Assembly: GCA_944474755.1 (NCBI GenBank)
Contig: OX104122.1
Span: forward strand, 8,209,223 to 8,273,222
Length of the DNA stretch: 64,000 bases
Source: Limnoperna fortunei
Lineage: Eukaryota; Mollusca; Bivalvia; Mytilida; Modiolidae
Reading direction: 5' to 3'
This document shows positions 1 through 64,000 of this stretch, one piece after another. Position 1 is the first letter of the stretch. Each line of letters starts with the position of its first letter. The notes under the pieces were generated by a model. That model had not been told where the DNA came from, searched no databases, and worked only from the letters and a program-made list of their open reading frames with translations. The translations under genes were made by a program, and so were the position numbers.

Positions 1-1505
1 TACGTAGGATACCTGTGGAATCATGAGTACGTTTTATTTCTCCGCGTAAGAATTCCAGATACGTCGATACCTGTGGAATCATGAGTACGCTTTATTTCTC
101 CGTGTAAGAATACCAGTTACTTAGATACCTGTGGAATCATGAATACGTTTTATTTCTCCATATAAGAATTCCAGATACGCAGATACCTGTACAATCATGA
201 GTACGTTTTATTTCTCCGTGTAAGAATTCCAGATACGTAGATACCTGTGGAATCATGGGTACGTTTTATTTCTCCGTGTAAGAATTCCAGTTACATAGAT
301 ACCTGTGGAATCATGAGTACATTTTATTTCTCCATATAAGAATTCCAGTTACGTAGATACATGTACAATCATGAGTACGTTTTATTTCTCCGTGTAAGAA
401 TTCCAGTTACGTAGATACCTGTGGAATCATGAGTACGTTTTATTTCTCCGTGTAAGAATTCCAGATACGTAGATACCTGTGGAATCATGAGTACATTTTA
501 TATTTTCGTGTAAGAATTCCAGATACGTAGATACCTGTGGAATCATGGGAACATTTTATTTCTCCATATAAGAATTCCAGATACGTAGATACCTGTGGAA
601 TCATCAGTACGTTTTATTTCTCCATATAAGAATTCCAGATACGTAGATACCTGTGGAATAATGGGTACGTTTTATTTCTCCGTATAAGAATTCCAGATAC
701 GTAGATACCTGTGAAATCATGAGTACGTTTTATTTCTTCATGTAAGATTTCCAGTTTCTTATAGATACCCGTGGAATCATGAGTACGTTTTATTTCTCCT
801 TGTAAGAATTCCAGATACGTAGATACCTGTGGAATCATGAGTACGTTTTATTTCTCCGTGTAAGAATTCCAGATACGTGGATACCTGTGCAATCATGGGT
901 ACGTTTTATTTCTCCGTATAAGAATTCCAGATACGTCGATACCTGTGGAATCATGAGTACGTTTTATTTCTCCGTGTAAGAATTCCAGATACGTAGATAC
1001 CTGTGCAATCATGGGTACGTTTTATTTCTCGTATAAGAATTCAAAGATACGGCTATACCTGTGGAATCATGAGTACGTTTTATATCTCTGTGTAAGAATT
1101 CCAGATACGTAGATACCTGTGAAATCATGAGTACGTTTTATTTCTCCATGTAAGATTTCCAGTTTCTTATAGATACCCGTGGAATCATGAGTACGTTTTA
1201 TTTCTCCGTATAAGAATTCCAGACACGTAGATACCTGTGCAATCATGAGTACGTTTTATTTCTCCATGTAAGAATTCCAGATATGTAGATAAATGTGGAA
1301 TCATGAGTACGTTTTATTTCTCCGTGTAAGAATTTCGGATACGTAGATACCTGTGCAATCATGAGCACGTTTTATTTCTCCATGTAAGAATTCCAGTTAC
1401 ATAGATACCTGTGGAATCATGAGTACGTTTTGTTTCTCCGTGTAAGAATTCCAGATACGTAGATAAATGTTGAATCAAGGGTACGTTTTATTTCTCCTTG
1501 TAAAA
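1..1505. repeat. 58-bp minisatellite array (about 26 copies)
   Basis: A tandem array with a unit of about 58 bp, readable as TACGTAGATACCTGTGG, then an ATCATGAGTACG segment, then TTTTATTTCTCC and GTAAGAATTCCAG. It runs from the window edge to about 1505, so it probably continues to the left. Units differ by substitutions (for example CCTGTGG versus CCTGTGC or CATGTAC) and occasional 1-2 base indels. Diverged copies of the same unit reappear between 53.4 and 54.7 kb. Short open frames inside it are repeat artefacts. Confidence 0.95.
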
Positions 1506-1550
1506 TGGTTACATTGCTTCAGTAGAATATGTCGATCGAAAGTTAACAAA

Positions 1551-1905
1551 AATGCCATCCTGGTGGGAGAGGGAACGTAGCAGCAGAGACAAAGTCGTGG
1601 TGTAAGGTCTGTGGCGAGGCTTTGTGTGAATCTTGTACCAATGCAAGATGGTAGACACGATTGACCAGATATCCGGAAATATTAAAAGAAATTGGAGCCA
1701 TCAGTGTATATATAGGTTGGACGAACTGGAGAAGCAAACGTTTCCGTCGTCGAAAATCGGAAGACTGATCTTGAAACAGAAAGAAGACATATTGACGGAG
1801 TTGAACTGAACACGAACAGAAGTACAGCGTTTTCTTGAAGCAAATATGAAGGAAGAAATGCGGTTAAAACTTCAGAATTTGAATATATATATATATATGA
1901 AAAAT
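1551..1905 (+). pseudogene. TRIM-like B-box/coiled-coil gene fragment, broken
   Basis: The frame from 1551 reads a B-box-like zinc-binding stretch with the core WCKVCGEALCESC (1598-1636), then hits a stop at 1652. In another frame, 1720-1800 reads DELEKQTFPSSKIGRLIL and KQKEDILTELN, the coiled-coil start usual after B-boxes in mollusc TRIM proteins. A stop (TGA, about 1807-1809) interrupts it, and the same frame then continues RTEVQRFLEANMKEEMRL to about 1905. So there is at least one frameshift and one nonsense change. TRIM proteins combine RING, B-boxes and a coiled coil and often act as E3 ubiquitin ligases. No RING or C-terminal domain is visible here. Family assignment is from motif recognition; the fragment is almost certainly non-functional. 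Confidence 0.6.
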
Positions 1906-2755
1906 AGCAAAGAAAACCAACCGAACAACAACAGTCAAAAGTCAAGGGACAGTTACAAATCCGGATATAGACAAACGCAACACAAAAACCAAAAACACAC
2001 AAAAAAAAACAAAATGAGAGAAACCAGAACCAAATAAAAACCATGGGTGCACCCAGGTGATCCGGACGAGTAAGCAGTGCCTGCCTCTAAATAAACACCA
2101 GCTGAGTTAATCATTGTCATGTCTAGGGAAAAGTCAAATCCAGGAATAGGAATCATTACATATGACTCCGCGAAAATGTCAGATCGTATTTGAGACACTG
2201 ATTTCCCGTAACGATCAATTAAGTCATGGTGACGACCATGGAGCTTCTGGAGAGATAACATCAACGTAGGTGCAACAAACCTTTGTTTAGCAGTCAACAT
2301 ATATATATTGGGGGGTGGGGGGGGGGGAAATTATAATAGGACATATTTTCTTTCGGGCAGAAAACGGAAGTTATGTAGCATTTGGCTGACTTAGATAAGA
2401 TGGGCTATATATATTCAAAGACGCAATTGGTGTAGTACCAATCAGACAAAATTTGCATACATGTGTGTTCTCGGTATGGAATGGCTGAATAATAACATGA
2501 ATAAACTTGGCAAGGCTATGCCGACACTATAATAATGTAAACAAGCAAAATTGTCTGTTTATTTTATTTGTGTCAATGTTGTTTTATCTTCTGGTAAACA
2601 TGTTTAATTTATACGAGGGTTTCTATAAATACATATGATTGTTTAAGGAATATATCATTGTAATCGTTGGGGGTGCAACAAACTGTTTAATACTGTTACC
2701 GACTGGTTCCCCTAACTGTTAATTAACGGAATGGGAGATTGTTCTATTGAGTCCG
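1906..2755. other. Intergenic, unassigned; G-run and a reverse-strand open stretch
   Basis: A reverse-strand reading frame at 2040-2300 contains a stretch ending SSGSPGCTHG. I suspect a dispersed repeat rather than a gene, because the frame degenerates into low-complexity sequence. A G-rich run lies at about 2310-2328. The sequence around 2681-2702 recurs after the SINE at about 3030-3050, a small local duplication. No gene is supported. Confidence 0.3.
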
Positions 2756-3010
2756 GGGGGCCTCTGTGGCCGAGTGGTTAAGGTAGTTCGTCTACTGATG
2801 ATCACGTAGTCTGTCAACACTGAGATTGCGGGTTCGAGTCTCACTGCGGGCAGGGTTTACTCGACTCCAATCTTAATTGACACGGATTGCCAGTTGTCGA
2901 AGGTCGGGAGTTCTCTCCGGGTACGCCGGCTTCCTCTCCCAATAAAAACTGGACCCCATGAAATAGCTAAAAATGGCGTTAAACATCATTCAAACTAACA
3001 AAAAAATCTA
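2756..3010 (+). mobile_element. tRNA-derived SINE, full length, with target-site duplication
   Basis: The head is a tRNA-like RNA polymerase III promoter: A box TGGCCGAGTGGTTA (about 2769) and B box GGTTCGAGTCT (about 2831). A central region (GGTCGGGAGTTCTCTCCGGG) and a tail with AATAAAAACTGGACC, GGCGTTAAACATCATTC and an A-rich end follow. The flanking 8-bp direct repeats TGAGTCCG at 2748-2755 and 3011-3018 mark the insertion. This architecture is typical of mollusc SINEs, possibly the MetaSINE type. It depends on LINE machinery in trans. The tRNA-like part should not be annotated as a working tRNA. Confidence 0.88.
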
Positions 3011-3018
3011 TGAGTCCG

Positions 3019-3844
3019 TGTCATACAATTAACTGTTCAATGCTGTTACCGAGTCATGAGTTCTATGTTTGATTGAACAATGTACTGATCCAATCGCACA
3101 GCGAGCAATATTCCAGCTTGTTAATGGACCACTTATAATTAACTTAATTTGATATCAGACAGTCACTTTTACACAAAAAAAACCCCTCGGATTTAGTGTC
3201 TCTGTACACAAAACAGATCCATGTGTTCAGAAGCTGATTATTTGAAAGCGGTGTTAATTTTCGTTTATTGACATTTACAGTTTACAGATGAGTAAATATC
3301 TATTGACATTTTTATAAAGAGAATAGTTCTCGATCTTGTCATTTAGTATTTAGTAATATGTAATGCTAAAGTTCTCTGTAGAAATCGAATGTACCGCAAC
3401 ATCAGGACTCAAAAATATTGCCACGTTTTAGGCTCCTCGTATCCACCTAGCGGACGAGCGACAAAAATAGATATAAAGAGGAAAAACGCGAGGACTTGAA
3501 TGCGATCCATCCACACTTTACTGATATAGGGACTATAATCATAAATGTGTTAACCTTGGTAACAAGCGATTTTTGTCATGATTTCTGTGTCAAATGTGTT
3601 TTAAGGAGAGTTTTTCATAATTCAGTAAATACTCTGCCTGTCTCAATATATATAAATTCATTATAAACAATCTATTATGTACTTACATATACTAAATTAA
3701 GCGGATGTTGTTTATTTATTAGAACTACGCACACTTCTTTATCTCGAGAGAATGTTGTTTATTTAATAGAACTACGTATAATTCTATAATATATCTTGAG
3801 CGGATTTTGTTTATTTACTAGAACTACTTGAACTTCTATATATT
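3019..3844. other. Intergenic AT-rich sequence, no gene seen
   Basis: No open frame with recognisable motifs on either strand. It contains three loose copies of a segment reading TTGTTTATTTA then TAGAACTAC (about 3708, 3749 and 3808), a short degenerate duplication. Confidence 0.4.
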
Positions 3845-4143
3845 GAGTGTTGTGTTCCTGCCATGTCATGATGAAGCCAGTGATTGTATTACACCAGTCG
3901 TGTTCTAGCCATGACATAGCCGGTAACTGTATCACACTGGTCGTGTTTTAGCCATGATATAGCCGGTAACTGTATCACACCTGTCGTGTTCATGTCATGA
4001 TATAGCCGGTATCTGTATCACACCAGTCGTGTTCATGTTATGATATAGCCGGTAACTGTATCACACCAGTCGTGTTCTTGTCATAATATAGCCGGTAATT
4101 GTATTACACCAGTCGTGTTCTCACCATGATATAACCGGTAACT
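3845..4143. repeat. 43-bp tandem repeat, 7 copies
   Basis: Units start with GTGTTCTAGCCATGA, continue ATAGCCGGTAACTGTATCACACC, and begin at 3852, 3900, 3943, 3986, 4029, 4072 and 4115. The last five are spaced exactly 43 bp. The array abuts the 39-bp array with no spacer. Confidence 0.9.
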
Positions 4144-4835
4144 AGCTATCACGGCAATGCGATGTACACCCAGAATGCACACATCTATCACCGCAATGAG
4201 ATGATTACCCGGAATGCACAGCTCTATCACCGCAATGAGATGATTACCCAGAATGCACAGCACTATCAATGCAATGAGATGTATACCCAGAATGAACAGC
4301 TCTCTCACGGCAATGAAATGTATGCCCAGAATGCACATCTCTATCACCGCAATGAGATGTATACCCATAATACACCGCTCTATCACCACAATGAGATGTA
4401 TACCCAGAATGCACAGCTCTCTCACGGCAATGAGATGTATACCCAGAATGCACAGCTCTCTCACGGCAAGGAGATGTATACCCAGAATGCACAGCTCTAT
4501 CACCGCAATGAGATGTATACCCAGAATGCACAGCTCTCTCACCGCAATGAGATAATTACCCAGAACAAACAGCTCTCTCACGGCAATGAGATGTATACTC
4601 AAAATGCACAACTCTCTCACCGAAATGAGATGATTACCCAGAATGAACAGCTCTCTCACGGCAATGAGATGTATACCCAGAATACACAGCTCTGTCACCG
4701 CAATGAGATGTATACCCAGAATGCACAACTCTCTCACCGCCATGAGATGATTACCCAGAATGAACAGCTCTCTCACGGCAATGAGATGTATACCCAGAAT
4801 ATACAGCTCTATCACCTCAATGAGAAGAAGTCTCT
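4144..4835. repeat. 39-bp tandem repeat, about 17 copies, open on both strands
   Basis: The unit GAGATGTATACCCAGAATGC plus ACAGCTCTCTCACGGCAAT is 39 bp. Because 39 is a multiple of 3, several frames stay open through the whole array: plus strand 4162-4845 gives a 13-residue repeat MYTQNAQLSHGNE, and minus strand 4815-4081 gives GIHLIAVRELCIL. No start context, signal peptide, splice site or flanking exon supports translation, so I treat this as satellite DNA. Confidence 0.85.
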
Positions 4836-5094
4836 GTACATATGATGTCCCTCGATATTATGGCCAATATAATGAAGCCGCTGTCAAATGTTAGTCATGG
4901 ATACTGAGGTATATTTTGCAAAAAGCAAAGGCAGAAATAAAACAATTGTTCCAATGATGAAAACACAAATTCTGCCTTGTTTGACAGTGTTCTACCTCAT
5001 TATATAATCAAAAGAACATTGCCGAAAGATAGTTTATAGGAATTTAACGCTGAAAATTAAATAATGAAAAAACCGCAAGAAACGTGTTTGATTT

Positions 5095-5160
5095 TATTTG
5101 AACGAGTTTAACGCCACTTTCTGCAATCTTTCAGCAATATCGTGGCGTCCAGTTTTTATT
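5095..5160 (-). mobile_element. SINE tail fragment, antisense
   Basis: Reads GAGTTTAACGCCACTTTC, then CAGCAATATCGTGGCGTCCA and GTTTTTATTG, the reverse complement of the tail of the 2756-3010 SINE family. The tRNA head is absent. Confidence 0.65.
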
Positions 5161-6534
5161 GGGCTGTGAGATGGAAGCCCATTACCTCATCAAGAAACTA
5201 GAATGGCACTGTCAATTAGATTACTGTGTGGGAACGAACAGAATTGCAATGATAACAAATTTGAAAAAGAAAACAATAAAATTTACATCAGAACATCACA
5301 TCAGAAAAGTACGAGAAGTGTGTACCAGTTTTGTAATCGTACAACACGTGTCTAATCCGCGTTAAAAGAAGCGGCCAATATATACACTTTATATAGTTAG
5401 CCTAGTCACATGACCTGGGTTACCCAATAATCATAATTACTGATTTTTATACTTATTTAAAAATATATTTCTTAGATTTCGGCACTATTTAAGACCATAA
5501 GGTCACGGTAGCTCTAACCATATGCACGCTTAGAATTCATCGTTGAACAAGATTACAATTGAATTTCGGTTGCTAATGGTTACAAATGAATGTAATAACA
5601 AAATACCGAACACAGATGAAACTGTCAAAGATAACAATCCACAAATCAAAGTCCGAAAAATCTGCAAAATCCAGAAACAACTGCCAAAAATATAGTAACT
5701 ACACCAATGATCCTGACTTGGTACAGGCATTTGTGGGTTAAACCAGATCTTAAGTCATGCCAAAACTCCCGCTTCCATTACTTTTGAGTTAGTTATTTGA
5801 TTAAAAAGATGGGTATCATTCATATACCACTAGTCAGTAATAGGTGTATCCAACAATCATCGTACCGCATTCACTGCATGAATATAAAAATTTTGAAAAC
5901 TATCTGCAACCATGTTTTCAAACCATATAGAATATAATCAATAATTTGTAATTTATTTATGATACATTAATTGTATGTCTAATCTACGGTTTAATACCTC
6001 AAAGGCTCGTATGTTTACTTCATTATTTTATAGATAAGTACGAAGTTTACTGACGAAATAACCTGGTCTCCTGGCGCAATATTTTTCATTGACGCAAGCT
6101 TCACTTCAAATATAACGAAGGCCGCTTAGGCTCATGAGGATATCATCGTCAGGGTACCAGAATAACTGACGAAAGTATTCAAAAGTGTCGAGCGCACCCT
6201 CGGTATAATGCTATGAGTGTGACGTCACCGGTGTTTGATGATAAATGTGACGACAACTTGCTATATTTTAAGGTATTTTTAAGATATTTATACAAAGGTA
6301 GAGTGACATGGATAAAAACAAATCATTAAAATACGTGACATGCAGTATATTACAGATTTTACCATCAGTGGCAGTTAATCAAACGCATTAAACGTAGACA
6401 GGGATTTGGTAGCTGTGTGGTTTATGTAGTTAGTCATCTACTTATGATCATCTGGGTGTCAAAATTTCAGACCTGGCACAATATGGCTATATTCTGAGGA
6501 AACAAAGATTACCAGGTTTCCTGAACTCCACGGT
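5161..6534. other. Intergenic; possible decayed SINE head near 6396-6480
   Basis: No gene is supported. At about 6405-6475 the sequence GGTAGCTGTGTGGTTTATG, then ATCTACTTATGATCATCTGG, loosely resembles the tRNA-like head of the local SINE family and may be an old copy. The remainder is AT-rich with no recognisable coding or repeat structure. Confidence 0.3.
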
Positions 6535-6538
6535 GTAC

Positions 6539-6848
6539 TATGACCGGGATGTTTGTTATCCTGATCGTTATTAGATGTCTCTCGGGGGAACTAGCTGTAT
6601 CTGTTCAAACATAGACTCGAAGTCGTTGTACATTTCCATATTTATTTACATCCGTATATTTCAACAGTTAACAATAACAATATATGCAACATGTCATCTA
6701 TAATCTATTTCCTACTATCTAACTTCTCTCGCCCCCTTCTACCATCAACTAACTTTTTTAAGTTACTTTTATGCCCTATGGAATTTAAAGAAAATGACCA
6801 ATGAGAATGCGTTTTACAATTTGGTGTAAACGTGTAATTTTTACTAAT
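6539..6848 (-). repeat. Gypsy-1 3' LTR, outer part (interrupted)
   Basis: Matches 18645-18954 with two differences by eye. In plus orientation it begins TATGACCGGGATG. The homology stops at the AT dinucleotide 6847-6848, where the DNA transposon begins, and resumes at 11403. Confidence 0.93.
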
Positions 6849-6861
6849 AGATAGTTTTCCG
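6849..6861 (+). repeat. ISL2EU left terminal inverted repeat
   Basis: AGATAGTTTTCCG, identical to the reverse complement of 11390-11402. Only 73 bp separate it from the transposase start codon, so the transposase promoter must overlap the element end or the host LTR. Confidence 0.92.
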
Positions 6862-6934
6862 TATCGATAGACAGGTGAACAAAATCAATAATTTAAAAGG
6901 CTAATCGGATTAAATACACAAAAGAACGTCAACA

Positions 6935-8664
6935 ATGGTAAATACCTGTGTTGTGTGGGGTTGTACCAACCGATCCGGCAAAGAAGAGCGTACGATCAAG
7001 TTTTTTGACATACCAAAAGTTATACATCACCAAGGGAAGCTGACGCAGGAAATTTCGACAGAGAGAAGGATGCTATGGCTTTCCCGTATCAACCGAGCTG
7101 ATTTCAACCCTGATCCAAGCAAACGACATTACAAAGTCTGCTCTGAACATTTTATTTCTGGTAAGAATTGCGATTTTTTTCTTCTTAATTAAAGTGCACG
7201 AAACATTCGTCCCCCCCTAAAAAAAATTACGTTTCTCATTTAATGTTTTTGGAAAACAGTAACATGTTATTAAATTCTAAATGAAAAGCTGTACAAAATG
7301 TCTGAATTTAATTAATCATATTAATGTATAGTACTGTACATATAGTTAAAGTTATATTCTTTTTTTTTCTAGGTGAGAAAGCAGACCTATATGACAAGAC
7401 AAATCCTGATTGGGCTCCATCTTTAAAAATGGGACCGGTCGAAAAGGAGATCTCGACTAACTTATCTGTAAGTGTAAAGAAACGTTATGAAAGATCTAAA
7501 CAGAGGGATGAAAGGAAGATACAACTGAAAACTGCAGAAGCACTTTTGGCTCTTCAGACATCAGTTTCCAATTTGGATTTTAATGAAAATTTTACCGTTG
7601 TAAATAAACATGCTGAAAAAGTTCAGTTCTTTTTGAAAGGGACACTTGAACCAGCAGGAAAAACAGCAGAGGACAGACTGTTAATTTTGGAAAAAATGCG
7701 AACAGAATTACAACGGTTGACAAGTGAAAATATGGAGTTGAAAGCAAAGTTAAAGCAGACTGTTTTAACACCAGAAAGTCTTGAAAAGGATGAGGACAAA
7801 GTCAAATATTATACTGGTATAACCCATCCTATTCTTATGTCGATTTTCAATTACCTTTCACCATCCATTCCAGAGAGTGCTAAAAGTTCATTGAGCAAGT
7901 TTGAGAAGCTTATGATTGTACTCATGAAAGTTCGACTAAACTTGGGTATGCAGGATCTTGCTTATCGCTTTGGAGTGTCTACAAGTACGGTTTCCAAGAC
8001 CTTTCAGGATATAATTCACATCATGTATATTAGAATGAAATCCCTCATTTTGTGGCCAGAACGTGAAGAACTGAGAATGTCAATGCCTATGGAATTCCGT
8101 AAATCATTTGGTGTAAAGGTGTCAATTATAATCGACTGTTTTGAAATATTCATAGAGAGACCCTCAAATTTGCTTGCACGTGCAGAAACGTGGTCCAACT
8201 ACAAACACCACAACACTGTCAAGTACTTGATTGGCATAACCCCACAGGGAGCTGTTTCATTTCTATCTCAAGGATGGGGTGGGCGAGTAACAGATAAACA
8301 TTTAACAGAAAATTGTGGACTCTTAGCAAAATTGCTGCCAGGTGATATTGTTCTGGCCGACAGGGGCTTTGACATAAGTGAAAGTGTTGGTTTGAGCTGT
8401 GCAGAAGTCAAGATTCCAGCATTCACTCGTGGTAAGAAGCAGTTGTCACCACTGGAGATTGAACAAACTAGGAAGATAGCTCATACTCGTATTCACGTGG
8501 AAAGAGTAATTGGCCTTGTTAGAAATAAATACACAATTCTTCAGAGCACTATACCCATTGACTATCTCCATTGTAATGAAGATGTTACACCAACTATTGA
8601 TAAAACAGTAACTGTTTGCTGTGTATTGTCAAATTTATGCCCTTCAGTTGTGCCATTTGATTAA
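6935..8664 (+). CDS. ISL2EU-like transposase, THAP + DDE_Tnp_4 (one intron)
   Basis: Two exons, 6935-7160 and 7373-8664, give a 505-residue protein. The intron (7161-7372) starts GTAAGA, ends after a T-rich tract in CTAG, and the join restores a glycine codon. The start ATG is in good context (ACAATGG). Residues 1 to about 90 form a THAP DNA-binding zinc finger (CVVWGC near residue 5, then WLSRI, CSEHF and the typical [14 protein letters not shown]). A coiled coil spans about 178-204 and a helix-turn-helix about 250-295 ([18 protein letters not shown]). The DDE catalytic domain follows, with likely catalytic residues D330 (IIDCFE), D405 (LADRGF) and E452 (HVERVIG). It should bind the element ends and cut and rejoin DNA in the nucleus. 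No stop or frameshift breaks it. The 3' UTR carries a sense hammerhead ribozyme 66 nt after the stop. P-element or Kolobok relatives also use THAP domains, but the AT duplication and YqaJ partner favour ISL2EU. Confidence 0.92.
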
Positions 8665-8730
8665 GGAGTGTGGTGACCGACTGTTGTTTGTATTCTTATA
8701 ACAAAAAATTATTTAAAAAAAAACCAAAAA

Positions 8731-8783
8731 CACTGTCGTCGTCTGCAAGTCGGCCTGATGAGCTCTAACAGAGCGAAACAGTG
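8731..8783 (+). ncRNA. Type III hammerhead ribozyme in the transposase 3' UTR
   Basis: All hammerhead core elements are present in order. Stem III 5' strand CACTG is at 8731-8735, followed by TC so that the cleavage triplet is GTC with cleavage after 8737. Stem I is 8738-8754 (GTCGTC pairing with GTCGGC around loop TGCAA, one U-U mismatch and one G-U pair). CTGATGA is at 8755-8761. Stem II GCTCT/AGAGC with loop AAC is at 8762-8774. GAAA is at 8775-8778, and stem III 3' strand CAGTG at 8779-8783. The last A of GAAA can pair with the U of GTC, and the G10.1-C11.1 pair next to the core is present. It lies 66 nt after the transposase stop and just before AATAAA (8790-8795). Cleavage would separate the coding region from the poly(A) tail. 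Activity is inferred, not shown. Confidence 0.9.
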
Positions 8784-8789
8784 CGAGAA

Positions 8790-8795
8790 AATAAA
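8790..8795 (+). promoter_or_regulatory. Poly(A) signal AATAAA, transposase gene
   Basis: AATAAA six bases downstream of the plus-strand hammerhead, so the ribozyme would lie inside the mature 3' UTR if this signal is used. Confidence 0.6.
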
Positions 8796-9035
8796 TCCAT
8801 GTGCATGGCATCTAGAAATATTAATAAAAACCTCATATAACTATGCTTTTTTTAGTTATTAGTGTTTGGACCTGTCTGGTTTTGTTGAGTAATTTGCTAG
8901 TAGATTGTTGCGTGTACAAAGGCTGGCATTTTATATGTATTCTTCTGAATATACATGTACATGTAAAATATAAACCTTAGTGCAATTTGAAAACCTAGGG
9001 TAAAAAGATACAACCAACTAATGTAAATCCAAATA

Positions 9036-9041
9036 ATTTAT
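9036..9041 (-). promoter_or_regulatory. Poly(A) signal AATAAA, YqaJ gene
   Basis: TTTATT on the plus strand, read as AATAAA on the minus strand, 28 nt downstream of the minus-strand hammerhead. The two genes converge here; the 286 bp between the ribozymes is AT-rich. Confidence 0.55.
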
Positions 9042-9069
9042 TGCATATGTATTCAATATTAAAATGGAA

Positions 9070-9122
9070 CACTGTTTCGCTCTGTCAGAGCTCATCAGGC
9101 CGTCTGGCAGACAGCGACAGTG
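9070..9122 (-). ncRNA. Type III hammerhead ribozyme in the YqaJ-gene 3' UTR
   Basis: Read on the minus strand from 9122: stem III CACTG (9122-9118), then TC giving the GTC cleavage triplet with cleavage after 9116. Stem I is 9115-9099 (GCTGTCT pairing with AGACGGC around loop GCC, seven pairs including one G-U). CTGATGA is 9098-9092. Stem II GCTCT/AGAGC with loop GAC is 9091-9079. GAAA is 9078-9075 and stem III CAGTG 9074-9070. It is an inverted copy of the 8731-8783 ribozyme with five differences in 53 nt, all in stem I or loops and none in the core, stem II pairs or stem III. It starts 77 nt after the YqaJ-gene stop codon and is sense to that gene. Confidence 0.92.
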
Positions 9123-9199
9123 GTTTTTTTTCCTGTTTTCTTTTTAAATTTTTTTAAAGATCTTTTTATATATTTTGTTTTCAGAATCCAAATAACCTT

Positions 9200-11288
9200 T
9201 CACTGCAATAATTTCTTCTTTGGTTTTGGTCTACAGTTCTTGCACAACCATTTTCCTTTCGGAATTCTCTTTATTCCTGCACATTTGAAATGCAGCCATT
9301 TGAACGGACAGTTTTCATTGTCACATCCAATCACATCATCATTTTCTTCATTGTACTCCTCTCTGCAAACGCAAATTATAACCTTGTCGCTAGCTGCTAC
9401 ATTCAAGATTTTCACTGCAGTGTGTTCATTTTGGGACTTCACTTCTAATGGTCTTGAATAGAATTTTCCAATCAGTTCTGGCAAGATGACTTTCTTGAAA
9501 AAATATTCCGACTTTTCAGTAATCTCTTTGCCCACAGTTGTATCAACAGCTATTCTTTGAATAAACTTGTCCTTGTTTGTCCAAACGATAAAGTCACAAT
9601 ATTCTTTACCACTGACCAGAAGCTGGCACTGAACCTGGTAGTAGTATTCATGACCTTTGTCCAACTCCAAACTGTCACCATTTTTAACAAGAAAATCCAC
9701 AGTGTCATCTATGATGCTGTCGCGTTTTATGAAAGGACATTTAATTTCAAAAATAATGTCTCCACAGCATTCACAACTGGCTACTCCATCTGGGCTTGCT
9801 CCAAGGTAAGGAAAGTTTGGGTTGATCTGAAACCCAACAGGTTTCACATTGAAGTTGTCATGCAAGTCTGACATCATTTGATTATATGCATGTCGAGCTA
9901 TACCTTCAAAATCACGTCCCCACTCTGTGGCTTTTGATGAAAATTTCTTATTGGCAGGATAACATATGTCCTTTATTAAGCTCCTCGAAGGATTGTCCAA
10001 AGAAGTTCGACAAACAGACTTAATGCGTGATGCTGTTAGCCTACCGCTACGAAAAGTATACCATTTCTTACAATTAGCTTGGCCTCTAGTATCGACCTCG
10101 CAATTGCTTGCTTCTTCAATCGTGACCTTTATGTCAGGAAAAAATTCATCGGCCCTTCTACGAATCTCTGTCAGTGAGACGGATTTGTACGTTTCATCAT
10201 ACAAGTCTGTCAATACTTGTGGATATTTAGTATCCAGAGCTTTCGGTTTGTACTTGTCAGCATATCCTGGAACTAATGACAGTATGACAGGTTTTTTACC
10301 AGTGGCATCCAGCGATGAGAAGAACTTGGCTAGATCAGAAACCTCTGGTTCTTTAACATCTGCCAGTTTTCTACGATTCTGAATCTTAACAGGTTCCGAC
10401 ATAGAAATAGCCTGATCTAGTTGCTTTTTCTTTGTTTTTGCAGAGGTAAAGTCTATTTCCTGCACTGTTTTGTAGTTAACCTGAAAAATTAAAACAAAAA
10501 ATATATATTGCGCTTGTTAAAATGGAATTCATCATGCTTATAATAATAATAGTCATGTTAACTGAAGAAATATAATATTTGTAACTTGTGAGCAAGGTAC
10601 TATACAATATTCTAAATGTACATAAATTCAACCATTTTGCATTATTTAAATTAATATATACATTGTGTACATGTGATAAAATATTAAGTAGTTAAGTGAA
10701 ACATACCTTTGATATTGATGATGGCAACAGCCAGTATGCCTTTTCTTGTGTAACTGTCTTGCTGTTCCTTATTTTCACTGCGGCCTCAACTGCAAAGAGG
10801 AGAGCTCCAACATGAGAACAGACTTCCCCGATTCCAGCCATACAGGTGCAATGTCCAGATATAACCGTCCCATCAGATTCTGCTATTATCCATGGCAAAA
10901 GTGGTGCATCATTCATTCTCTGTGAGTGCTTCACTTTGGCCAAAAATACACTCTTCCCATTCACAACGTGATGACCCAAGTCCTGGACAAATCCACTGAT
11001 AAAATAGTTATATGCCTGCAATGACTTGTAGGCTTTAAGTTCTGCTAGGGTGTACGCACTCTGATTGTATACCAAGTAGTTTACAATGTCAGGATAACAC
11101 ATGTCCGGCCAACTTTCGATGTCCGTCTTGTTCCATTCGGCTTTGTTTATTTCGTATGGGTCCTTTCCATCAATTGCTTTCAGTTTGTCTAAGTATCTGG
11201 CCTTGGTAATTGTGTCCAGAGAATCCCTATACAACACTTTTAACTGTACTGCCTCCGGCGATATAATTTTCTTGTCCTTTGATGACAT
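9200..11288 (-). CDS. SWIM zinc finger-YqaJ nuclease-PHD protein of the ISL2EU-like element (one intron)
   Basis: The coding region is complement(9200-10480, 10707-11288), 620 residues. The intron begins GTATGT at 10706, ends TTTTTCAG at 10481 and keeps phase 0. I start at the ATG 11288-11286; upstream in-frame codons include only a GTG before a stop. A SWIM zinc finger sits near residues 144-165 (GHCTCMAGIGEVCSH), the YqaJ exonuclease-like fold in the middle with GASPDG near 421 and EIKCP near 437, and a PHD-like finger at about 559-610 (CVCREEY, then CP, LHFKC and WLCKNC). YqaJ domains belong to the lambda-exonuclease/PD-(D/E)XK group. In ISL2EU elements this second protein probably helps transposition or end processing, but its exact role is not established. 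It converges on the transposase gene, and its 3' UTR holds its own hammerhead ribozyme. Confidence 0.92.
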
Positions 11289-11389
11289 TATCGATCGTTT
11301 ACGCTTCACAAATATTTATTCCACCTGCACGCTTTTCTTGCCCTACAACATGGCCGACGCCGCGATGCATCATGGGTATTTAGGATTAT

Positions 11390-11402
11390 CGGAAAACTAT
11401 CT
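11390..11402 (-). repeat. ISL2EU right terminal inverted repeat
   Basis: CGGAAAACTATCT, the exact inverse of the left end. The YqaJ-gene ATG lies about 100 bp inside it, mirroring the compact layout on the left. Confidence 0.92.
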
Positions 11403-11745
11403 ATTGGGAGTTAAACGGATTAACAGAATTATCTGCTTTTAACCGGTTGTCAATTAAAGTTCAGCCAGATTAACAAAAGGTGCTAATTGAACTATTTTTC
11501 TTCTATTTGATGTTGCATAACATGGCCTGAGGTAAAAGATAGGAATGTAAGAATTATCATTAAAACCGGTAGATTAAGTGTAATGTGTAAAATACATGTA
11601 TAAGCCTTTGCTAACTATCTGACTATACAATAAATAGTTACTTCAATTACGAATACTGAAATTGACATGATAAGTGAAATGAACAACGAGAATAATAATA
11701 AATAAACAATTATCAATTCTTGATGTGCTAAATGTGTGGGTCATA
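11403..11745 (-). repeat. Gypsy-1 3' LTR, inner part
   Basis: Continues the LTR after the nested transposon and matches 18953-19295 with three differences by eye. It ends GTGGGTCATA. A G-rich minus-strand stretch just inside (11746-11765, AGGGGCCGACGGGG) is in the right place for the polypurine tract, though it is not a pure purine run. Confidence 0.92.
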
Positions 11746-13511
11746 TTACCCCGTCGGCCCCTAGCTGATTCTCCGGATCAGCCAAAGAAAATAAAAAATA
11801 TTTCATAGAAAAATTAGAACTAAAAGTTATTTACAATATATACATGCGCGCTTCTTATATCTTGAAATGCAGATATAAATATCATGGATTTGGATTGATT
11901 TAGTGTACATACATAATTCTAGTAACAAATATATAAAATAAATGTAAATTCGAATGTAGACAAAGATTACATGACTATAGATATGTAAAATATAAAATAC
12001 ATGTATCAGTAATACAATGCAAATAATGTAAATAATGTTTGTTAAACTTTTTTTTTTAAATAACACTCTTAGTAGAAGTTCAATTTCTTGTAGATATTTT
12101 ATGTATTTCCGAAATTGATGAAGTGTACGTGCATCAATTTAGTAGAAAATAATTGTTTGTAACGTGAATATGTCATTGGTTGTGATTTCCTCATTAGTGA
12201 CCCTTTAGGGATCATTTGTCCGCGGGTTTAAATAATATTCCATATATAATATAAAGGCACAATAACATATACTATTCTATGAGCGTGATGAATCCTAATT
12301 CTCAATGTCGATTATGATTTTTTTTTTAATAAATAAATTTTGCGAGAATACTGACTTTTGATTGGCTGGAAAATATTTTCTATCAGAGGATGGAAAACAA
12401 ATTTGATCGTCATGGAGACACGCGCCATTTGACGTCATATATTACTCCACGGGAAACTAACAGTTTTTGTGTTGATCTCTTTAAAAAAAAATGTCCAGTT
12501 ACAAAAATAAAATTGTTGAGTGTATTCTATTGTTTGAATTTATTTATAAGTATTAACTACATAAAATATTTTCTCCATCGAAGGATAACAAAATTTCCGT
12601 TTTGCACATTTAATATAATCCGCTACGCGGATTATACAATGTGCAAAACGGAAATTTTGTTATCCTTCGATGGAGAAAATATTTTTTGTAGTTAATCCTT
12701 AAATAAAAAAAATCATTTGTAGATCAACCTTTGTTTGAAAAGGCGTATATGTAAAACTATTCAAACTACAAAATTATACGGTACATGGTCATAAAAAATC
12801 TTAACTGGTCTTAGTAATAGGTGTAAAAACTCTCATTGCCAAGAAACAAAAGAACTCAATAAAAATGTCTGAAAAAGGGAATGCATGTACATAGGGTCTT
12901 AAAACTAAAAAATATGCTTAATGTAATATGAACTGGAAAACAAAAGGATTAACAATGGTTTAGTGAAATTAACTTGTATATTCTTACTTAATTTCGTAAT
13001 TTTTACAATTTTCTTTAATATAGGTTCGTCACTCCTAACTTAAAGAAGCCTGTCGATTAAAGTTTGGGGGACGAATCCAAACCTTATTCCCGAGGTAGCA
13101 AATAATGTTTTCCGAAAAGTTATTAGCGGGTACTGACTGTACTGAAATACCATTGTTAAAACTTTTGTTGTTGTTGTTGTTGTTGTGTAAAATGGAAATA
13201 ATGTGAAAAATATGTATGGCTTAAACTACAAGAAAAAGTTCATGCTTGTCCAAAGTTACGACCTTCCAATTGTGATAAACACTTGGTCCAAATTTACGAC
13301 ATTGTGCAATGAAACAATTTAGTGTGTTTTAAAAGAAAAAAAATTGTAGGCGTATTTGAAGTATGTGCAGACGTGTTTCTTAGCGAAATATGTTTGTTTG
13401 CTATTTAATAGGAGTATATATGATGTATGTAATATATTAAAACAATTTTGACTGTGTATTTTAATAAGGTATAGACAGACAAACTTTATAAAATGTTCTG
13501 TAATCCCTAAA
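11746..13511 (-). other. Gypsy-1 3' non-coding region
   Basis: The 1.77 kb between the integrase stop and the 3' LTR contains no credible reading frame on the minus strand and no envelope-like gene. It holds a large palindrome (12539-12706), a GTT-repeat at about 13163-13186 and AT-rich filler. Whether the palindrome belongs to the element or is a later foldback insertion cannot be told from one copy. Confidence 0.6.
12539..12706. repeat. Near-perfect palindrome (foldback or MITE-like)
   Basis: Left arm 12539-12623 and right arm 12627-12706 are inverted copies around the 3-bp centre TAC. Matching landmarks are TTCTCCATCGAAGGATAACA on the left, inverted near 12658-12677, and CCGTTTTGCACAT, inverted near 12639-12651. 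Arms differ by only a few bases. A cruciform or hairpin of roughly 80 bp arms is possible. Confidence 0.88.
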
Positions 13512-15117
13512 TTATGATTTGCGTTTTTGCGTATTTTTATTTCGTTGTTGTGTTATGCGTGTGTGGTATTCTTGTTGTAGTTCTGGTGGTATGTTTTCTT
13601 CTGGTTCCCAAGAATTATCTTTATGACCATAGCCTAACCATTTTATTAAGTATTTTCTTTTGCCGTTGTCGACTTTTGTTTTTAATATTTTTTCTACAAT
13701 GAATAATGTGTCGTCGTCTTCATCGATTGTGGGATTTGTTATATTAGGTGTATTGTGTAAAACAGTTTCGTGATCTGAATTTTGATTTTGTGTGTGCGTT
13801 TCATTATCAGAACTTGCACTTTGAGATTTCTCCTCATCGTCGTAGTCCGATTCGTCGTCTGTTCCGTCGTCAACGTTGTTAGTTGGTCTGTCTTGCGGAT
13901 CATGGAACGGTTTAAGTCTGTTTGCATTTTGCGGAACCTTTACTTGAGCATTATCGGAACATCTTCGAAGTGTGTACGTTAGGTTGCCACGATCTTCCGT
14001 AATGTAGTATGGTCCATCCCATTTGTAACAAAGTTTAGGCGAAAGTCCAATGGCTACTTTCTTTTTGTCTAGCCAAACTTTATCACCAACTTTGAATTCT
14101 GGGTCCTTTGCATTCTTATCGTGTTGAAATTTGTATTTCCGCTGTGCTTGCGTTATGTTTTGACGTGCCATGTCTCGGGCATAATTAAGTTGTTTGTGCA
14201 GACTGTCAATGTACTGTTTCGCATCATTTCCAACATTTGTGGGTTCAGTTAAAACAGTGTCTATTGGCGTTCTACACTCCCTGCCGAATAATATGTAGTA
14301 TGGACTGTACTGTGTTGATTCTGTGCAAACAGACGTGTTCATTGAGAAGGCTATACTTGGTAAGTATTCGTGCCAGTCTGATTGGTCATCGTGGATGAAC
14401 ATTCGTAGTTTTTCTATAATAGTTTTATTGTTTCGTTCGCACGTGCTGTTGGTTTGAGGATGGTAGCTACTGGTTGTCATCTTTTTAATTTCAAAAATTT
14501 TGCACACTTCTTTTATCACTTTAGAAAGGAAGTTTTGTCCACGGTCTGTAAGAATCGAGTCTGGAGCTGAAAATCTGCAGATAAATTCGTTGTAGAATAT
14601 TCTTGCAATTTCTTTTGCGCATGTTGTTTTAAGCGGGAAAATTTGAACAAATTTCGAAAAGGAACAAACAATGAGTAACACATGGGTATGTCCTTCTGCA
14701 CTCTTTTTAAGTGGTCCAATAATATCCATATGGAGTCGACTGAAGACGTCCAGCACAGGTAGTGGTTTAAGCGGTGTTGACTTTTTATGAGCTTGCGGTT
14801 TCGCTTTTTGACATTGTATACATGATCGAACATATTGTGATAAATCACTGTAAAGACCTGGCCAATAATATTTGAGACGAATTGTATGGTATGTTCGTTC
14901 TATCCCATGATGACCTCCTAGCAGTTGATCGTGATATGACTTTAAAATTTCGTCTCGTTGTGTACGTGGTACGGCTAGTCGTTTCACTATTCTGTCCGAC
15001 CGATGTCCTTTGCCTTTAGGATAGAACAAGTGGAAAAGTACGTCGTCTTCAATTATGTAATCTTGGGCCTCAATTGTAATTTTCCTTGCATGTTTCGTAT
15101 TTCCTGGCAACTCCCGC
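13512..15117 (-). CDS. pol: Gypsy-1 integrase with C-terminal chromodomain
   Basis: About 532 residues open. From the N-terminus there is an HHCC zinc finger (HHGIERTYHTI, then CIQCQ). The catalytic core has D in LHMDIIGPL, D in LTDRGQNFLS and E in the SYHPQT-N-STCERN motif, followed by a GPY/F-like region (YKWDGPYYI). A chromodomain lies near residues 473-515 (FIVEKILKTK, then YLIKWLGY and SWEPEENIP). Integrase inserts the cDNA; a chromodomain can direct insertion to marked chromatin, which places the element with or near chromoviruses. The frame differs from the RNase H part upstream, with the break at about 15118-15110, so it is not translatable as one polyprotein as sequenced. Confidence 0.9.
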
Positions 15118-15738
15118 TTAATTTAAGTACTCTTTTATGTCTTTGAAGTCTGTGTCTTCCGTCTGGTCTTTAATTAATTTTTCCTTTGGTGTTGTCGTTA
15201 TTTCACAGATTGATGCAGAAGGGTTAAAGTCGATAAAGTGCGTCTCTGTTTGACTTGAAGTGGACATTGTCTTTGCGAATTGGACAGTTGCGATTGTTTT
15301 TTCTGACTCATACTGCCTTCGGCTTAATGCATCAGCATTTCCATAACTTGCTCCTTTCTTGTAGATTATGTCGAAGTCGTAACTTTGTAAAAACATAGTC
15401 CATCTGGCTATTTTTCCGGTATTCTGGGCATCTTTGATCTTTTGGTAGTATTGAAGCGCTTCGTGGTCCGTGTAAATTTTGAACTTCCTGTTTGCAAGGT
15501 ACACCTGGTAGTGTTTTACTCCTTCAACTAAAGCCAACATTTCAAGGTCTCTAATGCCGTAGTTCTTCTCTGCTAATCGCAATGCCCTTCCGCCATATAC
15601 AACTACATATTCTCTGCCTTTCGCGTCTTTTTGTCCAAGAATATAGCCTATTGCCACATGTGATGCATCTGTATATAGGATAAATTCTTTGGTAAAGTCT
15701 GGAAATGCCAAGACAGGGGCTGATATTAACAGTCGTTT
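15118..15738 (-). CDS. pol: Gypsy-1 RNase H domain
   Basis: Same frame as the reverse transcriptase but separated from it by an in-frame TGA at 15741-15739. Visible motifs are FILYTDASH (first catalytic D), then LEMLALVEGVKHY (E), IYTDHEAL (D) and GNADALSRR at the end. The frame closes with TAA at 15120-15118, where the integrase frame takes over. RNase H removes the RNA strand during reverse transcription. Confidence 0.85.
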   Translation of the reverse strand, partial: KRLLISAPVLAFPDFTKEFILYTDASHVAIGYILGQKDAKGREYVVVYGGRALRLAEKNYGIRDLEMLALVEGVKHYQVYLANRKFKIYTDHEALQYYQKIKDAQNTGKIARWTMFLQSYDFDIIYKKGASYGNADALSRRQYESEKTIATVQFAKTMSTSSQTETHFIDFNPSASICEITTTPKEKLIKDQTEDTDFKDIKEYLN

Positions 15739-16600
15739 TCATTCTTGAAAATCCAATTCACAGTCTTTGTCCCAAATAAACTTTGCTCCTTTGGACAGTA
15801 GTTTATGTAAAGGAGAGGCAATCTTGGAAAAACCTTTTACAAATCTTTTGTAGAAATTCGCTAATCCCAAAAATGCTCGGACATCTGTTTTATTTTGTGG
15901 TGTTGGAAATGTACGTACTGCCTCTGTTTTTGATGTATCGACCGATATACCATCTTTTGAAAGCAAGTGACCCAAAAATTTGACTTCTTTTGCTGCAAAT
16001 CGACACTTTGATGGTTTAAGGCGTAAATTGGCTTCGCGGAGTTTTTGAAATAATGCATCAAGGTGTTGTAGGTGTTCATCAAAGCTGCGGGAGAAGATCA
16101 ATATATCGTCCATATATACCAGTGCACTTTTCCAATTAAGTCCTCGCAGAACTTCCGACAATGCTAGTTGAAAGGAATGGGGACTGTTGCTTAGCCCAAA
16201 CGGTAGTTTGTTGAATTCAAACACACCTTCGTGGCAGACAAATGCAGATTTGTGTTTCGTCTCTGGATGAAGCTTCTGCTGCCAATATCCGTGGAACATA
16301 TCAGCCACTGAATAATATGTCGCGTTGGCTTCTCCAAGTGTGTCGAATATATCTTCCAGTCGAGGTAAAGGGAAAACTTTCTTTTCTGTAAGTGCGTTCA
16401 ACTTCCGGTAGTCGACGGCAAACCTGTATTCGTTGTTTTTCTTCTGTACCAATACTACTGGGCTTTGCCATTCGCTCTGTGAGGGTTCAATAATTCCGTG
16501 TTTTAGCATTTCGTTTATCTGTTTGCTTATTTCTGTTTCCGGCAGGCGTTGTTCGAAAAAATTTCTGCTGGGCAGATCCAGTTTCAATGCGATGAGGATG
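15739..16600 (-). CDS. pol: Gypsy-1 reverse transcriptase domain
   Basis: Motifs in order: EMLKHGIIEPSQSEW, FAVDYRKLNALTEKK, VADMFHGYWQQKL (catalytic D), FGLSNSPHSFQ, the active site LVYMDDILIFS near 16109-16130, and FLGLANFYKRF near the thumb/connection. The protease frame upstream runs into this region in a different frame (change at about 16545-16560), and an in-frame TGA closes it at 15739. The sequence is otherwise well conserved. Confidence 0.88.
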
Positions 16601-17839
16601 GAGATCTGTACAGCCAAGTTCTGACAAATCGGTAGCAAAAACGTCCCGATTCATTCCTAATAATGTCATTAGTGATAGTTTTTGTGTTTCGGTTAAATCT
16701 GATTGTGTTAAATCAAAATTAAGTCTTTTTGCTATATCGATGTATTGATCTGTTTTGTTGTCAATTTGTGTATTTGAGAATGAATTGATATTTGCTGTTG
16801 TAACATTACTATCGTTGATTTCGTGTGTAACTGATTTTTCGTGGATTTCGCAAAATTTGCCTATTTTTGTGTGTCGTGATAATCTTACTTTTGTGTTTGT
16901 TGGGTTTAAAATTTGTACACAAGATTTTTTGTTAAGTATTTTTACTAAACAAGTAGCACCAATGACACTTTGTTTCCCAGGTAATGAAGGATTGGGTTCT
17001 ATTATGCCTATTTGAGACTTAATAGACTTATCTAATGTTTGAATGGGAACTAGCACTTCTGATCTAGGGGGGATATTCTCATCTTTAACCAAGGACATAA
17101 AACAAATACTACTATCATTAGTATTATTATTTACCAGGGGTACTTCTATCATTCCTGATTTTATTGTAAGTAATTTCTCTTCAAAATTTAATAAAGCTTT
17201 ATTATCTGTGAGAAAATCGAGACCGAGAATACAAGTATACTGAAAGTTTTGAATTACATAAAATGATTGTTGTAATGATAATTGGCCGATTTGAATTGTT
17301 ACATTAATTTTTCCTTTAACTTTTAACATAGTGCCACTTACACCTTTTATTAGTAAATATGCCTTTTCGAGCGGAATTTTATTTTGTAAATTCTGATGGT
17401 AGAATTGAGCCGAAATCGCACTTATTTGTGCGCCAGAATCAACCATGGCCATCGCCGAACTATTTGCAACCCGAATTTTTACATAATTTCCTGAATTTAG
17501 ATTGTTAATACTTGAAGCCGAAATTAATTTTGTTGGTTGCGCCGAAACAGATTTTTGTTTTGATCTACACATTTTTGAGGAATGGCCAATAGTTTTACAT
17601 TTTCTACATTTAGCCCTAAGAAATCGACATTGAGAAGGATAATGACCACACTCACCACATCTGAAACAAGGGTGTCGCTGCCTTCGTTCTCGTCTTTGGG
17701 GTCGTTTTATTTCTTGCACATAACCATGAGCTGGATCAGGAAATCGTGAAGACTGGATATGCTCTACAGACGCGATGTTTCTTGTTCTTTTTATGTTTTC
17801 TAACTCAGAAAGTTTGTCTTGCATTTTGTCCAAAATCGG
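16487..17839 (-). CDS. gag-pol: Gypsy-1 nucleocapsid and protease region
   Basis: Same frame as gag, following an in-frame TAA. It begins with a coiled-coil-like segment (MQDKLSELENIK). Two CCHC zinc knuckles follow at about 17680-17565 (CFRCGECGHYPSQC and CRKCKTIGHSSKMC), which bind genomic RNA. An aspartic protease carries MVDSGAQISAIS near 17450. The C-terminal 40 residues or so overlap the reverse transcriptase frame and stop being family-like at about 16555, so a frameshift lies there. Separation of capsid from zinc knuckles by a stop is unusual and suggests damage or an error. Confidence 0.82.
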   Translation of the reverse strand, partial: PILDKMQDKLSELENIKRTRNIASVEHIQSSRFPDPAHGYVQEIKRPQRRERRQRHPCFRCGECGHYPSQCRFLRAKCRKCKTIGHSSKMCRSKQKSVSAQPTKLISASSINNLNSGNYVKIRVANSSAMAMVDSGAQISAISAQFYHQNLQNKIPLEKAYLLIKGVSGTMLKVKGKINVTIQIGQLSLQQSFYVIQNFQYTCILGLDFLTDNKALLNFEEKLLTIKSGMIEVPLVNNNTNDSSICFMSLVKDENIPPRSEVLVPIQTLDKSIKSQIGIIEPNPSLPGKQSVIGATCLVKILNKKSCVQILNPTNTKVRLSRHTKIGKFCEIHEKSVTHEINDSNVTTANINSFSNTQIDNKTDQYIDIAKRLNFDLTQSDLTETQKLSLMTLLGMNRDVFATDLSELGCTDLHPHRIETGSAQQKFFRTTPAGNRNKQTDKRNAKTRNY

Positions 17840-18391
17840 TTACATTTTCGCGTGTATGATTTCTTCCACCTTTCTCAGTTCTTCTTTATTTCTCTGGTCT
17901 AAAAACGAATGGATCACTTCCGCCGATCGAAGACTTTCCTCTGTTTCCGCTAGGTTTTCTGGTTCGTTTCCAAATAAATGTACGAGTTCCGGTTTACATC
18001 GTATTCTTAATTTAGCCATTTTCATTTCGTCGTTGATATGTAGGTTCTCGGAAATTGCGTGAAGACGATTGATATATTCGGACGCTGTTTCTGTTTCGTT
18101 TTGACGCAAGTCGTCGAAATCACTCCGTTTTTGAAAGTTTTGTCCATAGCAATGTTTGTATTTTATAAGAAATTCGTTTTTCAAAAGTTGTTTTTGCTTT
18201 GTAATTTCTGTTTCAAGCTGGAAAAACCAAATCTGAGGATGTTCTTCTAAGAATAGGGGAAATGCGGTGCAAAATGTTTGATCATCCCATTCACACAAAG
18301 TAGCAAAGTGTTCAAATGTTTTTAACCATCTGTCAGCGTTTTCTGTAAAATCTCCTTTGAATTTTTGTGGTGCAAATTTTGTTAAATCCAT
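17840..18391 (-). CDS. gag: Gypsy-1 gag capsid (truncated by stop)
   Basis: 183 residues from the ATG at 18391-18389 (MDLTKFAPQKFKGD) to TAA at 17842-17840. It contains the Retrotrans_gag capsid fold signature (WLKTFEHFATLCEW, then LRQNETETASEYINRLH). The same frame continues open after the stop into the zinc knuckles, so the stop splits one gag protein. The leader between 5' LTR and ATG is about 250 nt. Confidence 0.82.
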   Translation of the reverse strand: MDLTKFAPQKFKGDFTENADRWLKTFEHFATLCEWDDQTFCTAFPLFLEEHPQIWFFQLETEITKQKQLLKNEFLIKYKHCYGQNFQKRSDFDDLRQNETETASEYINRLHAISENLHINDEMKMAKLRIRCKPELVHLFGNEPENLAETEESLRSAEVIHSFLDQRNKEELRKVEEIIHAKM

Positions 18392-18624
18392 CTTGATTTT
18401 TGTTTTACGTTGAACTTGGTTGTACAAATTTCACCATATATGTTACCTATTGCATTGTTAATAATTGCACGTTATTGTTGCCAGCTGAGACATTCTTCTC
18501 TTCTTGCGCCTTCTCATATTAGCACTTGTCGCAGAATTAGGCGAGACGGAAAACTTTAGCTTATCTAGTAAATGTTAGTTGTCCATTTCTCCACTTGACA
18601 GACGAGAGGTACGCTACTAGGAAA

Positions 18625-18642
18625 CCGGGTTCGATTCCACCA
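18625..18642 (-). promoter_or_regulatory. Gypsy-1 probable primer binding site
   Basis: Two bases inside the 5' LTR the minus strand reads TGGTGGAATCGAACCCGG, the expected place and TGG start for a tRNA primer site. Its complement contains a T-arm-like GGTTCGATTCC too close to CCA for a standard tRNA 3' end, so the primer tRNA cannot be named. Confidence 0.5.
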
Positions 18643-18644
18643 CG

Positions 18645-19295
18645 TATGACCGGGATGTTTGTTATCCTGATCGTTATTAAATGTCTCTCGGGGGAACTAG
18701 CTGTATCTGTTCAAACATAGACTCGAAGTCGTTGTACATTTCCATATTTATTTACATCCGTATATTTCAACAGTTAACAATAACAATATATGCAACATGT
18801 CATCTATAATCTATTTCCTACTATCTAACTTCTCTCTCCCCCTTCTACCATCAACTAACTTTTTTAAGTTACTTTTATGCCCTATGGAATTTAAAGAAAA
18901 TGACCAATGAGAATGCGTTTTACAATTTGGTGTAAACGTGTAATTTTTACTAATTGGGAGTTAAACGGATTAACAGAATTATCTGCTTTTAACCGGTTGC
19001 CAATTAAAGTTCAGCCAGATTAACAAAAGGTGCTAATTGAACTATTTTTCTTCTATTTGATGTTGCATAACATGGCCTGAGGTAAAAGATAGGAATGTAA
19101 GAATTATCATTAAAACCGGTAGATTAAGTGTAATGTGTAAACTACATGTATAAGCCTTTGCTAACTATCTGACTATACAATAAATAGTTACTTCAATTAC
19201 GAATACTGAAATTGACATGATAAGTGAAATGAACAACGAGAATAATAATAAATATACAATTATCAATTCTTGATGTGCTAAATGTGTGGGTCATA
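18645..19295 (-). repeat. Gypsy-1 5' LTR (intact, 651 bp)
   Basis: The uninterrupted LTR. On the minus strand it starts TATGACCCACAC and ends CCCGGTCATA, so the two ends form a 7-bp inverted repeat. Outside it lies the GTAC target duplication. It equals the 3' LTR exactly in length after subtraction of the nested transposon. Confidence 0.93.
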
Positions 19296-19299
19296 GTAC

Positions 19300-20479
19300 T
19301 ATAAATAATTGCTGCCATAGAAACACCGAAATGTGAACACAATTATAAAGAAGACAACTTCTTAACCAAAAACAAACACAGAAATAAAAGAAAAACACAA
19401 AAAGGAATAAAAAAAACCAGACGAGAATGTTACATCTGTTCATTGGAAAAAACTCGCACTGATAACATAACTCCATTTTTCAAACGCATCATTGGATTCT
19501 GCAAAGAAATGATTCAGCAACAACATATTATCGAAAAGACAACAATATCAGTCAACTTGAGAATCTATTCCATGTAGATGATTAAAGTCAAGGGAATATA
19601 TCCTTGCTATTCGAGGGTTTAATGTGTTAAATGGGAGACCCGTAGGAAGTTGGATGTGCTTTGCTATGTCTTTTGGCACCTCCCGCAGCTGCGCTCGTGC
19701 CGGCCGTTTCGGCTTGCCTTTTCGCCAGTTATGCCGAGAGGGGGATCCTTGCACTGGGATCTTCATACCACTTGTCCAGATCTGCACCAGGAGAGATCAC
19801 TATATTACTAAACGCGGGAAGTATTAAAAGAGCGCCGAATCTACTGGGTTGACAACTCCTTGCTATTGTCAATTGTACCCCTTTCAAAGGGAACCCATCG
19901 CATCCCTCACTCCGCCTCACTACCTCATCAGGACCTACACACGTAGTGTTTACGTCCCAAACTCTGCTTCACCACTTCCTCAGGACCTACTCACATTGTG
20001 TCTAGAATATTTCATGACATAATTACTTAGTTTCTGAACGCTTAACAGTATTAAAATGCCTGAAACGTGCTGAATAGTAAGTTAAACCATTGCTAAGCGG
20101 AAATTAATTCGCAATACAAGATGGTATACAAGATGACGATAGAAAATGCCAAAAGTTGTCTCTTCGTTTCCCGCGATCTTGTACTTTGACAGTAAACGAA
20201 ATAAAATCCATATAATTCAAGTGAACAATGACGAATAAAACATAACTGTGCACAACAAAGCACAAACGGAAAACAATTGCTTTTTATCTACTATGAGTAA
20301 CTTGTGTACACACGGATTTGTATCAGTATTTGATGATTTTGGTATCAATCAGTCCTATGTTTTGGAAAACTAGTTTTATTCATGGAAATGTGTTAATACA
20401 GAGCGTTAAGTTTGATTTCTTTCTGTAATATACAACTATTATTGACTAGTATTTTATGATATCCAATCTGTTTCTTTAG
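19300..20479. other. Intergenic, with a GC-richer unassigned segment at 19560-19990
   Basis: At 19560-19990 the base composition is clearly richer in G and C than around it, and several frames are open for 60-80 codons on both strands. None carries a motif I recognise. It could be a decayed element or exon fragment. The rest is AT-rich and empty. Confidence 0.35.
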
Positions 20480-20726
20480 TACAGCAACCTACATACTACA
20501 GAAATGGAAGCGGTAAGCATTGAAACCTGGTTTAAAACACCATTTTTTTAAATGCTTTTACCTACTCAGTAACATTGCTGGATTTGCTTCCATTTTGGTT
20601 GTTGGTTCTCAAGTTTACCCGTGGCTTGGACTTTGTGGATTGTCTGTTATACAGTTTCCTTTCTATTCGGTATTTTGTTATTACCTTCAAGGACATTTCT
20701 TTAAAGACCACTTAAAATCAAAATAG
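20480..20726 (+). CDS. Candidate two terminal exons of an unidentified membrane protein
   Basis: A 33-nt exon (20480-20512) lies between TTTCTTTAG and GTAAGC, and a second exon (20570-20726) follows CCTACTCAG. Joined in phase they read ATYILQKWKR, then NIAGFASILVVGSQVYPWLG, continuing through a second hydrophobic stretch to a stop after FFKDHLKSK. Two likely membrane helices are visible. The intron would be only 57 nt, which is short. No upstream exon was found nearby and I do not recognise the family. It may be the 3' end of a host gene, a relic, or chance. Confidence 0.3.
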
Positions 20727-21123
20727 TTTCTAACTAGCTTTATAACCGAACAATATATGTTATGGTCTCAACAAAAGCCAATAAATCGCGATAATTGGGG
20801 TGTCCGAATATAACCTCAGTTTAACCTTATTGAATCTGCTAGTATATTTATATATATTTAGGCATTTCGGGCAACTTCTATCTATTCGTAAAGCAGATAG
20901 ATAAGAAAATATTCAAACTGTTTAATTACAAACATCAATGAAAGCTATTAATTCCGTTCTAATAAAATAGACATAAACATTTACTCCAAAGTCAGTATGT
21001 ATTATTATTAACATCGATTATTGCCTAAAATATACAACATACATGTATATATGTAATTCGGTCATGCTTTATTTTTATATGTACATGTGATTTACACTTA
21101 TGATTGTTTGGCAACAAAACTGT

Positions 21124-21405
21124 GTACAGTTGTATTATTGTTTCAGTCAGTTATGTTTGTGTTGCTATATACTCACTAACCCATGTTGTATTGTTCTGGA
21201 CTATGGTCTTTTAATGCATAATATAATCCAACGCCTGAGATCAGTGCGACTTTTTAATGTACAGTTGTATTATTGTTTCAGTAACTTATGTTTGTGTTGC
21301 TATATACTCACTAACCCATGTTGTATTGTTCTGGACTTTGGTCTTTTAATGCATAATATGATCCAACGCCTGAGATCAGTGCGACTTTTAATGTACAGTT
21401 AAATA
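21124..21405. repeat. 135-bp tandem duplication
   Basis: GTACAGTTGTATTATTGTTTC through GATCAGTGCGACTTTTTAAT occurs twice (21124 and about 21259), with the start of a third copy at about 21394. Copies differ by a few bases. Confidence 0.85.
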
Positions 21406-21834
21406 TAACATTGTTAATACATTGTAGTAATCGGAAGCAGATAACAAAGTGCATTTTAGGACAAAAAATTGACAAATAGTAATCTGTTCCACATAAGGCT
21501 TCACAGAAATTGATCTCTTTCATGGACATCTCTTGTTTATACATCTTAACTTCTTTGTTTTAAATATGAAAAATACTTAGTAGTTCTGATCGTTTCACAA
21601 AAATCAAGATATATGCTGTAACAAACAAACACAGAACTATATTTAACAACTTATCTATAAACTATCAAACGAGATTTGAAAAAAGACATCACACGAAATC
21701 AGATGTTACATTAATTGTTTGGGGATATGAACGGAAGCAAGCCCTTAACTAAAACAGGCATGCAATTGCTATTTTTATTTATCAGTAAAGTGTTCTTTAT
21801 TATAATTATTTTGTTTACAACATGTTTTAGGCTC

Positions 21835-22615
21835 ATCCTCACCAGCCTACTCCATTACACACCAACCTACTTCATTACACTCCGGCCTATTCCATTACAA
21901 ACCATATTCCAATACACTCCATCCTACTCCATTACACAACATCCTACTCCATTACACAACATCCTACTCCATTACTCACCATCCTACTCTAATACACACC
22001 ATCCTACTCCATTACATAACATCCTACTCCATTACACAACCTCCTACTCCATTACTCACCATCCTACTCTAATACACTCCATGCTACTCCATTAGCCTAA
22101 TCAATTGCACGCCATCCTATTTTATTACACTCCATTACACACCATCCTACTTCATTACACTCCATTACATACTATCCTACTCCATTAAACAACATCCTAC
22201 TCCATTACACCCCTCCTACTCCATTACACCCCATCCTACTCCATTACACAACATCCTACTCCATTACACCCCTCCTACTCCATTACACATAATCCTACTT
22301 CATTTCACTCCATTACCATTACACACTATCGTACCCTATTACACGTCAGCATACTTCATTTCACTCCATTACCATTACACACTATCGTACCCTATTACAC
22401 GTCAGCATACTCCTGTACACACCATCCTACTCTAATACACTCCATGCTACTCCATTACACGTCATCCTAATCAATTACACACCATCCTCCATTACACACT
22501 ATCCTACTCCATTACACATCAGAATACTCCATTACACACCAGCCTACTCCATTACACACCAGCTAACTCCATTATACACCAGGCAACTCCATTATACACC
22601 AGGCAACTCCATGCA
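21835..22615. repeat. About 20-bp degenerate tandem repeat (CCTACTCCATTACACA type)
   Basis: Dozens of variants of CATCCTACTCCATTACACAC with frequent indels, plus a larger duplicate containing ACTATCGTACCCTATTACACG (22325-22405). The plus-strand open frame 21715-22095 across it is a repeat artefact. Confidence 0.9.
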
Positions 22616-22654
22616 AATAGTTCCTTCCCAATACACTACTCATTGTTTTGCTTT

Positions 22655-22705
22655 GTTTTGCTGGTTGGTTATTTGAATCGAGTTTAACGCGTCATTCAGC
22701 CATTG
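22655..22705 (-). mobile_element. SINE tail fragment, antisense
   Basis: GGTTGGTTATTTGAATCGAG, then TTTAACGCGTCATTCAGCC, matches the inverted tail of the local SINE family over a short stretch. Confidence 0.4.
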
Positions 22706-23079
22706 TTCATTCACTCTACCCAAATTACTGAGTTATGCGAAATATATTCAAATTAAATTGGCAAGGATTGTGTATATAGATATTTAATTGAACTATTGTT
22801 ATAAAGAGGGATTATACATGTTGTTGTGTCTTTTAGCAGGATTATGACTTTTTACAAAACAGACTATTGCACGCGTGAAAATAAATCCAAAAACAATATT
22901 ACGATTCTTACATTAGAGATAATTGTAATCCTAAAAGTGGTAATGCGGTTGATTTACTAATAAAATAGAACCAAACGTTTCTTTCTTTTAAATTTGTGGC
23001 ACAACGTCACTTATTACTTGCCCGCCGTCCCTTATTCAGAGTCAGAGTGGCGCTAGCCCACAGAGACAGGATGTACAAT

Positions 23080-23560
23080 GCGTCCTGTTTACAGCAAAGT
23101 TATTGTTGTCTCCAAACGCGCATGCGCCCATCAATATGACGAAGAAGGAATCTGCTTTCGTCGGTCCAGATTACTCGTCGCCAGCTTCGAATATTCCAAT
23201 GGCGGTGATATCTCGTCCTCTCTAAACGTGCTTGGTGATGTCTCTGTGTCAACAGTGGACGTTTCAAAAGACGACGAGTTCTCAACCTTGTATTGCTTGG
23301 GCGCCTGTTAACTGTTCGAACGGCGACTCGGGTTGCAATATTCCAATCGTCACGAAGATATCTTGCAGTGGCAAACGGTTGGCGTTTGACTACACGAACG
23401 AGTGCTCTATCCTCCCTTTCAGATGTTTTTGGTGGTCGACCTGACCTAGGACGTTCCTGGATAGTTCCATCATCTCGTTGACTTTTCAGTAGCCGGGATA
23501 CAATGCTAAAGTAAATGCCAAAGCGTTGTGCTATCTGATGCAAGCTCTGCCACTACTTAG
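23080..23560 (-). pseudogene. Tc1-like transposase fragment
   Basis: The frame 23543-23100 encodes about 147 residues. It has a Tc1-type helix-turn-helix (LHQIAQRFGIYFSIVSRLLK), the linker RPRSGRPPKTSEREDRALVR, a second DNA-binding half, and the start of the catalytic domain at VIWTDESRF with the first catalytic D. It stops at RMRVWRQQ, so the other two catalytic residues are missing. No inverted repeats were found around it. Tc1 transposases cut and paste at TA; this copy is truncated and dead. Confidence 0.8.
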
Positions 23561-25776
23561 CTTCACTTAATTTCGGTCTATGGCATTGTAAAAATGTAAA
23601 GATGAAGTCGAAAAAGACCAGGAGATGAAGAATAAATCGTTAAGCAGAACAAGGCTTTTAGGCGTGCTCGACTACCGTATGACTAACTGGTTTTTCTATT
23701 TAAAGATTTACCTGAGGAGTTAATTAACGTAACTCTCCCGTGCTCGAATGTTGGCTCAGTACATAAATAACACAAGTTAATATTATTCAGATTTTTAAAA
23801 TTAAAAAAATAATTGTAGGTGTTGCTTAACTTCTGGCTAGGTGAATTATTATATAACCTGTGCATTTAAATCGTGACCTCTGATGTCGATAATTTGTACT
23901 TGTTACTACATTATCATACTAAAACTGTTTAACGTATGCCTCACATCAGCAGAGTTGCATACAAATTATAGAAATGTGACATCACAAAACAGTACAACTT
24001 GAAGTGGTATTAACTCGTCTTTTCTGAATCTGATTCACCCTTTTACGCTTAACTGACGAAAAAAAATATATATTAAGAGGCTTTACATTGTTTGTTTATT
24101 GGCATTGAAACAAATGTAGAGGACCACCCAATAAATATTCCTGATCAGGTGTTTTTGTTTTGAGTTGTATATGTATGTCTTTATTGGTAGTTGTAATTGT
24201 CGGTAGTCTTGCTTTTTGTATTATGAATGAGGTTTACAGTCCTTCAAACCTTCAAATCATTCTACCCTATGGCTCACTGTGTATCTAAGTTTTACAGCTA
24301 CTAGTTTTGTGACTTTTTTCTGTTTCTAGCGGTAAATCTTATTTTTCTTATCTATGAACGATAACAGCCTCTAATTACATTGTAAAATAAATTTGTTTAT
24401 TTGTCGTAGCTAAGTGTAAATTAAATAAGAGATGTGTACTTCTACATGTCATATTGCAAACACTTATTATGACTATAAATAAACAAACATTAACTAAACT
24501 AGTAATAATTGTGTTGGGGTGCCACAACACAAAATGTCTCCCAAACGAACCCCCATTGCCACAAAAATCATTAGCATGTTTTGAACCCAACCCCCAATAC
24601 ACATTACATTCTTAGTTTGTGCATTAAAATAAACCTAGATATCAAATTTCGTTGCAATCGGACTAAGTTGACGTTTGGGGGGGGGGTGTGGTGTTGTGAA
24701 ACGACTGCCATTACCAAATTAGTGTCGTTTCCGTCCATTTGTTTATCGATATACCAATTTTCACTGAAAATGCTTTTTCTATTCCTGACATCTGAGAACT
24801 GCAATTTTTTTTTAAATGGCTGCAATTTTGAAAATTCTAAAAGTAGATTGCAAAACTCCAGGTCCCCATCAAAATGTTCCCAAAGTTTCATATTGATTGC
24901 TCATTGCATCTCAGAGAAACTGTGCTGACAAGATTGGAGGGAAAGAAGAAAAAGGAAAAAGGAAAAAAAAGAAAAAAGAACTAAGAAGAATGATAAGAAA
25001 CCGGACAAAAACAATATGTCTCCCTAAAACTTCGTTTAGGAGAAATAATGACATTTAATATATTATACTTGTTTCACCAATGTGATGCCTGCAATTAAAC
25101 GAGCCATGCACACTTATCACTTCTCAGTCTTTGGTTTACGTTAGTTTTCGTGTAGACGGTCCTAGCGACGCACAACTGGGTGACACGGGGTTATTCCATC
25201 CACTGCTTTATGCTTAAAATCAGTATTATTATTCTGCATTTTTATCCGTTGAAATTTCTGTCAATGCTGTGAATATGGAACATTTCATTGGGGTATCCGT
25301 GGCAAAGTGATTAGCTTTAATTGCCCCCCCCACCACGTCAAGAGTACGTATTGTTACGTTATGTAGGTAACTACAACAGAAACCTGAAACTTCATATCGC
25401 GGTCAATTCGTGTTTAATAATTTACTGACATAAAAAGGATTGTAATTAAGTTTTAGACGGTCAGCAAATTGGCGTAATGCTCCGAAGTTGTACCTCAATC
25501 GGACTTCTTATCCTGTAAGGATGGGTTGGAATTTGAGTAATGGTTCGAGATTTAGCATGAGATCTCACCTCAAGCCGATCTTGACACGATGGTGGATTTT
25601 TTTTATTTTTAGCCACATTGGAATAACGTTTACGCTCTCCTGAAATGCTACACGAGCAATATCAATACATTTCATGATTACAGAGAAACTGGCGCAATTT
25701 AAAAACTCCAATGTAGTCACTGGACTGAGGTCAAGGTCAGGTGACATTAGCAGCCATTCTTGTACTATCTGCCATC
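23561..25776. other. Intergenic; dispersed-repeat-like segment at 24590-25055
   Basis: No gene is supported. 24590-25055 has features of a dispersed mollusc repeat: a G-run near 24680, an A/G-rich run at 24945-24985, and the weak hairpin GTCTCCCTAAAACTTCGTTT. This is recognition by eye only. A C-run lies near 25325. Confidence 0.3.
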
Positions 25777-27256
25777 TATACTCACGCAAAAAAGAAACGC
25801 AGCATCGGATAATTTTTTTTTGCGGACAAATAACCTATAAATATTCAAATATATATACACAATATCACAATTACACCTTAATTGAAGGTTTCCAGGTGAA
25901 AGCACTTAAGATCGTGGACCACACTATGAATTACGCATCGCTAAACACAGGGTCGACTTTCACGTGCAAATCATGGGTATTTTTTTTTACTCAGACAATC
26001 GTTATAAAACCCCGCTATTTCTTTTCTCGACTGCATTAGTAAAAAAAAATTCTGATGAAATGACGCTATGCCAAGGTTAGATGCTGCTACTCGGAATATC
26101 GCTATCGGTCAAATTGAAGGCGGGGAATCACAGAATGATGTTGCCAGAACGTACAATGTACATCAGAGAGTAATTTCACGCCTTTGGAGAAGCTACCAGC
26201 AGCTTGGTACTACGACAGACTGACTACGTTCAGGGCGTCCGGTGTTACAACTCGGGCGCAGGATCGTTACCTTAGATTATTCCATATACGGAACAGGACT
26301 ATTGCTGCAACATAAATATCTGTAAACTCCTTGGGTTGCGCCTTATATCACCACAGACAGTACGCAATCGGTTACGCTCTCATGGATTGCGGGCAAAAAG
26401 ACCTTACGTCGGAGCAACACTGAGAGGCCAACACCGCCGAACAAGGGTTGGATGGTGTACTATCGTTCGTCTATGGAATTAACAGAACTGCAGAAGAGTG
26501 TTGTTCAGCGATGAGTCACGTTTGCAGCTTGAAAAGCGAGATGGTCGCATACAAGTGTACAGGCGCCGAAATGAACGTTTTGTGCAAAACTGTGTTGTAG
26601 CAAGAGACAATTTGGCGGAGGCAGTGTTATGATGTGGGCCGCTATCTCTTACGCCAAGAACACACAGCTGATACATATCCAAGGCAATCTTAACGGTATA
26701 GAGAAGAAATTATACGGCCACATGTATTGCCCGTAATTGACATTCAAAAGAGAATTTTTTAAACACGACAATGTCCAACCACATACAGCGCGTATAACAG
26801 TTGATTTTTAGAGCAAGAGAATGTCAATGTGATCCGTTGGCCATCACGATCTCCGGATCATAACCCAATTGAACATCTGTGGGATGAACTGGATCGACGC
26901 GTGCGCCAACGACAACCATCGTCGAAAACTCTGCAACAATTAGAGCAGGCACTTCAGTATGAGTGGCAAAGGATACCGCGTGTTCGTACTCAACGTTTAA
27001 TTGAATCCATGGCAAGAAGAGTAAGGTGCTGTGTGTTAAAGTAAATGATGGGCACAACAGATACTGACATGTTTGCGTGATTTATTGACAATATGTGACA
27101 AAATGTTATATTTCATGGTAAAAGAACTCATAAACAAGAAGAGTGCCAATTGTTACATTTCTGTATCAATTATTTATATGATAAAATGTTAAAATAATAC
27201 ATGAAGTAAAATTTCCTTATTTTGTATGTTGCGTTTCTTTTTTGAGTGAGTATATA
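25777..27256 (+). mobile_element. Tc1/mariner element with inverted repeats and TA ends, decayed
   Basis: Left end TATACTCACGCAAAAAAG and right end the inverse TATACTCACTCAAAAAAG, both followed by AAACGCA, give terminal inverted repeats of about 24 bp with one mismatch, flanked by TA. About 1.48 kb, the usual Tc1 size. The transposase inside is broken in several places. Confidence 0.88.
26068..27044 (+). pseudogene. Tc1-like transposase, multiple stops and frameshifts
   Basis: Starts MPRLDAATRNIAIGQIEGGE at 26068, with the helix-turn-helix QNDVARTYNVHQRVISRLW, then a stop after TTTD. Later pieces, in changing frames, show FSDESRLQLEKRDGRIQVYR (first D), GGGSVMMWAAISY, HDNVQPHTAR (second D) and SPDHNPIEHLWDEL (third acidic residue), and end RLIESMARRVR. 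All parts are in the right order for a Tc1 DDE transposase. The inverted repeats are still well preserved, so such a copy could be mobilised only in trans. Confidence 0.85.
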
Positions 27257-27747
27257 TGCAGAATATTGTCATGTATTATCTAAAATTAAGAATGTATTTT
27301 GTAAAAATCTAAAAAAATATTGATTGATACAACCTGTGTGATAAAAAACTTTGTATCATCTATATATACTGACATAATACAAAATTTAGCGTAGTAACCT
27401 GACCAAGTGAGTGAGGTCAATGTGATGTGCTATGCGACAGACTGACAAGTAATTATCATAAGTTACCACTGGACCGCATTTTATGAACATAGGGCTTAGG
27501 TTTACAAGGATGCAAAGCAAATGTCACGTGTTAACGCCGATGCCGTCAACGCCGCCGCTGCCAGAAACCCTTATGCATGTCTCGCTTTATTTCAGGCGAA
27601 ATAAAAAAAACATATATCCGACACTTTAACCAAAGAGAACAATTGCTTCTAGTAAAGTAATGACAACTACTTCAACATGTCTTGCCATGGTAGCGGTTTC
27701 CGATTAAAATGAAAATATTGAATGATAACTCTTACCAACTCCCAGAA

Positions 27748-27925
27748 GTCTCACTGCGGGCAGGTTGTACTCGACTGCAATTTTAATTGGCCAGCAGTGA
27801 CAGTTTTCCCACCACTGGTCGGGGTTTTACTCTGGTCCTCCCCGAATAAAAACTGGTCGCCATTATATAGCTGGAAAGTTGCTGAAAGGGGATATAACAC
27901 AATTCAAACAAAATAAAAGAAAGAA
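27748..27925 (+). mobile_element. SINE, 5'-truncated
   Basis: Begins at GTCTCACTGCGGGCAGG, just past the B box of the 2756 copy, and shares the middle (GGTCGGGGTTTTACTC) and the tail (GAATAAAAACTGGTCGCC, ATTCAAAC). The tRNA promoter is missing. Confidence 0.75.
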
Positions 27926-28439
27926 AACCGACAAACAAACATACAAACTCCTGGAAATAACTTGTCATAAATGACATTGTTAATTACGATGATTCTTTGC
28001 ATCTTCTAAACGTGATATTTTCGTGACCTGTAAACTACTCCCTAAGCAGGAAATAAAACAGTTATGACATCTCCAAGGACCTCAATTATTCCTATGCAAA
28101 TTTGTATAACTGTTCAAACATTACCTTCATTTCAATTAATATGCAGAAGTATATTAATGTACTGTTCGATTTTACATTTTGAACGTTAAAAATTCAAGTT
28201 CGTATTTTCAACTTTAAAAATTCTATTATTGAACAATATACTGTTTTCAGTACATAACTCATGGCAAGGGAAAATACAAAATTCGATCATACATTAACAA
28301 ATGACCAGCCAATTTGCCCCATCCCTCACCCTGTACAAGAAGTGCTTGACAAACTGCAATCTAATATAACGATGATACGATGATGAACTTTTAAGATTAT
28401 ATTATATATGGACCTCGTTAAAATATATTGACAGGGTTT

Positions 28440-29803
28440 TGTCCTTGGTCAAAATATTTTTTACTGACCTCGTTAAAAGTCCATAATTGATCACTACCTT
28501 ATTCAAATGTTGTAGATCAAAAGCTTCATCTCTCAATAAAGTGGATGAATTATATACTTACTATTTAATGTTAGTTGTTAGTTTTAATACAGTAATACTA
28601 CCAGAAACCTGGTTGATCGGACATATTATCTCTATATACAAGAATAAACTTAAGGTTCCACCAAAGACACTGGGAAATTACAGACCTATTACATTATTAT
28701 CGTGTCTAGGGATAATATTTACTTCCGTTTTAAACCGGCGATTGACTAATTTTATTGAAAATATGAATATAATGAACGAAAATAATGCTGACTTTCGGAA
28801 AGAATATTCTACTTTACATCATATCTTTCTGTATACATGTTGTATCAGTTGCTTTTTACTCAGAAGATAAAAACTATACTGCGTTTTCAGAAACTTTTCG
28901 AAAGCTTTTGATTTTGCACACATAAAATCCTTGCTTCATAAATTGTTGTTGAATAATTTTATGTTAAGTTTTTTAGAGTCGTTAAAACATGTATGATGAT
29001 ATCAAATCTCGCGATATAAATAAGAACCAGTCATCAAATGCATTTTGTAATGAGGTTGGTGTGTGACAGGGAGAACATTTTTTGCCCCTGTTCTTCACAT
29101 TTTATCTGGACGATTTACACTAAGAGAACTTAGGTGTCCGCGGTTTGCAATCGATATCTTTGGACATAGAGAACGAATTAAATATCAATTTTATCTTCTG
29201 TTGTATGCCGATGACACAATTCTATTGGCTGAATCTAATGTGGATTTACTAAGCCTTTTAAAAAGTAGACTTCAAAAATATATTAACTTTTTTATAAATG
29301 GTGTTATAATTGAAGTAGTTAGTTGTTTTAAATATTTTGGAGTATTTTTTTTCACAAAGTGGTTCTTTTTTTTTCTTTTTTTTTGAAAACTCGAACAATT
29401 ATAATCAGAATAGAAAAGCCACGTTCTCAGTTATTAGAAATGAAATCATTTATCATTTATGTGTCAATTTGAAATGTTAGCAAAAATGATTCTTCCAATT
29501 TTGATCTATGGGGCTTCCAAAACACATATTAAATTGAAAGAAACCACCTATATTTTGTAAACATTTAACACGTTAAAACAGTCAACTCCAAATTTCATGG
29601 TTTATGGAGAACTTGAACGTTTTCCTATCGCTATTATAATAAAAGTCAGAACTGTAACATTTTAGCTACGTCTATAAAATGGAAATCAAAATTTCTAGTA
29701 TATTGTATAAACTGTTGTATATATTTTTTACAACTACTATGGATTTTAGAATAAATGGTTGAGGTTTTTATACTTGTGGTATGTCTTATGTATTTGATAA
29801 CCC
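28440..29803 (+). pseudogene. Non-LTR retrotransposon reverse transcriptase relic, 5' part
   Basis: 28487-28870 reads LPETWLIGHIISIYKNK, then GNYRPITLLSCLGIIFTSVL, NRRLTNFIE and NADFRKEYSTLHHI, the fingers/palm start of a LINE reverse transcriptase. 29190-29250 reads FYLLLYADDTILLAES, the catalytic YADD box. Around 29470-29600, MLAKMILPILIYGASKTHIK is a thumb-region match. Frames shift several times, so it is dead. The exact clade cannot be settled by eye. It is interrupted at 29804 by a DNA transposon and resumes at 34676. Confidence 0.82.
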
Positions 29804-30078
29804 TACACTGTAAAAAATGTGTTTAGAGTCTAAACATAAACCTAAACGCCATTTGTGTTCTCACTTGAGCACATGTTTATCCCTAAACATGTTTAGGTTT
29901 GCATTGACGTTTAGGGTTAGAACATCTTTAACCCTAAACATGTTTAGGTCTTTACTGGTGTTTAGATTTAGAACATGTTTAACCCTAAACATGTTCTACT
30001 TGCAATTCCTGGGTTTTTTCTCCTGTATAGTCATTCCCTGCTTCTATGTCAAACTTGTTTTTTTTTTTTTATTTACAG

Positions 30079-30176
30079 ACTGTTCAGTATTTGAGGACCC
30101 TAATGTAATATTTGGAGAATTTACTCTTACTCTTCATACAGGTCCAAACATACTGGCTAAAATGTCAAAAAAATGA
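30079..30176 (+). other. Exon-like segment (plus) inside the CACTG element
   Basis: A strong 3' splice site (a long T run, then ATTTACAG) precedes an open stretch reading CSVFEDPNVIFGEFTLTLHT and ending MSKK-stop, followed closely by AATAAA. The product is not recognised. It may be a terminal exon of a gene carried by the element, or chance. Confidence 0.25.
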
Positions 30177-30179
30177 AAC

Positions 30180-31531
30180 ACAAAATAAAATTGAGTCTAA
30201 TATTTTATTTTTAAGTGTACATGTATAAGTTACTACAATTGTTTTCAAGCACGTAAATTTCTGCAATAGAACTAATCTATTAAAATTAAACAAAAGATCA
30301 AAAAAGAATTTATTCTATAAAAGAATGTATCAAAAACACTATGTATATATGCCATCATATATGCATTTTTGGTTACAATGTCTTATTCATGCATGTTCCA
30401 ACAAATGACAAGTTTAACTGCATAATTAAACAATACTTTCAAGACAAATGATAAAAATTGAAAATCCAGACTTTGTTGGTGAACATATCAACAAGAAAGT
30501 AAAACTGTCTAATTTATCTAATTCAAACAGAATCTTGAAATGTTAACCTCTACCTCATACACATTTGATTTATTTACACATTAAAGGCTATTCCAGTAAA
30601 AAGATCTGGCCCTGGTATCAAAGAAAAATTCAATTCATGGTGAGATTACCAATAAGTAAATAAATTCCAAGGTGGAGCCCAATAACAAAACCAAGACAGG
30701 AGTTGCTTTTTACCAGGCAAACTCTTTACAATGAACATGGCAATATAATAATAAAGGTGTACAGTTAACAAATCTTTGCACACTTTAAATGGGTAAAACA
30801 TAACTCATTAACACCCATTACTATATAAAAAGTGAGATTCACACATGTATCAAAAAGTTCATACTTGTGAAAATGTTACGGCAAGTATCAACCATACAGT
30901 AATAAAATATATTTATTTGGTAATCAATATTAATAATTGAAATTTTTTTTCAGAAATTTGATTGTGTAAACCCCATCACATGACATGCCGTAATTAGAGA
31001 GGTTAATTCTTTAAAAACGGCTGATAGAAAAGTGATATTGCAAAATTAAGTTTAAAGAAAATGATATAGAAAAGTGATATTGCAAATTAAATTTTAAAAA
31101 ATGATATTGCAGTATTTTTAAATTTCTTTAAATAATAAGAAATTCTCGTTTCGCAAAGTTTTAACAGCCATTCAGAATTCATTTGTATCTATTTCCAGTT
31201 TTGAAAGTTGTTATCTTCTGTCAGTTTAAAATAATGGAGTGTTTTAAAAAATTCAAAAAGTTCAATTTGTTGAATTGGTTTATTGTTATATTTTAAATCA
31301 AGTTTTCATATATTTTTAGCTGATTTTGAAATGAAATGTGAAATTTTGGTTCATAAGACAACAAACTATCAAAACAATAGTATCAAAAGAAACATTTAAC
31401 TAAATTTCTTTACAATATATACAGATAAAAACTTGCAATTAATAATACATGTATAATAACTGCAGCATTTAAATATGGTCTATACGAAAAATATCAACCT
31501 AGTTTTAAGTCAAAACTTTTATGTTGTACAT
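30180..31531. other. AT-rich interior of the CACTG element, no gene seen
   Basis: No open frame with motifs on either strand. It could be the 3' UTR of the minus-strand exon-like segments to the right. 31020-31105 contains a short local duplication of GATATAGAAAAGTGATATTG. Confidence 0.3.
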
Positions 31532-31668
31532 TTACTCAAGTTCAGCACCATTGTTGTCCTCCTCACTTCTGTCTGATTGTTCCTTTGTTTTAAACTTTAT
31601 CAAGTTTATAGCAACTCTATGGAAATGTGAACACTCTTTCAGTAGTGCGATTTGTAGAACCATAATAG
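31532..31668 (-). other. Exon-like segment C (minus) inside the CACTG element
   Basis: Preceded on the minus strand by TTCCCCCAG. It reads IMVLQIALLKECSHFHRVA, then INLIKFKTKEQ and an acidic tail ending NNGAELE-stop. Not recognised. It resembles the C-terminus of a real protein more than random AT-rich sequence. Confidence 0.3.
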
Positions 31669-32085
31669 CTGGGGGAACTTAGGACAAGAGAGATCCAGAA
31701 AGAAGAATAGCACAAGAACTTCTTTGTCTTTTTTATGTGTTTTATATCAATTCAATACACATAAATGGTGTTAATTTTTGAGTCAGTTTCTTACAATCAC
31801 CAGACAAGTGTCATCGTCTTCACAGTGCTTTGGTTATATTAGTTGCCTAAAAAAGAATAAAAATATTTAAAACATACAAAATAAGGCAGATACATAAAAA
31901 ACTAACAACAAAATGGAAGCAAACTTTTATCAGCAACTTTGTTTTAATCCTTGAGCAAAATATTAAAGATATTTACAGAAAAAAAGAATACAAACTGCTC
32001 CTTTGGAAAAAGAATTTAACATAAGGAGGGAGACTAAAGAAGGGAAATATTGTTACAAATGAAAACAAAAAAGAACCATTCTTAC

Positions 32086-32188
32086 TTGCAATTCTGTATT
32101 AATGGAAAATCTTTTTTCTTGTCTTCATTTCTTGCTTCATCAGTCTCAAAATCTCTTCCTGCTCATTCACCAATTCTTTGTCCTCAGC
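32086..32188 (-). other. Exon-like segment B (minus), coiled coil
   Basis: Bounded on the minus strand by TATTTTACAG and GTAAGA. It reads AEDKELVNEQEEILRLMKQE, then MKTRKKIFH and a stop: a heptad-rich helix. All three frames contain a stop, so it cannot be an internal coding exon as sequenced. Confidence 0.3.
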
Positions 32189-32363
32189 CTGTAAAATATA
32201 TGAAATCTAATATGAGTACGGTTTAAACACTAAAAACTTGTTTTCATTTTTTATCAACGTTCCAGTAATCAACCTATACCTTGTTTTACTATTCAAGAAA
32301 TGCAAATGTATATTATTAAAATAGCCAGTAAAAAGAATGGCTTAAAAAACAAAATGTAATATA

Positions 32364-33298
32364 CAGTAAAACCTGTATAAACCGGCTACCTATGGGGCCG
32401 ACAAATATGGCCGGTTTGGACAGTGGGCCGGTTTGTTCGGATTTGGAAAATCACCGGAAGTGAAGATGAAAAGGGGGTGTTTAAATGACTACGGACACAT
32501 TTGATGCACACTCGTTTTATGTGCACGGAAAACATGAAAGAAATATAATAAAATGTATTATATTTAATAAAACTTATAATACACACTGATATTTTATTGA
32601 TATACACGAGAGTAATAATTACTCAATAGTTTACCGCAAATACATGTCAGGGTTTCCTTGTCTTTTCTCCATTTTTTTCGCACGATAGTGTTCGCCGTAA
32701 GTGATTGCATAAGCAAATGAAACTACAGGTAACGATAATCTTTACTGTTTGCAAGTTTATCATGAATGCTATGTGTCGTAGCATATCCTCAGACTTAAAT
32801 CTTTAAGAGATCGTTTGGCGACGGAGTGTTACATCATCGTCAAATTTTCGCTCCCCATTTTTACTTTTGAAATTATTGGTCTTGAATACGATTCACATGT
32901 ATCTAAAACATTGGTTAATTAATATGATTCACTTTTGAAAAAGATGCAAATTATAAAAATCAAATTAATGGGTTTGAAAACAATTCACCTTTGTTGTACG
33001 CTTTGGTTCATTAATTAAATACGCCCTCAAGGAGACCTCGCAAGTCATGTAAATTACCTTGTTTAGATAGCTATCAATTGATCTGGTCATGTAAATTATT
33101 CGGTTTAAACAGGTAAATTTTAATCGAGGAATGTGTATTGGGACTGGACATAAGGGTCGTAATTCGGAATACACGAGGTCCGGTTTATACAGGTTAAATT
33201 AACAAAGGAATTTAAGGGGGGAAAATGGGACCTAAATTTTCGGCCGGAATCGACAAGGAACCGGTTTATTCAGGGGCCGGTTTTTAAAGGTTTTACTG
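32364..33298. mobile_element. Pogo/Tigger-like non-autonomous element nested in the CACTG element
   Basis: Ends CAGTAAAACCTGTATAAACC (left) and the inverse of CAGTAAAACCTTTAAAAACC (right), with CCGGTTT-rich subterminal sequence and TA on both sides (32362-32363, 33299-33300). 935 bp with no transposase. CAGTAAAACC-type ends with TA duplications are usual for pogo/Tigger elements. Confidence 0.82.
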
Positions 33299-33790
33299 TA
33301 GATAAAATTAATTCTATCAATGTCATGAATTTATGTCAGAATGTACTTTGAAAGGAAGCTACACTCATTCTCAAATAAAACATGACATACATTTTTCTTC
33401 AAGGCAATGGCTTAATGTATTTGAGCAAATGCACTTGTGTGTTAAAGTAGCAAAATCATGCAGAATTGTACAATTTTACAGTTATGCACATAAAACATCT
33501 GCCGATCCTGAATATAGCTGAAATAATTGCATGCTGGACGATCAACCATGCTCATGCGGTTGTTGTGTGCAATGAATTTTTAAATACGGTGCATGTTCTT
33601 GTCATACATACATATTGCTTTATTGTGTTATGTGGTCTTATACTTTCATTTCGTGTACTCAGGAACATAGTTATACAAGTCCCAGGTGTACTGCAAGCCC
33701 ATAAGGCATAAATAGCCGGGCACATGATGTTATAGTTTGTTTCAATGACATTCATATTCTGACAGCGTTTATTTGATAATACAAACCTTC

Positions 33791-33901
33791 TTAGGCAGTA
33801 ATCGATGAAGTACTGAAGGAATTCTCTGCACAAAGCTGGATTATTTCCGGCGCTGAAGTTTCATCACGGATTTTGTCTGTAATTCTTTCAACAACCTCCA
33901 T
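33791..33901 (-). other. Possible first exon (minus) inside the CACTG element
   Basis: An ATG in good context (GCCAAAATGG) opens 36 codons reading MEVVERITDKIRDETSAPEI, then IQLCAENSFSTSS and a stop. A GTTTGT follows as a possible donor. With segments B and C it may be a small gene carried by the transposon. Frames do not join cleanly, so the gene would be decayed or my exon limits are wrong. Confidence 0.3.
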
Positions 33902-34099
33902 TTTGGCGGCTGCTTTCAAACAAAGAAAACTAATGCGCCATCTGTCGGGGAGATAACTCGACACTTGTTCTGGATCGCTAAATGTTTATATTTTATACAG
34001 GATGGTATAAATATAGTTATACTAGTCCATGATTTATATTTAATGTAGAAATTAAAATATTTGGAGTGTTCTTGTTGATACGACTGGGACTAATATAGG

Positions 34100-34181
34100 C
34101 AATCTAATTAAAATTAAATCTTTACTGACTTGCCCCCCCCTTTTTGTTATTGTTATCGTGTGTTTAATTTTAATTAGATTG
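34100..34181. repeat. Small hairpin MITE, copy 1
   Basis: Inverted arms CAATCTAATTAAAATTAAA and its exact inverse surround a ~45-bp centre with a C-run. A related copy lies at 40278-40374. Sits inside the CACTG element. Confidence 0.75.
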
Positions 34182-34675
34182 AGGTTCTTGGATACTTAAT
34201 ATGAAAAAACTTGACATATCACCAGTGGAGGGTTTAAAAGGAAAGCGGGCACATAACGTTGTGAGACAGAGAGGGGGAATGGGGGGAGGGGTCACTACAA
34301 CATATCTCTTCAGGAATGAGATATTTCAAACGTAGATACATATTCTGCCTATAGAAACAATAAAAGATTTACACACATGATTAAAGTCAATTAAAGAACG
34401 TTTACCTATAAATTTACAAGACGGCATATGTTTGTAATTCATTATGTTCTATACCTAAACATGTTTAGGAGGAACATCACACTTTAATGAAAAATGAAAA
34501 TTATGTGTTCTAACCCTAAACATGTACGAAACTTAAGTGTTCTAGGTCTAAACATGTTTAAAATCCTAAATATGTTTAGAGTTAAACGTTTAGGGATAGA
34601 ACATAATCCTAAACACGTTTAGACTTAAACATGTTCTATTGACGTTCCAAGTCTAAACGCCATTTTTACAGTGTA

Positions 34676-34960
34676 CTATGTATTCAGATTGTAGCAATGA
34701 TCAAGAAAGCCTGAAAAGTCAACACAAGCTTGGTAGTCAGATGCAAATAATTCTACAATACGTTTGTGCTTATGTTTAAAAATACATTAACACCTGGAAA
34801 AAGACCACGATACTCCCAATACCTTTGTAAATTTAGATGTGGACACCACCGATTGCAGTTGGAGACGGGAAGGTGGCATAATGTACCACGAATAGATAGA
34901 CTGCGTCATCCCTGTGACTCCTCCGATACCAGATCATGTGATTAATTTTACTATTTATTC
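34676..34960 (+). pseudogene. Non-LTR retrotransposon relic, 3' part
   Basis: Continues the LINE interrupted at 29804. 34790-34920 reads GKRPRYSQYLCKFRCGHHRL, then QLETGRWHNVPRIDRLRHPC, the conserved C-terminal region after the reverse transcriptase thumb in Jockey/CR1-like LINEs. It is broken by stops. Confidence 0.78.
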
Positions 34961-35224
34961 AAATGTAAACATTTCAATAATGACAGAGAGAAATTGTTAC
35001 CTACACATCGATGTATGAACAGTCGTATCGAAGGACGTTTATTTGTTTGTGAGTGAGTCGAAATCGTTAATACATCGATGAATTACAGAAAATAAGCGTT
35101 TAATCCTATAGTGATTTCATGATGAAATACTTAATAGTGGTCACTAAATCGTAACTGGACAAGAATTTAGAAAAGTGTTGAAAAAGACTCACGGAAATTG
35201 ATACTCCGATTATTGTGACGTTGG

Positions 35225-35365
<141 letters not shown>

Positions 35366-35554
35366 GTACGTAAAACAAGTTGCCTTTGTCCTAGTAATCT
35401 TCAAGTTGAATGCTTTTATATTAACATTAATGTATTATGTATTTTTATTCGCGTGATACTTACATGTTTGTTTCTGGATATTGCCTAATGTCGAGTATAA
35501 GTGTTTTGCTAAGAAAAATCGTAAACAACTGACACAGGGGGCGTGGTTTAGATA

Positions 35555-35625
35555 TAGTTGGTTGGTTGAATATGGTTTAATTTCAGTTTCTTTTCAGCTA
35601 TATCGTAACGTCCAGGTTTTTGTTT
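35555..35625 (-). mobile_element. SINE tail fragment, antisense
   Basis: GGTTGGTTGAATATGGTTTA, then TTTTCAGCTATATCGTAACG and TCCAGGTTTTT, is the inverted SINE tail, followed by low-complexity T/G sequence. Confidence 0.5.
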
Positions 35626-37660
35626 TTGTTTGTTTGTTTCTTTATTTTTTTTCGGGGAGGGGGTGGTGGACAGCCGAATTACCAAGTAAACCCTCGTGTA
35701 AATTGATACGTACATTTCACATCCCTGTATATACCATTAAATGCTTTTTCGTGTCTCAGGGCTTTATTCTAGTTATCCTTGGCTTTGGTTAAGCTTCTTC
35801 TTCGACACTTATGCTTTTTATAAACAAATATTACCCATTCAACAAAAAACAAAAGTGTATATACCATCATATACATCATATAATCTTGATTTTGTACCGG
35901 AAAATGTAGTCGTGTATGTGTTACTGGTCATTTTTAGCGAATTGTTTGTTTGCTTGCTTAGTTTTTTTTTATGTGTGCTACTTTCATTTTAAACATAAAA
36001 AATGTTGCGAAAGGTTGTTCACAAATCTCGTTTTGTGGGGCTTTGGAATAAGCGGAACATGTTCGAAATACTGCCTGCTGTGTTTTAGCAAAAATTGGAA
36101 CAAATCTTCGAACAGTTGCGAGGGCTATATTTGTAAAACGCGATAAATATAGGTTCAATAATCTACTTATATAGATGAACTGAAGGCGTGACACATTAAA
36201 AAAATAAAATTTCAATAAAACAGACTGAGAGAGTTTCAAATTTAACAGAAAAGGTAGCAACAACAACACTTAAAAAAAATCATTTTTTTTCAATGTTGAC
36301 TTTTTTTTTGGTTCTTTAGGAAACACGTATTTTAACTTCTGATTCTTCTAGTCATATTTACATTGGAAACATATAAATTCTGTCAGAATGGGAACACTAT
36401 TGTCTGATTTGTTTGCTTGTACTTCAAAGTAGAAGGACGTCTATACTATTTTATTCATACACCAATGATTTTCTCACTACTTTACTTTTTTCCTAGCTTT
36501 AAAAAAGGCGCTGCCATTTACTTTGTGACGTCAGGACTTTCATTATTTACGTCACAATATCGGTCAACATGGAGTTTTTTATGCGTTTATAAGTCTTATA
36601 AATAAATGCCATGGCAGTAAAAGGGTTAGAAAATATTAATGAAAGTTATTGTTATATATTTATTAAACATGTCAAGATCATATTTTATTATTAACTTCCA
36701 TAACCAATGAAAAAATCGATATAATTTAAATGTTCACATCAAAATACCTGAAATATATGATAAAAAGGCCCTCTGGTAGAAATGGGGGTCTCGGGTTAAT
36801 ATGGGGTGTGATATAAAAAATCACCATATATTAACCTATTATTATTTCCCAATCACGTGACCGTGAAGGGAACGACATGCAATCTCTTGATAAAAAGTTA
36901 ACAGTGGATTAATTAATTCGAGACAAAACACGAGTACATAATGTAGTAAAGGTATAATAATTATTTAAAGAGTTGTAGTATATTATTTGTTTTGTGTGTT
37001 CAATTTGAAGTGTATTGTTAAAGCGTTCAACATCAAGCAATATAAACGTACTGTATGTTTTGCAGAGAAAACAGAAAAAGGATTTATTTTATAGTTTTCA
37101 GAAGTATGACATAGTTTGTAATATGACCGACATAAGTTCGCCATATTTTTTTTTTGACCAGGCAGATATTCATATTCGTCCTCTCGTGACAGGGTATCCA
37201 AAGTTACCTTCTCGTCCTTAAGCACTCCTGGTATTCCTGGTGACATTAAGGTCACTTGAATTATATGACAAATCAAATTTTGATGTAGAGAATAAATTCG
37301 CCGCGGACTTATACGGTATTCTGCATGTTTGTGTCTGAGGTAATCACAATGTTATAACGGTAGGCGTTTTAAAGAAAGCTATAAATACTCTTAAAAAACC
37401 GCATAGCTATGTTTTAAGTTATAAAAATACATTTTTAATAAGTATCAATTATAAATTAAAATGACAATTGAACCTTTTAAATGTACAGAAAATTTAAAAC
37501 GATTAGCGTCTTTTCCACAGATTAAAAACCAGTAATGTGTTTGTGGCACCAGTACACTAGCAATGTTTCTGGTCCTGTACAAATTGTGTCTGGCACCGGT
37601 ATACATACCTTTTTCATGGTACTATACAAATTATGTCTGTCACCGGTTTATCAACATTGT
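35626..37660. other. Intergenic, no gene supported
   Basis: Mostly AT-rich. A minus-strand open frame at 37276-36983 contains SPGIPGVLKDEKVTLDTL, then SREDEYEYLPGQKK. It looks non-random but matches no family I know and has no splice or start support. 37530-37640 has a loose duplication of GGCACCAGTACACTAGCAAT-like sequence. Confidence 0.3.
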
Positions 37661-39437
37661 ACATTACTGTCATACAAGTAAGTATTGTGCATAGGATAAG
37701 GACAGATCAGGAACCAGTCCTGGACAGTAGACAGAAGTGTACCAGATTCTGGAGAAGTCGACCTGTAAGTCGCAAAGGAAGCCAAACTGCTATTTACTGT
37801 CATACTAGTAAGTATTGTGCATAGGATAAGGACAGATCAGGAACCAGTCCTGGACAGTAGACAGAAGTGTACCAGATTCTGGAGAAGTCGACCTGTAAGT
37901 CGCAAAGGAAGCCAAACTGCTATTTACTGTCACAAAAGTAAGTATTGAGCATAGGATAAGGACGGACCAGGAACCAGTCCTGGACAGCAGACAGAAGTCT
38001 ACCAGATTCTGGAAAAATCGACCTGGCAAAGGAAGCCAAACAGCTATTTACTGTCATACATGTAAGTATTGAGCAATATAATAAGGACATATCAGGAACC
38101 AGTCCTGGACAGTAGACAGAAGTGTACCAGATTCTGGAGAAATCGACCTGGCAAAGGGAGCCAAACTGCTATTTAATGTCATACAAGTAAGTCTTGAGCA
38201 AAGGATAAGGACAGATCAGGAACCAGTCCTGGACAGTAGACAGAAGTGTACCAGATTCCGAAGAAATCGACCTGTCAAAGGAAGCCAAACTGCTATATAC
38301 TGTCATACAAGTAAGTATTGAGCACAGGATAGGGACAGATCAGGAACCAGTCCTGGACAGTAGACAAAAGTGTACCAGATTCTGGAAAAGTCGACCTGGC
38401 AAAGGAAGCCAAACTGCTATTTACTGTCATACAAGTAAGTATTGAGCATATGATAAGGACAGAAAAGGAACCTGTCCTGGACAGTAGACAGAAGTGTACC
38501 AGATTCTGGAGAAGTCGACCTGGCAAAGGAAGCCAAACTGCTATTTACTGTCACAAAAGTAAGTATTGAGCATAGGATAAGGACGGACCAGGAACCAGTC
38601 CTGGACAGTAGACAGAAGTGTACCAGATTCTGGAAAAATCGACCTGGCAAAGGAAGCCAAACAGCTATTTACTGTCATACATGTACGTATTGAGCAATAT
38701 AATAAGGACATATCAGGAACCAGTCCTGGACAGTAGACAGAAGTGTACCAGATTCTGGAGAAGTCGACCTGGCAAAGGAAGCCAAACTGCTATTTACTGT
38801 CACAAAAGTAAGTATTGAGCATAGGATAAGGACGGACCAGGAACCAGTCCTGGACAGTAGACAGAAGTGTACCAGATTCTGGAAAAATTGACCTGGCAAA
38901 GGAAGCCAAACAGCTATTTACTGTTAAACAAGTAAGTATTGAGCATAGGATAAGGACATATCAGGAACCAGTTCTGGACAGTAGACAGATGTGTACCAGA
39001 TTCTGGAGGAGTCGACCTGGCAAAGGAAGCCAAACTGCTATTTACTGTCATACAAGTAAGTCTAGGGTATAGGATAAGGACAGATCAGGAACCAGTCCTG
39101 TACAGTAGACAGAAGTGTACCAGATTCTGTAGAAGTCGATCTGGCAAAGGGAGCCAAACTGCTATTTAATGTCATACAAGTAAGTCTTGAGCATAGGATA
39201 AGGACAGATCAGGAACCAGTCCTGGACAGTACACAGAAGTGTACCAGATTCTGGAGAAGTCGACCTGTAAGTCTCAAAGGAAGCCAATCTGCTATTTACT
39301 GTCATACAAGTAAGTATTGAGCATAGGATAAGGACAGATCAGGAACCAGTCCTGGACAGTACACAGAAGTGTACCAGATTCCGGAGAAGTCGACCTGGCA
39401 AAGGAAGCCAAACTGCTATTTACTGTCATACAAGTAA
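37661..39437. repeat. About 125-bp minisatellite, about 14 copies
   Basis: The unit contains ACTGTCATACAAGTAAGTAT, then AGGATAAGGACAGATCAGGA, ACCAGTCCTGGACAGTAGAC and AGATTCTGGAGAAGTCGACC. Some units carry a small extra GTAAGTCGC segment, so periods vary from about 124 to 131 bp. Copies are highly similar, implying recent homogenisation. The last unit runs directly into an antisense SINE head. Confidence 0.95.
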
Positions 39438-39439
39438 GC

Positions 39440-39562
39440 CTTGTCAATTAAGATTGGAGTCGAGTACACCCTCTCCGCAGTAAGATTCGAACCTGCAAGT
39501 ATTGACAGACCACGTGATCAATTGTTGACAAACTAAATTAACTGCTCAGCCACCGAAGAACC
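39440..39562 (-). mobile_element. SINE head (tRNA-like), antisense, tail missing
   Basis: On the minus strand it reads TTCGGTGGCTGAGCAGTTAA (A box region), then GTGGTCTGTCAATACTTGCA and GGTTCGAATCTTACTGCGG (B box), then the start of the SINE middle. It is the complement in content of the head-less copies elsewhere. A C-run lies at its end. Confidence 0.7.
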
Positions 39563-40277
39563 CCCCCCCCCCAGGTCGCTTGGATTAAGGGTCTTGTATA
39601 ATCTATGGGTAACATAGTTTTTTGCCTGTCCTTTTGGTTGTAAATCCTTGTTTTATGTGTGTTTTTCCTCGCTACTTATCCTTGTTTAAAAATGCGACTT
39701 ATTGTCCAATCCGTGTTTGGGTTCTTTTTTTGTCCTTCCTTATGTTGGAAGTCATTGGCTAAATCATGATTAACCTTGTGTTTTGTGAGTCTCTATTCTG
39801 GAACAATTCTTATCAACTTAAACTACTCTTGTCGAGCGCACATCCCCTTGATTGCTGTGAGAATTACACATAGTTATTTAATTGATCTTATCAATGTTTA
39901 TCTAAATAGGTAAAAAAAAATAATAAACATTTGCAGCAATCCGGTTCATTACTTGTAAATCGATTCACCCCCCCCCCCCCAACATGTGTATAACCTCACT
40001 ATTGATTCCTGGAGGTAAACATACATGGAGACAAATCCAAATTAAGTTTTTTCTACATTAAAAAGACATTTATAGACCACAATAAACGTAGAGAGAATAA
40101 ATAAACTGGCCTGGATGTTATAATTTAAGGTTCATTTTGAGCTCGGTGTACTCGAATGGTGTAAAACACATATTATTGTTATCTCAATATTCTGATATTC
40201 TCAGTTTTGAAGTACAATTACACGTTTTTGTACACATGTTCGATGTCCATTGCTTAAAGTAAACCCCTATCTGAACG
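39563..40277. other. Intergenic, no gene seen
   Basis: AT-rich with a C-run at about 39967-39980. No coding or repeat signal beyond that. Confidence 0.35.
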
Positions 40278-40374
40278 CAATCTACTTAAAATTAAATCTT
40301 CAGTCACTTGCTCTCCCTTTTTGCGACATAGCAAAATGGGGGCGACAGATAAAAGTTTAATTTTAATTAGATTG
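40278..40374. repeat. Small hairpin MITE, copy 2
   Basis: Arms CAATCTACTTAAAATTAAA (40278-40296) and TTTAATTTTAATTAGATTG (40356-40374) match copy 1 at 34100-34181, with a related centre (CAGTCACTTGCTCTCCCTTT). 40375-40893 holds nothing further recognisable. Confidence 0.72.
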
Positions 40375-40938
40375 TAGCTGACGAAAATGTAGACTGATAG
40401 GTGTGTGATAGAAATGACCTTATTTTATAGCATGAATTTTTATAACATCTAAAGACAGTGGAATGAGATGACAGATCCGTGTTCAAAGTCCACCGTATTG
40501 CATATTTAGAGAGATCCCCGATGACTCGAGCTGTCCTTTCGCCAAGAAATAAGGATTTAAATGAGAGGGCAATTCAACAGGGAGAAGATGGCTAATTTAA
40601 CTGTTCCAATATATGTGTATTAACTTTAATGAAAATGACTTTTTCATTTTCATTTTAGGCATGCGTGCATGGAGTAGACTTATTCTTCTCATTGTCTATA
40701 ATAAAGCCAGAGTATCTCGATAGCCAATGATGCCTATACCACCTATGATAAACCAAGTCCCGTCCATGTTCCGTTTTGACGGTATAAAGCATGCAAATCA
40801 ACCTTGTAGATCATCAAATAAATACTGCTGTTTAGCTGGTTCAATAGTTTAAGAAAAGTGGACATTCTACAATTTCCTATAATTCTTGATGTTTAAATAA
40901 GCGAGTTCGCAGTTTCTTAATGCGCATGTGTATATTTT

Positions 40939-42295
40939 TGTAATCGCACTTTATGGCGTGGAAAATAAACAAAAAACAATTCCTCCCTAGGGTTCTGGAT
41001 AGTTTTATTTTATGAAGCAATGATGAATACTTAGACGAAGAAACCCTGTAATAAAATATCAACAATAAATAACAAGAATAAATATTTTACAATAATACAA
41101 CTATTCGATCTGCTAACTTTGTTAAAAATAATAACTCATTACACTATTTACACTAAATCGGTAGTATTAAACAACATATCAAATCAGTTGACAACTGCAA
41201 ATGAAAATCTCGCGTTTCATTTCTTTAACAACATACTTATTAGAAAATGTTAAAATGAAGCAAAAGCTAGCAATAAGCAATTACTGAAAACAAAATATAA
41301 AGCAGCTAAGCGTAACTATCAATGGAACGCAAATAAAGCTTATAAAGCGAAAAGAACAAATATTAAAATAAAAGCGGCTAAGCGAAACTCATTTCTTACC
41401 TCACATGAGGTGTAAAGGTTTGCCTCAAAAATATTTTACTGTCTGTTCCGCTAAGCCATGAATACCTGTACAACAAATAGTATAATACAATCATCTTGCT
41501 AAATAAGATGATAATGCATTTCAATGAAAATGGTCATAAAACAGTCGTTATTAAATAAATTATTAATAACTTTTAATTACACTTTCAGTCCCCAATTTTT
41601 CTACTCTAACATTCACCATTCGCTACGTTTTAATTAAAAATTCATCAAATTCGTCTTAATTCAGCTAATTAACCATTAATAACGTAAATGCTAAATTTAC
41701 CACTTAAAAGTTTAAATATCATATGCTCAATACACATTCTCACTCCGATGTCAAAATAATGAACGGGTAGCTCGTGCGTGAAAACAAATACATGCAAATT
41801 AAAAGTACGCTACTTAGTAATTCAAATATAGAGAAATCTAAATAGAAAACAAACCTCAACCATTGTAGTCTTTCTCTCAAAGTAAGTAAGTTGAAAACGA
41901 GTGAAATCAGTCAAAGAATATGCAGATAGCCAAAATATGCGTCTTTCCAGTAGGAAAAATAATATACAATTGAAGTATTAGGACAATAAGAAAAGACCGC
42001 CAAAAGAAATCTGACCAATCGGAAAAGATTCACCCAACTCAATCACCCGTAAAACCAATAGCATTTGAAGCTGTCAAAGTGAACAGATATCATAACTAAT
42101 AACTAACCATGTCAAAAATAGTCAGTGTCAAGTCAATGCAAACTTATAAACTAAAATCTACAATTAATGAAAAACACAAATACTGGAGTTTATTTGTATA
42201 ACATTTTTATTGTTTAATATTTAAATAAAAACCAAACGATATAAATTTAAAAATTCAACTTTATTATAATTTTGTAAATTCTACTGGCTACCACA
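40939..42295 (-). repeat. Gypsy-2 3' LTR
   Basis: 1357 bp. Plus-strand ends TGTAATCGCAC and GGCTACCACA. Just inside it (42296-42306) the minus strand reads GGGGGAGTA, a good polypurine tract. Confidence 0.94.
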
Positions 42296-42324
42296 TACTC
42301 CCCCAGCTGTGAAATGACGTCCCG

Positions 42325-44880
42325 TCATTTAAAACTAGAGGTAGACTTGATGATGTCTAAAATAGCCTGTGCTGTTTCTGTCTGCATACCCTGGAAAAGT
42401 TGTGTGTTAGATAAAGATGTAAGACATTGAACCTTCTGGTACCATTCACCACTAGGTGTACCTGAAAACTTAGACATTTCAAACTTTCCAGAAGTCATCC
42501 AAGTTGGCGGTTTCCTGTTTCGTACAGATCGACGTAATGCTACAGGTGGCGACAGTGATGCATCGTCAGAAAGGTTCTCCTGTATATCACTGTTCCTATC
42601 CCTTGTCGAAGGCCTTCTATTAACGTCTCTCGTATCTGTGTCTGTCTCGGTAGCTTCCACTATGTCGGCATCCTGAGATCGGGCGTCCCCTGCAGACTCA
42701 GATACTTCATCATCTTCTATCCCGGTTGCCGGTATATCAAGACGTGATGTTCCTGCAGTGATGGTTGAGTCACTAATTTCATCACCTGATACTGCCAACA
42801 ATACAACCTCATCCTCTGATGACTCTGAATAATATTCTGCATCTGTCGGTCTGTTTACTGTTCTTGGTGCTGGTTTTGGTGGTTCATTCTTAACATGTTG
42901 TCGTGGTTTGGGTACTGGTCTCTCTGGCTCAATCACATGGCCAACTGGTAATAACAAGTTTCGGTGTAAATTCCTCTTACGACCTTCTCCATTTTCTTTC
43001 CGTACTGTGAAGACTGGGATCTCTGGATTGGGTTGATCGAGTACAACATACGGATCATCCTCCCATCTGTCTGAAAGTTTATGTTTACCATCGAACGCCA
43101 CAATCTTCACAAGTACCAAGTCTCCTTTCCTGATGGTAGCTCCTTTAATCTTTGTATCATAATGATGTTTTTGATGTTGCTGCGCTTTCTTGGAGGCTTC
43201 AGCTGCTAACTTGTGGGTGTAATCTAACCGCTCTGTAAGATCCTTGATGTAGTTTGACCCAGTGATTTCTTTTTTCAGTCCTAAGGTTACATCAACAGGT
43301 AGTCTTGGATTCCTTCCAAACACGAGGAAGTAAGGTGAAAAACCGGTCGACTCATGCTTCGTACAGTTGTACGCGTGGACAAGCGGTGCCACATAAGCTT
43401 TCCAGTTTTTCTTCTTGTCTACCTCCAATGTTCCTAACATGTCTAACAGAGTTCGGTTGAACCTCTCACACATACCGTTTCCTTGTGGGTGGTAGCTGGT
43501 GGTACGAGACTTTTTAATTCCTGTCAAGTTACATAATTCCTTTATTACTTTCGATTCAAAATTTGCCCCCTGGTCCGAATGAAGTCTTTCTGGTATGCCA
43601 TAATGTACGATAAAGTTGTTAAATATCGCTTCGGCTGTTGTTCTTGCCGTCTGGTTCCTAGTGGGTATGGCCTGAGCATATCTTGTAAAGTGGTCCACAA
43701 GTACGAGAATGTGTTGTTGTCCTCCTTTTGATGGTTCGAGCGTAAGAAAATCCATACTTACCAGTTGTAGAGGTGATGTTGTCTCTATACTTACCAGTGG
43801 TGCTCTGTGGTTCGGTAAGGTTTTCCTCCTAAGACATCTTCCGCATTGTGAAATCCATTCCTCAACATCCTTTGCCATACTTGGCCAATAAAATCTGTCT
43901 CGTAACAAGGATAGAGTACGATCTTTGCCGGGATGTCCTAGGTCGTTGTGTAAAGCTGCCAGTACAGTTGTCACAAGTTCTTGCGGTAAAATCAGTTGTT
44001 GCTTAGTTTCATCTTCTGTTAATACTTCCCGATACAAAATTCCTTCAATCATCTTCAAATGCTGATATTGTCTCTTTAAAATTCTATCCCCTTTTCCTGG
44101 TTTTAAATTATTCCGAACGGTTTCTCTCCATCTCTTAATCATTTCATCCTTCTCTTGCGCTTTGATCCAATCTACTGCATTTAATACTGATGTTCCTGTC
44201 GGTATATCACAATCGTCATCATTGATAACATCAGTTGAAATTCCTAAGCACTCTGCATATGGTGAAGTATCTATGACAGCATTACAGATAGCTCGAATTG
44301 AATCTATACTTATGTCAGTTACCTCTTCAGAGACTGGCAATCGGCTAAGTCCGTCTGCGTCGGCGTTGCTTTTCCCAGGACGATACTTAATGCTGAAGTT
44401 GTAACTGGCTAAGTCTGCTAGCCATCGATGACCTGTGGCATCAAGCTTTGCTGTCGTTAATACATACGTTAATGGATTGTTGTCCGTCCATACCGTGAAC
44501 TGTTGGCCGTACAAGTAGTCCTTGAATTTATCGGTGATGGCCCACTTCAAGGCTAGGAATTCAAGTTTATGTGGTGCGTAATTCTTTTCGGCCTTGGTTA
44601 GTCCCCTACTTGCATAGCTGATCACTCGCTTCTCGTTGCTCTGTTCTTGGTAAAGAACTGCACCTAATCCAGTTCCAGAAGCGTCAGTATGGAGCTCAAA
44701 TGGAAGAGTAGGATCCGCATATCCAAGTATTGGAGCTGATGTTAATAGCTTCTTCAAGGTGGTGAAAGCTTTATCTTGTTCTTCTCCCCAGTTCCATTCT
44801 TTCTGGTTCTTTGGTTTTCCCTTGCATTTCTTACCTGTTGGAATTGGCATCAAGTCTGTCAAGGGTCGACTAATCTGGCT
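42325..44880 (-). CDS. pol: Gypsy-2 pol, RNase H and integrase part
   Basis: About 845 residues open from 44862. The N-terminal part finishes the RT connection (TDLMPIPTGKK). RNase H follows, with FELHTDASGTGLGAVL (D), KLEFLALKWAI (E) and VWTDNNPLTY (D). Integrase comes next: zinc finger HPGKDRTLSLL then CGRCLRR; core residues D in VSMDFLTLE, D in HSDQGANFES and E in HPQGNGMCERFNRT; and a GPY/F-like end (DRWEDDPYVVLDQPN). A long acidic, proline-rich tail of about 200 residues follows, with RSVRNRKPPTW near its end. The frame upstream (reverse transcriptase) differs, so one indel lies at about 44865-44880. Confidence 0.9.
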   Translation of the reverse strand, partial: SQISRPLTDLMPIPTGKKCKGKPKNQKEWNWGEEQDKAFTTLKKLLTSAPILGYADPTLPFELHTDASGTGLGAVLYQEQSNEKRVISYASRGLTKAEKNYAPHKLEFLALKWAITDKFKDYLYGQQFTVWTDNNPLTYVLTTAKLDATGHRWLADLASYNFSIKYRPGKSNADADGLSRLPVSEEVTDISIDSIRAICNAVIDTSPYAECLGISTDVINDDDCDIPTGTSVLNAVDWIKAQEKDEMIKRWRETVRNNLKPGKGDRILKRQYQHLKMIEGILYREVLTEDETKQQLILPQELVTTVLAALHNDLGHPGKDRTLSLLRDRFYWPSMAKDVEEWISQCGRCLRRKTLPNHRAPLVSIETTSPLQLVSMDFLTLEPSKGGQQHILVLVDHFTRYAQAIPTRNQTARTTAEAIFNNFIVHYGIPERLHSDQGANFESKVIKELCNLTGIKKSRTTSYHPQGNGMCERFNRTLLDMLGTLEVDKKKNWKAYVAPLVHAYNCTKHESTGFSPYFLVFGRNPRLPVDVTLGLKKEITGSNYIKDLTERLDYTHKLAAEASKKAQQHQKHHYDTKIKGATIRKGDLVLVKIVAFDGKHKLSDRWEDDPYVVLDQPNPEIPVFTVRKENGEGRKRNLHRNLLLPVGHVIEPERPVPKPRQHVKNEPPKPAPRTVNRPTDAEYYSESSEDEVVLLAVSGDEISDSTITAGTSRLDIPATGIEDDEVSESAGDARSQDADIVEATETDTDTRDVNRRPSTRDRNSDIQENLSDDASLSPPVALRRSVRNRKPPTWMTSGKFEMSKFSGTPSGEWYQKVQCLTSLSNTQLFQGMQTETAQAILDIIKSTSSFK

Positions 44881-46657
44881 GATTCTTTATGAATCTCCGA
44901 TAATAGCCGACGAAACCAAGAAATCTTCTTACCTCCTCTGGTGATGTTGGTGTTGGCCAAGATGTTACCTTCTCTGTTTTCTCTGGATCGATTTCCTTTC
45001 CTGCAGCCGATACAATGTGTCCTACAAACTTTACTCGTCGCTTGAAAAATGAGCATTTCTTTGGAGCTAGTTTTAATTTTGCCTGTCTAATTCTTTCCAT
45101 AACTAATTGAAGGTTGTGGAGATGTTCTTCGTAGGTGTTTCCAAACACAATGACGTCATCAATAAACACACAGCAGATATGTAGATTGTAGTCGGCTAAA
45201 CAGTCTTCCATCATCCTTTGGTAGGTTGCCGGGCTGTTGGTAAGGCCAAACGGCATTCTGTTATACTCAAAGAAGCCTAATGGACCGACTGTAAAGGCTG
45301 TTCTTTCTTTGTGTGGCTCATAAATCTCAATTTGGTGGTATCCGGACTTCATATCTACAACTGAAAAATAAGATGCTCCTGCAAGGCAATCCAAAAGTTC
45401 CTCAATTCTTGGAAGAGCATAGCTGTCTTTCTTTGTAATGTTGTTCAGTTGTCTGTAGTCTACACACAGTCGTAGGGTGGAATCTTTCTTACGCACTAAA
45501 ACTACATTTGATGCAAAAGAACTATGAGATGGTCTAATGATACCTGCATCAAGTAATTGTCGTAAATGTGCTCTGACTTCTTCATAAGCTGATGGGGGAA
45601 TGTGTCTGTACCTCTGCTTGAATGGTTTGTCGTCAGTTAGGTCTATGCGGTGTTGTACTACATCAGTATGACCTACATCGTCATCATTCTTTGAGAAAAT
45701 GTCTATGTATGACCTGATGAGCTCTAATCCTTTGTTAAACTGTTCATTCGAGAGATCACTTTGAGTAAATTCCATCTTGCCCATTATGTCTTGCATTTCT
45801 TGTTCTGATGTTGATTCTGACAGTTGCTGTATCAATACCGGCTGTATTTCACATACTATGGCTCTAGGTGGTATGTTGATGGTTCTTGTGGTTACGTTCG
45901 AAATACTTACCTTGATTGGTCCATTCCTTCGGTGACGATAATCGATAAGTGATGGTTCTATATCCAAGTCTAACGAATCTTTGGCTAAAGATGATTGATG
46001 TAGCATAGCTGGTGTATCATGATATGGCAGTTCCTTGTCTAGATATCCAGTAAGAGTGATGTAAGAGTTTGGTGGTACAGTGATGGCATGGATCTCTCCA
46101 TTTCTTATAACTCCTAGTCTATTATCATTCTTTTTCAATTCTTTCTCACGTAGTGCAATACATCGAAGAGTTAGATACCATGGTGTAATCAAGTTACTCT
46201 TCTGTAAAAATGTATCTCCAATATTAACCTTTAGTGTATCAATGATGGAAGAAAGTGTATTGGTTCCTAAGAGTACTGGTACCTGCTGGTTATATCTACT
46301 GTCAGATGTAACTAGTAATATACACGGAAATTCATGTTGCTGACCTGGTATCTGTATCGTAGTTTCTATATACCCTAAGTATGGTAACTGCTTACCGTCA
46401 GCACATTCAATATCTAATAAAGTTTCGATCTGAAGTAATGGTGACTGTATATGCTGGTTGAAGAAAGATTCACTGATGGTGGAAACTGTAGAACCAGTAT
46501 CTAATAACGCTGATGTTGTATTTCCATTAATGATTATGTTTACTTCAGTAGGCTGGCCAAAAAGTCCCGGTGGTACTTTTACATTACTTACCTTGGGAAC
46601 GTTTCCGTTCTGCAAGCCTATGACTGTTCCCTTGCCATAGACTTCTTCCCGTTTAAA
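44870..46657 (-). CDS. pol: Gypsy-2 pol, protease and reverse transcriptase (entered by -1 frameshift)
   Basis: Open in the -1 frame relative to gag from the slippery site at 46657, with no ATG start needed. Aspartic protease ALLDTGSTVSTIS is near 46500. Reverse transcriptase motifs: LRLCVDYRQLNNITKKD, VVDMKSGYHQIEI (catalytic D), FGLTNSPATYQR, the active site CVFIDDVIVFG near 45150 (FIDD in place of the commoner YVDD/YIDD), and FLGFVGYYRRFIK at the end. The frame ends at 44870 right after that motif, where the next frame carries the continuation. Confidence 0.9.
   Translation of the reverse strand, partial: FKREEVYGKGTVIGLQNGNVPKVSNVKVPPGLFGQPTEVNIIINGNTTSALLDTGSTVSTISESFFNQHIQSPLLQIETLLDIECADGKQLPYLGYIETTIQIPGQQHEFPCILLVTSDSRYNQQVPVLLGTNTLSSIIDTLKVNIGDTFLQKSNLITPWYLTLRCIALREKELKKNDNRLGVIRNGEIHAITVPPNSYITLTGYLDKELPYHDTPAMLHQSSLAKDSLDLDIEPSLIDYRHRRNGPIKVSISNVTTRTINIPPRAIVCEIQPVLIQQLSESTSEQEMQDIMGKMEFTQSDLSNEQFNKGLELIRSYIDIFSKNDDDVGHTDVVQHRIDLTDDKPFKQRYRHIPPSAYEEVRAHLRQLLDAGIIRPSHSSFASNVVLVRKKDSTLRLCVDYRQLNNITKKDSYALPRIEELLDCLAGASYFSVVDMKSGYHQIEIYEPHKERTAFTVGPLGFFEYNRMPFGLTNSPATYQRMMEDCLADYNLHICCVFIDDVIVFGNTYEEHLHNLQLVMERIRQAKLKLAPKKCSFFKRRVKFVGHIVSAAGKEIDPEKTEKVTSWPTPTSPEEVRRFLGFVGYYRRFIKNQPD
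46595..46657 (-). promoter_or_regulatory. Gypsy-2 -1 ribosomal frameshift signal
   Basis: Slippery heptamer TTTAAAC at 46657-46651, in the needed phase (T TTA AAC in the gag frame). After a 10-nt spacer comes stem 1 CTATGGC (46640-46634) with GTCATAG (46624-46618), including one G-U pair. The loop sequence GGGAAC (46631-46626) can pair with GTTCCC (46600-46595), making an H-type pseudoknot. The gag stop TAG is the end of stem 1. The -1 frame is open through the site into the protease. Confidence 0.85.
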
Positions 46658-47868
46658 TATTGCTTACTATGATCCATTCTCACTCTGCATCCTATCTTTA
46701 GATGGCCAAACTGTCCACATCTCCAACACTTAACTTCTTTATCACTATCTTGTCTGTCTCTGTATTTCCCTCTACCTCTACCTTTAGATTGCTGTCTGTA
46801 TTGTGTATCTTGTTGTTGCCATGGTTGTTGTTGTTGTTGCCAATTAGAAGATGGTTGTTGTTGCCAACGTGATGGTGGCTGTTGTTGTTGCTGCCAACTA
46901 GATGGTGCCTGTTGTTGTTGCCAATTCGATTGCGACTGCTTTTGCCATGGTGGATGCTCAAACTTCTTGTCATAGTTGTCTAGTCTGCTATTAATCTGGT
47001 TGATCATACCCTTAATTTCCTGGATACTGTCCTCTTCTGGCTGACCTGTGATGGCCTTGCTGGTATGTGGTTTGGAGTGTGTCTTTTCCCTACTTCTGTG
47101 ATCACTTTCTATCTGCCTAAGGGCAACTCTTAATCCATCAAAATCTGTAATAGCATCGTACTTGTGTCCTGAAATGTCTTTCAAAGATGGTCTTAGTCCT
47201 GTCCACAACATTGCATGCAGCATTGCATCAACATCTGTACGACGTACTAATCCTCTATCAACTGCCTTGCCTATGATGCCCTCAAGTCTACAACTCCATG
47301 CTGTCACACTCTCATCTGGTTGTTGACGTGATCCATAAAACTCTGCTAATAATTCTTCCTTCTTATCAACACTTCCATAGATGCTATCAAGTTTCTGTAA
47401 GATATCATGTATTGTGGCGTCTAATTCCAGTCTCATTGCTACTAGTCCTGCTTCTCCTCTCAAGGACCTTCTAACTGCATTGAGTATAGCATCCTCATCA
47501 TAATTCTGCTTCAAAAGGCACTGTACCTCATGTCTCCATAACTCGTATGTTGTATCACCTGCTTTCTGTTCTGTCCCAGAAAACCATGTTATCTTCGGTG
47601 GATGGTTCATCAACATCTTCGTCACATTTTCCTTCTGTTTTAGCTTAGGTGGATTGCTTAAAGCAGCATGAGTTTCTGTTTGTTCTTGTTTAATTGCTCC
47701 TTTGGACATCAGATAATCCATCATCCATCTTGTTAGGTCTTCAGGTGTGTCAGCTTTAGGTCTAACACCCATCTTTTCAAACATCTCCAATGTTTGCATC
47801 ATCTCTGGTGATAATCTTGGACTTGATGGTTGTTGCGTGATAGGTACCTTATCTCCAGAAGTAGCCAT
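46618..47868 (-). CDS. gag: Gypsy-2 gag
   Basis: 416 residues from ATG (MATSGDKVPITQQ). A capsid-like helical region spans about residues 95-260 (ITWFSGTEQ, YELWRHEVQCLLKQ, SVTAWSCRLEGIIGKA). A glutamine/tryptophan-rich linker covers about 300-355 (many QQQQ and SSWQQQ units, encoded by CAA/CAG-rich sequence), and one CCHC zinc knuckle is near residue 378 (CWRCGQFGHLKIGC). It forms the particle and binds genomic RNA. The last codons hold the frameshift site to pol. Intact. Confidence 0.92.
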   Translation of the reverse strand: MATSGDKVPITQQPSSPRLSPEMMQTLEMFEKMGVRPKADTPEDLTRWMMDYLMSKGAIKQEQTETHAALSNPPKLKQKENVTKMLMNHPPKITWFSGTEQKAGDTTYELWRHEVQCLLKQNYDEDAILNAVRRSLRGEAGLVAMRLELDATIHDILQKLDSIYGSVDKKEELLAEFYGSRQQPDESVTAWSCRLEGIIGKAVDRGLVRRTDVDAMLHAMLWTGLRPSLKDISGHKYDAITDFDGLRVALRQIESDHRSREKTHSKPHTSKAITGQPEEDSIQEIKGMINQINSRLDNYDKKFEHPPWQKQSQSNWQQQQAPSSWQQQQQPPSRWQQQPSSNWQQQQQPWQQQDTQYRQQSKGRGRGKYRDRQDSDKEVKCWRCGQFGHLKIGCRVRMDHSKQYLNGKKSMAREQS

Positions 47869-49671
47869 GATGACTTAATGTGTAAGTATTCAAGTGATCA
47901 ATCCAGGTCAGTGAGATTCAGTTATTATACTGTTACCTCAAGGCAATGTAAATATATAGTAAATATCTAACTTACTAAGATAATCAAGAAAATTCTGAAA
48001 TCAAAAATGAAAAGCAAAGTATGTACAAATTACAAAGTAAAATAAAACTTACCCCTCAGCAATTGTGAGTACAGTATCCGGTAGGTAATCTGTTGATGCA
48101 AAATCTTTACTGTGAGGTATGGTCGCGTACCTACCTTTTGGTAATCTTGCTATTAAATCAATAAATACATTATGGGGAAAAATATCTAAAGTCTACATAT
48201 AACCCAGCTGATCAAATATTTAAAATATATGTATAAAAAGTATATTAAGTAAATCAGTCACACTGAGTCAGTACTGTGGACAAAAAAAAAAATCCAGTCA
48301 GCACTATGAATTGATAATCTGAGCACCTAAAACTGTAGTGAGTAAGAGAGTACTGTAGGTACCAGGTGTACTAGTAAGTAGTCTAAAGACTACGATCAAA
48401 AGTAATAATTAACTGGACTATCACTGAAACACTGATGAGAAATACCACAAATTTAGCTAATAACTACCTATAATTTGAAAAGTCAACAACAGTATAGACA
48501 CAATCTAGAATGTACTCAATATTTGTACAAAACGATGTTAGTAAATTTTACTGTTCATGCAGAGGTATAGGTTCACATGCAAGGTGGTGTGCAACCTGTA
48601 AATAAATTGCTTATGTATCTCACATACCACTATACACCAGGTTTAATAAATAAGTTTATCACCTATAGTCAATCACTTATGTCAACAATTAAATCTTATG
48701 TAAGGTCTATAAATAAATTAATACACTAAAATTTAACTGTGCGTAAAAAAAATATTCCACTCAGAGTGGCACAATAATCATCAATAGTCAATACTAAGTT
48801 GTATACACTTCAATGTATCACTATATCATACATCAGTATATGTACAATTCATGAGATTGTAAACATCTTTTGTGTTTATAAAAAAAATGTCAGATTCGTA
48901 AACTAAAGTAATGCTAATATGTAAGTAACTGTATTAAACAAAATTATGTGAATGTGTGGAGTTTACACAATAAAGTATCAGGTGTGACAATACTCTTGAA
49001 ACACAAGATTTATTTCAAGTATGTTTCACATTTAGTACACCTTTGAAAAAAAAATCAATTTGCAATCAATCAATCTATTTGTCACACGATGTTTACAAAT
49101 GTATAGTAAGTGAATGTAACTTCCGTTAACCTTGACCCGTGTTAACCTAAGGTGTATTGGTTTAAAAAAAAGGGGGGGTCAAGTTTCTAGTGTAAGACTA
49201 AGATGTAAATGTACAAAATATAAATGTGTGTCACCGATAAATGCCAATGGGTCTTGAATATCACCATCAATAGTAACCTCAATGATGTAATATAATGTCG
49301 CAAAAACAGTTAAGGACAAAATTTCTTAGTACTCGTAGCACTGAATGAATGAAAAAAAAAAAATATTTACAAACATTTACAACGTGTTTTCAATATTTAC
49401 TTTGTATATACCAAACTTGCATATATCATAGTCATTCAAATTTGTTATACAAATACAAATAAATAAAAGAAATAACTTACAAATACTAAGAATAAACACA
49501 AACTGTCAAGTCCTTCCACAAAATCTGTGCACAAAATTCCATGTGTCTTTCGTACTCGAGTACCGGAAGTAGAAATGTCAACAATGGGAGCACTCAATTC
49601 AGTCTAACGGAATATCCCGGAATACGCCGATCGGAGCTGCTAACGAATATTACACTTGTAGCACTATCCTC
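47869..49671 (-). other. Gypsy-2 5' leader
   Basis: About 1.8 kb between primer site and gag ATG, long for a Gypsy element. It is AT-rich with no credible upstream gene on the minus strand. It could contain packaging or internal ribosome entry functions, but nothing visible shows that. Confidence 0.6.
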
Positions 49672-49689
49672 CAAATTACGTGGGCGCCA
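49672..49689 (-). promoter_or_regulatory. Gypsy-2 primer binding site
   Basis: Three bases inside the 5' LTR the minus strand reads TGGCGCCCACGTAATTTG. The TGGCGCCC start matches primer sites that pair with lysine-tRNA-like 3' ends; the rest does not match one I know. Confidence 0.65.
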
Positions 49690-49692
49690 AAA

Positions 49693-51049
49693 TGTAATCG
49701 CACTATATGGCGTGGAAAATAAACAAAAAACAATTCCTCCCTAGGGTTCTGGATAGTTTTATTTTATGAAGCAATGATGAATACTTAGACGAAGAAACCC
49801 TGTAATAAAATATCAACAATAAATAACAAGAATAAATATTTTACAATAATACAACTATTCGATCTGCTAACTTTGTTAAAAATAATAACTCATTACACTA
49901 TTTACACTAAATCGGTAGTATTAAACAACATATCAAATCAGTTGACAACTGCAAATGAAAATCTCGCGTTTCATTTCTTTAACAACATACTTATTAGAAA
50001 ATGTTAAAATGAAGCAAAAGCTAGCAATAAGCAATTACTGAAAGCAAAATATAAAGCAGCTAAGCGTAACTATCAATGGAACGCAAATAAAGCTTATAAA
50101 GCGAAAAGAACAAATATTAAAATAAAAGCGGCTAAGCGAAACTCATTTCTTACCTCACATGAGGTGTAAAGGTTTGCCTCAAAAATATTTTACTGTCTGT
50201 TCCGCTAAGCCATGAATACCTGTACAACAAATAGTATAATACAATCATCTTGCTAAATAAGATGATAATGCATTTCAATGAAAATGGTCATAAAACAGTC
50301 GTTATTAAATAAATTATTAATAACTTTTAATTACACTTTCAGTCCCCAATTTTTCTACTCTAACATTCACCATTCGCTACGTTTTAATTAAAAATTCATC
50401 AAATTCGTCTTAATTCAGCTAATTAACCATTAATAACGTAAATGCTAAATTTACCACTTAAAAGTTTAAATATCATATGCTCAATACACATTCTCACTCC
50501 GATGTCAAAATAATGAACGGGTAGCTCGTGCGTGAAAACAAATACATGCAAATTAAAAGTACGCTACTTAGTAATTCAAATATAGAGAAATCTAAATAGA
50601 AAACAAACCTCAACCATTGTAGTCTTTCTCTCAAAGTAAGTAAGTTGAAAACGAGTGAAATCAGTCAAAGAATATGCAGATAGCTATAATATGCGTCTTT
50701 CCAGTAGGAAAAATAATATACAATTGAAGTATTAGGACAATAAGAAAAGACCGCCAAAAGAAATCTGACCAATCGGAAAAGATTCACCCAACTCAATCAC
50801 CCGTAAAACCAATAGCATTTGAAGCTGTCAAAGTGAACAGATATCATAACTAATAACTAACCATGTCAAAAATAGTCAGTGTCAAGTCAATGCAAACTTA
50901 TAAACTAAAATCTACAATTAATGAAAAACACAAATACTAGAGTTTATTTGTATAACATTTTTATTGTTTAATATTTAAATAAAAACCAAACGATATAAAT
51001 TTAAAAATTCAACTTTATTATAATTTTGTAAATTCTACTGGCTACCACA
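49693..51049 (-). repeat. Gypsy-2 5' LTR
   Basis: 1357 bp, the same length as the 3' LTR. Differences noted include CACTATATGG versus CACTTTATGG, GAAAGC versus GAAAAC, GCTATAAT versus GCCAAAAT, and ACTAGAG versus ACTGGAG. Confidence 0.94.
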
Positions 51050-51371
51050 TTTTTAAAAAGGGAAATAACCCGCTGAGGTTAAAAGGTCAAGGCAGATAAA
51101 CAAAAACGTTCGGGACGCAGATCTAGTGTTGTAAAAGAGACAAAATCGGTACAAACGCTTTACTTGTGATGCTTCTATTAATCTCTTGGCTATTCCTGGT
51201 GCTTATATAAACCACCACGATCCTTTTTTAATTGAATTTTAGCAAAATTGTTTTATAATTGTTTTCTCCTATATGATGCGCGGATTGTTTATCTTCCTTT
51301 CAATCCCACAATGCCTCAGTAATTTTCTCCTATAAACCGGAAGTGGTCCGAACTGCGAACTCGCTTATTAA

Positions 51372-53431
51372 CATTAGACTTCCAATTTATCTGAGTGACA
51401 TACTTTCAATGCCACGTTTGGAATTTGTTTGCATGAGGTATTACCCTTTTTAGCTATATTACAAGACTAAGTTATGATAAGGGAAAAATATAGATTACCT
51501 GGTGAAATGACCTTTAGAAGAAAAGCTGGCTTTTTGTTGATTAAGGTTTTAGTCTAGCCCCAGTAAGCTCGACATCAAAATCAATATGCAACGTCAAATT
51601 TCCACCCTTTTCATATTAAAAAAAGTAGACCCTTTTGGGCCGTACATATGTACCTACCTTATTTATAATGGAAGTTACCCCCCTTTTTTGGTAAAACTTA
51701 GACCCCCACAAAAACTGCCCTTAGCTGATATCTCGCTGTTGTTTTTGTTTGTTGTTGTCGTTGTTGGTGTTGGTGTTAGTGTTTTTTCTTTTTTTGTCGT
51801 GTGGTTTTTTTTTTGGGGGGGTGGGGGGTTATAAGTTGTTTGTTTGTTTATTTAATGACTACCATAATATATAGAGTTCAACATGTAAGTCTACAGAGAG
51901 AAAACATTTCAAAATCGAAAAAACCGAACATAAAGTGGTCCGGGAAGAATGATCAAGAATGCCTGCCGTAAATGAGACTAGTAAACATTATTTGGAATAT
52001 TTACATGGCTTTGGTTGCAATCACGTTTTATATGGAGGCTGACAGTTACCTAGGCCTAAAGAGTAGGTTACATTGGCAAAACAAATTAATATTATTGAAG
52101 ATTTTGGCTTTAAAAAGCTGATTTATTGAAGGCTGCTTGATGTTTCCCATTGTGGATTTTTATTAATTGCCGTTTATATATGTAGGTTGAGTCGCGTACA
52201 CGTATTCCACATTTCATTATCTTCCGAACCTTTCCTTACAAACGATGGTCGAATGACGTTATTTGAATCCATATAATATATCTAAGTTGTTATTATAAGT
52301 TAGCTAAGTTGTTAATACATACTTTATTTTTGTTGTAACGTCAAACACAAAAGGGTGTAGGCAACTTTTTTATAATTATAGTATTATTGATTTATAAATT
52401 TGGTTTTCTAAATGCAAAAAAATGGATCGAAAATTTTATTGTACAAATTAACTCAGTGTAACGATTTTAGTATTTACTCAAGTATTTTCAACGGAAAGTT
52501 GTTATCATATTAGACTAGATAAATGTTCGCATATTGATGGGTGGAAAAGGTAGTGGGAGACTAAGAGAGAAGGAGGGGGAGAATAGATCAGTAGGGACGC
52601 AGAAAGGAACAGATGGGGGAGAATTGAGAAAGGTACCCCTGTCAATCCCCTCCCGTTAAAGTCCATAAAAGTGAATTAAATGCAAATATTTAAAATTTCA
52701 TATATTCCACAGAAAGAGAAGATATAAGCATTTAAGACCTGAACATTGTAAACGTATTAGAATATAAATTCTAATATGACGTGCTTTATAGGCTTTGAGA
52801 CCTCAACTGTGGTAAAAAAAGATTTATGTATGAGCAACAAGCGCTGAGGTGGGCATGTTTGAAAGGGCTGTTCCAACTACAAAGCTTTAACTCCCACTGG
52901 AAATTATTGCGTATGACGTATTAATCTTATAAATAACGACATGTGCTATCGATATCCGTTGCAATATGGAGTTTATGGCGGAAATGATGTTTTCTATAGG
53001 TACGAAAATATTGTAAATGTACCGTAATTGTATTATTAGAATATAACTAATTCACGGGGCAGTGATTTATCATTGTTTTACAACATGACAATTTATATCC
53101 TTATTTTATCCCTCGCTGCCGCTATTATAAAATAATACGACATAATGGTCACCCCCCCCCCGCCCACCCCCCCCCCCCCCTGTAAAACAACGATAAACCA
53201 CAGCCTGCGTGAATTATTTCTTAAATGAATATGCAATTAAAACGATGGGGTATGCAAAGATTCGTGACTTGCAGGATTTGCGATCGATCTATGACCAATT
53301 CAACGTCTTATCTGGTGGCATTCGTTTTGTGAATCTTCTTTATCTGCCTATCTTATCAAGCTAGTAAAGTCAAAGAAAAAACTTTAAATTTTTTAAATGT
53401 CCATCGAGCTGACAGAATTAAATTCATGATT
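51372..53431. other. Intergenic, no gene supported
   Basis: Contains a T/G-rich tract ending in a G-run (51800-51832), a purine-rich stretch (52545-52625) and a C-run (about 53152-53180). No convincing coding or mobile element signal. Confidence 0.35.
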
Positions 53432-54725
53432 TGTCGATACATGTGGAATCACGGGTACGCTTTATTTTCCCGTGTAAGTGTCGTATTCCTTGACTAGTGT
53501 TTCCAGATCAATATAGTTAAGACTCATATAAACTAACATGTTATTACACTATAATGTATACTCGTCTAGTGCATCATTGACAACAGTATTCATAAACCCA
53601 AGAGATGCACGTGCAGAACTTTAACTATCAATCACAGATAATGCGGAGTTAGTTAATAGATGATGAACTTGACTAATAAGAACTATTATCATTAAAGTCA
53701 GAATTCCAGATACGTAGGATACGTGGAGTCATGGGTACGTTTTATTTCTCCCTATAAGAATTCCAGATGCGTAGATGCCTGTTGAATCATGAGTACGTTT
53801 TATTTCTCCCTGTAAGAATTCCAAATACATAGATACCTGCATCCCCATAAGTCAGAATTCCAGATACGTTGGATACGTGGAGTCATGGGTACGTTTTATT
53901 TCTCCCAATAAGAATTCCCAGATACGTAGATGCCTGTTGAATCATGAGTACGTTTTATTTCTCAGTGTAAGAATTCCAAATACATAGATACCTGCATCCC
54001 CATAAGTCAGGATTTCTGTGTCTACATGTGTCCACGATACCCTGACAAACTTAGCTAGGAAATTCCCGGGCTAGAAGTCACTATTTTGATTGGCTACATC
54101 ATACTTGAATGTAGCCAATCAAAAGCTCGCTTTCATTCACAACTTAGTTATGGGATATCCCGATGTCGATTGTAAATAAACCAAACGGATGTGTTGCATA
54201 TGCCATGTAAAAATTAACGTAGTTTGCAAAGTAGTGTTAATAGTTTGTTATTATTGCGTTATTTATACGTTGCGTTACGTTTTCTTCCCACTCAAGAATG
54301 AGTAAGAATGACTACTGCCAAACACTTGTATCTTTCAAGCAATTGCATTAGTTGATATTTTGAATGTTTGACGTCTTATGAAAATCTTCTATCCCGGGAA
54401 CTTCGTAGCTAAAGGACAGACCATTTAACTTGGTCAGAAAATATTTATTTTTTGAAGGGGTCGTGACAGAATATTTTTTTCATTATTAGCATTATTTTAT
54501 AATGCAGAAATCCCCCTGCTTCCAAAATATTGGTTCAATAAAAAAGTTAAATGGTCGGTCCCTAAGTTTGTTTTTTTTTCATGGACACATGTGGATGCAG
54601 ACACCCTGACTTGTGAGGATGAGATACCTGTGGAATCATGATTACGTTTCATTTATCTGTGTAAGAATTCCAGATACGTAGATACCTGTGGAGTCATGGG
54701 TACGTGTAATTTCTCCATGTAAGAA
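53432..54725. repeat. Outlying copies of the 58-bp minisatellite
   Basis: Single or paired units of the 1-1505 repeat occur at about 53432-53478, 53701-53850, 53861-54002 and 54625-54725. Two of these blocks form a ~158-bp higher-order duplicate ending CTGCATCCCCATAAGTCAG. A foldback element (54004-54613) sits between units. Confidence 0.85.
54004..54613. mobile_element. Foldback element inserted in the 58-bp repeat, with an inner MITE
   Basis: Inverted ends: AAGTCAGG, then TCTGTGTCTACATGTGTCCA, ACAAACTTAG on the left (54004-54052), and the inverse of AAGTCAGGGTGTCTGCATCC, ACATGTGTCCATGA on the right. Inside, GGACAGACCATTTAACTT (54410) and its inverse (about 54544-54562) bound a ~160-bp hairpin element of its own. 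Confidence 0.65.
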
Positions 54726-54918
54726 TCACAGTAGTTAAATATATAACACATAAAATCTTAATTACATGTACCCCATATATGCAAGACAAATAATGGGTTT
54801 ATTGTAATCGGCTACAGCTACTTCCCTTTCTAGCACATACGAGTACCAGTTGCTTCCCCTTTTTAACTTGTATATTGTATAAGGCGGTTATTATAGAGAA
54901 TAATTGATTGGATGTTTG

Positions 54919-55985
54919 ATTTATAGCTATATTCAGGACAAGAACAAGTAAAACAATATATTAAAGCAAAAAGGGGTGGAATGGGACAGGGAACACTGCC
55001 ACTGGAAAAGTTTTGTTACGGCTACTATGAACATACTGTTTTCAAAATCTGAAAAAGGTCTTTATCATGCAATGAGCGTGGCACACTCCAAACACGCGAC
55101 CCACTATGGTCCGCGGCCATGTTTTCCGAACCACGACCTGACAACCCCCCAACGAGAGGGTCTCGCCTAACTGCTAGCCGCGGACACGCTGAGCTGCTCT
55201 GTGGGTCAAGAACTGGGAACCATCCCGCTGTAATCCCAGACATAATTTTGGAATAAATAGAAGTAATGTTACAGCGATAGTTTTGATGCAATTTGACATT
55301 TCTATTGGGTAGGGTCCGAAAGTTAAGCTTTTTGTAGCGGCTACAATGAGCCTACTCTTCTTCGAAATCTGCAAAAGGCGTCTTTTTAGTGCAAGGAGCG
55401 TGGTACTCTCCAAACACGCGACCCACTATGGTCCGTGGCCAAGTTTTCGTATTATGACCTGACAACCCCCAAACGAGAGGGTCTCCACTATCCGCCACCC
55501 GGGACGCGCTGGGCTTCTCTGTGGGTCGAGCACTGGGAGCTCTCCCAGTATGGTCCCAGTATAAAAATTGATACAATAACTGTTAAAGTTATTTCCGTAA
55601 AAGCACAATTTTTTATTAAAAATCTTCATAATTTTGGTGATTGATTGATTGATTGAAATTTTGCTTTACGTCTAGCGAGCACTAATTCAGCTATATTCAG
55701 GACGGGAACAAGTTATCAAAAATCAAAATGGAAAAGGGGGTGGGATGGGCAGGGAACAGATTGTAGCGACTATAATGAGCCTTCTCTTTTTCGAAATCTA
55801 CAAAAGGGGTCTTTTTCGTGCAAGGAGCTTGGCACTCTCCAAACACGTTATGGTCGCGGCCAGGCTTTCCATAATATGACCTGACAACCCCCCAACGAGA
55901 GGGTCTCCCATATCTGCCACCCACGGACGCGCTGGGCTGCTCTGTGGAAGTATGTTACAGCGACAGTTTTGATTCAATTTGACAT
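54919..55985. repeat. About 300-bp dispersed repeat, three tandem-like copies
   Basis: Copies at 54919-55225, about 55325-55545 and 55640-55985 share GCTATATTCAGGAC, CACTCTCCAAACACG, CCTGACAACCCCC, AACGAGAGGGTCTC and GCTGCTCTGTGG. The third starts with a GATT microsatellite and GCTTTACGTCTAGCGAGCAC. Short open frames in several registers are shared between copies but do not resemble a known protein. Confidence 0.75.
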
Positions 55986-57311
<1,326 letters not shown>

Positions 57312-58094
57312 TAGCGAAACAAATCATTAGGAAAAGAGTTTAAAGTGCAAACATTTTGAATGCCAATGGGGTATCGTTGGGGCTGGAAAAGTTCGCCTTT
57401 TATAGCGGCTTCAGAAAACATGGCATAACAACATATACTGGACGGTCTTCAAACATTTTCGGGCGCTTTCAGTACGTAGGAATTAACACTTTAGGTCTGC
57501 AAAAAACTGTGAAAAATTATTAATGAATGATCCAGTCGGAAACCCATATTTATTTACATGAAATTAAATAAAATATTAGCTAAGCCAGTCGTTGATTTGG
57601 GTTTTTTTATTCTGATGTCCAATGTGGAACAGAGAAACATGCTCTGCACGGAATTGATCACAAGCCAGTATTGGGAATTTTGTGTTTTAAATGACGACAG
57701 TAAGCAAAATAGTTTGATTATAAAGGAGAAATTCTGATGATTCATAGTTTCTTAGTAATATTATTACATTGTTCATTACTTATGTATACCTTGCAGGTCT
57801 AATCCAGAGTAGCCAAAGATGATAATGAACATGATCTAGAACGACACAGCGCAGAGGACATAGTAGTAATCCGACCAGAAGTAAAATGCATTGCGGGAAA
57901 ATGTGGAATATTTGGAATATTTTAGCAATATAGTACTTATAAATCCGCTGGATATATAGATATATAATATGGTTGTCACAATACTTAGACGTTTGTATAT
58001 AATTTACTTACTGTGACTGTATGACCAGTAACTTTGTGATCCTATATAATATATAAACAAATACTAAATTAGATTACTGTCAAATTAATAAGTT

Positions 58095-58266
58095 TGTTTT
58101 TGTTAGTTTGATGGTGTTTAACGCCAGTTAATGCCAGTTTTCCTACCGAAGGTCCGGGGTTTTCTCCTGTATTCCGGCTTCCTCTCACAATAAAAACTGG
58201 ACGCAATGATATAGCTGAAAAATTGCTGAACGTGGCTAAAAACAAACTTAAACAAACAAACAAAAC
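58095..58266. mobile_element. Two SINE tails head to head
   Basis: 58095-58125 (GTTAGTTTGATGGTGTTTAA, CGCC) is an inverted SINE tail end. 58128-58266 is a plus-strand middle-plus-tail (GTCCGGGGTTTTCTCC, ATTCCGGCTTCCTCTCACAA, TAAAAACTGGACGCAATG, then an A-rich CAAACAAACA end). The tRNA heads are absent. Confidence 0.7.
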
Positions 58267-58769
58267 ATTCTGGTTTATTAATGTTGTGTAAAAATTATTA
58301 AAAAACAAACAATATATGTATTTGTTTGTTTTTGATTTCTTTATTTTATTTTAAGATAATATAACCGACTTTGGATTTGACCAAAGGTGGACCACGTGAC
58401 AAGTCATAAATGTTAACAAATAATCGAAGCAACCAATGAGTTATCAGGAAATGATAAGTCATATAATTATATTTAATTAGGATTACATCGACTGTAAAAT
58501 ACATTTCAAAATTTAAAATTAATATAAAGAGTGAACAGATTTAATTGTTTTCAAAAGAAGAATGTTGAACTACTAAGTTCTGTACAATTTGTAGCCATGT
58601 TGCAGAGTCCACAGAATTAGATGTAACCCCCCCCCACCCCCCACCCCCCCAGTTTGCCAGGAAAACAAACAATGCTTGTCAGCTATGGTTGGAGTCGCGC
58701 TCACTACAGGAAGACATACTCAAACTCGCAGTAGAAAATTGCCGAGGTCCCGAAAAACAATGCAAATAA

Positions 58770-60835
58770 GTCCTTAACCAACTGTGTACGCAAACAATTC
58801 CGATCAGTCTTTAATCAACTGTGTGAACGTAAACAATGCCGATCAGTCTTTAACCAACTATGTGTAAGTAAACAATGCCGATCAGTGTTAAACCAACTGT
58901 GTGTACGTAAACAATGCCGATCGTACTTAACCAGCTGTGTGTACGTAATCAATACCGATCAGTCTTTACCAACTGTGTGTACGTTAACAATGTCGATCAG
59001 TCTTTAACCAACAACGTGCATGTAAACAATGCCGATCAGTCTTTAACCAAGCGTGTGTACCCTTAACAACGCCGATCAGTCTATAACCAACTGTGTGCAC
59101 GTAAACAATGTCGATTTATCCTAACCAGATGTGTGTCCGTAAACAATACCGATCAGTCTATAATCAACTGTGTGTACGTAAACAATGCCGAACAGTATTT
59201 AACAAAGCGTGTGTACGTAAAAAATGCCGATCAGTCCTTAGCCAGCTGTGTGTACTTAAAGAATGCCGCTAAGTGTATAACCAACTGTGTGTAGGTAAAC
59301 AATGCCGATCAGTGTTTAACGAACTTTGTGTACGTAAACAATGCCGATCAGTGTTTAACGAACTGTGTGTACGTAAACAAAGCCGATCAGTCTATAACCA
59401 ACTGTGTGTACGTAAACAATGCCGATCAGTCCTTAACCAGCTGTGTGTACGTAAACAATGCCGATCAGTCCTTAACCAACTGTGTGTCCGTAAACAATGC
59501 CGATCAGTCCTTAACCAACTGTGCGTACGTAAACAATGCCGATCAGTCTTTAACCAACAGTGTGTACGTAAACAATGCCGGTCAGTCCTTAACCAACTGT
59601 GTGTACATAATCAATGATTATCAGTCCTTAACCAACTATGTGTACGTAATCATTGCCGATCAGTCCTTAACCAACTGTGTGTCCGTAAACAATGCCGATC
59701 AGTCTTTAACCAAATGTGTGTACGTAAACAATTCCGATCAGTCCTTAACCAGATGGGTGTCCGTAAACAATACCGATCAGTCTATAATCAACTGTGTGTA
59801 CGTAGACAATGCCGAACAGTGTTTAACCAAGCGTGTGTACGTAAACAATGCCGATCAGTCTTTAATCAACTGTGTGTACGTTAACAATGCCGATCAGTCT
59901 TTAACCAACAACGTGCATGTAAACAATGCCGATCAGTCTTTAACCAAGCGTGTGTACCCTTAACAACGCCGATCAGTCTATAACCAACTGTGTGCACGTA
60001 AACAATGTCGATTAATCCTAACCAGATGTGTGTCCGTAAACAATACCGATCAGTCGATAATCAACTGTGTGTACGTAAACAATGCCGAACAGTGTTTAAC
60101 CAAGCGTGTGTACGTGAAAAATGCCGATCAGTCCTTAACCAGCTGTGTGTACGTAAAGAATGCCGCTCAGTCTATAACCAACTGTGTGTAGGTAAACAAT
60201 GCCGATCAGTGTTTAACGAACTTTGTGTACGTAAACAATGCCGATCAGTGTTTAACGAACTGTGTGTACGTAAACAAAGCCGATCAGTCTATAACCAACT
60301 GTGTGTACGTAAACAATGCAGATCAGTCCTTAACCAGCTGTGTGTACGTAAACAATGCCGATCAGTCCTTAACCAACTGTGTGTCCGTAAACAATGCCGA
60401 TCAGTCCTTAACCAACTGTGTGTACGTAAACAATGTCGATCAGTCTTTAACCAACTGTGTGTACGTAAACAATGCCGATCAGTCCTTAACCAACTGTGTG
60501 TCCGTAAACAATGCCGATCAGTCTTTAACCAACTGTGTGTACGTAAACAATTCCGATCAGTCTTTAGCCAACTGTGTGTCCGTAAACAATGCCGATCAGT
60601 CCTTAACCAACTGTGTGTACGTAAACAATTCCGATCAGTCTTTAGCCAACTGTGTGTCCGTAAACAATGCCGATCAGTCCTTAACCAACTGTGTGTACGT
60701 AAACAATGCCGATCAGTCCTTAACCAACTGTGTGTCCGTAAACAATGCCGATCAGTCCTTAACCAACTGTGTGTACGTAAACAATGCCGATCAGTCCTTA
60801 ACCAGCTGTGTGTACGTACACAATACTGATCACTC
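58770..60835. repeat. 39-bp minisatellite with 897-bp higher-order repeat
   Basis: The unit GCCGATCAGTCTTTAACCAA plus CTGTGTGTACGTAAACAAT is 39 bp, about 53 copies. The landmark CCCTTAACAACGCC occurs at 59060 and 59957, a spacing of 897 bp, which is 23 units, and the intervening variant pattern repeats: a higher-order unit. Open frames (QLCVRKQCRSVLN and VYVNNADQSLTNC, 13-residue repeats) are artefacts of a unit divisible by 3. Confidence 0.95.
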
Positions 60836-63062
60836 TGTCACCGAGACCCGGTCATTTATTAAGATATGACGAGCTATCTGAACCACTGTGTCACCTAAAA
60901 CCCGGCATTGATTAAGATATGACTAACTAACTGGACCCACTCTGTCACCTAGACATCGGCATTGATTAAGATATGACTAACGAACTGTACCACTCTGTCA
61001 CCTAGACACCGGCGTTGATTAAGACATGACTAACTAACTGTACCATACTGTTACCTAGACACCGGCGTTGATTAAGACATGACTAACTAACTGTACCAAT
61101 CTGTCGCCGAGACCCAGCATTGATTAAGGTATGACTAACTGCTGGACCACTCTGTCATCTATACCCCGGCATTGATTAAGATATGATAACTGGACCCCTC
61201 TGTCTTCGAGACACCGGCGTTGATTAAGATATGACTAACTCGACCCTTCTGTCAACTAGACACCGGCGTTGATTAAGATATGATTAACTAACTGCACCAC
61301 TCTTTCACTTTGACACCGGCGTTAATTAAGATATTATTAACTAACTGGACCACTCTGTCACCTAGACACCGTCGTTAATTAAGATATTAACTAACTGGAC
61401 CACTATGAGACTCCGGCGTTGATTAAGATATAACTAACTCACTGGACCACTCTGTCGTCGAGCCACCGGGATTGATTAACCCATGACTAACTCTACCACT
61501 CTGTCACCTAGACACCGGCCTTTATTGAGATATGAATAACTAACAGGACCAGTCTATCACCTAGACACCAGCATTGATTAAGATAGGGCTAACTAACTGG
61601 ACCACTCTGTCACCTAGACCCCGGCATTGGTTAAGATATGACTAACTAACTGGACCACTCTGTCACATAGACACTGGCGTTGATTAAGATATGACTAACT
61701 AACTGCTGGACCACTCTGTCACATAGACACCGGCGTTAATTAAGATATGAATAACTAACTGGACCACTCTGTCACCTAGACACCGGCATTGATTAAGATA
61801 TGACTAACTCGACCACTCTGTCACCTAGACACCGGAGTTGATAAGAATATGAACAACTTCTTGGACTAGTCGGTCACCTAGACACCGGCGTTGATTAAAA
61901 TATGACAGGACCGGTCTGTCACCTAGACACCGACGTTGATTTAGATATGACTAATTGGACCCATCGATCTGTCGCCGAGATTAAAATATGACTAACTAAC
62001 TGCTGGACTACTCTGTCAACTAGAATGCCGATCAGTCCTTAACCAACTGTGTGTACGTAAACAATGCCGATCAGTCTTTAACCAACTGTGTGTACGTAAA
62101 CAATGCCGATCATTGATTAAGATATGATTAACTAACTGGACCACTCTGTCACCTAGACACCGGCGTTGATTAAATATGACTTACTTATATGACCGGTCTG
62201 TCACCTAGACACCGACGTTGGTTTAGATATGACTAACTAATTGGACCAATCGATCTGTCGCCGAGATCCCGCCATTGATTAAGATATGACTAACTTACTG
62301 CTGGACCACTCTGTCACCTTGACACCGGCGTTAATTAAGATATAACTAACTAACTGGACCACTCTGTCGTCGAGACACCAGCATTGATTATGATGTGACT
62401 AACTAACATGACCACTCTGTCACCTAGACACATACGTTGATTGAAATATGAATAACTAATAGGACCAGTCTGTCACCTAGACACCGGCATTGATTATGAT
62501 ATGACTAACTAACTGGACCACAATGTCACCTAGAACCCGGCATTGATTAATTTTTAAATAACCAACTGAAGTACTATGTCACCTAGACACCGGCGTTGAC
62601 TTAGATTTGACTAACTGGACCAATATGTCGCCGAGACCCGGGCTTTGATTAAGATATTACTAACTAACTGATGGACTACTCCGTCACCTAGACACCGGCA
62701 TTGATAAAGATATGGCTAACTAATAGGACCGGTCTGTCACCTAGACACTGGCGTTGATTTAGATATGACTGACTATCTGGAATAATCGATCTGTCGCAAA
62801 GACCCCGGCATTGGTTAAGATATGACTAACTTACTGCTGGACCACCCTGTCACTTAGACACCAGCGATAATTACGATATGATTAACTAACTGGACCACTA
62901 TGTCGTCGAGACACCGGCATTGATTAAGGTATGGCTAACTAAATGGACCACACAATCATCTAGAACCCGGCATTGAATAATTTTTAACTAACAAATTGGA
63001 CCACTTTGTCACCGAGACCACGGCATTAATTTAGATATAACTGGAAATTTTGTCACCGAGAC
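60836..63062. repeat. 53-bp minisatellite, about 40 degenerate copies
   Basis: The unit CTGTCACCTAGACACCGGCG, TTGATTAAGATATGACTAAC, TAACTGGACCACT is about 53 bp with many indels, older-looking than the neighbouring 39-bp array. It is interrupted by an island of 39-bp units at 62024-62111. Confidence 0.93.
62024..62111. repeat. Island of 39-bp units inside the 53-bp array
   Basis: About 2.3 consensus-like 39-bp units (GCCGATCAGTCCTTAACC to GCCGATC) sit within the 53-bp array, 1.2 kb from the 39-bp array. At its right edge GCCGATCA joins to TTGATTAAGATATG at the shared ATCA/ATTGA bases. Confidence 0.92.
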
Positions 63063-63769
63063 AGTAATTCTTTTCATTTTCACTTATCAATCCATTAACC
63101 AATGACAACATTGTCTTTTCTTATTCAAATTAAACAAAGTAAGTCTAGATAGGTTTGCTTTGCTTCTGAAAAGCTATGACGTTAACTAACGTGACGTTAC
63201 ACATGACATTACAATGAATATTATTAAAATTTGAAATTAACGAAACTATTGTTTGTTGTTCCGTCATCTCTCAAAATCGTAAAATATATATATATCTGTT
63301 TACAATGTCGTCACATCTAAATCCCTCCTCGTAGTCAGTTCTTTGTGTATATTCATACGCGTCACACACTTATGATGGAACTTTATTGGGGTAAATGGTA
63401 GTAAATATTTAAAAAAAAACAATCGCGGAAGAATTAAGGATTAAACACATATTTTCGGTATTTTTCGGTAGAGTGCTTAGAGATTACACCACTCCTTGAA
63501 CGATAAAGACCCCTTATTATAGATCTTGGTGTTGGCTCATGGTGGCTCAAGGCTAAATTCTCCGACCCTACCCTATACTCTCTATTTTTATGTGGCAGTC
63601 TACATGGTGTGTCCTATTTTCAATCCCACCCCTTTTTCGTTGATTTGTTTGTTAACTTGTCAACCTGATTTTTCTCTTAAAACATATCGAAAAGTCTATT
63701 TTTCTGATCAAGGAAGATGATGATTTTTTCATGTTATAAAACAATTACTGACTTTGATATAAGGTCGGT
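63063..63769. other. Intergenic, no gene seen
   Basis: AT-rich, with a short TA run near 63283. No coding signal. Confidence 0.35.
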
Positions 63770-63858
63770 ATCAGGATTTATCAGCCCTCAAAAATGTAGC
63801 TTCATTTCGCCTAGCGGCTCGGTAAATATTACATTTTCTCTGGCTGAAACATCCTGAT
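63770..63858. repeat. About 90-bp imperfect hairpin
   Basis: ATCAGGATTTATCAGCC at the left and GGCTGAAACATCCTGAT at the right are inverted copies with three differences; pairing continues inward around AAAAATGTA/TACATTTT. Probably a tiny foldback MITE. Confidence 0.55.
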
Positions 63859-64000
63859 GGCGAAGCATATCAAAATCATTAATTGTATATTGTACATTAA
63901 GGACATTACTGGAAATAAGTCGTAATGCTTTCGTGGGTTATCCAAAAATCTGCACATTGTAATCTTCAAGTTTTATTATATTCTCAGCATTTTAATTTCA

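Follow-up and report, generated by a model that had tools for sequence, protein, structure and literature searches.

The window analysed here, a stretch of 64,000 nucleotides from Limnoperna fortunei (contig OX104122.1, forward-strand positions 8,209,223 to 8,273,222), contains an ISL2EU-type DNA transposon of 4554 bp at 6849–11402. The element was delimited by its terminal inverted repeats (TIRs), an AT target-site duplication (6847–6848 on the left, 11403–11404 on the right) and two genes. The 13-bp TIRs, AGATAGTTTTCCG and CGGAAAACTATCT, lie inside a perfect 16-bp inverted repeat, and the ends of the element were also found elsewhere in the genome, the left end in L009, the right end in L010 and both in L011. 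In the main text of PMC4482050, ISL2EU elements are characterized by encoding a YqaJ protein beside a transposase with THAP, HTH and DDE parts and by duplicating AT within the target A|AT|T. The element in the window has the same target, and Pfam domains together with gene models recover the ISL2EU gene set, in which a THAP, HTH and DDE transposase is accompanied by a separate YqaJ gene. This agrees with the preliminary description of the locus, in which the host was taken to be a THAP/DDE and YqaJ transposon. The TIR starts with AG versus the GG that "usually" begins ISL2EU repeats (main text of PMC4482050), a wording that makes GG a usual trait rather than a requirement.

The transposase gene is on the forward strand. 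Its first exon (6935–7160) encodes the THAP domain (PF05485, 1.9e-10) and is followed by a GT donor at 7161. The second exon (7373–8664), preceded by a TAG acceptor, is an open frame with HTH_Tnp_4 (PF13613, 4e-18) and DDE_Tnp_4 (PF13359, 1.6e-54) that ends in the stop codon TAA at 8662–8664, and the two exons encode 505 amino acids. The YqaJ gene is on the reverse strand, with exon 1 at 10707–11288 and exon 2 at 9200–10480 encoding a 620-amino-acid protein. Exon 2 follows a CAG acceptor, contains the YqaJ nuclease (PF09588, 1.4e-22; PF01771, 7.5e-10) and a weak PHD finger (5e-4, under its Pfam cut-off) and ends in a stop codon at 9202–9200. Exon 1 had no Pfam matches; its CxC..CxH arrangement is one that we take to be SWIM-like. 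The two genes are convergent, both frames are open and the introns of both are predicted from the sequence to be of the GT-AG kind.

Each gene is followed by a type III hammerhead motif in its own sense, one on the transposase side at 8731–8783 (+) and one on the YqaJ side at 9070–9122 (−), both of which were recovered by pattern, descriptor and Rfam. The motifs start 66 nt past the stop codon on the transposase side and 77 nt past it on the YqaJ side. Beyond them lie the poly(A) signals: AATAAA starts 7 nt past the motif on the transposase side (8790–8795, +; a second one is at 8823) and 28 nt past it on the YqaJ side (9037–9042, −). Hammerheads share a core (CUGANGA ... GAA), a U-A pair beside the cut, an H17 nucleotide and three stems, as also represented in the Rfam model. 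Both window motifs consist of a stem III strand CACTGT, H17 as C (GTC), a 17-nt stem-loop I, CTGATGA, stem-loop II, GAA and A-CAGTG, and thus show the core, the U-A pair, H17 and three stems, with stem III open as defines type III. Cut sites are predicted, as expected from the motif, at 8737/8738 (+) and 9116/9115 (−). The motifs are identical to each other at 48 of 53 positions and form the core of a 69-nt inverted repeat, the arms of which (8715–8783, + and 9070–9138, −) are 84% complementary and 286 nt apart. The preliminary description had placed two complete type III hammerheads at these coordinates, which proved right to the base, and its account of their sense, their distances of 66–77 nt from the stop codons and the AATAAA beyond them was verified.

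The pattern, which was derived from the motifs themselves, matched twice in the window and never in 100 shuffles, and our own descriptor matched twice in the window versus never in 60 first-order random windows. The preliminary description had proposed an Rfam search and a folding program as checks. In the former, the Hammerhead_3 model (RF00008) matched over its full length with 36.7 bits at 9069–9123 (−) and 36.5 bits at 8730–8784 (+), corresponding to E-values of 4e-6 in 901 bases and of 3e-4 in the entire 64 kb window against 4227 families; no further hammerhead match was found in the window at an E-value of 0.01 with these families. The bit scores are below the curated gathering cut-off of 48.5 bits, at which Rfam lists nothing, so that the case depends on E-values, structure and relatives. 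All Rfam hammerhead scores among the relatives considered below (subfamilies A and B, families D and E) likewise fall under 48.5 bits: 37.4 and 37.8 in copy L011 of A, 30.8–34.6 in four of the five B copies, 38.0–42.3 in D (L069, L073) and 37.8 in E (L080, L081). At an E-value of 0.1 the A copies L010 and L012 and the decayed copy L050 were not listed.

The folding check was equivocal, since free energy alone does not set the isolated motifs apart (z-scores of −0.86 and −1.88, with 39 and 9 of 200 shuffles equally good) and the minimum-energy structure is not a full hammerhead. For the window motifs, the hammerhead fold exceeds the minimum energy by 1.5 and 0.3 kcal/mol (its own energy being −14.1 on the transposase side), and for B by 4.7. 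Within the 3' UTR the predicted probability of stem III is at most 0.09 on the transposase side and 0.35–0.60 on the YqaJ side. In an RNA that contains both arms, arm-arm pairing is predicted at 0.98 or more at 11 of 14 sampled positions and stem III at 0.0, which suggests that in read-through RNA the pairing of the arms would act as a lock on the ribozyme. Upstream of the transposase-side motif, a candidate anti-ribozyme helix was dismissed because 118 of 500 shuffles gave an equally long one.

Elsewhere in the window there are retroelements with gag/pol-like frames at 13512–18427 and 42325–47868 (−), which we presume to be of the Ty3 type, and a 147-amino-acid frame at 23100–23543 (−) that appears to us to resemble a fragment of a Tc1-type transposase. 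A search with the pol of one of these retroelements reached at most 66% identity along its full length. Open frames made of short repeated units at 4081–4845 and 59328–60869 are tandem repeats and probably not genes. At 12580–12668, either strand matches the mir-3003 model, with 41.2 and 39.9 bits below the cut-off of 70, probably owing to a hairpin that arose by chance or to a small element with inverted repeats.

Relatives were sought in the 1.335 Gb genome by pattern, DNA and protein. Subfamily A comprises the window and eight further copies (L009–L016). Its transposase-side motif passes the descriptor in all nine copies, with the closing pair of stem II broken in six and another stem II pair broken in L009. 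The YqaJ-side motif passes in three (window, L009, L011), is damaged in one (L010) and deleted in five. The same pair, for which the preliminary description had suggested a search in other copies, is therefore present with both motifs passing in three of nine A copies, the YqaJ-side member being lost or damaged in the other six. No full-length stop-free transposase match was found in A copies other than the window. The window element is the one copy in which both genes were shown to be intact, and a broken core beside intact genes, which the preliminary description named as a refutation, was not seen. Five A copies at C13:48166144-48316226, about 34–46 kb apart and with a common loss of the YqaJ-side hammerhead, are probably duplicates of one larger block. 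Subfamily B (five copies, L017–L021) is 45–63% identical to A in the longest transposase piece of each copy and about 40% identical in YqaJ. In all five B copies the YqaJ-side motif is whole and the transposase-side motif is truncated alike. The whole motif lies 81 nt past the stop codon in L002/L017, at an offset equal within 2 nt in the other four, and an AWTAAA hexamer follows about 40 nt beyond it in four of the five. In a further group, the pair C (L049, L050), the genes are decayed and both motifs are broken. Rfam Hammerhead_1 scores 31.4 bits (cut-off 34) at L050:4406-4449 (−), upstream of the transposase pieces of that decayed element.

Hammerhead-like motifs are also located further upstream in the genes of other elements. 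Searching the genome with a pattern based on stem III as spelled in A and B yielded 61 matches versus 8 for its reversed control; sorted by eye, 12 belonged to A, 5 to B and 25 to a new kind, D, the other 19 being unrelated. A second pattern, made from the stem II of B, D and E and the core, gave 45 matches versus none in the control. Eight D loci were read (L069–L076, one extended as L077), which cover 9 of the 25 D matches. According to the gene models of L069 and L077, a SWIM/YqaJ-like gene carries the motif in sense within one of its introns, and an HTH_Tnp_4/DDE_Tnp_4 transposase lies on the opposite strand between the SWIM-like and the YqaJ exons, which we infer to belong to one gene. 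In three of the eight loci read, those termed D1, two type III motifs occur as direct repeats about 192 nt apart in one intron, and nine such D1 pairs were counted with the second pattern (e.g. C1:42975176 and C1:42975367 of genome G000, in L069). This layout could release a small RNA. Family E was read at five of seven places (L080–L084). In L080 the motif is sense to a transposase gene that is convergent with a YqaJ gene, and it lies between a THAP-like stretch (tblastn, E-value 8e-5) and the DDE stretch, so that it is presumably intronic. The E motif differs in stem III, has the cut site GUA and is identical in all five copies, the 1.2-kb stretches of which are 98.8–99.75% alike to L080. 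The claim of one hammerhead in the 3' UTR of each gene consequently holds for the window, as one layout among several, because B keeps only the YqaJ-side motif and D and E carry theirs upstream, in an intron in D and presumably so in E.

The genome as a whole yields 8273 matches to one core pattern versus 5 to its reverse. Among the 100 of these matches that were listed (from C1:957937-17853905) are many tandem arrays with periods near 380 and 510 bp, which look like type I retrozymes, comparable to the retrozyme load of other animals.

Conservation was compared at several depths. In the nine A copies, 6 of 53 and 12 of 51 sites vary in the two motifs (the latter figure is inflated by misaligned ends of a deletion), 23 of 284 between the motifs and 12 of 69 upstream. 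As variation in the motifs is no lower than in the remaining UTR, these recent copies, the genes of which are nearly all broken, display no constraint. At greater distance the motif stands out. When the A UTR was aligned with two of the five B UTRs, the hammerhead was the only clearly alignable stretch (E-value 0.001, next 0.05). Between A and C the motifs are identical at 80 of 93 positions and the remaining UTR at 276 of 372 (p 0.019). Between D1 and D2 the motif is identical at 59 of 63 positions versus 196 of 246 in the best-kept exon (p 0.009), and the introns share no other alignable stretch at an E-value of 1e-5.

Base pairing was counted in ten sequences of A, B, D and E, with the structure drawn on those same sequences. 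Of the pair cells, 95.9% are standard, and 7 of 22 pairs are changed on both sides, a number reached in 1 of 500 shuffles; one of the seven stems from A rows in pseudoknot columns. The covariation score was 0.223 versus 0.102 in shuffled alignments (0 of 500 as high) and at most 0.056 when the structure was slid. In another count, on 13 rows of A, B and C, shuffling was beaten on three of five measures only, among them the covariation score (0.271 versus 0.147, 0 of 500) and the number of paired cells; double-changed pairs (4, equalled in 177 of 500 shuffles) and further pair types (12, in 368 of 500) showed no excess. The hammerhead stems thus appear to be kept by compensating changes across A, B, D and E; given the small number and the relatedness of the rows, this lends support but falls short of proof. 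A possible pseudoknot between loops I and II, GCC(A)/(U)GGC, is present in all eight rows of B, D and E, and no loop-loop contact was evident in the two A rows. Pseudoknots of this kind accelerate cleavage in other hammerheads, according to the portion of PMC3088659 available.

In the stretches read of other transposons the motif was not found. Ten other transposases (L052–L061) were picked from at least 104 matches, with 98 of 762 candidates scored, and their 3' flanks gave no match at an E-value of 1 with Rfam or with R1, an RNA model built from the A, B and C motifs whose high scores on A, B and C are for that reason circular. With filters off (L052, L053, L054, L059, L061, L051 and L018) the best score outside L018 was 9.7 bits. 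Seven of these ten are ISL2EU-like elements with both genes, and in all seven an intergenic motif was absent, although the gaps between gene matches, which span about 20 to about 520 nt, are short in some of them. In the L062 family, the one of these whose introns were read, the descriptor by itself likewise found none across the intron of the transposase gene and a portion of the YqaJ gene. IMG/VR scans for the transposase returned no relatives. The single relative in prokaryote genomes, contig L051 of a Candidatus Poribacteria MAG, has the same convergent genes and no hammerhead; as it is a eukaryote-type ISL2EU transposon, the contig is probably host (sponge) DNA in the bin.

Related ISL2EU elements are named from Mytilus coruscus, Ylistrum balloti, Ostrea edulis, Priapulus caudatus, Argopecten irradians and Sinanodonta woodiana; among the named relatives of the window's sequences, those of a Ty3-type pol included, there are also fish. 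In a 38-row transposase tree, the neighbours of A are elements of Priapulus, Mytilus, Ostrea and Ylistrum, and those of B are Sinanodonta and L062/L064, both of the L-numbered ones being without the motif in the stretches read. In a 17-row tree that includes D and E, both on long branches, the motif-bearing rows need three changes, at least two of them by supported branches. The B and D motifs are nearly alike and their transposases far apart, whereas between A and B the transposases are more similar and the motifs less so. Motif likeness hence does not track transposase likeness, which points to exchange of motifs between elements or to repeated gain; judged from these sequence comparisons, either would suit the descent data best, and a single gain followed by many losses fits them less well.

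Based on position and structure, we consider it somewhat probable that the twin motifs cut their own mRNAs ahead of the poly(A) signal, whereby the tail would be lost and the output of transposase and YqaJ nuclease lowered. In each message the cut would fall past the stop codon but short of the poly(A) signal, and the cut mRNA, being without a poly(A) tail, would yield less of the two proteins. Tail removal had been put forward in the preliminary description and is probably the correct reading of the predicted cut sites. Cleavage would race with polyadenylation, the AATAAA being only 7 and 28 nt beyond the motifs, such that a transcript that is processed fast would survive and a slow one would be destroyed, keeping the dose of the element low. 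By the same logic the D and E motifs would race with splicing.

The strongest alternative is that of passenger motifs. A ribozyme module would move among the transposons of this genome, or have been copied in from repeats with hammerheads, and would persist because it does little harm, playing no part in expression. We regard this as unlikely. It draws on the abundance of hammerhead-like cores in the genome, on the near match of the B and D motifs in elements with distant transposases, on the many copies with lost or damaged motifs and on the lack of constraint among recent A copies. A passenger would, however, not be expected to lie in sense and outside the coding sequence wherever a gene was modelled, nor to keep its core and covarying stems. 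The motif also outlasts the surrounding intron between D1 and D2, being more alike there than the best-kept exon (p 0.009), and it is more alike than the remaining UTR between A and C (p 0.019).

A function as an insulator of 3' ends was judged improbable. Here the ribozymes would cut read-through RNA of the tail-to-tail genes and so avert antisense overlap and silencing by double-stranded RNA, as could be imagined from the convergence of the genes and from the position of each motif ahead of the gene end on the other strand. The poly(A) signals at 8790 and 8823 (+) and at 9042 (−) would, however, already separate the 3' ends, and the motifs of D and E are located upstream in their genes. Moreover, in read-through RNA the two arms are predicted to pair with each other at the cost of the ribozyme fold, meaning that the motif would fail exactly where an insulator needs it. 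Retrozyme-like use, in which hammerheads excise a small RNA that becomes a circle, is very improbable for the window. The D1 intron with its two direct motifs about 192 nt apart would allow it, but the window motifs are inverted, not the direct repeats by which retrozymes are recognized, and a single transcript never contains two active ones. Lastly, we give hardly any credence to the 69-nt inverted repeat acting as DNA, as a cruciform or protein-binding palindrome with an incidental likeness to a hammerhead, since against the 84% complementarity of arms 286 nt apart and the greater likeness of arms within one element than between subfamilies stand B, D and E, which keep the core and compensated stems with no whole inverted partner found there, and the detection of single motifs by Rfam.

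Self-cleavage that lowers transposase and nuclease output remains the reading that we favor, and a broader one may tentatively be built on it. Hammerheads could be an exchangeable control part of YqaJ-bearing DNA transposons, gained repeatedly, in which self-cleavage racing with polyadenylation (3' UTR) or with splicing (intron) serves as dose control without a protein. The twin arms of the window element might add a switch, in that read-through RNA or antisense RNA from the facing gene would lock the ribozyme and spare the message. If true, a jumping gene restrains itself by RNA instead of protein. Type III motifs with covarying stems in the 3' UTRs and introns of several cut-and-paste transposon families place the ribozyme in a new context, with transposase mRNA as the prospective target of self-cleavage. 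They offer a testable case of self-limitation by a DNA transposon and of the movement of ribozymes between elements.

What is new here is that a known ribozyme occurs in the transcripts encoded by several families of DNA transposons. Animal genomes mostly show type I hammerheads, and genomic hammerheads are mostly ascribed to retroelements and RNA circles in the available portions of PMC7229834 and PMC7761336. The preliminary description knew of no hammerheads described as paired 3' UTR elements of a cut-and-paste transposon, and the literature found, from a search that had most subscription papers outside it, is in the portions available likewise without a hammerhead in a gene of such a transposon. 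The closest parallel in position is Clec2 of mammals, in which a type III hammerhead occurs in the 3' UTR of an mRNA and a role in poly(A) choice has been suggested (PMC6155905, in part). That ribozyme is, in contrast, part of a host gene and discontinuous, with a helix I of 150–1500 nt, versus 53 nt for the entire compact motif that both genes of the transposon carry here. The intronic hammerheads of amniotes (RECK, CTCL), as presented in the accessible text of PMC6155905, resemble family D in being ribozymes within introns, although they are of type I and in introns of host genes. Retrozymes, with type III motifs in plants and type I motifs in animals, share the placement of hammerheads inside mobile elements (parts of PMC7229834 and PMC7761336); they are, however, non-autonomous retroelements with direct hammerhead repeats and circular RNA, whereas the element here is a cut-and-paste transposon with inverted motifs. 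Penelope-like elements and Terminons are similar in that hammerheads are found in autonomous mobile elements (PMC6155905, PMC7229834 and PMC7761336, each in part) and differ in being retroelements with minimal type I motifs. Finally, the ISL2EU elements of the PHIS superfamily have the same two genes and the same AT duplication in A|AT|T as the window element, the differences being that its TIR starts with AG and that the main text of PMC4482050 makes no mention of a ribozyme.
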